A DNA stretch of 64,000 nt from Agelas oroides (Eukaryota; Porifera; Demospongiae; Agelasida; Agelasidae), in NCBI GenBank assembly GCA_949130485.1, contig OX422195.1, positions 6,167,066 through 6,231,065 on the forward strand, given 5' to 3'. The position numbers and the translations under genes are program-made. The notes below the pieces were generated by a model. The model saw only the letters and a list, made by a program, of their open reading frames with translations, was not told where the DNA came from and ran no database searches. Within the stretch, counting starts at the first letter, position 1. Each line of letters begins with the position of its first letter. Positions 1 through 64,000 of the stretch are shown here, piece after piece.

Positions 1-1035
1 TTGAGCGTGCCCATGACTTCCATTCGCTCATCTGTGTAGGTCTTCAGGACTAAACTGGAGGGGTGCAGGGTCTCGTCGGCAAACATGAATTTTCTGGTAG
101 CTTCAGAAATGATCGACAGGGCGGCGCCTGTATCAACTTCCATGTCGAGCTTCTTCCCATTCAGCAGCATTTGTACTTCGATGGGGTCAGAAGAACGTTC
201 GCCGAGCTTGTGAAGAAGGTATTCATTGTCGCTGCTGTCTTCATGGTCCGATGATTGGTCATCGTCCTGGACGCGATGAGTCTTCCCGCTGTCGCGTCGG
301 CGTGCTTGATCTTGCTTTTTCTTCGGCCGCGTATCTAGTGGTTTCGAGCGGCATACGGGTGCGATGTGTCCCGTCTTCCCACAGGAACGACACTGCGCGT
401 CCCTGAACTTGCAGTCGGCCGGCCCGTGGTTGGTACGGCCGCAACGATAACAACGTCGTGAGTCACTAGGCTTCGGTGGACGACCACTAAGAGCCTTGAT
501 AGTGGGTTCAGTCGTTCTGAAGGCCTTCGTGTTTTGATCGGCAGCTTCCATCCCCTTTGCGATATCCAAGGCCTTGTTGTAAGACAAGTTGTTTCCGATA
601 GCAAACGTCTCTGAATGGTGTCGTGCCGCAAACCGCACACGAAACGGTCACGAAGGGCCTCTTCCAAGGTTGCGCCGAACTGGCAATGGGTTGCCAGTTT
701 TCTCAATGCCGCGTCGTAGTCGGCGATGCTCTCCCCCACGGCTTGCTCCCGTTTGTGAAAGTGGAAGCGTTCAGCGATGACTGAGCGCTTGGGCTCAAAA
801 TGGCTGCGAAGGATCTCTGAAATTTCTGCGAACGATTTGTCGCTCGGAGGGCTCGGTGCCACGAGATCGCTGAGGAGAGCATATGTTGGTGCTCCGATGG
901 AGCTGAGGAGGATGGGGACTCGCTTGGCATTGTCCACATCGTTGGCCGTGAATAGAGGGCTACTCGCTCCAGATATGCCTTGATAGAGTCGGATTCGGGG
1001 TCAAATTCGTTCAAGCGTCCATACTGCGTAGCCAT
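1..1035 (-). pseudogene. Gypsy Gag with zinc knuckle and start of protease
   Basis: The Gag start at 1035 gives a product beginning MATQYGRLNEFDPESDSI, a family-typical Gag N-terminus. Further on come the FHFHKREQAVGESIADY and LRDRFVCGLRHD motifs of metazoan Ty3/Gypsy Gag. Around 355-460 the minus strand encodes a CCHC zinc knuckle, which binds nucleic acid. Near 110-160 it encodes a retropepsin-like active-site stretch with DTGAA. Reverse transcriptase and integrase would lie left of the window. Treated as a fossil. Confidence 0.8.
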
Positions 1036-1065
1036 GGCGTGAATCCGGATCGCTCGTCGCCAAAA

Positions 1066-1312
1066 TGTGGTATCGCAGCCGCCGTGGTATCAAGAAATTA
1101 GTGCCTTGAACAATTACTCAACTCAACTCAGGAAAAAGGACACACGGACCATACAGCCTAACTATTTATAGGATACAGCAGGAAAGGAAAGTTCTAGAAG
1201 CACACAGACTGACAATACCAAATAAGTACAAAAAGAGAAGTGAGAAAAGATAACACATGACCTTGCACTAAAAGGTTCTCACAGACTAATAGTCACATTA
1301 GCAGATACCACA
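1066..1312 (-). repeat. 5' LTR of the Gypsy element
   Basis: This 247-bp segment starts and ends with the inverted repeat TGTGGTATC / GATACCACA, keeping the canonical TG...CA ends. On the minus strand its inner end directly abuts the primer-binding leader at about 1050-1065. The right outer edge at 1312/1313 should be the insertion site. The matching target duplication would be beyond the left end of the window. Confidence 0.8.
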
Positions 1313-1574
1313 GTACCCATGCAGGCTCTTGGTGGATAGGAGCCTGGGTACGAGGCTACATCATTGCTAAAGCATGAATTTGGCCAAGGGTTGCAAACAT
1401 ATGGACTTGTTTAGCAAACAGATCCCATATTTCCCTTATCCCTCAAGTTAAATAGCTGTCAAGCAGACACACTGGTACCATTTTGAATTTCTTGTAAGCT
1501 AAAATGATTAGCTTCATTCCCAGGTTAAGCAACAGAAAGCCAGACAGGGCCTGAAAACAAGGTCTATTAATAGT
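1313..1574. other. non-coding, one short repeat relic
   Basis: No exon-like sequence is seen. Near 1341-1360 there is one arm of a small dispersed palindrome (agcctgggtacgaggct) that recurs through the window. Confidence 0.5.
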
Positions 1575-2122
1575 TACCGTCATTATTCATTATTCGGTAG
1601 ACAATTAAATCTGGCTTCCGCTAGATTAGATTCATAAAACTTCCAGGAAGCCAATTTCTTCCTTTGGTCATCGAAGCACATTTTCCAAGAAAAGCACTAG
1701 CCACGCACTAAGGCCTCTTTGGCCCAGGGAGTGTTGCCTGTAGTACCAAAATTATCATAGGCTTTCCCAGAAGTGTAATAGGCTCCGAGAACTTCCATCG
1801 TCTGAGCTGTCTGCCAGCGACTATTGTCCGTACTTGTTTTGATAAGAACACAGTCTGGGTGCATTACAACGCCACTGCAGTGACTTCACAATGTTGTTTT
1901 GATAAGAACGCTTCCTGGTGCACTCGTTCTGCCCGTGACTTCGCCTTTTTGTTTGCTAAAAACGCTTCGTGGTGTCTACTACAACGGGCTCTTCCGCTAA
2001 ATTGGATTCACTCGAAAATAATTAGTGCAGCTACCTTCCGCATAATTGGATTACCAAAAATTGAATTTCTTCCGCTACATTGGATCTACCGAATAGAACG
2101 AATAGAACGAATAATGACGGTA
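1575..2122. mobile_element. non-autonomous TIR DNA transposon (MITE), about 550 bp
   Basis: The ends are inverted copies of TACCGTCATTATTC. The next sequence inside is also roughly inverted (TTCGGTAG against CTACCGAA). Internally the phrase tgttttgataagaac occurs twice, with a related third copy, each followed by a similar tail, so the body has a degenerate internal repeat. No transposase frame is seen. The superfamily is not assigned because the target duplication is unclear. Confidence 0.65.
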
Positions 2123-2985
2123 GTAGAGAAATGGCTTCAAGTATTTGGCAGTGATTGACCATTTAGATGGTCTGTGTTTGAGCCTAGTTATACAATATCT
2201 ACATAAAAATCACTAAAATGGAACAATTCCAGCATTATCCAAACCACCATAACTTCAAACATGCTTAGCATGCAAACAATATACCAGTTATCAAAATCAG
2301 CCTTGTACCATAACTGCTAGCATGGTGCCCCACCCAGCTTTTGTTAAATAACTACATGTAATTACCCCCAAGATGCAAATTATATTAAAAAGTTAATACA
2401 CAGGCCAGACAAAGTGATGTACATCCAATGAGTGTATACAGAGGAATAAATGGTGTCTTTCATAGACAGGATAGGGTGTGGAGTGAGATGAATTGGCTCT
2501 TTCTGGGAATTCTGCTGCAAAAACTGTTGTGTTCCAAATAGAATCACCAAGTCCCCTGGTTTACTACAGCCCTCTACTCTGCTATGGAACCCAACCCAGG
2601 TCCTCCTCCAAGTACCCCTGTGGACAGTGTTAGCAGGGCAGCGAAGTAGAGTGATGAGGGAAAGCTCTGTGACAGGTATGAACTTTGGTACCATTGCAAT
2701 TGTGTGTACTTGGACATGGCAGAGTACTAACACCTAGGAAGCCAGATGACCTTTGGCACAGTCCAAGCTGTGTTCTACCTCCTTTCTCTGATTCCTATTT
2801 TGACAGTTCATGTTCCAGCATACACAGTGACAGTGTACTGAACAAAGAGACGGAAAATGTAGCTGTACCCAACATGCAAATCAACTGGTGTTCTGTCATC
2901 TCAACAATCAGTGCCTGCTCTCCAAGGTGCACCAACCACAGATTTTCCTTGACCAATGCAAGCAGCAGAGCCTAGTTCTTGGCAT
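2123..2985. other. no gene recognised
   Basis: Short open frames (for example 2685-2975 on the plus strand) have no recognisable domain and no splice context. The right part may be the eroded 5' portion of the LINE that becomes recognisable at about 2990. Confidence 0.4.
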
Positions 2986-2989
2986 TAGC

Positions 2990-4065
2990 TTGACAACACC
3001 ATCACAGACACAGTAGTAACATCACAGAAACAGAAACAGAAGAGGAAGAGGTGTATGGTTTATGTCAGTCATCGCATGTGTGACAAGCGAAGGATGGACC
3101 TTGAGAATCACAAGCTTGAAGCATTACAGCAAACACTCCATTCTAGTGTGTAATCTATACCGTTCACCATCAAGCGCAGTCACCTATTGGTCTGTCCTGA
3201 GAGACAAGTTTGAGTCAGCAGCCAGTGAAATCAAAGAACTCATTCCATTAGGTGACATCAATTTTGACGCCATCCCATGCAAACTGGCCTTGCAGATCTT
3301 GCCATGGAACTAAATACCATGTTAAATTTTATAGCTGAACCTACCAGAGTGATGGAGCCTTCTAGTACGACAATTGATTTGTGGTTCTCTACAAATGCAA
3401 GTCAACTTGCTCACAAAGTGGCTGTGTGCATACTTCCCTCAGTGACCATATTATGATATATGGGGTGTTGAAAGCAAAGGTCACAAGTACTGAGAATTGC
3501 GATGTGTAGCCAAATGCAATACTGAGGACCTACTGTCTGATCTTGCCACAACACCTTGAAGCCTGGTTGACTCATGTTAGGACATTGACGACATGTTGGA
3601 ATGCTAAAAACAACTGTTCTTCCATGTACTAGACTCACATGCACCCAAGAAGTCAGTACAAGTTAGAGGACATAATCTTCCATGGATCAGTGCTGAAATC
3701 CGTGTACTGCTCTGAACAAGAAACAACTTCGATCCTAAGGCACAGAAGATCAAAGATCCTGATGATTGCCAGAAGTACAGGAAGCTGAGAAACAAATCCA
3801 ACATATTTCTGAGAAGGATAAAGATCTTGCTCATAATCAGGGCAATCCACAGGCAGTTTGGAAGGATTTCAACAAGATCATTGGGAAAGGATGCAAGGAA
3901 TGTTCAATCCAAATAAATGATTAGCCTCGTTTCCAGGCCCTTTTCAAACGGGCCTGGGAACGAGGCTAAAATAAATAGTCAGGAATTCAACACATTTTTT
4001 GAACTGTATCCTACTGATAATAGCCCAGTTGATTTTGAAGCATTGGAAAAGTTTCAGTGTCAAGC
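2990..4065 (+). pseudogene. decayed LINE, AP-endonuclease region (CR1/L2/Jockey-like)
   Basis: Translations in shifting plus-strand frames show the landmarks of an apurinic-type LINE endonuclease. They are VCNLYRSPSS at about 3150, LGDINFDA at about 3250, EPTRVMEPSSTTIDLWFS at about 3340-3395, and a connector reading WKDFNKIIGKGC at about 3860. After a small inserted foldback element the LINE resumes (QEFNTFFELYPTDNSP, about 3980-4025). Several frameshifts and stops are present and no reverse transcriptase follows, so it is a dead 5' fragment. The exact clade is not assignable by eye. Confidence 0.75.
3922..3968. mobile_element. 47-bp foldback MITE inserted in the LINE
   Basis: A near-perfect palindrome with arms TAGCCTCGTTTCCAGGCCC and GGGCCTGGGAACGAGGCTA. 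It splits the LINE reading frame. AAATAAAT flanks it on both sides, which suggests an approximately 8-bp target duplication with some extra bases on the left. Arms of the same family recur at about 1341, 4155, 4838, 6085, 20285, 21290, 21671, 43619 and 62297. Confidence 0.7.
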
Positions 4066-7000
4066 ATAGCTAATTGGCTGAAAACAAACCATTTTTGAAT
4101 GGTGAACGTCTATATTTAAATGGCTTGAATTATTCACTGCTATTGGAATGTAGCTTCGTTCCCAGGCTCTCCACACTTGTGCTCAACCCTTAGCTCATTC
4201 CCAGGCCTTCACCACCGTCCAGTTTTTGATCGCTTACAGTATGCAAAAATGGAGGGGGAAGGCCTGGGAGGTTTAGGGATACAGCTCGTTGTTCGGTAGA
4301 CTCGAGGCTGATCAATGTGAGTTACAACAATCAGGCACATCGCCCATCTGTCTACCCTCTGTCTACCTGACATCATGCACGTAATTAAATCTCCTAGGCT
4401 TTCCTCCACCGTATTTCAGTATCCCAAATCTTAAATGAAGGTTTTGGCACTAACCACCCCGAATAGAAGGCAGGCTGCTCAGTCACGATGGCATACTGAA
4501 ATAATGTACAATGGTTGAAGTCACTACAGGTAAGGGGTCATGAATGAACAACGGTAATACACCACAGCAATTCAGCTCATGGTTTGAGTGTGAAGCATAC
4601 TCAGTGCCTGACAGGTGCAGTGGCTAGCAAACCCTGTTGCTAATGCTGCATGCATCATGGTCTGTGTGCCATGACAAAACATGAAACCAGCAGAATACTG
4701 CTCACTCAGCACGCTGATCAAGCATCTCCCTAGTTAGAAGTGAGCAATAACTTGGAAACATGACTACAAGTAGTATAGACCATACTACCACTGCATAGTG
4801 GTTGAAAGGCAGTCGACACATTTTGGCTAATGTTCCATAGCCTCGAACCCAGGCTTTTCATCCCAGAATTTTGCCTCACAGGCTAAATCGAGAATGGAAT
4901 GCCTGGGTTTGAGGCTAGCCTTCCTGTGACTTTGGAATGAAGTAATGGTGCTCAATCCCAAGTGGAAAGCATCTCCATTAAGTGCTTACATAAAGGGAAG
5001 AACTTTTCTCAGGCTGCCAATGGGTTTTGGCAAGTCACATTTGTGTTACACAGTTATACCTTCCATTTTGTAAACATTGCCCTAGTTTGGTGTTGCAGTT
5101 CCAGCAACATATGCTGGGGTCAGAAGAACTGGGTAAGAGGCTAGGTGAAAGTTGTACTCAGTTCTTGGGCAATACATGTGATGAACAGTGGTTTGATGCA
5201 TGCTCACATAATTCTAAGCTTTTCCTCACTTGCAGTATGTTAAAGTGGGAAAGAGCCTGGTAGACTTTGTCATGTTAGTGACATCAAAGGTAAAAAGATA
5301 GTTGAATTGGGCTAGGGAGCACCGGGGCTCAAAACAGTGAGATGAATGAAGGTACCAGGCAAATTGCCACCTACTACTTAAGTGGGAGTGACTGTCATAC
5401 AAAAGTGATGAACATGTTGGTTGAATGATAAAAAGCAAAACTTGTCCTTTCGTTCTGAAGTGTTGGTATTTGCTGATTACCATAAGCTTGCAATATGCCC
5501 CCTTTTGTACAGTGTAAAGTGGAGAGGTGTTTACATGAATTTTCAATCAGTTTCGACCATACACCAGTTCAAAGAGATATTATTCACAAGGTCAACAACA
5601 ACTCAAGATGACTGCCATGGCTTTTCAGAAGAATGGCAGTGTTGCTGGTCATGCACTACGTGAAATCAAGCACCACTTGTGTTGGTACTATGCCAAGGGG
5701 TACCAGGGTAACTTGAATTGTCAGTGGTGACAGGGAACAACTCGTTAAGTTCATACTGTGAGTAATAAAAACCTGTGCAGTGATCTGCAAGTGAGGCAAG
5801 TGGTTTCATTTACAAAACACTCAAAAGCTCACTAATAGCTTGCCTAGCACCATGGGGCATTTATGTAAGAACTTGGGGGATAAAGAGAAGGGAGGGCATT
5901 TCCTTGCAGGGGCATACTAGTGGGAGCTTATGGTACATCATGCCTAAATCTTTACTGGGCCCTCCCTCACTTCATTGTACTGGAACTCTAGGATAAACTA
6001 GGGAATGCAGTGCATTGTGAAGCAAGCATTAGCATGTACTAGTGTTTCATAGCACAACCTTCCACTTTCATCTCGCATAACAATAGCCTCATTCCCAGGT
6101 CCTCCCCTCCAATTAAAACTGGAAGCAGGAAATGACTGGGGAAGAGTTTAGAGTTTCATTGTACAATGTTCATGTACAGTGGGCTTGAGCATGTGTTCAT
6201 CTCGACTGCATTGTACACTGGTTCCAACTTGGGGAACAAGGGGGTAGAGTTAAAAAGGCAAGTTTAATTTGTACAGCTCCTCCAAACTTAACGGGGCACA
6301 CATAAACACTTGGACCTGGAGATTGGGGGCCAAGGACTGGGGACCCAAAGATAGGGAGACCTGAGGACCCAGAGTCTTGAGGGCTGTGTTGTACTGCAAC
6401 TGCTATGGCAGAAATACAGTTATAGGCAATCTGTGCTGATGTTGCAAGCCCAAACTCACAGCTATGTCTCAATATGCATGCCAAAGTGTTACATATTCAT
6501 GATAGCATACGATGTCATTTCACACTATTCTAAATTTTGTTGATCCTCAGAATATTCTTCTATCAGTCTTGCAAAGCCAGACTTGCACACTTAAAGTGAC
6601 AGCAAGTCTGCCTTCGCTGTCAGCCGGTCTGTAGATTAATATGCATGTCATCTTCAACCCCGGCACTTCTGTGCATATAAAGGAGACTATTCTCAGGTTT
6701 ACAGAGTGAAAAAGGAATGAAACAAGCTAGTGGATAATGTGAAATAGTACAATCCAGTGTTCACTGTTTATAATGTCCCAAAGTCGCCATAAAACTATGC
6801 AACAACTTGTAGAGAATTTTCAATTATCAGTGACTTCAAACAGATCAGTAGCTAACCTGTCACAATGCAGAATATGGGTTGTTGTAAAACAGTTCCAAAG
6901 AAGTGAAGAAGGTTTGGGTGATCCACCAACCTCCAGACCTCCAACTAAAAAAAATAATAATAAAATAAACTATAAACTAGAATGAGATTAGAAAAGACTA

Positions 7001-7104
7001 TCTATATATAAGCATAAAACTGCAAAGCCAGAGCTAAAATATTCATTATAGTTAGAAAACTAGAAAATACTAGTATACTTTCAACACTGCCTGACAATAT
7101 ACAG
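4066..7104. other. gene-poor stretch
   Basis: No open frame here shows a recognisable domain or a chain of splice-compatible exons. Apart from foldback arms at about 4155-4200, 4838-4917 and 6085 there is a short inverted repeat at about 6575-6605 (cagacttgc / gcaagtctg). Everything else looks like unique AT-rich intergenic DNA. Confidence 0.5.
4838..4917. mobile_element. foldback MITE of the GCCTCG-CCCAGGC family
   Basis: Arms TAGCCTCGAACCCAGGC and GCCTGGGTTTGAGGCTA enclose about 46 bp. It is the same family as the palindrome in the LINE at 3922-3968, with a longer loop. Confidence 0.7.
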
Positions 7105-7791
7105 TTAATTGAACTGCTGCAGCTGGTAACTGCAAGCGATGGGACTCTTCATAACCCTGCCTAACTGATACCAGAACAGACCACTTAGGAATGGCATCAG
7201 GGCTAGGGCAGGCGAGGTAGGGGTATAACTGCAACTGATAGCTGAAGGAAGGCGTCTCAGCCTGAGAGTACCCCCGCTAACGGGTTGGGGGAGAACTGGT
7301 CTATGACCTACCCTACCCAACCGACCCCAGCCATATCACTGACCAGAAACTTAGCTGGACAGGAAGGCACACCTAGCGTAGCTATATCACTAATGCCCAC
7401 AAAATGGGGAGGGGCGACAGGGAGGGACGAACAGCATGCAGCTCACTGGAGGCGGCTAGACCACGAGGTGACTAACAGCTACTGCGCATGCTCGTACCGG
7501 CCCACATGTGCGCCTTAGCCTGGGAATGGCGCCAACACTCGTTCAATTAACTAGGGTTGAACTAGTCCAACCCACATTTAATTGAACTGCTGCAGCTGGT
7601 AACTGCAAGCGATGGGACACTTCATAACCCTGCCTAACTGATACCAGAACAGACCACTTAGGAATGGCATCAGGGCTAGGGCAGGCAAGGTAGGGGTATA
7701 ACCGCAACTGATAGCTGAAGGAAGGCGTCTCAGCCTGAGAGTCCCCCCGCTAACGGGTTGGGGAGAACTGGTCTATGACCTACCCTACCCA
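7105..7791 (-). repeat. B1-A2-B2 split-repeat block of the Ngaro element
   Basis: B2 (7105-7319) and B1 (7578-7791) are about 215-bp direct repeats that differ at only a few positions. A2 (7431-7577) lies between them and directly abuts B1, with about 111 bp between A2 and B2. The A2/B1 boundary carries a short TT-type join that also occurs at the outer edges of A1 and B2, as expected when a circular intermediate is integrated by a tyrosine recombinase. Confidence 0.85.
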
Positions 7792-8033
7792 GAGGGAGAA
7801 GGTTAACAACCTGAACCCCGACCCCAACCCTACTGCCACCCTGATATTGACAATTAGGGAAAATGAATCCTACTCAAGAGTACTCCCCACTACGTAATGT
7901 ATGCCCACAATACATCACTCCCCTTGTACACAAAACCACAGCAATTCGCAACTGACAACAGACTCATACTCTATAGAACACACGATGACTGTGACAACAG
8001 CCCAAATAGTGAGCATGACATCCACCACAACAA

Positions 8034-9059
8034 TTACTGAGCTACCAGTGACTTTGATACGCTACAAAGAGTTTCTCTGGGGGTGTGGATGTACACGGTG
8101 TACGCTGAGCTCTCCCAGCGGCCCAGAGTCTTGATGAGAGAGTCTGGCAACCCTCGTAACGCTGCTGTAGTGGCGGCCCCTATATGGAAGCTATGGCCGG
8201 AGTACCTTGTGTCGTCCACTCCCTGCCTTCGCAGGGCTGCCCGAACGGACGAGACAAAACGGTCTCGAGTCAAGTACCTTCCATCCGCAAACGTGAAGAA
8301 TGGGCCTGGTGACGTACCCCTGAGTACCATATAAGCTAGGACCGCTGACACTGGGCATAGATCTGCATGAGAGCGACCTAGATAAATGGACACCCCGTGA
8401 CGGAAGGGGTCCGTCTTAGAGGCCTTAATACGTACCTCAAGGTATTGAGGGTCTGTCGTGTTATCCACGCGGACATTGCCCGCTGACAGGTGGATAGCCC
8501 CGTCATAAGCCGAATCAGCCGGCACAACAATTTCACCTGATCGCAAGAAACCGAAGAAACACATACAGCACGCTACCCACAGCATTGTACCATCAACGAG
8601 AACAGGAAACTTCTCCCACGACGAACGGAGGTGACGGAGGATATCAATAGTTATTGGCAGCCGAGACTGTTGGCGACCTGAAGACAACTTACGAAGGCCT
8701 TTAATCTGGTACTTCAGTTGAGGCATATCCCCCATCTTAGGATCTCCTAAGCCCAGAGAGATTTGAGCATGACGCACTGCCGATAAGTAGCCTTTGACCG
8801 TGCTCGCTGATAGGCCCTCTTGAAAGAGGTAGCCTACAAAGTATGAGAGTGACCATTCAGAGGTAGGGTAAGGGGTAATACCAAACAACGAGCAAAAACG
8901 GATGTAACGGTTGGCACCAGATTGGTACGATTTCTTAGTTGAGTTGGCTAAACCGGCAGAAAACAACTGCTGAACAGCTGGGTCCAACAATGAGAGGTCC
9001 AGTCTGGCTGATTGTGCAGCAGAAGTGCGCAGAGTGATGGGGGCAGAGGGGTACGGCAT
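8034..9059 (-). pseudogene. tyrosine recombinase of the Ngaro element
   Basis: A 341-residue frame with the two-part layout of a tyrosine recombinase. The N-terminal core-binding helices include STKKSYQSGANRYIRFC and ASTVKGYLSAVRH. The C-terminal catalytic domain carries FFGFLRSGEI, then KTDPFRHG, and an SGHS...IGAATTA segment near the end. In this family the enzyme integrates circular cDNA. It is the last coding unit before the B1 repeat. Reported as part of a fossil element. Confidence 0.85.
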
Positions 9060-9129
9060 GACACTGCTGCCGGGACCTGAGAGAAGAAGGAGGATAGGTT
9101 ATTGCGGGAAATAGCATCTGCCAGTACAT

Positions 9130-10618
9130 TATACGTGCCCGGGAGATATACTGCCTGTAACGAGATGTTGTAACGTGATCGGATGAAGAACAGACAACGT
9201 AAGAGATGTATTATCAGTTGCACTTTGCTGTAGCCAGAATTGACTACTGCGACTGCTCCCTGGTTATCACACTGAACTACGACAGAAGCATTCTACCACC
9301 TCGGACCCCATACCGCACACGCGAAGACGATCGGTAGTAACTCCTGAAACGTAATGCTGTCCTCCTGATTGCTTCCCACCCCGGTGTATGGAGAGTCACC
9401 CCATTTGTACTGCAGCCAGAACGGAGGGTAGACTGCCCCACAGCCGACACTGCCGGAGGCATCTGTGGCAAACTGCGCCTGAACTTGGGGTGGACTGAAG
9501 CGGCGTGGCAGGCTGATGCCATTCAGTGGTGCGAAAAATGTATGCCACCACAGTAAGTCGGACCGGAACGAAGCATTTAACCGAACAAAGTGGTAGGGCT
9601 TCTTTGGGATCGATAGGAGCTCAAACATGCGACGAAGAAAGGTTTTCCCTGGCTGAACCACTCTGCTTGCATGGCCAAGAGAACCCACCAGAGATTCGAG
9701 CTCCCTCCTCGTGCAAGATCTGCGGTCAAGCCATTCTGTAATCATTGTCTGCAATGCGGCTACCTTCTCGGCCGGAAGACGGATCTCTAGCTGTGCAGAG
9801 TCCAGCTCAAATCCCAGAAAGGTCAATCGCGTTGTCGGTCCCTCCGACTTGTTGGCGGCCACTGGCAAGCCCAGTTCCCCGAATACTCACAAGAGGATTG
9901 ATAATGCACGCTCGCACTCTGGGGAGTTAGGGGCTCCGACCAACAGGAAATCGTCCAAGTAGTGGAGGACCACTTCTATGCCTTCTTGCCTCAGGATCCA
10001 CTCTACGGCATCGGCTAGAGCGTTAAAAATTTTTGGTGCCGATCTGAGCCCGAAAGGTAAGGCTGTGTCAATATATAGGGCATTCTCCCATATTGTACCC
10101 AGCAGCCACCGATCATCAGGGTGTACCGGAACCAACCGGTATGCGCTCTGAATGTCGACTTTGGCTAGCAATGCTCCAGCCCCTTTTACTATGACGGCTT
10201 TAGCCGCATCATCTATCGTGACGTAGTTCAAGGAACATACTGCAGAAGGTATCCCATCATTAACACTGTGACCTTCTGGGGAGGACAAGTCCGTTATCAG
10301 CCTCCATTTCCCCGGAGACTTCTTAGGAATGACCCCGAGGGGGCTGAGCTGGACCTGTGGAAATTCCTCAACTGGCAGCGGACCCAATACTCGTCCCGCT
10401 GCACACTCTAACGCCAGGTAGTCCCGTACTACTTGTGGGTGCTCTGAGGTAGACAGCATGTTACGACTGGCCCGATGGCAGGGCTGGGAGACATCAAAAC
10501 CTAAGCGGAACCCATACCGCAGCCCGGATGTGATATAGTCACGAAATCGCTGGTCCGGGTGGCGGGTTAACTTGTGGTCCCATGCTTGCCAGTGTAGAGG
10601 GGTGGAGATCACTTGCAT
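9130..10618 (-). pseudogene. reverse transcriptase and RNase H of the Ngaro element
   Basis: The first frame (9887-10618) carries RT landmarks: LGVIPKKSPGKWRLITDLS, KVDIQSAYR, LPFGLRSAPKIFNALADA and the catalytic YLDDFLL. The second (about 9293-9868) continues with TFLGFELDS, the RT thumb, and an RNase H segment (FATDASGSVGCGA). Near 9130-9220 the RNase H C-terminus appears (YLPGTYNVLADAISRN). No methyltransferase separates RNase H from the recombinase. Fossil; the frames are reported separately. Confidence 0.85.
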
Positions 10619-10934
10619 TGTGGTTGGGAGAGTATGGGTGGTGAGGGTGGGCTTACAGGCGTCAAGAGCCAGGAGGTCATCTATGTATGTATACTACCCT
10701 GCGGGAGAGTGGCAACAACATCTAGTCATGCTCAGGGATACACATAGGGGGGGGGGGGGGGGCAACTGGTGTTATGTACCCTGCTGACCCTATACTAAAG
10801 ACTGGGACAAACATGTCCTACCGGATTTATAATCATAACCAGAAGAGTAGTGTGAACCAGATTCGGTGCATGCAGCATACAAAATATGAACTAATGGCAT
10901 GCTAGGATACACTGCTAGCCTAACTCGTATATGA

Positions 10935-12131
10935 TTATCTGTGTAGTTTGGGAATGGAATAAGGCCTTGCTGTCTCTCGACGATTAGCTGCTGTGAATGA
11001 GTGAGCTGGAGCCGGACCTGGGGCTTTAGACCCCTGTGGGCATGAGGACGCTGGGTGATCCCCGTTGCACTTCAGGCACGCATGGCGGTAACGGCATTTG
11101 GGGAATCTGCACCGATTGTCATTAGGGGTTAATTTGGGACCACTTCCTGTTGCCCATGATGGCAGCTTGGCGGCGAAAGGCAGCATCATATCTAACCCAT
11201 GCCAGGCCGGAGAAATCCTGGCTCACACGAGTGATGGTCACCAAGTAGGCCATGAGCTCGGGTACGACCCCATGATAGCGGCTAGCCAGCACGCTGACAT
11301 ACGATGTGTAGCAGTGAATCCATGTAAATATGTCTGTCACCTGTCGAGGGCGGCAGGGGGGGGAGACGTTTTGAGTCCTCTTCCTCCAACTTAGCACCTG
11401 ACCAGAACTCTGGTAACATCTCCGCCATTTCGATATACTCCCAGCGGAGTATCTTGCTAGCTAGCTTGGGGGGCACTGGTGGGAGGCTTTCCCCGACGTA
11501 AACCCCCGCCATAGGGAGTGGTGCACAAGATGCTGCAAGCGGGAGCAGGTTTATCATATTGCTGTCACTGATTGCATTGATGGTGGCTACGCCGGTCGAC
11601 GAACTCGGTAGTAGCGAGCTTCCAGCCGTCAGGGCTGGTGGCACCGGGGTAGTGGGTGACGGCCCACTCGAGGTAACGGTGGTATGCGCGCCGGGTCCGA
11701 TGACCAGTGACGGGGGGGTACCCACGGGATCGGAAATGGTTGGAAGCCCAGCGAGGGCTGTAGGCGGTGACATTGCGCCAAGGGATATGCCTAGATGGAC
11801 ATAAGCATGGGCCATATGAAACCCTCACTGGGGGCCATAGCTAGTTAAATGATACCCAGGCAGTGGGTAATATATGTGCACCATGGACTCGGCCAGGATA
11901 GAGAATATGAGGGGAGTTCGTGGTACCGCATGCTGAGTGGGGTTACTCACCTCCGGCGACACCTGATGGACCCTGGGGGGTGCCGTGCTCCGCCAGAGAC
12001 TCGTTGACAATGGTTCGAATGGTGGTTGCCAGATCGGCGACTCCAACGACCTGAATTGGAGTGGGTTGGGGTGTCTCACCCGTCGCAACCGCGTCCACAG
12101 GGAGGTCCGTGCCTTCGCGCTCCGACATCAC
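10935..12131 (-). pseudogene. Gag-like ORF1 region of the Ngaro element
   Basis: Minus-strand frames from 12131 down encode a Gag-like protein of the DIRS/Ngaro order. It starts MMSEREGTDLPVDAV, followed by a proline/serine-rich middle. A conserved block reads VTDIFTWIHCY, then PELMAYLVTITRVSQDFSG and VRYDAAFRRQAA. Last comes a cysteine/histidine cluster (CRFPKCRYRHACLKCNG) like the zinc finger of these ORF1 proteins. It lies directly after A1, as expected. Fossil, in more than one frame. Confidence 0.75.
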
Positions 12132-12153
12132 CAGGCAAAATGGTTGGAAACGT

Positions 12154-12302
12154 ACAGCATGCAGCTCACTGGAGGCGGCTAGACCACGAGGTGACTAACA
12201 GCTACTGGGCATGCTGGTACCGGCCCACATGTGCGCCTTAGCCTGGGAATGGCGCCAACACTCGTTCAATTAACTAGGGTTGAACTAGTCCAACCCACAT
12301 TT
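12154..12302 (-). repeat. A1 repeat of the Ngaro element
   Basis: About 149 bp nearly identical to A2 at 7431-7577, including acagcatgcagctcact at its inner end and ccaacccacat at its outer end. It marks the 5' boundary of the element on the minus strand. Sequence to the right (attttatagaggtatc) is unrelated host DNA. Confidence 0.85.
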
Positions 12303-12510
12303 GATTTTATAGAGGTATCTGTAAGATGCTTGCCAACTAAACTTGGGCCATTGTAGAACAGCTCAGAAAGCTATCTAACACAGTGCTTCTCATGAATCAG
12401 CTTTTGGTAACTGTGGGCTGAGTGTGGTGCGGCAACTGAGGTAATGTAAGTAGGCACACTCACTTGCTTTATATATGCTCTTGCTATATCACTCACACCT
12501 AATACTAATA

Positions 12511-13248
12511 CCGTATTTCTTCGAATAGACACCGTCCTCGAATAGTAGCCGCGGCTAGTAAACGCGGCACGCGCACACGTGTATGAATGATTTCTGACGA
12601 CGGTCACTACGCTAGCGCTAGGCAGTGGCGTAGCCAAGCTGGGGCACACTGGGGCACGTGCCCTAGCAACTAGTCTTAGTGTAACTAGAGGCCGTGCCCC
12701 ACCAGTGCAGGTAAGCATGCGAATTATCGGAGCTGATAGTAGCGTTGTTGATCGCGATTTGGGCGCTAAACGGTCTTGAAATCGAACGGCGCAGTATCAC
12801 TACGTATATCCACAGAATTACGAGTCTCATACGCTCATCATACGCGAGCCGCAGGTTTGCCGTAAGAGACTTACAATGCGCTACGGTATGGCCTCAGAAC
12901 CGACCTGGGAGGCTGTAATATTCCAAAATTTTGTGGGGGAGGATGCTTCTGCACTTCACGCAGAAGTTAGTACAAAACGTAGTGTGCCCATGCTGTGCCC
13001 TAGCATCGGCTGGCGCTAGGACTGTTTGTGGTGTACGAGTCGTTCCCACGGCTGACAGCAGGACTGAGAGGCTGCGCGTGTTACTGACAGCATCTAGCAA
13101 CCGTCACCGTCTCACTCGCACCTACCTTATCCAGCCGTCGTTGATGTCTCCAGGCTTCCATAGAAATAAACGCCGCCCTCGAATAGTAGCCGCACAAAAC
13201 GAGCAGCGAAATAAATAGTAGCCGCGGCGTCTGATCGAAGAAATACGG
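12511..13248. mobile_element. TA-flanked TIR element, 738 bp
   Basis: The ends are inverted copies of CCGTATTTCTTCGA, flanked on both sides by TA (12509-12510 and 13249-13250). Just inside, both ends repeat GAATAGTAGCCGC. TA target duplication points to the Tc1/mariner or pogo group. No transposase frame is visible, so it is non-autonomous. A degenerate relative is present at about 54485-54965. Confidence 0.8.
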
Positions 13249-14022
13249 TATTTGCTGCTTATATACAAACAGAACACGATGTACGTAAGTAATGTGAAAA
13301 ATGGTGCGACCTATACAGTGCACACCCCACAAGAGACAGCCAGGTGCAATAATGGCAGAAACTGGTTTGCACCAATAATGGCAAAACTATTCTACCATTA
13401 TTGGCAGAAACTGGTTTTGATCAAGAATGGTACTCTACGGCATGCCCCTTTTTGGGTAATAGTTGAAACTGGTTCTGTGAATAATGTCCCCAGTGAATAA
13501 TGTCCAATATGTTGACCTTTGCTTTCATGCATTATCCCTACCTTGTTTGCATACTTTTTGGCATGCTATCCCTACATCTTTTTACATTTTTAATGTTTTT
13601 TAAGTCTTGTTTCTGTACTTTTTTGATGCTAATCTCAGTTACAGTTAGACCTACATGTAAGCAAGAAGAATATTTCTTTCAAGTTTAACCATAACACCAG
13701 AACTTGAAACGGCATTGACAGTTTAGTAGTGGTTCCAGGCATGTAATGATTATGTGTAACAGTATAGCCAGCTAGAACCTGATGAAGGGCCAACCACTCT
13801 CCGTACCAAACTTTGTGAAACCAATCAGTTGTCAATCACATGACGACTGACCAGCTGCAGCACAGAAAACTATCATAGCTGCTGGCGATTTCGCTTGTGT
13901 ACTGGTCTCGCTTCCAGACCAATGACCATGGTCTTTGGTCTGGGAACGAGACTTCGTGTGCGCATGCGTACAAAATTAGAAAATGGCGTCCTAAGCAACA
14001 GACAGCAGCCTGAGTGTTGTGA
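13249..14022. other. non-coding, small repeats
   Basis: Contains a local repeat of the phrase ggcagaaactggtt at about 13350-13420. At 13904-13952 there is a foldback with arms GGTCTCGCTTCCAGACCAA and TTGGTCTGGGAACGAGAC. No exon is recognised. Confidence 0.45.
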
Positions 14023-15462
14023 ATGGCTTTTGCTGACCAGGGTGAATTTGAAGCTATGAAGACACTGAGTGGTCGTAGAGCTCCATGCTGTGATAAGCAT
14101 CAGTTTCGTGCTAAAATGATGGTGAGCACTTTAACTGTTTTCGAGTTATCGTTGTTTGAACAAAGTGGTCGTAACGAAGAAAGAAAGAATACGAAAAATG
14201 GCACTTTGGCTATCGCACACTTCTGTGTTTAGCTGTCTTCCGTGTGGCTTTTGGCCACTTATATGAGTCTTGCTGATCATAAAGGCACTCAAAGAGGATG
14301 TCTGGGTGCTTAAATAAGCTTTTAGCGTATTTGTGGTGAAGTTATACGGCTTTTGCTTAAGTATTGCATATATTGCGCATCGGCGCCATCCCTACTGTAC
14401 ATAGAGAGTCTACCGACTCTCTGATAGTCTGATGGTGAGTAAATAAGTCTTGGTCATTTTGCCCTTCTATCTCGTCTTTGGAGATTGTCTACAGTGGACC
14501 CCTGGAGTTGGTGGATTGGTAATTCATGTAGAAGAGTCAAGTGTAGATCTCCTTTCTACTAGCCCATTTCTTGCAGTGGCCTACAACAGTTCATATGGCT
14601 TAATTTCAAAGCAAACTGTTGGGAGCACAATCAAATTCAGGTGCGACCGGTGCACCTATGTGAGGTGTGCACATAATATTATCACAACCTTTCCTGGGGT
14701 GGTGCACTACACAAGGCTTCACCAAAGAAATCATTCCACAGCTCTTAGATGCAGAAAATGATGAGTCATACCCATCTATATCACGCTGAAGCATTCCATA
14801 TCCACTTTCAGAGCAACTCAGGTCCATACATGATTCTTTAGAATTTGGAGAACAGCAGTTTCCTTTGAATTTGTTTCCACGCATGGAAGACTCTACATGT
14901 ACTCATGGAAACAGGTATGTACGTATGTGCACATTTACAGAATGTATCCACAAATTTAACTGTGTTGCTATAGGCAATATGCGCATTTCTCTGTTTACTA
15001 ATGTAATCTTTACCATTGACACAGGTGGGACCCTGGAGATCCAGTTGAACATAACTGGATAGAGGAGGAGTCAGTGATCATCTACAAGTTTTCTGCAACA
15101 CTTAAGTCTGCAGACAGAAAGGCGTACTATCGACCAACCATTGGGTCGTGTTCTTGCAAGTAAGTTTTCAGTTACCCTGTAGCTACTTATGCTGTGTGGG
15201 ACATATATACATGTGAGATAAGAATGCAATTAACATACTGTTTCTATTTCTATAGACTTGGGTATGATGGACAAGAGGACCAGTTGTTTAATCTGGACAA
15301 CAAAAACCTCTTCTGTTACGACCTACTCCTCGACTACCTTCACTTGATGGTGGAAGGGCAAAAGCCCCTTGTAGCCTACCTTCGAGAAAGTCAACGCTAA
15401 CACACCTCTCAGAGCCTGACACAGGGAGCTAGGCTAGCAGTTCTTCGAAGAGCCTGGAATGC

Positions 15463-16430
15463 TTTTTTTTTTTTTTTTTTTATATAATAATTCTTGTGAT
15501 CATATTACATGATACACAAAGGACACAAGAAATAGCCATGGGCTAATACAAGCCTGTACCCTGTCATTTAAATTTAGATCTAGTTCTTGATGAAATGGGA
15601 GTCCAACTGGAAGTGCTCTTAGTTGTAACCAGGAGGCCTGGTTTTCCACTGTGAGGTGAATAGCAAACATCAGCACCAGTAGGAATGTGCAGGGAGCAGT
15701 CCGAGTCAGAGGTCTCGCCAGCACTAGAATCAGAAGATGGCAGGCTTGCACAAACATGTGGTGGAGCTCTCAGTCTGAGCAGGCGTGTTGGCACTTTATG
15801 CTGGCTCCTTTTTCCTATTACCTTGGTCCAACCTTCTTTTTCATCACAGACGAACCTCACACCATGAGCATCATCCTTCTGTTCATACTCAACAGCTGTG
15901 CATGCATTGAGGTCCACAGCTTGCTCTACACACTCACCATCATAGTCACTGTGGTTAACAAGCAGTGGGGAACACATTGAGGTATTACTATCACTGTGGT
16001 CGGCAGGCTGAAGTTCCACCGGTGAGGAAGAGGATAAAGCTGGATGTTGGTCAGCTTGGGGGGCATTAATTGGACTTCCAGTCTCCTGCTTGGCAGTGCT
16101 ACCGATAGGGTTGGCAGCAGCAGCGTCACTGGTGATGGCAGTTGTACCTGACTTTCTCTTCAGTCCTTTCCGCTTACGCTTCCTCCTGCGACCACCATGC
16201 CCGCCGCTCTTGGGCCCATATTGTGCGCACTGCAGGGGCCAAAAGAAGGACACAGAAAACCCGGTAGCTGTCTGCTTGGCTGACCATTGAGCGCTGTCCA
16301 TTAAAAGTCCTTGCTGTTGCAACAATAGACAGATAGACAGAGGGACCCCAGTCTTTGCTAGGTCCGCATGCAAGCCATCAACAACACAGACACGGATTTT
16401 CGTACCTTCCGCCATTTTGATTTTTCTGTT
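15463..16430 (-). mobile_element. poly(A)-tailed retroelement inserted in the KDZ gene
   Basis: A run of 19 T at 15463-15481 is the poly(A) tail of a minus-strand insertion. About 80 bp further lies the stop of an intact 283-codon frame, and its start is at 16415, close to the proposed 5' end. The KDZ frame reads up to ...RRAWNAF just before the T run and resumes with VRLLDIDF at 16437, so the insertion splits one exon cleanly. The T-rich target hides any target duplication. It carries one frame and no reverse transcriptase, so it moved in trans. Confidence 0.65.
15564..16415 (-). CDS. ORF1-like protein of the inserted retroelement
   Basis: An intact 283-residue frame. I chose the ATG at 16415 (MAEGTKIRVCVVDG) because anything upstream belongs to the interrupted KDZ exon. 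Visible parts are an N-terminal segment with FSVSFFWPLQ, a basic patch (RRRKRKRKGLKRK) suited to nucleic-acid binding or nuclear import, a long low-complexity acidic/serine middle, and a GWTKVIGKRS motif near the C-terminal third. It resembles poorly conserved ORF1 proteins of non-LTR elements, but I do not recognise a named family. A host-gene retrocopy is the alternative. Confidence 0.5.
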   Translation of the reverse strand: MAEGTKIRVCVVDGLHADLAKTGVPLSICLLLQQQGLLMDSAQWSAKQTATGFSVSFFWPLQCAQYGPKSGGHGGRRRKRKRKGLKRKSGTTAITSDAAAANPIGSTAKQETGSPINAPQADQHPALSSSSPVELQPADHSDSNTSMCSPLLVNHSDYDGECVEQAVDLNACTAVEYEQKDDAHGVRFVCDEKEGWTKVIGKRSQHKVPTRLLRLRAPPHVCASLPSSDSSAGETSDSDCSLHIPTGADVCYSPHSGKPGLLVTTKSTSSWTPISSRTRSKFK

Positions 16431-17331
16431 TTTTTTGTAAGACTGCTTGACATAGACTTCATCAACTCCTTTCAGCGTCCGATTTGTGCACAGTATCCTA
16501 ATGTAGTTGTTTGTGACGGCACAATGCTGGGTTTTTGGACAGACTTCCTTGCTGTGAGTCATCTAGACTGCCAACAAAAGGATATGCCATTGCTTTCTGG
16601 GACAACGCACAAAGATCGTGTGCTTGTACAAAAGCCCAAAACACGCCAGCTTCTTGTGAAATACTCTGGTATTACAGGAAGATCAAAAATCCCAAAAGCC
16701 TCACACAAAGTGAGTTTAGCTCACTTAAAAGCAAATGTTGCAAAAGAGGGATTTCAGGTTCTAGCAGATCTTACTTACACGCTTGAACTCCAGTCGGACC
16801 CGCACATGCCCAGAAGCTTACAGGGTCTTTCTTTCTGAGATAGCTCGAAACAGTCCAGCGTGTGGACTACTACAACTTGGATTTGATAGGGTTGCAGAAG
16901 AAGCACTAGAAGTTTTGGAGCAAATATCCTTGACATCCAGGACTCCACGAACTTCCAACAACTAGCTCTCATTCAAGCCCATGCCCCAGTGCTAGCAAAT
17001 GCCCAAAGATTGATGGTAAGCTCCCAGATGATGTGTGTGGCATCATACACCATATTCTCACCAAAGTGGAAAGCACATGTGCATATCCTCCACATCCACT
17101 TAGCTGCTATGGAACTCCCAACACTCATGACAGAAGCTTTATTCCTGCATGGCCTACGATTCGAGGTCCAGCAAAGTATGCAGCAGATAGTACCACCACA
17201 CCCTGTGAGTTGGATGACTGCTGAAAGGCATCCTACGGTCACCCATTGCTTACACCCAGTATTTTCATAGTTTACTGTCCACACGGAGTGTGCTATGGCT
17301 TCACAATCATGCAGCAATCACCGAAAATCAT

Positions 17332-17519
17332 CAGAAATGACCTTAGCAACTTACTTTGAAACTTTTTCCTGGGGAGCATGTCCCCAGACCAAACTACCTG
17401 CTGTGTGCTTACGTGCTCACTGGAATGGCCTCACTACTTTGAAAATGCTTCCTTACGCCATGAGGAAGGTAGGCATTACTAGGAAGGGTGATTATGAAGA
17501 AAGGGACAATGAGAATGGG
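17332..17519. repeat. 190-bp dispersed repeat, copy 1
   Basis: Nearly identical to 21846-22034, differing at only a few positions, and carried in the same orientation. It contains the self-complementary phrase tggggagcatgtcccca. Related short phrases occur at about 19655, 36028 and 51075. The left boundary coincides with the point where recognisable KDZ coding sequence ends. Confidence 0.75.
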
Positions 17520-17673
17520 GGAGGGGGGGGGCACGGCGAGCGCGAAGCGCGAGGCACGTGACGCTCAGATGTTTAACATGCTCCAGACCTGACAGTCAGA
17601 CCTTAGCCCAAGTCAAAGTCAATGAGAAGGAAAGAAATAAAGAGTGAAAATAAAGAGGGAAAAGAAAGTGACA

Positions 17674-17751
17674 GTGACTCAGGGAGGGACTCGAACCCGC
17701 CACCTGGCAAATGGCCTGCCATGCTCTAACCAACTGAGCTACCGAAGTCAC
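17674..17751 (-). repeat. tRNA-like SINE head, unit 1
   Basis: The minus strand folds roughly as a tRNA, with acceptor arms GTGACT... / ...GAGTCAC, intact A and B boxes, and an anticodon-type stem TGGCA/TGCCA. The loop lacks the U before the anticodon and the sequence is embedded in a repeated unit. It is therefore a polymerase III promoter of a SINE, not a tRNA gene. Confidence 0.7.
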
Positions 17752-17986
17752 TCGGCAACTCAGTGGCCGAATTCGAGTACTTAGGCTGAGCAGCCAGGGA
17801 TCCAGCCGAGGCAGATACCAAGCTGGCATGTTCGATGGGGAGGGCATGGCAAGCGCGAAGTGCGAGGCGCGTGACGCTCAGATGTTTAACATGCTCCAGA
17901 CCTGACAGTCAGACCTTAGCCCAAGTCAAAGTCAATGAGAAGGAAAGAAATAAAGAGTGAAAATAAAGAGGGAAAAGAAAGTGACA

Positions 17987-18064
17987 GTGACTCAGGGAGG
18001 GACTCGAACCCGCCACCTGGCAAATGGCCTGCCATGCTCTAACCAACTGAGCTACCGAAGTCAC
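17987..18064 (-). repeat. tRNA-like SINE head, unit 2
   Basis: Same 78-bp tRNA-like sequence as in the first unit, 313 bp further on. Confidence 0.7.
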
Positions 18065-18092
18065 TCGGCAACTCAGTGGCCAAATTCAAGTA

Positions 18093-18855
18093 CCATAGTG
18101 TCCCGCTAATACGCCCCCTTCGAAAATACGTGCCCCCCCCCCTCTTTTCCGCCAAAGTTCCTGCACAGGGTAGTTTGACTCGTTATAACGCCCCCCCGGT
18201 GAGCGTCTTCTGGAACATCAAACTACACGTGCTTACTATACGTTGCAAGTGCGTTCAGTAAGACTATAGTAGTCGGTGAATCTTTTGTAAGTTTTGTGGC
18301 TTTTAGAAAAACCGGTTAGATGTTCCAAGTTTTAAGCTGCTAGTTTAGCAAACAGGTTTATCAGTCTGTCAAGGTGTTTTTGTTTCCCTCTGAAGATGTA
18401 TACGCACGGAACCACGAGTCCTTTCCCATCAACTTCAGAACGTCTTCTGTCACCATTGACGATGCAAGTCATCTTGCTGCCACTCTTGTGCAAGAAATAC
18501 CAGCAGACTCTGGAAATTTCCCGTGGTACTGACATGACCGACAGTGTTGCCGTTCTTGAGGACAGCTACAGCGAAGTCATCGTGAATGTTATTGACCTTG
18601 CGTTGAACTGGCAGCTCTTCTCCGATGTAGGGAGACCACGCAGCTTTGTAAACGTGATGTCCGCGAACAGTACTCTCGATCCTGAAAGTCGTCACCATAG
18701 TTAGTTGATAGTGAAAGGCATTGATTTCATAGGGGGGGCTTATAGTCGAGACTAATTGCATCCTCGAATATAAGCCCCCCCCCCCCCCCCCCCCCCCCAC
18801 TTTAGGCGGGATGTAGTGTACAAAATGGGGGGGGCGTATTAACGGGACACTACGG
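18093..18855. mobile_element. TA-flanked TIR element carrying a HIRAN-like frame
   Basis: The ends are inverted (TAGTGTCCCGCTAATACG against CGTATTAACGGGACACTA), with TA on both flanks (18091-18092, 18856-18857). It sits inside a SINE unit whose sequence continues on both sides, so the borders are exact. Next to each TIR are runs of C or G. There is no transposase. The only coding-like content is the minus-strand HIRAN-like frame. A decayed relative may lie at about 32370-32430. Confidence 0.8.
18335..18698 (-). pseudogene. HIRAN-like domain ORF inside the TIR element
   Basis: From the ATG at 18698 the minus strand reads MVTTFRIESTVRGHHVYKA, then LPVQRKVNNIHDDFAVAVL and NGNTVGHVS. This matches the HIRAN pattern (small beta domain, N-x-x-D-x-x-A-V-x-V, then V-G-H-V) found in HLTF/Rad5 N-termini and in many stand-alone invertebrate proteins. 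The remainder (CIVNGDRRR, VVPCVYIFRG) is in a neighbouring frame, implying one frameshift near 18490. HIRAN domains bind DNA 3' ends; a role here is unknown. Confidence 0.55.
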
Positions 18856-19012
18856 TACTTAAGGCTGAGCCGCCAGGGATCCAGCCAAGGCGGATACCAA
18901 GCTGGCATGTTCGATGGGGAGGGCGCGGCGAGCGCGAAGAGCGAGGCGCGTGACGCTCAGATGTTTAACATGCTCCAGACCTGATAGTCAGACCTTAGCC
19001 CAAGTCAAAGTA

Positions 19013-19748
19013 GTTGTGTATCGACTAACTGATAGCAGCCAGGTAGACAACCAGGTAGACAACCACACTGCTGGCATACGACAATGCACTCATTTGTCCT
19101 GCCTGTTGGCTTAAGTACCCAACACAAGAACTGAGGGCACGGCATGCTTGGGTCCTAGATTAGTATGCATAGCTATTGACCCTGAACGACTTGGACTGGC
19201 TTGTGTGCCTTTTACATAGAAGTAGCTTCCAATGTCACCGTAGTGTGGGTGTGAAGCTTAGCTTGCATTTCAGCCATATTGGGGGGTGAACCTGAGAGTC
19301 GCTACTTGACTTGAATTCGAACTAACCTCCTCTTCGGGCCTAGGAATGAGGCTGGACTTGAACATGCTAGAATTTCATGCCAAGAAATTTATATAAATAA
19401 TTAAATTAATGCATCAATCTGTCCTGCTAGGGCAGCTACTACGGCTTAGTCTCACGTAGCCAGACTCTCGTGGGGTCTGGCTACTCTAGAGTACGATCGC
19501 ATTGTGGGCCGCCCGATAAAAAAATTTGCCTTCCGTTCCTTTCTGTTTTTTCCGTGTTTTCCAGTTCCCCAAAATCCAAGTGGTATTTGTGCTCCCAAAA
19601 TGATCTTTGCAAGTGATTTCAGATCATATAATTTCAAAAAAAATATGTTGAGGGGCATGCCCTCGGACCAGACCCACCTAGCAGCGGCATGCTTTGCATG
19701 CCGGCATTTGATCATTCAGCCCCAGTTTCTGCTGACCTTGGGCTCAAG
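19013..19748. other. repeat-rich, non-coding
   Basis: Contains a small foldback at about 19450-19492 (agtctcacgtagccagac / gtctggctact) and the phrase gaggggcatgccctcgga at about 19655, related to the 190-bp dispersed repeat. No gene seen. Confidence 0.45.
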
Positions 19749-20034
19749 TAGTCTCGCAAGCCACACCCTTCGCAGGAGAGAGGAAGGGTCTGGTCACGCT
19801 GCAACTACCGAGTTGTCGCCGAGGAACGCAATTATCGAACATTGCGGTTAGGTAATAAGATGCTGACATCCGCTAAACACATTGTGACGTAATTGTACTC
19901 CATGGCAACAGATGCGATCTACGAAGAGCGCGGATCTGATTGGTCACGACAAGTTTCTGTCGTGGCGACAACTCGATGGTTGCAGCGTGACCAGACCCTT
20001 CCTCTCTCTGCAAAGGGTATGGCTTGCGAGACTA
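19749..20034. mobile_element. 286-bp foldback element with 9-bp target duplication
   Basis: Long inverted arms begin TAGTCTCGCAAGCC and end GGCTTGCGAGACTA; inside they share gaccagaccctt / aagggtctggtc and a further complementary block. GGGCTCAAG flanks both sides exactly (19740-19748 and 20035-20043). A 9-bp duplication is typical of Mutator-like transposons, so this is best called a MULE-type MITE. Confidence 0.8.
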
Positions 20035-20223
20035 GGGCTCAAGTTCAAAGCACTAATTCCTAGTGTACTTAGAAGTCACTCACACGCTAAAACTAACCTG
20101 TAGGTAATTGGTTTCAAAAAGGTAGTAACTTAGTCACGCGGAGTCAGACGCTCACTCTTCCGCTTTTCGTGTGAGTCTGGTTCCGCGAGACTACCAAATC
20201 AGGCACACATGTTGTTCCCAGGC

Positions 20224-20284
20224 TAGTCTCGCGGAGCCAGACTCTCACACGAAAAGCGGGAGAGAGTCTGCCCCCGCGAGACTA
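20224..20284. mobile_element. 61-bp foldback element, 9-bp target duplication, nested
   Basis: The arms TAGTCTCGCGGAGCCAGACT and the inverse end GCGAGACTA belong to the same family as the 19749-20034 element. TTCCCAGGC is duplicated at 20215-20223 and 20285-20293. The target is itself an arm of the GCCTCGTTCCCAGGC palindrome family, so one foldback has jumped into another. A related but more diverged copy lies at 20131-20193. Confidence 0.75.
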
Positions 20285-20356
20285 TTCCCAGGCCCTGCTT
20301 TCCGTCGCTCGCGATCGGGAACCTAGGAACGAGGCTACATGTAACCACAAACAAAC

Positions 20357-20500
20357 CTCGCTAGAGGAAATCTCCTGGGCTGAAGTTTTGATGGCCACGG
20401 TCACGCCCCTCGACTTCCATCTGCCTTTGTACACCGTTGCAAATCTTCCTACTCCCACCTGATCCTCAAACACCAGATCGCTGTACTCAATCGTAGTCAT
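20357..20500 (-). pseudogene. orphan first exon of the multi-kinase family
   Basis: A 144-nt frame from the ATG at 20500 to a GT donor. It has exactly the length and phase of exon 1 of the plus-strand kinase genes at 30125 and 61320. It begins MTTIEYSDLVFEDQVGVGRF, has the glycine-rich loop and the VAIK lysine, and ends ISSSE. The sequence further along the minus strand (below 20357) is foldback repeats with no exon 2. It is therefore an inverted, detached copy, or the first exon of a gene destroyed by insertions. The reading frame itself is open. Confidence 0.7.
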
Positions 20501-20678
20501 CTATTTCGTTGTAGGCCTGCTAAGTCGGAGACAATCAAGTTGAACGGGTGCGACGTTGCTATTTACCTAATAGTATTTTTTTCCTCCTACAAACTGACTT
20601 TGAGACAGTAATCTCGTCCACAAAGGCGTCGAGGCGTGGGTTGCGGCACCATACAAATACCTAAGTAGTGCTGCGGTC

Positions 20679-21268
20679 GGCCGTCATTATTCTACGGAAC
20701 GGAACGGAACAGTTCCGTCACATTATTTCACGGAACGGAACAGGTTCGTGCTACCGCACACACAACTGCCAAATGTCGCATTGTGCGTTGAAATGCTCTA
20801 GTTACCGGCCGTGATACTGTTTGAACAGTAGGCCCTAAGCAAAGGTTTTTTAAAGTGTCGCGTTGACAAACCATTGAGCCAATTGTCGAGCCTTTTGTAA
20901 GAACCGGTTAGTCCAGTTGCTGCCCGCACTCTGTCAACAACCCTGGTTTAGCATGCATGCATGCATGCATCCGGAAAAAACAACAAAAAACAAAAGACAA
21001 GTAGCATGCATGAGACTACTGAGTACTTGCCTACGTAAAACCGTTACCGTATTGTCGACTCAGCGCTTACATTTTTACACTTCAACAAACCTTCATTTAC
21101 CATCAAAATCAAGTACTATGCCGAGCAACTAGAGCAATTCAACGCACAAAGCGATATTGCACGCCAGTCGTGCAAGTAGTATGGTAGGAACCGCGGCTCC
21201 GTTCCGTGAAATAATGTGACGGAACTGTTCCGTTCCGTTCCGGTCCGTTCCGTAAAATAATGACGGCC
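20679..21268. mobile_element. 590-bp TIR element with 8-bp target duplication
   Basis: The ends read GGCCGTCATTATT... and ...AATAATGACGGCC. Inside, both arms carry clusters of the palindrome-like word GGAACGGAAC / GTTCCGTTCC. CTGCGGTC is duplicated exactly at 20671-20678 and 21269-21276. An 8-bp duplication fits the hAT or Merlin type. No transposase frame. Confidence 0.8.
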
Positions 21269-21276
21269 CTGCGGTC

Positions 21277-21845
21277 TTGGAACGAGACTAGGTTGCGGCG
21301 ACTCGTTCCCAGGCTCCCCATCCCCCGCTCCGGTGGTACGTTTCCCGAGGAACGTGTGCCCCCGAACACAGTTCCCTGTTCTCTCTGTTAACACCTCTTT
21401 ATGCTTTCTGCTGGAAAAAGAAGACCAAAGTTATAATATAACAGCAACCTTGATCCACAAGGTGGGGGCCAATCCCTGTTGTAACCTTGTGCTGTTTCTT
21501 TGCAATGTTCATTTTTAGTGCTTCCTTCTAGCACTACAAAGGAATCATTCCTTTTCCTCTTTGTTGCACACACACACACACACACACACATAAATGGAGT
21601 TTACAGTATAGCTCTCAGTGGTCAGAAGTGCGGAAGGTGGTGGTTCTAACTTCTATGACCACGAAACTATATAGCCTCGTTCCCAGGCCTGAGTACCAGG
21701 CTACAACAGACACAAATCTTGCCATCAGAGAACATGCAGAACAACGTGAGTGAGTTGCTGTGTACAGGTTGTGTATGTGGCTTATATGCATGGTGTGTGT
21801 GTGTGTACCTGCACAGCACATATGTGTTTGTATACTAAACTGGAC
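21277..21845. other. non-coding with (CA)n
   Basis: Holds GCCTCGTTCCCAGGC-family arms at about 21290-21320 and 21671-21705, and a short (CA)n at about 21569-21590. No exon recognised. Confidence 0.45.
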
Positions 21846-22034
21846 TCAGAAATGACCTTAGCAACTTACTTTGAAACTTTTTCCTGGGGAGCATGTCCCC
21901 AGACCAAACTACCTGCTGTGCACTTACGTGCGCACTGGAATGGCCTCACTACTTTGAAAATGCTTCCTTACGCCATGAGGAAGGTAGGCATTACTAGGAA
22001 GGGTGATTATGAAGAAAGGGACAATGAGAATGGG
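21846..22034. repeat. 190-bp dispersed repeat, copy 2
   Basis: Second, nearly identical copy of the repeat at 17332-17519. Flanking sequence differs on both sides, which fixes the repeat borders. Confidence 0.75.
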
Positions 22035-22135
22035 GGGAGGGGAGGGAGAAAGGACATTAGGGTAGAAAGATGAAAAGGAGTGTGGTCTTTGATTGAACAC
22101 TTGTTTGCTTTCCTTTGGCCAACCTCCTTATCACA

Positions 22136-25100
22136 GGTTTTCAGTGCCAGAAACCTGCAAGGTAGAGCATTTGAAAATGTGGAAAAGCAGTGTGTTATGC
22201 TAAGGTGCTGCTAGAGGAGGCAGGATGTCAGGTAAATGCACTGTAAAAAGGTTTGGGCTACTTCAACCATATCTTGGGCACCTCAGTTGCATTCCTGTTG
22301 TGTGCATGACACATAAAGTTCAAGGAATGGTTACTATTTGAATCAGGATGTAGTTGGGAAGCTTCTCCCTTTTGTTAAATTAGTATCTCTTTTAAGAAAG
22401 CCTATTAATCAGCAGTTATGGTAAGGTTTGTTCTTCCTATGCATCTGTCTCTGGATGAATATCTAGTTGCATGATTAAGGTAGAAATGCCAGGAATGTAG
22501 CCAAATAAGTCTTCTAAAAGAAGAGACTGATTAAACTACAAAAGCTTCTCAACGGACTTTCAAGAAAACCTGTTTGGTACCATTCCTTGGATAGTGGTCA
22601 CACTGATGCAACTGAAACAACCTAAAAATTTGGTTGAAGTAACCCAAGTGTTTTTGCAGTGCATGCATGGTGATGAAAAGGAGAAGAAAGGGAGTTTAGC
22701 AAGTTTCACCCATATAACTTTTGACAGTGCATGGTTGCACAAGAGAGCAGAAGGGTGTGACAACAGGTATGGCACATCAAGGCATTCAACTGAGTGTGCT
22801 CTTAGAGAGAGCTAGCTGGAGACAACTGTACTCTCATGGTTGTGAGTGATACTTGGCTGACTCCTACATGTTTAGGCAAATGTTTGAGTATGAGAGCTTT
22901 AAATGAACTGTTCTGGTAAGCATTTTGGTGGTATTCTTTTTAGCAACCAATATGTTTGGTAGGTGAACGTACTATGCTTCTGAGGCTTTCAAATATGCTG
23001 TAGTCTTGTAAAAGAGTGCCCATGGGCAGAGCGTCTTATGTACTCACCAACGTGGGGGATGGATGCTCTTTTATAAGTGTTTACGTATACACATCCATGA
23101 AAGAGCACCACCTTTGTTAGAAGCAAGCAGTCACTGATAGGTGACACACATTTGTCTACATAGCGGCAAGTTTAGACAGCACTCGATTACATACTCAAAT
23201 AGTCAGGACCTCTCACTCACTATGCCTCCAGCGATGTTGCTCTCAACTGCTCTAATCCACCACCTGGTGAGCTGTCAGTATGGATCCATGCTGACAGCAA
23301 GTGCATGCATTGGGCAGACAATAGTGGAATGGAGTTACCAGCTATAGCCTTCTCCTGTTTGTACTCAACACTATGGATAGCAGTGGCATACAAAGCATGC
23401 AGCCTGAACTGCATCTATAGGTTTAGCATGGGAACTTCAACACCTGATTTGGCAAAGGGCAATACAGGCATTTTATATGGGCATTTGTATAGTAGTTGTA
23501 GTATTATCAAGTAAACTTTGACACTATGCTGGGCATTTTTTTGGGACACTGCAACTTTTGCACGTGACCTTATCAGTGTTGGTTGTTTCTCTCTCCTGCG
23601 CTAGAGGGTAGTCTGTTCAATCCAGCAATCTTCACAGCAGAGCAGCCTCCATGCTGGAGGATGGTAGAGGAGTATCTTGAGATGGTTCACAGCTACCCCT
23701 GCCCTCTCTCCTATGTCAGAGGACACCTCTTTAAGCTGTGGTTCCATGTGTATGGTCTGCTGTGGTATTTGGGAATTGTAATGTCGTAAATTGTACTCGG
23801 CTATGCCTCATACAACTATTTTTGCATAATTCATGCTGTTAATCCCAAATACAACAGCAAACCATGTTATTACAATATACATAAATTCCAAGCCTTGTGC
23901 TAACCACATGTGACCAAACCAACAGAGTTTTGCGAAGTGCTACTCATACCTCAATCAACAAATGGTTTTCTATGTGCCCTCTATTCTGTCACACATCGAC
24001 TGTACTACCAAGAATGTACCTTTCCAACATGCGCAGGTGAGATTCACCAGGGAAGAACTAGACTGTGTATTCTCGCTAGATGATATTCCGTTCTGGAGGT
24101 GCCAGTCTTATGTTAGACCAAGGTAAGGTTAATTGCTTTTGCTCATAGTTCACTGGGACTTTAGCATTTTGTAATGGCCTCACTTCCAGTCTTTCCCACC
24201 CAGACTTAGGTCTGCTCAATTAGGAGTAGCCACACAGGAACAGCAGCCTATTTTACCTAGCTTGAAAATTCTTGGCTTGTGGTGCAAAACTGTGTCATTT
24301 TGCTTATGTATGTAAGTGACAAAGCTTAGGTGGGAAAGAGTAGCCCACTGTACTGGCCCACTTTTAGTTGTTTCGATACCACAGGTGGCTCCAAATGACA
24401 TATTGCCTAGAAACTGCTATCGAGCTTTCAAAGTCTTTATATTGTACTGCAACATGTATTGTGTACAGCATGCCTACCTAACTGTTCTTTGTAGAACCCT
24501 TTTTTTATTTTGAGCTGTTGCTTCATCTAATGCTTTTGCAGTCCTGTGGAGAAAGTGGATCAGAGCTGTAAGAGGACCCGCCCTCTCTCTAAGAACTATG
24601 ACTCTACAGAGAATATCAGAAAGAAGAAAGCTGTAGCACCAAAAGGTCAGCTTTGCCAGAGTTGGTATTGCAGAGCTCAGGAAGAGCATCTACTTCACTA
24701 CTGAAACATTCTTTATCATTTTAGCCAGACAACTACGGTAACAAGAGTTTGTTCTGAGTTTTCAGAACGAAAATAGACTCTCCCCATCTTCTTTAGTGGC
24801 CAAAAAGTGGAACAGGTTTCGCAATGGGCTAGTTACACTGTATTGGTAATATTCCTTTCCATGCAGAACAGCGATGGATCACTTGCAGTGTGTGTAAAGT
24901 GAATCCTAAGGTATATTCAGCTATGTACCTCTTCTGTGTATTTGGATAGGCAACAACAGTGCTGTTAACAACTAGCAATTAAGGTTCTTGCACGTTAGTT
25001 CTGTTGTATGCATACTTTTCCCAGGGACTACGTTGTAACCATAGCCTGTGCAAGATTTGTTGCAGAGTGAATTGTAGAACTGAACTGGTAGAATGCACTG

Positions 25101-27030
25101 GTAAGGAGTGTGTGATCTAATATCAGTTTGTCAACAGTCCAGCATTAATGAGCTGCTGTACAATTAGCAGCATTTGTGGTAGTTTCAGTCATCCCCAGCT
25201 TTGTCCTGGACCTATTCCCCTCCTTGTTTCCATTTGTGCTCTCCTATCCTTTCTCCCAGACCCACTCTTCCAGCTTCTCATCCATGCAGACACACTCTCC
25301 TAGCATGTATTCTCCTAGCCTCTCTCCCAGACCCACTCTCCTAGCCTCTCTCCCAGACCTATACTCTCTTAGCCTCTCTCCCAGACCCACTCTCTTAGCC
25401 TCTCTCTCAGACCCACTCTCTTAGCCTCTCTCCCAGACCTATACTCCCCTAGCCTCTCTTCCAGACCTATATTCTCTTAGCCTCTCTCCCAGACCCACTC
25501 TCTTAGCCTCTCTCCCAGACCTATATACTCTTTTAGCCTCTCTCCCAGACCTATACTCTCTTAGCCTCTCTCCCAGACCCACTATCTTAGCCTCTCTCCC
25601 AGACCTATACTCTCTTAGCTTCTCTCCCAGACCTATACTCTCCTACTCTCTCTCCCAGACCCCTCTCTCCCAGACCTATACTCTCTTAGCCTCTCTCCCA
25701 GACCCACTCTCTTAGCCTCTCTCTCCCAGACCCACTCTCTTAGCCTCTCTCCCAGACCTATACTCTCTTAGCCTCTCTCCCAGACCCACTCTCTTAGCCT
25801 CTCTCCCAGACCTATACTCTCTTGCCTCTCTCCCAGACCCACTCTCTTAGCCTCTCTCTCAGACCTACTCTCTTAGCCTCTCTCCCAGACCTATACTCCC
25901 CTAGCCTCTCTCCCAGACCTATACTCTCTTAGCCTCTCTCCCAGACCCACTCTCTTAGCCTCTCTCCCAAACCCACTCTCTTAGCCTCTCTCCCAGACCC
26001 ACTCTCTTAGCCTCTCTCCCAGACCTATACTCTCTTAGCCTCTCTCCCAGACCCACTATCTTAGCCTCTCTCCCAGACCTATACTCTCTTAGCCTCTCTC
26101 CCAAACCCACTCTCTTAGCCTCTCTCCCAAACCCACTCTCTTAGCCTCTCTCCCAGACCTATACTCTCTTAGCCTCTCTCCCAAACCCACTCTCTTAGCC
26201 CCTCTCCCAGACCCACTACTCTCCTATAGCCTCTCTATGTACTCTGTCCTCTCTCACAGACTTGTACTCTCCTATTATTTCTTAGTCTCATGCCCTCTTT
26301 CCTAGCCTTTCTCCCGGACCTACTCTCCTAGCCTCTCTCCCAGATGTCTTTTCCTAGCCTTTCTCCCGGACCAACTCTCCTAGCCTCTCTCCCAGATGTC
26401 TCTTCTTAGCCTTTCTCCCGGACCTACTTTCCTAGCCTCTCACCCAGATGTCTTTCTTAGCCTTTCTCCTGGACCTACTCTCCTAGCCTCTCTCCCAGAT
26501 GTCTTTCCTTAGCCTTTCTCCCGGACTTACTCTCTTAGCCTCTTTCCCAGACATCTCTTCTAACAGGCTCTCTCCCAAGCCTACTCTCCTAGCTTTCCTC
26601 TAAGATATACTCTCCTATCCTTTTTCCCAGACTTGTTGACAATAGAGAGAACCAGTGAGTGAGGCTGTTTGTTCCCTGTATTATCTATAAAATGCATTTA
26701 GAGTACTAGCAAGTTGTAGCTCACACAACATAGTGCACCAAATTATTATGGCTTTCTAAATATTCAATTCCAATTAATAAATGTGCTATTCTGTACTGTC
26801 TGGTAAGTCAAAGAGCTTTCAGTTTAGCAAAATCGACTGCACCAAACCACCAAGACCACCAGTGTCCCTTTTTCTGTTCTTCAGGTCACAGGTTTTATCG
26901 TGATGTTAGGCAAAAGCTTGTAGAGACAAAGAAAAGTGCAAGTGGTGAACCATGCACTGTTGAAGCTGGTGGTACTGCAGAACAGTGTAGTTCCTCAAAC
27001 ACCAGCCAGATGCTAACTGGGAGAGTCTGA
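22136..27030 (+). CDS. DUS1L: DUS1L-type tRNA-dihydrouridine synthase, 3' exons
   Basis: Exons 23605-23747, 23926-24122, 24542-24645, 24867-24910, 25025-25100 and 26885-27030 (TGA) join with consistent phases. They encode [38 protein letters not shown], then the cysteine-rich tail [19 protein letters not shown]...CC...C...CTGHRFY. This order is characteristic of DUS1L, which reduces uridines 16/17 in tRNA. Exon two may itself be divided. A weaker exon at 22136-22231 carries SVPETCKV and [12 protein letters not shown] of the barrel domain but in two frames. Exons for the rest of the catalytic barrel are not found, so it is a partial or dying gene, or the 5' exons are too diverged to see. Confidence 0.7.
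25255..26640. repeat. 1.4-kb minisatellite in the last DUS1L intron
   Basis: About 50 head-to-tail copies of a 26-28-bp pyrimidine-rich unit (cctctctcccagaccc plus actctcttag or tatactctcttag). Later units (from about 26290) switch to a variant with gatgtct. The units are pyrimidine-rich and contain many cag acceptor-like triplets. A short decayed array of the same unit sits at about 60465-60640 in the duplicated block. Confidence 0.9.
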
Positions 27031-27319
27031 TGACAGAACATCTTACTTTCTGTGTTCCAGTTTTGTTTCTTGTTCCATTCAATATCCTGTGATTGTTATT
27101 TGTGACAGAAATCTAGACAACTGATCTGATAAACTTCACACATTCAGTACATGCATCTTTTACTAGTAGTTTTTATGTGCTCTTGACTGCAAGCTGTTCA
27201 CATGCTAAATCAAGTCACTTGCATGCTTGAGGTTTGTGGCTACAGAATGACAGATTTTTTCTATAACAATTTTACAATAATGCAAGGGTACACAAATAGC
27301 AATAATTGCTAACTTGATA

Positions 27320-28620
27320 ATGCACCCAGATAGAACTTAAGGTGCGGTATTAAGTGTGTGACAAAATAAAGTCTGTTTAAAGGAATGCAATGACTGGCAG
27401 TTTTGTGCAGATGGAGGTAAGCTGTTCCATAGGGCGATTGTGTGCAGGAAAGATGACAATTGATGGGTGCTTGTGTGTGTTGCTTGCCTTTCAAGGGCTA
27501 GTGTACTGGTGTTTCTTAGAGATCTGGACAGGTTTTGTGGTACAATGGGTGCAATAGAGAAATTTAGCTGTCCATTGGTAAGTTGTTTCTCACCGGGAGC
27601 ACAGACCTAGGTATGCACTGCTCCATCACATCCAAGAAGGCAGATTTAAAATGCTTCCAGCTCATCTGTGTGTCATAAGGGTTCAGAATATTGTCTAGGT
27701 CCATATCACATAGCAGATTGTTGGCCCTGTCAAAATCAGCGTGCTTGTACCTCCAGACTCTGCGTCATGGAATAGAGATAGAGGCCACATATGTTGATAT
27801 TTCGAAGTTACCATCAATCCAAGGTGGTCAGAGTTGGATAACTGGGGAATGGCAGAGCAGTTAGAAAAAGAATGCAAATTAGATAGAAAACCCAGATCAA
27901 TGAGATTGGATTGCCCATTTGGAGAAAAATGAGTCAACAACTTGAAAAAGTGAAAAACTGGTCATGAGATCACAAAGGTAAGGATAAAAGCTGTGAGAAG
28001 AATCAAAATTGAAGTCACCAAGCAGTACAAAGTTTGATTGCTCAATAGAAAGAAAAATGTCACAAATTATCAAAAATAGCAGGTGGGGAAGAGGGGGGTC
28101 TATAGAATACACACAAACACAATTTATAATTATATTTAGACAATGATAAAACAATGACTTCCAGACCAGTGGAGCCATACGAAACTACATTATATGATAC
28201 TAATGTACATAGCAACTCCGCCACCAAGCCTATTTCTGTCAAGCCTGACAATGGAATAGATATCTCCATATCCAAGATATCCATACAGAGCCAGGTTTGA
28301 GCTATAAACAAACAACATCTGGTATGTTCGTAGAACAGAGAGCAGATAGCTCATCAATTTTGGGAAGTAAACTTCTACAATTAAAATACATAACAGAAAA
28401 TGACCTATTGACTATTAGTCTGGAGGATGCAGAAGTTATTGAGTTTGAATTTGTGTTGGAGAGTGGCCTTCTTGGGTCTCTCCTGGGATTGCCCCTAAAA
28501 ATGGAGAGGAATTGGCTACAACAGTTGGGAGGGGTGAGCCGGCTCACTTACTGGTACTGGTTGTGTTTGTGGTGCTTGATGGTGTTGCAACTCCACTTGA
28601 CTGAGAGATGCTAGGTGAAT
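27320..28620 (-). pseudogene. LINE remnant: AP-endonuclease joined to C-terminal tail
   Basis: Minus-strand frames from about 28547 down read SVMYFNCRSLLPKIDELSAL, CVFYRPPSSPPAIFDN, NFVLLGDFNFDS, QSNLIDLGFLSNL and NSDHLGLMV, which are the ordered motifs of a CR1/L2/Jockey-type endonuclease. At about 27390-27540 the same strand shows RNTSTLALERQA and HTIALWNSLPPSA...SLHSFKQTL, the usual extreme C-terminus of such LINE ORF2 proteins. The whole reverse transcriptase between them is missing, and there are frameshifts. Confidence 0.75.
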
Positions 28621-29228
28621 CGGCAGGTTTGTAACAGCTTCCAGGAAGTGTGGTCCGAAACAGACCCCCAACTTGAAAGACATTTTGACGTTACAAAAAC
28701 AGCATGTGTACATTTGTACCCAAGAGAGCCTGAAATAATGAAACCAGTGAGATAGCTAATATAGTGCCATGGTTCATGGTGGGAATTCAAAATACCAGTG
28801 TCTGGATGTTGGTGCTTGTTATACTACTCAGTTTGGAAACAGATTAGTATTGAGATGGAGGGCCTGGGAGTGATACTACATGCCAAATTTCCATGACAAG
28901 ACACACATATCATAAGTTATTACCCTTGTACTCATGCAGGCCTTCTTTTCCCAGTGTTTCTGTTTTGCAGCACCACCAACCTATGTAGTACTGCAAGCAG
29001 CTTAGCTAGTGCTGGTTTGAAAAGATTGGGTACAAATGTAAACACGCTAACACAACCCGAAGAGTAACACAATGCCTGCCAAGTGCTCAGATATATAATT
29101 TGTACTGGAGCTATTGTATTGCAATGTGGCATCGGCAAAAAAAGAAAATAGTGGACTGGAAGATGTGAGAAATCCAGCTTTATGGACAGTATGCGGGACA
29201 AGTGTTTGGGTCAAATATAGACATTTGA
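28621..29228. other. non-coding
   Basis: No exon seen. The phrase ttgcaatgtggcat at about 29114 recurs at about 29912, on the other side of the foldback element, hinting at a local duplication. Confidence 0.4.
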
Positions 29229-29882
29229 ATAAAAGTGCCAAAATTTCCTCATGGGAAGGAAGTATGCAAGCCTTACCTTGAGCTACTCATGGGAAGGATT
29301 TATGCAAAACATGCCACCAGTTATACTCTTGGGAAGGAATTATGCAACACAGTCATGTTTTGCATAAATCCTTCATAATATACAACTATCTTCGTAGGAA
29401 GGATTTATGCAAAAGTCGAAAAGAGTAGATACCTACATACCCTGAATGGTGATGAAATTTCTCCCAACATTGTACAGTGAACACGCACATTCAACATCAT
29501 CCTGATTGGTATTGGGCACATCAAAATGGTCTTGCATGTTTATGATGTTTTTCATCGTGTGATCATAATACTGTATCGTAGATAGAAAGCATTTGTTCTA
29601 TTCAACACTTACTAGAAGAAACAGTAAGTACATCCAAGATTGTCATACCCCTTCATATTGTGTCGTATTTAGTGATGATATTCATAGCCAATTACAAGGA
29701 CATGAGTAGGTATCTACTCTTTTTGACTTTTGCATGAATCCTTCCTGTAAAGATTGTATATTTATGCAAAACACATGTTGCATAATTCCTTCCCATGGGT
29801 AACTGGTGGCGTATTTTGCATAAATCCTTCCTATGAGTAACTCAAGGTAAGGCTTGCATACTCCTTCCCATGAGTACTTTTA
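29229..29882. mobile_element. long-TIR foldback element, about 650 bp
   Basis: Arms of about 190 bp are inverted: atgcaagccttaccttgag near 29265 pairs with ctcaaggtaaggcttgcat near 29845, and gagtagatacctac near 29424 pairs with gtaggtatctactc near 29706. Within each arm the word aaggatttatgcaaaa recurs several times. The spacer shows no frame. It sits about 240 bp upstream of the kinase start codon. Confidence 0.75.
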
Positions 29883-30124
29883 TGCAACAGTCACCAATGA
29901 CCGCTCACTGTGTTGCAATGTGGCATTGGCAAGGAGCAGTGGATCTAGTAGGGGGAGGAGCAGTAGCTTTCAGTAGCAGCTTTCGAACGCCGACAAGCCG
30001 CTCTGAATGACATAACAAGCAAAAAAAGTAGTCTGTCCACACTTTCGACGCATGCGTACAACGTCAAAATGCGTGGGGCTCTAGAGCTGTCTGCTTTTTT
30101 ATTGTGGGGGGGTGGCTATCCAAG

Positions 30125-33100
30125 ATGGCTTCTATCGAGTACTGCGATCTAGAGTTTGGGAAGCCGCTGGGGACGGGAGGATCTGCAACGGTGTACAGAG
30201 GCAGATGGAAATCGAGGGACATGGACGTGGCCATCAAGACTTCGGCCCAGGGGATTCCCAACAGCGAGGTAACCTTGTTGATTTGCTTGTTCAGGACTTG
30301 TAAACAAGGTCATTTATGATGTTGCCTACTGTTTTTACTTATGCGTATGCGTAACTATGATAGCTGTATGTTGTTGTTGTTGTTGTTGTTTTGTTTCGAT
30401 CAGGGGAGAGTCTAGAATATAGGTACACAATTCATCAATTCAGTGTGCAAAAATGATACATTATACAGCAAAGGGATTATGTTGCTAATTGATTTTGGAC
30501 TAGCAAAAGCAATAGTGGGTTGGAAAAAGATAACCTTTTTTGTTAAACGTTTGTGCTGCAGTAAGTTAAGCTGTTATTAAATCTTGACCAGAATGTCATT
30601 ATGACAAGTGGCGAATGTTATTGAAGCACATGTAAAAATGGAATTTCCTAGAAGCAACCAACAAAGTATGAACAGCATCACAATATGCTTACACCATCTT
30701 TACATCTTGTGCCATTTTCCTCACCATGCCTTGTACCACTAATTTTATGGGTGCAAAGGATGTTGGAATTGTAATGGTATTTCAACAGTGCACAAATGAT
30801 TAATATATTTTCAGGGTTGCAGTTGAAAAATATGAAGGTCATTGTTTGTGTAGTTCAAGATCTGATGGGTGTGTAAAAACATCATATTTTTATGAGATTA
30901 AATTGCATGAGTTGACTGCTGGAACAACATGATGGTTCACAGCCATAATGAAATGCTAAACCAAACTGTTGCCATCCCCTTCAAGGTTATAATTTATTTA
31001 GTAGTGACTTAACCCTCTCTACAGTCAGGAGAGTGTTGTATACCTTACTCATCTCTCTTCAGCTGGAAGTCATGAGATTGGTGGACCACCCCAACCTCCT
31101 ATGCTTCTATGGAACTGTTGTACAGCCACCCATATTCTGCATTGTAACAGGTTAGCTACTGCTATTACAGCCTACAAGTGTAGGACTGCTTTTTAGTTGA
31201 GGTTAACTGCAGAGAGACCAGCTTTAAAGTGAGGAAGCCCAATTTGGTGATGCCAAAAGCTGGTTTAGAACAGCAAGATTACAACATACCTCAGCAACCA
31301 TAAGCTATTCATCTCTACCTCTACGTAAGCATGCTCACTGGTATGCAGTTTGTATAGAATCTACTTACAATCTACTTACGTAGTGATTGAGAAGGTATTT
31401 GTAGACCATGAATACACATGTGCAATGTGTAACTGTCACAGATCATTATCAGTCAGCTATGTATGCACTGGTCTCTGGACATGAATTTGATTTACTTTGC
31501 TAAATACAGTTCTGTAAACAACAAAAATTTGTCGGTGGGCAGAAATATCTTTTGGAATGATCTTTTACCTGTAACTTATGTGAAAATGGTTAGGGACTGA
31601 ACTATCACTCTACTAGTACGCGGATTATAGACTTAAACACTCCAAAGTCCACTAAAACATGTATCAACTACCGATTACAGAGTAGGTTAGACCAAATGAA
31701 TGTGTTGTTGCTTAAATCTGCAAATAGAATTGGTGCAGGCAACAGAAAGGGGAGTGGCCCTAGTGGATAATTATAAAATGCTTAAAGTACAAGAATCACA
31801 ATGGTTTTGTTAAACTATAGAATTATGTAGACTCCACCCATCACAAATGGGACCAGGTAGGTCTGTGCAACAACACAATTATATGGTCTGGCCTTACAGT
31901 CTCTCTTGAACACGGATTTTGTCAACTAGTAATACGCTAGCATGCTTACCATTTTTATTATTTCTAACAATATATAAGGTCTTGCACTTCCTGTCTGGGG
32001 GCCAAGAATGGCTTTCTGTAACCACATATTGCAGAGTATGTAGAACATGGAGCTCTCTTTGATTTTCTTCATCAAAATGACTTTAATGCTGACCGAAACC
32101 TCATGTGGGCAAGGCAGATTGCTGCTGGTAAGTCTTTGCATATGTTAACCAAGTTTCCAGCTCTTGTTAGTGGTTTTATTTGATTTGCCTATATAGGTAT
32201 GAAATACCTCCACTTTGATGTCACAGACCGGGTGGTGATTCATGGGGATCTGAAGTCAAAGAATGGTACAATATCATTCCAGCTTGTTCTGGGATGAGGC
32301 TAAGGACCATATGTAGAAACTGTTTGAGCAGGTTGAAATTGCAGGTTCTGAGTACTATTTTATTTCAAAAGCTATACCAAAATCTCCCCAAAATAAGCCC
32401 ACCTTCGAAAATATACCCAGCCCCCCTTTTTTAATGAAGTAATTGCAAAGGGTGCTTTCTCTTGAAAGTTATGTCCACCTATTTATGCACTGGTAGTACA
32501 TGCTGTTATGTTAAGCAAGAAACACTGAAGAAGCAGCACTGTGCAAAGGACTAACAAATGAAGGCAGACACCATTTGCATAAGCCATGTGAGGTGGGTGT
32601 ATTTTTGAGACAAATATCATAATACTTCACTTTATGGAGATGTTACACTACAACATAATACTATTTGGGAAATAAATGCTGACTTATAGGAGATTTTTGT
32701 TGATGTTTTGCTGAGAGGGTTTAGTTCTAAATTGGTCTTTATCTCATGCCAATAGTTTAATTATACACTGGCCTTATACCACCACTGTTCTACCTCCAGC
32801 TACATTAAATGATGTTACATTAACATGGGTCCAATACTTATTATATTAAAGCATCTGTGCATTAATTGCCCCTTGCAATATACACATTGTCTGTTTGCCA
32901 GATATAATGATATTTTATTCTACTCCTCAGTTCTAGTTTCTGCTGACAACACAGTGAAGGTCAGTTTTTTGCATGCATTACACAATCCTATTTGACATTG
33001 TACATTTTTAATTTTGCTCTGTAGATCTGCGATTTTGGTTCCTCAAAACTTCGTGATCAGCTACCAGGAATGAGTATCCACACTACCACCAAAGTCCTTG

Positions 33101-34516
33101 GAACTCCAAGGTGGATGGCTCCAGAGGTATGTATATACCTGTCTTCAGTTGCTGCAAGGAATGCCAACTGAAAAAATTTTTCGGAATTGTTGGTAGCATG
33201 GACTCACACAGCAGGCAGCATTTGTGCATGTTTACACAGCTTGGCATAAGTAGACTATATCTGTGCTCTTTCCTCCTTGGTATACTTCATTATGTGCAAG
33301 TTGTCTTGTTCAAAAGGTGCTAGAGAACAAGCCCATCTCCAAGCAATGTGATGTCTACTCCTATGGTATAGTGGTTTGGGAGCTGCTTACACACAAGATA
33401 CCTTTTGAAGATGTGACTGCTTTGTTGCAGATATGCCAAAGGGTGGCAGTAAACAAAGAGGTCAGTAATCACAGTGACTTAGCTATAGGCCTCTCCCTAC
33501 CTCCAGTGTATTTGCTTCCTGCATGAGATGTTGTCACATTTCCAAACACTGTATAATGTAGAGGATCTGGGAATGGACCTGTAAATAGAGAGACTTGGGA
33601 ACACTTTTAATCATGATTCTACTAATGTAACCTGCACCCCAAAATGCTCACAGCACTTGCTTGTTTGCTAAAAGGCTTTATCATCATACTCATCTGCCTC
33701 AAATGATTCCAGACATAAGTTTACTTAGCACTTCCATCAAGACACGCCATACATATGCAGTACACAGTATGATGTGTGTGACAGATGGCACAACACAAAT
33801 TTTAGAATGATTACAAAGCTTAACAGTTTCAGCATCAAGGGAGGAGCTAGGCAGGAGTAGGACCTTATCTATCACAATGAGCAAGGCACAATTAATCTCG
33901 ATTCTATGGTGAACATTAAAATAATCTCTCTGCCACAGATTGTCTATGTAAGTTTCAGTGCTGTACAAGAGATATGATGTAAAATAATGTACTAATTACT
34001 ATGCTTTATATCACATAGCGGCCTCCTATTCCCGAGAACTGTTCGCCTGCCCTGGCTAACCTGCTAAGGAAGTTTTGGGACCCCAATCCAAGAGTAAGAC
34101 ACAAGTAGAGTTGGTACTAATAATTTAACAGTAGTGGAAATTTCCTTGTTTAAACTGCTACATGCACAGTGGGTGACTTTGCATAACATCTAGGCCTGTT
34201 TTATAAGGTTAATGTGGTTCGTTGATTGTTCACATATAAGTAATTGCGCCTGGTTCTCCAACATTGTTTGAAAATGGGACTAAATTGTCATAGTATGGAT
34301 TGTGGCACTCACTGCTAGCATTCACCAAAACATTGGAGACTTTACTGAGGTATAATAACAAATTGGATGTCTACTGAAATCTACTAAACCTAGCCTTATT
34401 TCTAGGCTCTTGTGCAAGCCGGTTTACTGTGCTGTACATCTTCTTTCAGCTTCGTCCAGAGTTTACTGATGTTGTGTCAGAAATGGAGCAGTTGCCGCAT
34501 ATGATAACACCCAAAG
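30125..34516 (+). other. kinase domain 1, TKL type (MLK/ZAK-like)
   Basis: Residues 1-270. Visible are the glycine loop GTGGSATVYRG (16-26), the ATP lysine K38 in VAIK, LEVMRLVDHPN with the helix-C Glu, and the hinge region EYVEHGALFDFLH. The catalytic loop is HGDLKSKN (124-131; the HRD Arg is Gly but the Asp is kept). DFG is at 144-146 and GTPRWMAPE closes the activation segment. The DLKSKN loop and overall spacing fit serine/threonine TKL kinases of the MLK/ZAK kind. With K, D and DFG present it should be active. Confidence 0.8.
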
Positions 34517-37500
34517 GTATGGAAGCAACAAGTATAGGTCTGCTTTCTCTACTTCAAGATTTTGCCTGTTGTACGGGCAATGCACTCCAGGATGTAATTT
34601 AAAAAGATTCAGGTAATATAACACACAGGCTAGAGGAAGCAATGGACGTCCAACCTGAGCAAATATTACAAAGCCTTCTCAAGGGTAGAGACAAGTTGTC
34701 AAGGCAACAAGGTTCAGAGAATGCAAGTTAGGGCTACGTAGAAGGCTTGGATAGGTGAGAAGGGAGCCTGAAAGTCCAGATAGAAAGAGTTCTTGTCAGA
34801 TCTTCCAAATTGCAGGACCTGTGCATCAGAAGATTACAAATATAGTCACGTTGACAGCTAACTAACAAATGAACTAAAGTGGACTAGCCCGAGAAAGACA
34901 TTGAGCCATTTTTTTGATGAGCACATTGTAAAACAAGGTGTGTGATACGTTGCTGCTTTGACTGACCCAAGCCAGGAGATGTAAATAGTTCATTTATATC
35001 ACTGCAAAAACCACTCAGTTAAAATAACTCCTGAGTGGGTTACTCAGGTTTCAGGTTTCACTGAACTGGTGAGTACTATGAAGAGAATTCACAAACATAT
35101 CACAATCCATCATCCCCCTCACACTTCCATTAGCTTGCAAAGTGCTACTACAGACGCTTGTCTGTGGTAGCTCTTTGCTTCTTAATAAAGCCTGATAGAA
35201 TTGTGAGAGGATGATGGATGGTGATTACAGTGTTTAAATTTTCTTCATAGTATATACTCACCAGTTCAATTAACTTGAAACTTGAGTAACCACTCTGTGA
35301 GGTTACTTTAACCAAGTAGTTTTTGCAGTGTATATAGCTTAGCAAAATACGTGAAAATACTACTCAGAGCTTAAAATCTAAATTGCAGCTGAATGGTGGT
35401 GTGTTTTTTAGTAGTTCGAGGGGCTTATTAGCTCACTGTTATGCCTTAATCATAGTAGTTTTCTGTGGCTCCATGTTCTGGATTTGCTTGCCTCACAACA
35501 CCCACTTGTATTGTTTTTCACATCACATCTTGATTTATCAACCACAGAATTGCCATCCCAACTGCAGAGCTCCTCTCAGATGTTGAGTGTAGAGGTATGT
35601 TGGTAGCCTAGTTCAGGGCCATACCAAGCATAGAGTTAGGAGGGGCAGCTGCCTCCACAGAACTTGACTTAGCACTCATTGACTATTACTCTGTTACTGT
35701 TCGCTAGTCTCGCAAGCCAGATCAGCCAATCCCAGCGTGGATCACTTTCAGTATGCATGCGCTGTGTGTGATGCTGAAAGTGATTCATGCTGGGGTTGGT
35801 TGGATCTGGCTTGTGAGACTGCATGCTGACCAGGCAGAGTCTTTCATAGCCTTCTCCCCAGGCCCATTCGTTTGGTGTAGGCCCTAGGTGGAGAAGTTCC
35901 AGTAGCTCAGCAAGTGACGATGACAATGAGCTGCCTGATGAGCCTTTTCTCAAGAAGCTCTGTGTGTATTTCTGTATGCCTCAGAATGCACCAGAATGCA
36001 CTCAGAACACCTAAAACTACTAAAATTTTTCTGGGGGAACACCCCCCCATACCCCCTTAGAGTGAAGGGCTGTCTTTGGTAGCCATGTTCTCTACTTCAG
36101 CTAATAAGTTTGCACTCCCTAGACGAAGAAAGTTATGTACGGCCCTGTAGTTCCAATGCCTCCACTTATTTAGTAGTTTGCATTTTTCCTTTTTGTGTAT
36201 AAGTTGGTTGATTTCCTTGACTTGGCTGATGTGTATTTCTCTCAGACTGAGCATTTGGAAGTTCCAAAGCAACGACCTGTTCCTATGCCAAGAACTCCAA
36301 AGGTACAAAGTAGTTTGATTGGAGCACAATTTAACCTGACTAGTTAGGTTGTATATGGCATTACATGAACTTATGCAATGACTGTTTGAAATTCGGTTAT
36401 GTGCATGTTACACCAGATCAGTTCAACCAAGTGCTGGGAAATTTGGCATATGTGACTTTGACACTGCTTGTGTCTGACTATGGTTTTCAAATATATTTAA
36501 GCACCCTTGAATTTTTCGGTTTAAAGGATTAAATTTTGGAGTGTTCAGGCCTTTCATTTAGCAGTATACAACAGAAAGGTGTTGGACATTTCAGATCTTG
36601 TACGCAATTTTTAGGTCACTATAAAGCTATGGTAAAGCGTAGCACTGAGCTCTCTGGTAATCTGTGAGCATATTGTGGTGCAGTATAATTTACTAGACAC
36701 TTTACATTTAGTTTGCCTAAAAACTTGTAGGAGATGTGCTCTACCACTTATCAGATAATGTACAGCATTTCTGCACCTCCCTATGGCTTTATTGGTACTT
36801 CAAATTTTTTGCTTACTACTACCCCTTTAGCTACTTTTGACAGGCTAGGTGGTATTCTTAATCTGCACATAACCTGCTACTGAAGAATCGTCTGACATTT
36901 GTGTACACTAAGATAGAAGGCTAATGTTGCACAGCGAGCGCTAGCTACCCACGGGACATCTTTCGTCCTCCGTTAGCCCAGCGACGATAAAGGGGCATGG
37001 TCAATAGCTCATGCTAAACGCGAAAATTAAAACCGCGAAAATTTCTTTAGAGAGGAAACAGGATTTTCACGGAAATTTGGACCAGCGAAAATTTCCCGCT
37101 ATACGGTATCTGATGCACCATGCCACATATGTCCTGACATGGATTTGTTCATAATTAACTATGTCACAAGTTTATATGGATTGTACGGGTATTTCAATAT
37201 TTGTGGTAACTAGAAAACACTGTATAATCAATATTTTTCTTACAGCCTGTCCCCCGACCAAGGAATGCACAGGTATGTGTATGCTAACATTACGTAAACT
37301 TCATTCAGCATATGACATTACATGTTCTAAATCCAGTCTCTTGATTTACAACCACCAAAAGTCCACAGATTTAAGATACTTAACTATACAATATTGATTG
37401 TGTGTTGTAAGTAAGAAAAGCTTTACCTTTACTTACCTGTGATACTATATGCTATGCTATTATCATTGCAGAGTGGTTCTTTGGCAATGCCCCCAATTCC

Positions 37501-40500
37501 TTCTCCAAGACGTGGAAGATCTCAACCAAAACCAAATGATGTAATTTTTGTGATGATCATTTTTTGGTGACATAATTACACGCAAGTGTGCATATTCTTA
37601 GGCCACTCCAGATTAATTGTTTGCTTCCAACCAACCAAAGCTTTTAAGAGTTCCCTGATAATTGTTATATATATATATACCATCTCAAGCACTATAGCAT
37701 GAAATGGTTAAAATATTTTTAGGGCTGGGAAATTTATATATGAATGCCTTAGTTTATACAATCATGTAGTAGGCTATTTGCTTGTGGTCATGTTAGGTCA
37801 AACAATTAACCAATTATGCACTCATGTTAGACGTGACTCTTTCATGACATGGCATAGAGTATGTGTGAGAAGGCCATGAATATGCATTCTGAGTCTTACT
37901 CTTTCCAAATAGTTGGTGGCTGCTGATAATTTGGATTTGTAGCTATCTGTCATTTTTTTGGCAGGATGATGAATCATATGAAGTTGGTTACAGAGCAAGA
38001 AGCAATGCAATGCTAGGTGTACCTAGGCCAAGAAGCATCACCGACTCAGTAAATGTAAGCAAAGTATATTTCTTGTTAGCTTGGTAGTTTTGTCCCCAAG
38101 CTACAAATAGAAGACATTAACCTTCGTGCTTAAGCTGTATAGGAAGTGGGAAATGCCCTAGTATCCTAATGATTAGTGCAATGTGGGTCAAAGTAATCTG
38201 TGTAGATGGCCACTGAGAATAGCTGCTGTCACACCACACACTCTCGAGCTGCTAATTTAGGTGATTGTTAGTGACACCAATGATAAGACTACCAACACAA
38301 TGCAATAGCTACGTACCCTACCCGGTCTCCAAGTTTGTGGTCCATCACACAAATGGTGGTTACTCATAACTTACAAACTTACCAAAAGTGGATAGTTACC
38401 ACACTAAACAAAATTTTCATCAATTGCTGAGTGCCTTAGTGTGAGGCTACTAATCTTGCAGTGTTGGTTCTCAGTTGGCAGGGTTTGGCTTACATAATTA
38501 CACACTAGTATCCATCACACAAATGTCCATCATGCTTAGAATATACAAACATACATCACACTCAGGAATGCAAACATTTATCACGCTTAGGAATGCAATT
38601 TGTCCCCAGCGCTGTAGCAGCGCTAGCATTTTCATTGATTCATATGTGGGTCAGCAGAGTGCAGCCAGCACACGCCATCGCCAACAAGCGAAGGCAGAGA
38701 GCTAGACACAGTGGAGCGAAAAATAGAGAAGTTGAGTCTGAAGGGCCAGCAGAGCACAGTCAACACTTTGCAACACTGGGTAGTGGATGCAAGTATAGTC
38801 ATTGTGCTGAACTTTGTTAGCAACTGGCTGGGAAGTGCAGCAAGGTAAAGCAGAAGTTATTTGCGCTATAATCATTCTCAAAACTTTGTTTGCAATTCAA
38901 GAGCCATTAACTCCTCAAGATGGCTAGGTCTACTGTACTTCTACCCTTACATAAGTTTATATTTGTAACAGCAACTGTTGTTCATATGTAACAGGCATAA
39001 TATATGCACAAAAAAAAACAGCATAAACATGCTGCTGTCTGTGTGACAGGGGACCACCCAGGTTGGGGCCAGCAGAGGTGGCCAATATCTAGTCATTTGA
39101 TTTATTACATCCCAAGATACAAATTAAAATTGAGGAATACGGAATTAATGGCCATACATGTGCATGAAAAAATGAGGAAGCGATGGACATTTAATCTGAA
39201 TAGATATTGGGGCGTCTCTAATCGCTGGAATGGAATATGGAATGGAACGGTAGAATGGAAAATGGAATGGAACAGTGAAAGTACATAGTTACAGCTAACT
39301 CATGTAACTGACGCTGCTCAGTCTAGGTTGAACTACCTAGTGTATCTCTAGGGCTGTTATCTCACTGCAGAAGCTTTATGAACAAGTACAGCATTGCCCA
39401 CCGTCATGCTTCATTATCCTAGCATGGTACCGTAACTACCGTTGCTGGCTCATCATCAGATGCTTTGTTATTCTAGTCTTGCAAGCCTGACTCTCGAACG
39501 AAAAACAAGGGTCTGGCTTCACAAGACCATACTTATAGTCTTCGTAGACAAACTTGAATGTGCTTGATGGGAGAAATTAGTGCTCGATCCTCAGTTTCTT
39601 CGCTTCAGTCTTGTCTGTGCACCTCAATCCTCGGTCACACAACCTTAGTAGCAGCCTTCCTTTACACAGTAGTAAGCGTGACTCCTATGTATGGCACTGT
39701 AGCTGGTCTCCGGGGACTCCGAGTTCTGACCGTGATACCAGACAAGGAAGAATGCTGCTAACATGCACTGGACTTGCTCATACAGCCTCTGCACGGTGAG
39801 ATAAGAGCCCTAGACACATAGTAGCTAGCTCAATCTAGACTGAGAAGCATCAGTTACACGAGTTAGCTGTAACTATGTATATTCACCGTTCCATTCCATT
39901 TTCCATTCCACCGTTCCATTCCACCGTTCCATTCCATTTTCCATTCCACCATTCCATTCCACCGTTCCATTCCATATTCCATTCCAGCGATTAGAGACAC
40001 CCTAGATATTGGTTAGTGCCATGGTGCACCTACCCCAGGAATGAAACTCTTCATTCATTAACAAATGTGGGAAAGTGGTGCTAAATGACAAAACTATAAA
40101 ACAATTTAACCATAAAACATATTAATTAATTAATTAACTCATTTCTATATTTATTTGTTTGTTTGTTTTTCTGTTTGTTTGTTTGTTTGTTTGTTTACCT
40201 ATCTATCTACCTATCTATTATTTGTGTGTTTATTTGTTTGTGTATCTATCCATCTATTTATCTATTTATTTACTCATTGTAATAGCTTCAGTCATTCTTG
40301 TGCTAGAAAAAAAAAAACTGGCCATAGACAATTTGTCTACTTAGTGACTTGCCTGTCTGGCACTTCAGTGATGCTTTCCAGCAACACTAATGCTCCTGTT
40401 ACTCATGAAACTGCTAGAAAATGAGTGGTGTGCCTCATAAAGGCCTTTGATTAATTCTAGAGCAGACTTTTAACATGTCAATTTCTACACTTTTAGTGAG

Positions 40501-43500
40501 TGGCCAGTTTGTTTTGGGTCATCCTATGTACATATGGAGTACTACTGTACTTCAGGATATGAATAATCTTCTGATAGGAACTCAAGTTAGTACCTTAATC
40601 TTACAAAGTAGATCAAACCAAGCCCGGCCTGGATTGCTTTCAATAATCATCCTGGATTGGGAGTCCATGCTGGGTCAGTTTTCCAAAACTAGTCACTAGG
40701 TAACAGAGTTATATACGTAGTTGGAAGTTATTACTTTTGGTTTCTCTCACAAATGGAAGCATCTCATAACAAACCAACTTGCCAAAACCAGAGGGTTACC
40801 ACAAAAAAATTAACATGTTGGCCAATATGGCTACAAGTTGGTGTGCACCCAGTTCCAAGAGCATGAAACACTTCATCTAGTGCTCAAGAAGGGAATCATC
40901 ATGACCATTTTGCTTAACAATAAGTATGAAAAGAGAAGAGCAGATTATTAGTGATATACCAACAGTGCTGTCTAGCCAAGTAAATACGGCACTTCTTGAA
41001 CATAAAGTGTGAATAACATGATTAGCCATTAGAAGAAGAAAGATATACAGTGTTGCATAATGCATGAACTGCATTATTCTGACACAGGTGGCTTTACTTT
41101 TACTTACTAACCACTCTGTCTAGTTGCAGGAATATCATAAGCAGGTATTCTTGTCGACTCCCCTTCTCTATTTTGTCAGGTACTTTTGCATGCCAAAATG
41201 AACTTTCACTTCAGAGGTAGATGGTGCATGGTAACAGCCTGCCAACACTATAGTTTTATTGCAAGAAAGCTGCAATACTCCTCCAATACCAAAGTGCCAT
41301 TCTCTGCTGGCCTCATGCAACACAAGGAACTTTTTTGTTGAATAAAACATGGCTAGATTCAAGAGAAAATATACTGTATGTGATAAGCACATCTCACTCA
41401 CCAGTATTTAGCATATGGCTTAGTTGCTGCCGCATTCAGTAAGTACAGGCATCTATTTACAAGACTGTGTTTCACTCTCAGGGTGAAGTTAAGCCCTCAA
41501 TAAGGAGCCCCTCTCCAGAGGAATATACTCCAACAAGCAGGGAAGATGATTTGGAAAGTGAACCAGAGGGGGGATTTGTATATGATGACCCACAAACCCT
41601 CTCACTTCCACCGGAGTTGCCTGCCATGACCAGTAACCCCCAGCCTTTGCAAGATGCTCATCCTGTCTGGGCTGTATCCAGGGAAGAAGTAGAGCTGTTG
41701 GATGATGAGCTTGGCAAGGGTGCATGGGGTATTGTGACAAAGGCATGGTTTCGGGGTGACATTGTAGCAGCCAAACGTATCCATGAAGCATTGAGTCAAG
41801 ACAACCCAGAGTTTCTCTACAAGGCTGTCCGAAAGGAGTTGGACATTGCTTCCAATCTCCGTCATCCAAACCTGGTCCTCTTTCTTGGAGCTGTCATTGA
41901 AGGGAAGCTCAGTGAGTTCATCATTCTGAATGAGCTCATGGATAACAGTCTCCGGAATTTTCTAGCTGAGGGGCAGCTCTCCAGGTCACAAATCAAGTCT
42001 TTCAGCATTGACATTGCACGAGCTCTTAACTACCTCCATTCTTGCAAACCCAAGCCACTCATACATCGAGATGTCAGCAGTGCAAATGTATTGCTACAAC
42101 GTTTCAGCCCAGATTACTGGAAAGCCAAACTCTCCGACTATGGAAGTCTTAAGGCCATTAATCTGGCCTGTACACTATCTCCTGGCAATCCCGTCTATGC
42201 TGCACCAGAAGCCATGCATGTGGGAAAACAGTCCTGCAAGATGGATACCTACAGCTTTGGTGTTCTTCTCATCGAAATGCTCAGCCGCCAGCTACCAATA
42301 CTACAGCTGCGGCCAAAGTTGCTCCAGGAGATTGAGTGGCAAGAGATGCATATGCTGATTGAGACGTGCATTCGAGCATATCCTGATGAACGTCCAGAAA
42401 TGCAGCAGATCATTAGTTCACTGGAGGTATGTGTACATTACCTTAGCTACCGTAAACTTGGGATAATAAGCACTGTTCCTATTTTCAAATTAGCAGCCAA
42501 ACTGGGTGCTTCTTTACATAGAGAACTTATGGTAACATGTTACCTGGCAGCTATGATATCTTTGGGGCCAATAGTTGTTAATCCTATGTTTGTAGAATCG
42601 CAAAAACCAGAGGTACTGTCAGCGATCAAATTTATCACACCAACTTTTGGTTTAGTTCTTGGAACTTCCTGAGAGGTCTTTGCCAATTTATTGAGAGGTC
42701 AACAACAACAGCAAAAACTTCAATCCACAAACAAAAAAAAATTCCTTACTCCTTCTCTCATTTTCTACTGCAATCATGTACTGTTACCGATGTCAGATGT
42801 GGCTTATTTTCCTACGATGTGACATTATTCATTGGTTATGCATATGTTGGTTATTATCTCATGCCAATGGCTCACTTTTAAAACCAGATATAAAAGCTGG
42901 CTGTTACACCACCCAGAAAGCAAAGTTGAATCAGCAACCAAACTCCCATTTGGGTGATAATGAGTACCATTGAGGTGCCTATTTATGTATGGATGCTTGT
43001 AAACATGTAGTTTATGTAATCCAAATAGGTGTTAGGGTACTCAGTCTATAAAAATGTAAAAAAGCAGGGTGTAAGCACAACCTACTTTAGCTTTGAAAAA
43101 TTGGTGGTAATTTTCCAGTAACAATTACTTCATTTAATAATTCAAAGTAACTTCTTATTTTGCAGCACTTGGCAGAGAAGCGTCCAGTTCGGCAGGTATT
43201 TCACATTAGTTCTGACACTATATACCAGTATCCATACATGACTTTGTTGACATTTTCTCATTCTTGCTATGACCTAGCTTATCAGCAACTATGTGGAGAT
43301 GTAAGTTATCTTTCTCTTCATGCAATACTACCTATAGCCCCATATTTAGCTATACTTTCATGGTTGTTCTGGCATACAGGAGATGGTTTGTTCCTTCAAT
43401 AGCACGGATTGAAGCTGAAAACAAGCTAGCAACTGAGGTTGGTAGGATAAGACTCACTTTTTCTCTCAGCACAACTTCAGTTTGTGCTTCACTCTGCATT

Positions 43501-46500
43501 TTAGGGGAAGGAGGGAAACTTTCTAGTGAGACGTTCGACTACAAAGGGCTGCAAGTACTCACTGTCTGTTTTGTAAGTTTCATATTGGCCCTATCCCTAA
43601 ATAAAGATACTAGCAGCTAGCCTCATTCTCAGATTTGCAGGTACAGAGTCTGGGAACAAGGCTAACCAAATGTTGTAGACTTTCAAGTTAGCACATGTAT
43701 GAACCAACTTTGGAGCTGAAAGCTTGCTCTGTACAGGAGTTACCCTTGCCCTCAAGCCCACCTGGTTGGAGAGCAACCTGGAGCAAAACAATTGCAAGAA
43801 GAAATGTTGCATTACGTAAAGCAAGGCTTTCAACCCCTAACTCTGAGGTTTTCATTGTGTTATATTTATCTGTTGGAATTCTTGCATTGCCTTAACAGTC
43901 ATAATGACAGAGTGTTGCACTATCGCATCTGGCAGAGCCAGAGTGGTGAATTCTACATTGATGACAATGTCCATTTCCAATCCCTTGAAGAGATGATCGA
44001 GTTCTACAAGAAATCTCAAGCAGGTTCATTTTATGACCTTTATTATGTGCTGCAAATGTGGATATTTCATGACATGTATTCTGTTTCATATAACAGGACT
44101 CTGTACCAAATTGTGTGAATACATACCAGGAAGCCTAATTCACCAGTCTTCACTTACTGGTAAGACTGACGTGTCTGCAATGCTTATCAATGTCAGATGC
44201 TATGCTTATGCTTATACCTTAGACAAATTATGGGAAATCCCTAAAGCAGAATTGACTTGTGGATCAGAGATTGGAAAGGGGCAGTGTGGGGTGAGTGGTT
44301 TGATCTCAACATAATTTATATGGGCTTGGAGCCTAACTATTCACAGTCATGGTTGAGCATTTCAAAAAGCTTTAGGCCTAATGTATAGTGCATGAAATTC
44401 AAGGAATCATATCTCCCAATGTTATTCTTAGTTACCCGCATGCATGCTCTAGAGGTAGTGTTGTACCTATGATTACTAAGAAGCATTCTCCAGGTATCTG
44501 AGATTCATGCAGCTGAGCGTACGTATTTCTAGCTGCAGTCAGTTGTCACCAGTGAAAGTGGCATTGAAGGCCAAAATGCATAATACTCTCCTTGCATGTT
44601 GCACATATTTTCTTAGCTAGTAGTTATTCCGAGCTTTGTGCTGTAAACATGATAATATACTTACATGGTGCGGTAGCTAGTAGCTATTCCGAGCTTTGTG
44701 CTGTAAACATGATAATATACTTCATACATGGTGCGGTAGCTAGTAGCTATTTCGAGCTTTGTGCTGTAAACATGATAATATAGGTGCGGTAGCTAGTAGC
44801 TATTCCGAGCTTTGTGCTGTAAACATGATAATATACTTACATGGTGCGGTAGCTAGTAGCTATTCCGAGCTTTGTGCTGTAAACATGATAATATATGGTG
44901 CGGTGTTTACACTTGTCCCTCTGCAGTATGTGGTGGCTGGAGTGTGGAAGGGATTTGGTGTTGCTATCAGAGTAACCAAACAGGATATTCTGGATGAAAC
45001 TGGGCTGCAGTTCATTGGAGATGCTATTGATATTTTGAAGTGAGTTCAAAGATGCTTTTATCTACTATGCAAGACAAACATAATACCATTAATGCCATGA
45101 AAGACGAATTGTACTGTAATATTCGCAACTTTTATTTTCCAACTTGCCTTTCTCCAAGGTGTGGATTCTATAGATATATGGTAGCCTCTGATGTATGCAG
45201 TTATCAGTTGTGAACTATTACTGTGTTAGCTTGAATGCCAATGTAAGTGAAGCAAACTTGCGTATCGCTTGCAGTAGATCTGTCCTGTACTGCAAGTAGT
45301 GAGAAGATCAAGGGTGGATTTGGGTGGGGAGAGGGTGCTAGAGGGGTCTGCAGCTCCTCCTTCTTATAAGTTCCCTCTGGTAAGCACGGCCTATATTGAT
45401 CACCAATGAAACTATTAGAGATAGCATCTCATAGATGTTTGAGTACCATTCTCCGGTAGTTTGACTAGTATCCAAGTTCAGAAATAGCTTTTCAAGGCCT
45501 TTCAAAGAGAATTTTTTTGTGCTTTGTGCGGGAGTATCCATCAACGTTTGAGTACCATGGAATCAAGGGGTGCTTTGACAAATTATGGGCATTCAAACAC
45601 CATTTTTGAAGAGGATACAAGTTCAGAAATAGCAATTCCAAAGCTTTCATATTTTTGGGGGGTTTCCTTCAACTGCCTCCCCCCATGTGCCGTATAGCGG
45701 CATGCCTAGGCAAGCACCATCACACTAGCCTCCCCACTCCTCTTGTGCAATTCTAGATCTGTCCCTGAGAAACTTTTGTCTAAGTAAATCAACATGGATT
45801 GGGGCTTTTCTAGCAGGTGGAGGATAGCACAATTAGTATCTGGTGGAACAAGTTGAGCAATATCTGCTTGTAGATAAGCCAAGAAGTCAAACTATGTGTG
45901 AAAGATGATTCAGAAGTTGGTCCACAAGAGTCTTCCTGCATTCCTGTATTCAAAGTCATATGTTCATGGCTGATTTTCCATCACAACAGCTGTCAGTAGA
46001 CAAAAGTTAGTTGTATATACAGTGCATCCTCGGTTATCCGAACACCTTTGGTTATGGCACACTTGGGAAGTGTTCAGATAAGTGAATTTGTTCAGATAAG
46101 TGAAATTCATCCAAAAATTAATAGTAAACATCACATTATATTGTGATGATGCTAGCTTTAAAAAAAAAATTCTCCACAGTCAGGATAGAGCAAACAACAT
46201 TGGCCTGGTAACAAGCATGGCTTTCTCACTCTGTTGCTGGCCCAAACCAAAAATACAGTGCTCATCTAGCTTCGGCTGCACACCGATCTTCAAGCGTCTT
46301 TTTCTTCATGCCCATGTCGGCCATTTTCTTTGAGAATCTTTCAGGATTTGCAACTATAGTCGATCATCTACTTCCATAGCACTCCGTATAGGATCTGTAG
46401 CCATGAGCTTGCAAATATCCAGCTTCTCTTCGATAATCAATACATTTTCGGCACTCCGCGTTGGAAAACGCAAGATTTCGCAATCGCCTCAACCCCGTAA

Positions 46501-49500
46501 ATGTGGGTGTGGCTTGTGAAATTTGTGTTCGGATAATCAAGGTTCAGATAACTGAGGATGTTCTGTATTGTATAGGCTGAGATATAAGATTGTACTAATT
46601 TATCAACCAATTAAGTAACTCATCATCTCAACACTATATTGAGTTTTGATTACAAACGTGTAGGGAGTTCCATCATGAGAATTTGGTGAAATTCCATGGG
46701 ATTTGCACTCAGGAAGGCCCTCTGCTTATTGTTACTGAACTGATGCCCAGAGGTTAGTTATCATCCTAACTACATACAAAGTTTCAAACTGTTACTGGTA
46801 AACGTATGTTCTCTCAGGCTCCCTAGACAAGTACATCAAGCAACACCAGGAGCTTTTGGATCGAAAAGATGTTCTTCTGGATATGGCCACCCAAATCTGC
46901 TCTGCATTGAAATTTCTTGAAAACAGAGGAATAATTCATGGAGATTTGGTACATTGTAGCAAACAACTTGTGTGGTATAGGTTTTAAAATGCAGGAGGAT
47001 TGAGTGAATACAAAACAGACAAATTCTGACTGAACATTGATAAGAGATTTGAAAACAGCATAAATGAATTATGCGGAAGCTGTTCACTGCAGCACTGTTC
47101 CTAGCCATGTCCAGAATTGAGGCCAAAATCAAGATGCTCAGTGTCTGCATATAAAAATAGATGGCCTCCTGCTCATGAAATGTTCATCTGTTCCACACAT
47201 GCAGGCTGCTCGCAACTGTCTGGTTGGACAAAGAAATGTTGTGAAAGTGGCTGACTACTCCCTAGCTCTTTACACAAGCCCTCGCAAACCATCACGGACA
47301 GTGGTGTCCATTAGATGGGCAGCTCCAGAGCTCATTGTGCAGCAACCCATGTTCACCACCAAGTCTGATGTCTGGTCATTTGGTAAGAGTATAGTAATCG
47401 CCATATTTGCATGCTCTATCAAATGGCATAGTTCATAAGCCTGTTTACTATCTGTCTCATTTTGTGATGCTTTAATTATGGTGGATTTTCATCCAGGTGT
47501 TGTAATGTGGGAACTCTGGTCAGGTGCACAGACGCCCTATCTGGAACTACGCAACCAGGAGGTGAAAGGCAAGGTAAGGACAACATGTGACTCATCTAAA
47601 TGGTGGTACTTGGTTCAATGAAAGGTTGTTTCTTCAACAGCTGTTGGCTGGTCACCGCTTGGAAAGGCCTGGATACTGTCCTGATGAAGTGTATACTCTC
47701 ATGTGCACATGTTGGAATTTGGTTAGTGTACACTGTTGGTTCTGTGAGCCACTACAAGAATAGCTCTCATTTTCGTGATCTTATTACTTGCACTAAAATC
47801 TTGCCTCATTCCTGGGTTCAAGGCTGGGAATAATCAAGAATGGCATATATTTACTCTATGTTTCCGATTACTCTAGGATGCCCAACAAAGACCATCATTT
47901 GCACATCTTCATGAGGAATTCTGTTCACTGAATGCATGTGAAGAGTTTGGTAATATTTACCATGTAGACTTAGCACTTTATGACAATATCATATAACGTC
48001 ATGCATGTGTGCGCAGGTGAATTGCAAAGGCCACAATCAAGAGAGCTAGCTACAAGAAAGTCCACTTCAACTAGCAGACTTTATTGTGAGTGTGATTTAA
48101 ATGTTCTTATGGTATTACTTGCATTATGTCTCAGAAATTTATTCAATAGATGAGGGGTTGGAAACTCCAAAATCAGAACTTACTCTTGGGAGTCAGCTTG
48201 GAAATGGAGGATGTGGGGTGCGTCAGTAGCACAGTGCTTAGTAGGCCCTTGCCACTGCACATGCATGGCACAGGACATTTCAAGAATATTGGCTATTTGT
48301 AATGTACTCCTACAGTACATCGTAGCTGGCACGTGGAGAGGTATGGATGTTTCCATTAGAGTAACCAAGGAGAAGTCCATGAATAAAGATGGACTTCATT
48401 TCATGGAACAAGCAATCAACATCTTAAAGTATGTGCAATACGTGCATTTGTAAGTGACGCAAACAATTAACTCAACAATTCCTTCTATGCTTTGTTCTAT
48501 AGGGAGTTTCAGCATGAAAAACTTCTGAAGCTCTATGGTATCTGCTCTCAAGAAGGACCAGTTCTCTATATCATCACAGAACTGCTGACCAATGGTACAC
48601 ATTTATATTTATGTGCTCAAATCTAGTGATCTTGGTCTTTGCATTTGCATCTATGCATGCAACTCATTTGATGTGAACTCCTGTAAAAAGGTCTAGCTGG
48701 TACAAAAATGAGGTTGCTTAGTAACCGCAATCGTGGACATACACTGTAACGTGTGTTATTAGTCCTGCGCAGTGATATCGGTACAAAACTAATTCTCATT
48801 ATCAATTCTAACTGTGTATTACCTTCCAACATTGGTCACTTACAGCTATAGTAACTAGTGATAGCCAATAACTGTATTTGTTTACAAGAATGTTTGCCCA
48901 ACATGAATTGCTGAGTAAATATTCAAAATCTGTAATTCATTTTCACTTCCAGGTCCCTTGAATGTTTATCTCAGTGAGCACCGTGTACTTGTTGAGAAGG
49001 TGGAGGTACTTCTGGATATGGCCACCCAGATTTGCTCTGCAATGAAGTTCCTGGAGTCCAAAGAGATTGTTCACACAGATGTGGTATGTTTTTGGCAAAA
49101 GTACTTTCATGCTTATTGAACAGCTTCTAAGATTGAACTATCTTATTCTACTGCATAGGCTGCTCGCAATTGCCTTGTTGGTGACAGAAACATTATCAAG
49201 CTGGCTGACTTCTCACTACCCCTGTTTACTAGTGAGCGTACCACATCATCAAGCTGTGTACCCATTCGATGGGCAGCCCCTGAGATCCTTAAAGGGGGCC
49301 AGCCCAGTATCAAGTCTGACATTTGGTCTTTTGGTGAGTACTGTCCTTCCACAAGCTGGAAGGGTTACATGTACTACTTGACTGACCAATACATTTCAGG
49401 TGTCTTATTGTGGGAACTGTGGACTGCTGCACAGAAGCCCTACTCTGGTCTCCGTAACCAGCAAGTAACAGAAAAGGTCAAAAAATACATCTAGTTATGT

Positions 49501-52500
49501 GGCATAAAATTTGTCATCAGTGTATGATGTTATACAGGTGATTGCTGGGCACCGCCTTGAAAAGCCTGAACACTGTCCCCAGCAAGTGTATGAACTTATG
49601 AGAAGTTGCTGGATAGCTGTAAGCATTAATCTCTCTGAAACTATAATTATGTGCAATTGACACCATGAGGACCATTTCTGGTAATATATCATAGGGTGGA
49701 CTAATGAAATGAAATGTAGCCTTATACATGTGCCCTGGGTATGAATAAAGCTACATTCCTGGTCATCTATCATGGGGTGAACTTGAATTCCGTAAAGTCT
49801 GTGGGTATAGTTTTTATACATGCTATCATTGCTTTGCTTGTGAGCCAATTACCTGGCCATTAAATACTTTGCTATCCAGGATGCTGAACAGAGAACATCT
49901 TTCACAGCTCTGTATGATGGCCTCAAGTCCCTGGGTACTCCAGACGATATATTTGGTATGAGTATATCCTAGTCCTATACAGAACATAAAAGGGAACGTA
50001 AGGTTTATACATTCATATGGATGCAACACATGGTATCATTCTTCAGGAGTAGTGACAGGATACAGAAGGGCTTCTTCAAAGCCAACTCCAAAGCATTCTT
50101 CGATTGCTGTCCTTTATGGTAAATTAGTGTTTTAGAGTGCACTTAGATGTAGGATTGTATTGAATGACACTATTATTTGGCAACAGACAGTGCACTTGAA
50201 ATCCCCAAGCCACAGCTGAAATTTGGTAGAGAGCTTGCAAGTGGAAAATTTGGAGTAAGTGATGAAATTATCAGACCTTACTGAATGGTGTTAATTATTA
50301 TCACCTGCACAACCTCCAATAGTATGTGATGTCTGGAGAGTGGAAGGGTAGGGAGGTAGCCATTCGAGTAGCAAATGACAATGCTATGACTGAGGATGGA
50401 CTTGAGTTCGTAGAAGAAGCAGTTACAGCCATGAAGTATGTGTCAGTGGATTGCTAATATTGTTGGAAGTATCATTTTGATTTACTATTCCGTCATGTAG
50501 GAAGTTTGCACACCAAAACTTACTGAAGCTTTGTGGACTTTGCACTCGGGAAGGTGCATTGTATGTAGTGACAGAACTAGTGCAGCAGCAAGGTATAAAA
50601 TTATATGCATGTCTGTGTGTTAACATGTGTATGTATGTATGTAGGTAGATAAATTCTATATTTGTGTTTGTCCATTAAATTAAATAAATATAATAAATTA
50701 AATTAAATTAAATTGAGGGGGTCAGTTGAAAAAGGGGATATGTGTTTTATAACAACCCCAAAACGTCGAAGGTCAGCAAAATGTTTTCATCGCCCACCAA
50801 GATATCAAGGCTCAATTTGAACTGTTCATGATTTCAACTGATAAAATTAAGCCTTGTTACTGAGTAATACAATGAATATGCTTTGTTGACCTTTGACCTT
50901 TTGGAGCTAATGAAAACACTTATCCCCTTTTTCAACTGACCCTTAATTTTATCACTGACCCCTACCCCTAAGCTCACCTTTAACCAGTACCTGGGCAGTG
51001 ATGGACTAAATGTGGGCAGTGAAAAACTGACAAAATGACACAAAAACTGTCATGATTGATTAGTTCTAAAGTTTTCTGGAGGAACATGCCTCCAGACTTT
51101 CCATGGATCTAACTTTGGCCCCCACAAATATTCACTCTTCATCTTCAATCAGGGACCCTCCTCAACTACATCAGAGAGCGACAGGAACTGATAGGGAACC
51201 AAGAAGTTCTCGTCCACCTGGTCATCCAGATCTGCTCTGCTATGGTGTTCCTAGAGGCCAACGAGATTATCCATAAAGATCTGGTAATTAAATGTTGTAC
51301 AGAGATGGATAGATAGTTGGTAAGCATCACCATGGTAACAGGTTTTTCTCCATTGGATGGTCTAGGAGCTCATTAGTCATTTAATGAAGATAGGGGTGAT
51401 GGCTACCAAGTATGTTAGTGCATATACCCCTCGTAGCTTCACTGCTTCGTACTACATGTATATGTGGAACAAGACCTATCAGACAGACAAATTGACAGAT
51501 GAAGTGACCTATTGATAGGCACACAGAGAAACAAATGGGCAGGTCAACAGTTTTTTATTGAGCTTTGGTTGTTCAATCTGCAAGTTGTAGTGTTTTGTGT
51601 TATTTTGCAGGCTGCGCGCAACTGTCTGATAACAGAGAATGATGTGGTGAAAGTGACTGACTTCTCCCTGTCTATGTTCACCTCTGATCGCAAGCCAGCA
51701 AAGACTTGCTTTCCTATCAAGTGGTCTGCACCTGAGGTCCTCACAGATGGCTCAGCCTCTACGAAATCAGATGTGTGGTCATATGGTCAGTACATTATAT
51801 TATCTGTTACAGAGAGGATGTTTCTGCATCACATTCTACTTGGTGGCATTATATGTATGCAAGGGTGATACCACCTTTTAATGTAGGGTACATCGGTTTT
51901 TGGATGTGCAACACCATTATCCAGTGTGAAAAATAACTCTTGGTAAACTGTTTCTTACTGCTTAGTTCAGTGCTGTCAGCATCCAGAAAGCATTGCAAAA
52001 TGCAACTGGCACAATTACTGCATGGCTAATTCAGCAATCGTCCCACTCTTCATTCCCACTTCTTTGTGCCTAGAAGGGCGAAAACTACTTGATGCATCCT
52101 GATGTTTATAAATTCGTGTTATCTCCTTTATAGGGATTCTGCTTTGGGAAGTATGGAGTGGAGGCTTAGTACCTTATCCTGATCTCAATCTGCAGAAAGC
52201 CGCAGAACAGGTACATTGGGACTGGAGTAGTTAAGAATGTGTAATCCTCAAATACATGGCATATACTTACCCATCACTGCTAAACTGTAACCATCATTGT
52301 ACACACTGTGATGCTATATGTACTACAGATAATGGCTGGCTGTCACCTTTTTAAACCACAACTCTGCTCCCAGGAAGTGTACCATCTCATGCAGCAATGC
52401 TGGCAGATGGTCAGTCAGTCTCAGCATTAAATTGTCAGTACTAGTTTTCAGTATATTGCTTTCTTATTTTGTTCACAGAAACCTGAAGATAGGCCATCAT

Positions 52501-52538
52501 TTGTGGTGCTACATGGAGAGCTAGCTTCTTTGGAGTAA
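30125..52538 (+). CDS. five-kinase-domain SH2 protein (47-exon model, about 1657 aa)
   Basis: Exons: 30125-30268, 31063-31150, 32035-32127, 32197-32265, 32931-32959, 33025-33126, 33317-33460, 34019-34093, 34450-34516, 35548-35594, 36246-36302, 37246-37272, 37472-37540, 37965-38054, 41482-42426, 43166-43195, 43278-43300, 43380-43437, 43505-43572, 43899-44023, 44097-44159, 44223-44290, 44927-45039, 46664-46752, 46818-46948, 47205-47382, 47497-47573, 47641-47721, 47877-47949, 48017-48085, 48150-48217, 48316-48428, 48503-48594, 48953-49083, 49159-49333, 49400-49476, 49538-49618, 49880-49955, 50047-50118, 50187-50254, 50323-50435, 50501-50592, 51153-51283, 51611-51785, 52134-52210, 52329-52409, 52479-52538. 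All have AG/GT borders and compatible phases; the ATG is in good context (aagATGG). No signal peptide or membrane segment: a cytosolic signalling protein. The weakest link is the 3.4-kb intron 38055-41481 (a 15-nt microexon at 41130-41144 is possible); two adjacent genes cannot be excluded. Confidence 0.75.
35000..35330. mobile_element. 331-bp TIR element in kinase-gene intron
   Basis: Ends CACTGCAAAAACCACT... and ...AGTAGTTTTTGCAGTG. Further inverted blocks cover gggttactcaggtttc and the cactgaactggtgagta / actcaccagttcaa regions. TATAT lies on both flanks as a possible target duplication. Confidence 0.7.
35706..35820. mobile_element. 115-bp foldback of the AGTCTCGCAAGCC family
   Basis: Nearly the whole sequence is one hairpin: agtctcgcaagccagatc pairs with gatctggcttgtgagact. 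Its ends match the MULE-type element at 19749-20034. Confidence 0.7.
36920..37110. repeat. CGCGAAAATT-type repeat relic in intron
   Basis: Several copies of gcgaaaat(t) with a terminal-looking ctatacggtat. It resembles the end of a dispersed DNA repeat, but the other end is not found. Confidence 0.35.
39210..40002. mobile_element. 793-bp TIR element, 9-bp target duplication, in kinase-gene intron
   Basis: Ends GGGCGTCTCTAATCGCTGG and CCAGCGATTAGAGACACCC, flanked by exact TAGATATTG duplications (39201-39209 and 40003-40011). Inverted similarity continues for about 150 bp and includes runs of the word ATGGAATGGA / TCCATTCCAT. A 9-bp duplication suggests Mutator-like origin. No transposase frame. 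It lies in the large intron between the linker and kinase domain 2. Confidence 0.85.
40143..40290. repeat. simple repeat (TTTG)n / (CTAT)n
   Basis: Mixed tetranucleotide tract, mostly gttt then ctat and ttta words. It generates spurious hydrophobic open frames on the plus strand. Confidence 0.85.
41482..42426 (+). other. kinase domain 2, TKL type with DYG, in one exon
   Basis: Residues 368-682, all in one 945-nt exon, in contrast to the finely split neighbours. An acidic/tyrosine-containing lead (EEYTPTS, GGFVYDDP) comes before WAVSREEVELLDDELGKGAWG. Then follow VAAK (K465), HRDVSSANVLL (HRD at 562-564), SDYG in place of DFG (586-588) and YAAPEAM (APE at 608-610). The C-lobe has SFGVLLIEMLSRQ. 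Catalytic K, HRD Asp and metal-binding Asp are retained, so activity is possible. The intronless state might reflect origin from a retrocopied kinase; that is inference. Confidence 0.75.
43380..44159 (+). other. SH2 domain
   Basis: Residues about 700-800. It has the full SH2 signature: RWFVPSIARIEAENKLA (betaA/alphaA with the alphaA Arg), GNFLVRRS with the phosphotyrosine-binding Arg at 728, KYSLSV, LHYRI (betaD His), GEFYID, and FQSLEEMIEFYKKS (alphaB), ending GLCTKLCEY. Everything needed for phosphotyrosine binding is present. It directly precedes a Src-like kinase unit with the usual linker LWEIPKAEL, matching the SH2-linker-kinase order of Src/Frk/Csk families. No SH3 domain is seen ahead of it. 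Confidence 0.85.
44615..44905. repeat. five-copy 60-bp tandem repeat next to exon 23
   Basis: Five copies of agctagtagctattccgag plus a tail ending in tacatggtgcggt or a shortened form of it. The array ends about 20 bp before the acceptor of the first pseudokinase exon at 44927. Confidence 0.9.
46020..46565. mobile_element. 546-bp pogo/Tigger-like MITE in intron
   Basis: Ends CAGTGCATCCTCGGTTATCC and the inverse of CAGAACATCCTCAGTTATCT, each flanked by TA. CAG termini followed by a CCTCGGTTATCCGAAC-like word are typical of pogo/Tigger elements. There is no complete transposase. Confidence 0.75.
48150..49955 (+). other. Src-like pseudokinase unit 2 (kinase domain 4)
   Basis: Residues about 1098-1370. 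Same eight-exon module. The glycine loop is GNGGCG, the ATP lysine position is Arg (VSIR, R1135), the catalytic loop is HTDVAARN and DFG is DFS (1249-1251). The C-lobe is well kept (RWAAPEI, SDIWSFGVLLWELW). It is joined to the preceding unit by the 69-nt linker exon 48017-48085, a basic serine/threonine-rich stretch. Confidence 0.85.
50187..52538 (+). other. Src-like pseudokinase unit 3 (kinase domain 5)
   Basis: Residues about 1394-1657, ending the protein at TAA 52536-52538 directly after QRPSF-type sequence (DRPSFVVLHGELASLE). The glycine loop is degenerate (ASGKFG), VAIK is VAIR (R1430), HRD is HKD and DFG is DFS. There is no C-terminal tail with a regulatory tyrosine as in Src. The linker exon before it (50047-50118) is basic and serine-rich (GYRRASSKPTPKHSS). 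Confidence 0.85.
50710..50949. mobile_element. 240-bp TIR element in intron
   Basis: Left end aaattgagggggtcagttga and right end its near-inverse (tcaactgacccttaattt). Both arms continue with aaaaaggggata / tatcccctttt. Confidence 0.7.
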
Positions 52539-53469
52539 ATATTCATATTTTATTTCTCAGTGTAACTCATAGCTACTTTCACATCTCAAGGCTGTATGTT
52601 GTTAAAAGTGCTTGAGGCAATGTTTAAGATACAGCCCTTGCACAAGCCAGGGCCTTGTTAAGGTCACAGGGCTTTATCTGAGATTTTGACCAAAAAGCAA
52701 GTATAATAGTTTGGGCATGTTTGAAATGAACCCATTCTGAGCAAAGTAGTGAATTCTGCTGAAGTTCAGTTTTTGTAGTACAGTTACATGTAGCTAAAGC
52801 AGTATAATCCTATTCTAAAATTTATCTCGTTTCCCCAGTCTATGTCAGCATGTAACATCAGAGGCACTGCATCTGGAATTGGAAAAACTGTATGCTTGAT
52901 ACAATCATACAGTACCTCTGACATAAAAGATGCAAATGCTATTGCTTATAGTATGGCAAATGTGGTGTGAAGCAATACTTCTAACCACCCATGCAAAATG
53001 TCACAAAATGTATACTTCAGGCTGCTGTTTTATATGCAGATAGTGTACAATGCAATTGTAGTGAAGGCACCAGCTACTGCTACTTCGATGTTTAATGTAT
53101 TACAGTTGCTAGAATAAAGTCATACAGCCTGTCTCTCAGGCTGAAGACTATGAACAGTACTTACGTCTGTTACAGAAGTGAAGATTTGCTTTTACGAATT
53201 CCCCAGAGCAGTTGTACTGACATGGTCAATGTCAGTAAAGACTGCTCTGGGAAACAATGTCAGTAGGGAACCCATAAAAGTGATCTCCACTCCTTTAGTA
53301 GCAGAACTTGTCCAACTTGTTACTTTGTACTGCTCACTATAAAGCTGTAGTAGAGTGTGCAGTGTACCACAACGTATACACTGTATACAGAAAATGAAAT
53401 GTGCTAAGGTAATTAATCTTGGTGTCACAACTTGTAATTCTCTACATACCCATCCACACACATCCACAG
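52539..53469. other. intergenic, no exon identified
   Basis: Between the kinase stop and the first recognised exon of the adaptor gene. AATAAA-like words (for example gaataaag near 53111) could serve as polyadenylation signals. The 5' exons of the adaptor gene should lie here or be absent; none could be recognised. Confidence 0.4.
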
Positions 53470-57640
<4,171 letters not shown>

Positions 57641-58539
57641 AGCCAAGCCACTAAAGTTTAGGAACTAGATACACACTTGTGAAACACAACATGCACAAGA
57701 GGACTGTAGTATTTACTTAGTAACATGTAGATCACTAGTCTTGTATGGTCAGTAATTGTAATTGTACTAAACCCACTCCAGTTGATACCAGGAAGTACTC
57801 AACTCTTTTGGTATGCCAGTCAGCTGTAGGCAACAGGTTTCAGTAGACATAGAATCTGAGGCTCAACTTGCTTACACTGGACAGGCCCAGAGTAAACACC
57901 AGAATCCCAGATAGAATTGAGCTTTGAGGAATTAATTCTCTACCCACAGCCACTATAGCCGGGGTTCCAGCACACTTCAACACTTTTGAGGGACACAAGT
58001 GGGGATTTATAAAGGACCCATCGAGAGCATGTGATAGATATCTGAGGTTTGATGTGGGCACACTCATGAAACAACTTGCACCGCACAGCTCATTGAATGA
58101 GTGTGTAGATAGAATACAGTTATATATACCTATTTATCAGATAGCAGCCATAGTGAATAGCTGGTAGCTAGTAACCTTAGCTTTTATTTAGTCTGCACCT
58201 GTTCAAAACCGTGCTATATATGTTGCACAAGTGCAGATATATCAAATATTGGCTAAGGACCAAAGGCTCAAGCACAAGTGTATAATGTATATATTGCCTG
58301 TGTACAAATGCTGTTGTATGATGACATCAAGTTTATTGCATGGTACAATCATAATCATTCCAATTTGGGGAAAGGGCAGTAATCCACTCTGCACTGAAGG
58401 AATACCCAGGACAACTTGATTTGAAACTAGTTTTATTACCTACAGACTCACTGCTATAGAGTACGGTAGAGTAGAGTCTGTTAGAGCGCAGGAAAATCAG
58501 GTAGAGCCATTGTATAGAGTAGAGTGAAGTACTCGAACC
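57641..58539. other. intergenic, no gene
   Basis: No recognised exon. A locally repetitive patch of gtagagt/tagagta words lies at about 58455-58530, next to the LINE fragment. Confidence 0.4.
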
Positions 58540-59450
58540 ACTCCTTGTGCAAAGCAAATTCAAAGGCATCAACCATCCAGTTGGAACCAGAATCCCACAC
58601 ACCTGGAACCGTCTTGCTGCCGGTCTACCTGCAGGCCAACTATGTTTTCCTCCTTTGAGCAGGTATGGACTCTCTACCTACCCCACTGAACCTGCAGAGA
58701 TGGCATTACCACTCATGTCCACTCTGCAACTTCCCAACCCACACAACCGCTCACATCCTAAACTCATGTCAAGAAGCTCTAAACCAAAGGAGATACACGT
58801 GGCATCATGACTCAATACTCAGTTGTCTTGTCAATACTGTCAAAGACAAACCACCTCCCTCTCTGAAACTCTATGCTGACATCCCTAGTTGGAGGGCCTC
58901 AAACTGCCCACCAGCTAGCTACTCGTCTCTCCAACATTACCATGTCCACAGCAAGACCAGATATTGTCCTAATCGAGAATTCCAACGTGATGCTAGTGGA
59001 ACTTACGGTTCCTTCTAACACCTGAGGCTCTTGCTGCTAGACAACTAGAGGAAGGCAACTAAACCTGCTTACCTTCATCTTATCTCTCGTCTTGAAGACA
59101 GAACTTTCTCTGTATCTTGCACTGCACTAGAAATTGGCTCCCTGGGTCACTATTACCAAACAGCAGAGAAAACTATCTCAAAATTTCGATCAGCAAAGAA
59201 AATTATCCAGAAACTATCTAAAACTGCTATTTCATGCTCATACCACACTTTCAACTCGAGACTGTGCACAAGCTTGGACTCCAACAAACCTCTTTTTACT
59301 TCGTAACCTATCTATACTTCCTATTGTTTCTCTTTTTGTTCCTGTCTCTGATGTTTACACCTAATTTCACTCTCCTGCCTTGCCAAGCCATTTCACAGTC
59401 TGAAAGGTAGGCTTGTGTCCTATAGGCTATGTGTAACCTAGTACATTTTA
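58540..59450 (+). pseudogene. 3' end of a LINE-like retroelement (zinc finger plus REL-type nuclease)
   Basis: Plus-strand frames show CPLCNFPTHTTAHILNSC (a CCHC-type finger at about 58715) and RRYTWHHDSILSCLV. Then YADIPSWRASNCPP is followed, in another frame, by ARPDIVLIENSNVMLVELTV. This series (CxxC...HxxxxC, then RPDIV and E-LTVP) is seen after the reverse transcriptase in LINE-like elements with a restriction-like endonuclease. Several frameshifts; the reverse transcriptase itself is absent, so it is a 5'-truncated, dead copy. Confidence 0.6.
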
Positions 59451-59545
59451 TTTATATTTACAGCAATACATTTACATCTTAAGGTAGGACAACCTTGAAT
59501 CACAAATCTCCGAGTCATGTGGACAGATGGATGGGTAATGTCTAA

Positions 59546-60223
59546 GTGTACACAAGATTAAAAAAGTTTGTACCAAACTGTTTTCTCTACCTGATAATGC
59601 CAAAAAACTCAATTTGTAGTCTCTCAGCTAAAATAGAAATTTGCACCCTCTCCACCCCCAGTCTGACCACATCATCAACACACACAAAAACAAGTAATTT
59701 TGGCTATGCTGGCTTTCAAGAAAATTCGACACACCTCCACTCAAACCAACCAAAACTGAGCCCAGTTTCAGAAAGCTCAACTCACCTCCTACAAAAAACT
59801 ATGTATGCTTCTTCACGCTCACCCCAGGCCAGGGAGCTATGCCCACAAACCTACTCCTTGTCATTGCTCCTAGAATGGAGCCAAGTTACACACATTCCCA
59901 CTAGCATAAAATCGGGCAGGGCCTACAAGCCCAAAAGTCAGCTTTCTACACTACTTTTGCCAGACAACTGTGTGATGATACCCCTCTTCCAGGATGGCTC
60001 TCTGCCTTTCCACCACACTCACAAACATTCAAGCCCACTCAGGCAAGCTTTGCACACACAAATAGCCAACCATCACATTCAACGAGCTAGAAAATCTTCA
60101 TATTTTTTTATTATTAAGTGTTGGGGAGGATTTCTTCAAAGTTCCGTCCAGCCACATGAAAGTGCCGCCAGACCACTACAAAGGGCCACAGGCCACATCA
60201 AAGGGACACGCCCCCCTTGTTGA
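59546..60223 (+). other. 225-codon open frame, no recognised domain
   Basis: The longest unexplained open frame in this part. Composition is serine/threonine/histidine/proline rich, with no predicted membrane segment or known motif. The first true ATG in frame is near 59597 (MPKNSICSL). It lies between a dead LINE and the duplicated block, with no splice context, so it is more likely chance or part of an unidentified element than a gene. Confidence 0.2.
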
Positions 60224-60334
60224 TCCCATGAGAACTTTGTTCTGTTAAAGCCTATACTAACGAAAGGTTTTACCTACTAGCACTAAATTCTTAAGTTTTT
60301 GAGCCAAGGTAAACCTGCAGCACTAACCTCTTGT

Positions 60335-60944
60335 TAGGAGTAGCCACACCAGGACTCAGGAACGGGATAATGATCAGCCTATTTTACCTAGCTTAGAAAT
60401 GCATCTAGCCTTAGTCATGCCTAAATTTGCTCCAGACCTACAGTAACTCTCCTATCCCCAGACCCATGTTCTTAGCCTCTCCCAGACCTATTCTCCTATT
60501 CTATTTACAGTCCTGCATGCTAGCTCTCCTAGTCTCTCTACTCCCCTAGCTTCTCTCTCAGGCCTATACTCTCCTAGCTTCTCTCTCAGGCCTACTCTCT
60601 TTATAGCCTCTCTCACAGACCTACTCTCCTAGACCTACCCTGAATGATAGAAAAAGCCAGTGAGCGAGACAACCTGCTCTACACTGTTTGGAAATGATGA
60701 TGTGAAGTGTTCCGTGAAACATCATACTGCATCAGATCATGGCTTACCAAATTGTTCAACTATTGTTAACTGTCTGATAATTAAGCTTGAACTGCTCCCA
60801 GTTAAGCAAACTATGTCAGTGTGATGGTGTCTCTTTTTCTGTTTCTCAGGCCACAAGTTTTACCGTGACGTTATAGGCCACAGCCTAAGAGGGAGAGTGA
60901 AATTGCATGGCAAGCCACAGATTGTTGACCTTGCATGCTGGTAG
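60335..60944 (+). pseudogene. duplicated 3' end of DUS1L with minisatellite relic
   Basis: From ttaggagtagccacac at about 60335 the sequence parallels DUS1L intron sequence at about 24220. It then has a short decayed array of the cctctctcccagac unit (about 60465-60640) and a copy of the last exon (60850-60944: GHKFYRDVIGHSLRG..., TAG). The three exons that lie between these points in the first copy are missing here, so this copy cannot make the protein's zinc-binding tail. It marks the left part of a segmental duplication whose right part is the second kinase gene. Confidence 0.7.
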
Positions 60945-61319
60945 CTACTGCATGCAGGATGGTGCAGATCCTGGCCAAGTTGAGGATTGTTTGGTGATAG
61001 AACACCTTATTTCCTCTTTTGTGTTTGGTTTTCCTATACTGTCAGTCTGAGTGGCCCGGACTGAGTCACTGAGTCAGTATTATACTGTTCCTGTGACCAT
61101 GCAGTATTCATAACAAAAATCTGGACAATCTGATGAAAAATTTCATAATACAATGCAGTTTACACACAGTGAGTGTACATGTGCAGTCATGTTCCATGCT
61201 ATTCAAACTCGCTCACACTAGCCTGTCTGTGGGGGTGTGCCTAATTGCTAGTCGGGCGGTTGAGCGCTGGAGTCTGGGTGCGCCAGACTTAAACTATATA
61301 GAAGATTGCTACGTGAGGA

Positions 61320-63266
61320 ATGGCTACGATTGAATACAGCGATTTGGCGTTCGGGGAGTCGCTGGGCGCAGGAGGGTCTGCAACTGTATACAAGGGAAGA
61401 TGGAAGTCGAGGGACATGACCGTGGCTATTAAGATTTCTTCCCAGGGGATTCCCACCAAAGAGGTTTGACTTCTAGTCTATTCGAGTGCGCTGTGCCACA
61501 CATTCATGACTTGAAATGAGTTTACTATGCATCATCGTTTTGCATTAACCAAAATAGGCCGACGGGCAGGGTTCATTTTTACAGGAGTGGTAATAATTAT
61601 TATGCCATGGGCAATCTAACTTCTTAGTAGACTGCATAATGTCTTTAACATTGCTACTGACTAATATCCGCATGGCCTATCTTCTTCCGTGTGCAAAGTG
61701 TATGATATACAATTCATGCTGTCTTGTTTATTACCTAATTCATCTTTCTTCAGCTGGAGATTATGAGATTGGTGGACCATCCCAACCTCCTTCGCTTTTA
61801 TGGAACTGTTGTCCAGCCACCCTTTTTCTGCATTGTGACAGGTACGTATGGTTACTTCAATATACTCCATCCCAAACAGAGTTTTCTGCATGACTTCATT
61901 TTTCCTATTGAAGTTGATGGAGGTGTACGAAGCCAATCGTTGAGTTTACCCCCAACTGAAATTAGATTCATTACTTGTATCTTCAGAGAGACCAAACAAA
62001 AGTGAAGATGTCTAACTGTGTATTGGTTCCCAGGCCATACTTTTGTCCTCTGTGTTACGTTTCTCATCTTGCATACAAATGGCTAAAGCTGGTTGAGAGG
62101 AATAACTTTAGCATGTTTACACGTAACAGTTTGATCACTACAGACTTATGTACATGTGCCTGGGGCTTGCACATTAATTGAGTGCTTCATACAACATGTT
62201 TTTCAGTCGTCCATGTGGGTAGTAGGATTTTATACTCATCTGTGCTCCACACTGACTCTGTCAAGGTAATGCATGCACTTTGATTTGTTTTTGAACAGGC
62301 CTGGGAATGAGGCTAGCTTACTTTGCATGTGTGGGACTGGCTATGTAGTAAATATCTTGCAAGTAGCTGGGTATGTGGGACTGGTAAAGAGTAAATAGAT
62401 TAGCTGAGTGGGTAAGTAGCTAGGTATGCGGAACAATAATTTGTTAGCTTTAGTATGTAACTTGGTATGTAGCACTGATAAGTATAGTTAGCTTAGTAGC
62501 TAAGTGATTTTCTATGTGGGACTGACAAGTAATTAGTGATCAGCCTGCTGGCTTTGTAAGTAGTATAGTAAGTTGGTATGTGCATCTCATTAACTTCAGA
62601 AAGTAGCTTTAGGGTATATATATCTAAATTTGTTGCCAAATTATTGTCTATTCATTGCAGAGTATGTAGAACAGGGAGCCCTCTTTGATTTTCTTCATCA
62701 GAATGAGTTTAACTCTGATCGAAACCTCATGTGGGCAAGACAGATTGCTGCTGGTAAGTACATGTAATCAATTATTTCGTTAGTATCACTCTATTTGTTT
62801 TTCTCGGCAGGTATGAAGTATCTACACTTTGATGTCCCAGGCCAATTGGTGATTCATGGGGATCTGAAGTCAAAGAATGGTACAAATTTTGTCCTCATTC
62901 TTTGTATACCTTGGTCAATGCATGTGGTGTATATAATCTCTGGCACATTTGACATGTAACTTGTCCTTCCATGGAATATGTTGCCAAATGTCTATACACC
63001 TTGCCAAATGCTTGTATCATGGAATTTGGTTTTGCTTTCAATTCCTCAGCTCTAGTTGCTGCTAACAACACAGTAAAGGTACAGTTAGGATACTAACAAT
63101 GAAAAGAAAACATGCTGCACACTATGTGTGACAGTCAGTCATGTATTTTTTTTTTGTTCTGTAGATTTGTGACTTTGGTTCTGCAAAGCTCCGTGATCAG
63201 CTCCGAGGAGTCAGTATCCACACTACCACCAAGGTCCTTGGAACTCCAAGGTGGATGGCTCCAGAG
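61320..63266 (+). CDS. second copy of the multi-kinase gene, kinase 1 exons (runs off window)
   Basis: Exons 61320-61463, 61754-61841, 62661-62753, 62811-62879, 63050-63078 and 63165-63266 have lengths 144, 88, 93, 69, 29 and 102, identical to exons 1-6 of the gene at 30125. The protein starts MATIEYSDLAFGESLGAGGS and has VAIK, HPNLLRFYGTVVQPP, HGDLKSKN, CDFGSAKL and GTPRWMAPE, so it looks active. No stop or frameshift is seen. The exon 7 equivalent is not found before 64000, so the gene continues to the right. Whether it also encodes the second kinase, SH2 and pseudokinases is unknown. Confidence 0.85.
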
Positions 63267-64000
63267 GTACAGTACACCTGTAATACTGCCTTTTTAAGTG
63301 ATGGAAATGTCAAAATTGCTTGTGGCATGGCCTAACTAGAGGAAGTACATAGGAAGCCGGAACTTGTAGTCACATGCAATCTTTTGGTAATAATTGGCAG
63401 AAACTGTGTACCTTCTTCATTTTACTTTTTCTGGGGATACTGCTGAGTGGTAGCTAGCAATGCCTACATAATTGTGAGTACCACCATTATTCTGATAGGT
63501 CTAACCTAGCGGAACAAATTCAATTTTTTGAATTTTTGCCATGTGAAAGGTTGCTGCACTAATTACTATGGAGTAAGTTTAATTTAGTAGATATTGCAAA
63601 GTGTTCTTACAAAACAAAACGGCTAAATAGCTGGCAGAGGGAGGTTGTTTAATGCACCAGAAGTGTTCTTATTAAAATATGAAGTCACTGCGGATGGCCT
63701 TGTAGTGCATCCAGATGTATCAAAACAAGTATGGGTAAGTCATTGGCAGATGGAGAGATGATCAGACGGCTGAAGTTTCTTGCTTGTGGTAGAGCCTAGT
63801 ACGCAAACAGCAAATCTGAGGTGAGGAGGCTTCTGTGCATGGCTAGTGCTTTTCTTGGAAATGCGTTTCCTTACAACAATGGATCTAATCTAGCGGAAGA
63901 AAATTTGGTTCCTGGTATAAGTCTAGAGGAAGCTTGATTTAATTTCCTACAGTTCTAATGATAGTCTCACAAAGCACCACAGGCGTTGTTTTGTATATTT
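63267..64000 (+). other. intron of the second kinase gene
   Basis: Starts with a GTACAG donor after the APE exon. No sequence resembling exon 7 of the first copy (VLENKPISKQCDVYSYG) is present to the window end. Confidence 0.5.

Follow-up and report, generated by a model that had tools for sequence, protein, structure and literature searches.

A predicted gene of Agelas oroides combining two TKL kinases, an SH2 domain and three pseudokinases

Several described kinase systems share part of their domain composition with the gene reported here. ZAK (MAP3K20, MLT) carries a SAM domain. In JAKs, a FERM domain comes before an SH2-type domain, and behind the latter stand tandem tyrosine-kinase folds that include a pseudokinase. 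Dictyostelium Shk1-5 are described as having a TKL kinase and an SH2 domain in one protein, and the SH2 domain of Shk1 as required for its membrane localisation (PMC1420674). The Src module has the order SH3-SH2-kinase, and is taken here together with the sponge Src-Aque1 family (PMC8662651).

The gene, here called A, was compared with each of these. Among solved chains its first kinase is most similar to ZAK, at 215 bits; an EGFR construct, which was matched twice, comes next at 189, and CTR1 scores 170. Unlike ZAK, gene A links this kinase to a further kinase, an SH2 domain and pseudokinases, and Pfam found no SAM domain up to E=1 in seven pieces of the protein. As in JAKs, a pseudokinase stands behind the SH2. 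However, gene A has three pseudokinases, its last kinase fold reads VAIR, HKD and DFS instead of being an active C-terminal tyrosine kinase, and the domains that look active are of the TKL group and lie N-terminally; a FERM domain was likewise not found (Pfam up to E=1, seven pieces). The presence of a TKL kinase with an SH2 (exons 16-22) resembles Shk as described, although tyrosine-kinase-like domains go unmentioned in that part of the description which was compared (PMC1420674). As in Src, the SH2 directly precedes a Src/Abl-type kinase fold, but the array lacks an intact ATP lysine, HRD, DFG and Tyr416, and no SH3 was found by Pfam directly before the SH2, nor any PF00018 match inside gene A among the 150 of 173 candidates that were scored. 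The best one-frame match in the genome is an SH2-kinase ORF on contig C17, 41% identical, with VAIK, HRD and DFG intact. Gene A is not assigned to ZAK, JAK or Src, because it lacks a defining feature of each. A search of titles and abstract openings in the literature found no description of this domain order. We read gene A as a new architecture in which known domains are combined.

Exon model of gene A

The window (the whole 64-kb stretch of DNA that was analysed, C13:6167066-6231065) contains gene A and parts of two relatives, D and U. From 30125 to 52538 we modelled gene A as a single reading frame of 48 exons, all bordered by GT-AG, which encodes 1691 aa. The first-pass annotation had proposed a single-frame chain over this span, which is borne out, although its 47 exons and approximately 1657 residues differ from our own count. 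The order it gave (TKL kinase, PxxP-rich linker, another TKL kinase, SH2 and a trio of tyrosine-kinase-like domains) was reproduced by our splice model and Pfam. Its gene end at 52538 is probably too early: a phase-2 donor lies there, seven further in-phase exons follow, and the gene finder ran on to 57640 in five out of five settings. The extended model comprises 55 exons (30125-57640, 1898 aa), with exons 49-55 in phase and a TGA stop at 57640. Its least certain border is the exon 11 donor, which was partly chosen, being moved from 35961 to 35963 for the frame. The features are:

30125..34516, + strand: exons 1-9, TKL kinase 1, ZAK-like, aa 1 to about 263 (splice model, Pfam, PDB match)
35548..38054, + strand: exons 10-15, Pro/Arg-rich linker (splice model; exon 10 also in D, U and E, exon 12 also in E)
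41482..42426, + strand: exon 16, acidic stretch and TKL kinase 2 in a single exon (splice model, Pfam)
43166..43300, + strand: exons 17-18, short spacer (splice model)
43380..44159, + strand: exons 19-22, SH2 domain with FLVR (splice model, Pfam)
44223..47949, + strand: exons 23-30, pseudokinase 1 with VAIR, HGD, DYS (splice model, Pfam, PDB match, alignment)
48017..48085, + strand: exon 31, inter-unit spacer (splice model)
48150..49955, + strand: exons 32-39, pseudokinase 2 with VSIR, HTD, DFS (splice model, Pfam, alignment)
50047..50118, + strand: exon 40, inter-unit spacer (splice model)
50187..52534, + strand: exons 41-48, pseudokinase 3 with VAIR, HKD, DFS (phase-2 donor after 52534; alternative stop 52536-52538)
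53470..53586, + strand: exon 49, Tyr/Pro-rich tail with YGYMTV (phase-consistent; no match in the paralogues)
54277..54442, + strand: exon 50, Lys/Glu-rich segment, probably helical (phase, paralogue recurrence, gene finder)
55212..56916, + strand: exons 51-52, probable SH3-type domain (phase, paralogue recurrence)
57129..57640, + strand: exons 53-55, acidic C-terminus with TGA stop (phase, gene finder)
61320..63266, + strand: paralogue D, first six exons (kinase 1), running past the window end
6858..20500, - strand: paralogue U, exon 1 (20357-20500) and exon 2 (6858-6944), continuing upstream of the window

Gene A has large introns that contain repeats. No Rfam family reached its gathering score within the 64-kb window. 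A candidate extra exon in the SH2 (approximately 43737-43847, by eye) was dropped, because the domain already reads through between exons 20 and 21 in its absence.

The gene finder was homology-blind; its codon usage came from ORFs at eight other loci, and its splice matrices were generic. On 29-53 kb it returned 30125-52538 at three of five exon penalties (29833-52899 and 30125-51936 at the other two), and on 29.0-58.5 kb 30125-57640 at all five, with 24-37 of the 55 model exons exact. At a penalty of -5 the score was 147.1; the reverse strand scored 38.5, and ten dinucleotide shuffles gave 0.9-13.6. Exons are joined over long distances even in shuffled sequence, and the gene finder is therefore no test of where one gene stops.

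Domains and paralogues

Pfam detected PK_Tyr_Ser-Thr five times in the seven protein pieces (2.1e-58, 3.1e-31, 6.5e-76, 1.4e-74 and 1.8e-77) and SH2 once (4.7e-22), which together with the alignment supports five kinase folds around one SH2, three of them pseudokinases, as previously claimed. Kinase 1 (VAIK, HGD, DFG) and kinase 2, or TKL2 (VAAK, HRD, DYG), are apparently competent. Alignment also confirms that the ATP lysine is absent from all three tyrosine-kinase-like domains (PK1-PK3), R standing in its place (VAIR, VSIR, VAIR), with HGD, HTD and HKD for HRD, and DYS, DFS and DFS for DFG. The loop Asp and Asn are retained. No Tyr occurs in PK1, PK2 or PK3 at what we take, counting back from the conserved Trp, to be the place of Src Tyr416; PK1-type units have an activation-loop Tyr three residues before it. 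Judged by these motifs, PK1-PK3 are unlikely to catalyse, but appear to have kept their fold. The PDB chains nearest to PK1 are Src/Abl-type kinases, ranked below an EGFR construct that scores through two matched stretches. The assembly (259 Mb) has at least 148 PF07714 matches. The exon lengths of the units correspond (68, 113, 89 or 92, 131, 175 or 178, 77, 81), which argues that the array arose by internal duplication.

The first-pass annotation named no described family with five kinase folds around one SH2, which agrees with our literature search, and did not register the paralogues. Gene A is not alone: the triple array recurs at a second locus and one-unit loci exist. TKL2 copies at least 78% identical made up 6 of 145 scored matches, gene A included, all on C13, the next being at most 51% identical. 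These loci (A, D, U, G1, G2 and G3) form a local family with at least six members on a single contig, G2 being known from search matches and one TKL2 locus only. At G1 all three units are present, PK1, PK2 and PK3 being 84, 84 and 75% identical to those of A, respectively; in a tree, the A/G1 pairs of PK2 and PK3 each have a support of 1.00, and the PK1 pair, placed among PK1, D and U units, just 0.61. In D, PK1 leads into an exon-48-like end. Locus U retains PK1 and exon 31, with an exon-32-like remnant before exon 48 in one homology-guided model, and these remnants make it look as if a longer array had been shortened by deletion; D and U, with one unit each, are both apparent deletion derivatives. 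G3 has one unit in the stretch examined, and its SH2 has FLVT, not FLVR. All 9 tyrosine-kinase-like domains read (A, G1, D, U, G3) have R in place of the lysine, H[GTK]D in place of HRD and D[YF]S in place of DFG. A further locus, E, has kinase 1 without a TKL2 match nearby.

With three TKL2 sequences as queries, none of 31 candidate stretches in IMG/VR proved to be a relative. The same queries against GTDB genomes gave 2 of 124 stretches, both from Lactiplantibacillus at 24-25% identity, which were taken as ordinary kinases.

Exons 51-52 encode a probable SH3-type domain. Their homologue in U matched Pfam SH3_2 at 2.2e-4, slightly short of the cut-off, and hSH3 at 0.17, and the other three of four homologues tested (A, G1 and a copy on contig C12) gave no Pfam matches. 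The arrangement of a Lys/Glu-rich segment ahead of this domain resembles the helically extended SH3 (hSH3) of FYB/ADAP, but the homologues of exons 51-52 all score below the cut-offs; PF14603 (hSH3) reached 12.9 bits in one of the four, against a cut-off of 25.7. A profile search with exon 51 against PDB sequences found none up to E=10, and an AlphaFold model of exon 51 alone was poor (pLDDT 60), its PDB fold search giving a best E of 2.6.

Selection and extent of the gene

The dN/dS values against gene A were 0.15-0.31 across 13 comparisons of more than 100 codons, from which we conclude that the pseudokinases are maintained. They were 0.31 (TKL2), 0.26 (SH2), 0.19 (PK1), 0.18 (PK2) and 0.26 (PK3) for G1; 0.26 (TKL1), 0.20 (TKL2), 0.18 (SH2) and 0.16 (PK1) for U; and 0.15 (TKL1), 0.27 (TKL2), 0.27 (SH2) and 0.19 (PK1) for D, the alignments lacking exon 5 in TKL1 of U and D and exon 30 in PK1 of D. 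Short or saturated comparisons lie outside this range: PK3 of U (18 codons, 0.21) and D (38 codons, 0.38), and exon 51 (58 codons; 0.18 for G1, dS saturated for U).

The loss of catalytic residues and the big, repeat-containing introns might suggest that gene A, or the array within it, is a pseudogene in decay or an artefact of the assembly. We consider this highly improbable: the compared exons hold no stop codons and have the low dN/dS given above, the triple array occurs twice, and its units have diverged to 46-56% mutual identity, which makes an artefact unlikely. Exons 16-48 are highly likely to be one protein. Two features favour a protein that stops at 52538, leaving exons 49-55 as a separate gene: an in-frame TAA directly behind exon 48, present in both A and D, and contig C12, where a copy of the exon 50-52-type module (exon 51 identity 90%) stands free, with no significant kinase exon within the 8 kb examined. 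However, in A the bases of this stop also form a phase-2 donor, which D and U have at the same place, and U has no stop codon at the site. Exons 49-55 are in phase and need no second start, CpG o/e is just 0.10 upstream of exon 49, and exons 50, 51 and 52 follow the array in unchanged order and on the same strand in A, U and G1; exon 51 had no match in D within the stretch examined. The gene finder preferred one gene over a split at 52.5-53.4 kb by 6.6-8.4 units, a margin that does not decide, the start and stop penalties alone amounting to 9. A separate gene here is improbable, and gene A very probably runs on to 57640.

The other end is less firm. Kinase 1 could belong to a neighbouring ZAK-like kinase gene (30125 to approximately 38.1 kb), duplicated as a pair with a gene for TKL2, SH2, three pseudokinases and the SH3-type domain that runs from exon 16 with an unseen first exon, an arrangement to which we give appreciable weight while holding it to be somewhat unlikely. 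At G1 an SH3 half-exon (PF00018 at 1.5e-4 on the excerpt, 0.15 in the genome-wide search) lies shortly upstream of TKL2 in place of a TKL kinase; kinase 1 is absent from the 24 kb examined upstream, and the nearest kinase-1 matches stop some 34 kb upstream, a copy of exon 51 lying in between. Two kinase-1 copies lie upstream at G2 and at G3, and kinase 1 stands alone at E, so that it may be a separate gene, although E has overlapping frames, as in a decaying copy. Exon 16 of A contains an in-frame Met, and exon 15 read beyond its donor meets a stop within about 45 bases (by eye). Against two genes, the exon 16 acceptor is in phase 0 in six of six loci, with no in-frame Met at the aligned position, and when the exon 15-16 gap of A was compared with D, U and G1, no alternative first exon was convincingly shared, A having a single weak protein match to each of them (E 0.014-0.046); between U and G1 there are several weak matches in this gap, the best at 1.7e-4, and one 95-base DNA match. 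The DNA before exon 16 of A is CpG-poor (o/e 0.10), versus 0.61-1.14 at exon 1 of A, D and U; the comparison is mixed, since D is not CpG-poor before its exon 16 (0.66). In five of six loci kinase 1 and TKL2 share a strand, kinase 1 being the upstream one, with no intervening family domain found; tandem copying of two adjacent genes would produce identical synteny. The gene finder preferred one gene over a split at 38.06-41.4 kb by 6.4-12.6 units, and cannot decide between one and two genes since the start and stop penalties of 9 are comparable to such margins. On these sequence features, kinase 1 rather probably shares a polypeptide with TKL2, SH2 and the array.

Proposed function

The best explanation, which we favour with modest confidence, is one gene (30125-57640, 55 exons, 1898 aa) encoding a phosphotyrosine-recruited MAP3K-like scaffold. 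Held at much the same level, the predicted order is ZAK-like kinase, Pro-rich linker, TKL kinase 2, SH2, three Src/Abl-type pseudokinases, Tyr/Pro tail, Lys/Glu-rich segment and probable SH3-type domain. The exon chain, phases, domain identities, catalytic pattern, paralogue conservation and purifying selection are read from the sequence; from them we infer the signalling role. In the mechanism that we tentatively propose, the SH2 would carry the protein to phosphotyrosine sites, the pseudokinases would serve as docks or as an inhibitory clamp, and the SH3-type domain and Pro-rich linker may fold the molecule shut. On release, the two TKL kinases, chiefly the ZAK-like one, would feed a MAP-kinase cascade, by analogy with a JAK or Src module whose output is passed to MAP3K-type kinases. 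It is thus conceivable, if short of probable, that a single 1898-aa polypeptide with five kinase folds uses a maintained SH2-linked pseudokinase triple to gate two TKL/MAP3K-type kinases, with phosphotyrosine as input and MAP-kinase signalling as output, and that the front end (kinase 1 or SH3) has been swapped within the family.

A selected array of three pseudokinases, together with two apparently competent kinases and an SH2 domain, would offer a natural test of the role of linked pseudokinases. The same architecture would show how, in an animal lineage, the reading of phosphotyrosine was coupled to a Ser/Thr-type kinase output within a single molecule.

Repeats within gene A and retrotransposon-like ORFs within paralogue U

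Intron 15 of gene A, which separates the Pro-rich linker exons from the second TKL kinase (TKL2), contains a fold-back element at window positions 39210-40002, with inverted arms of 51 nt and a complementarity of 96%. In intron 23 (window about 44620-44900), a unit of approximately 50-60 bases was recognized by eye to be repeated several times in tandem. The interval that separates the first two exons of paralogue U contains long minus-strand ORFs (window 8034-12127), which look retrotransposon-like as judged by eye.

The C-terminal module and SH3 exons elsewhere

The C-terminal module of gene A consists of a Lys/Glu-rich segment (exon 50) and a probable SH3-type domain (exons 51-52). A copy of this module was detected on contig C12 (8451501-8459500; exon 51 identity of 90%), with no significant kinase exon in these 8 kb. 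On C13, the contig of gene A, SH3 exons are found 3' of paralogue D at 6245554 and 6246689 (PF14604 3.5e-12, on an excerpt) and downstream of paralogue G2 at 6434490. Exon 48 of D does not join directly to the SH3 exons at 6245554/6246689, owing to a phase mismatch.

Src-type and TKL kinases on other contigs

An SH2-kinase ORF on C10 (9293115-9293852) is Src-like, with the motifs VAVM, HRN and ANFS, and has an SH3 match ~1.5 kb upstream; this ORF apparently represents an independent pseudokinase of the Src type. TKL kinases with ~50% identity to TKL2 are encoded on C20 and C7, forming a large array on C7, and are preceded by long Ala/Glu/Arg-rich, coiled-coil-like stretches.

Possible short forms and divergent family members on C13

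An exon-51 copy follows kinase-1 exons at C13:6022195-6054022, with no TKL2 match between them, and this locus is possibly another short form of the gene A family. The partial kinase-1 copies F and E, located beyond the window's end (86104-100648 in window numbering), have overlapping frames, which suggests frameshifts. In the SH2 domain of paralogue G3 (C13:6501452-6501520), FLVT replaces FLVR, and this domain may therefore be unable to bind phosphotyrosine.
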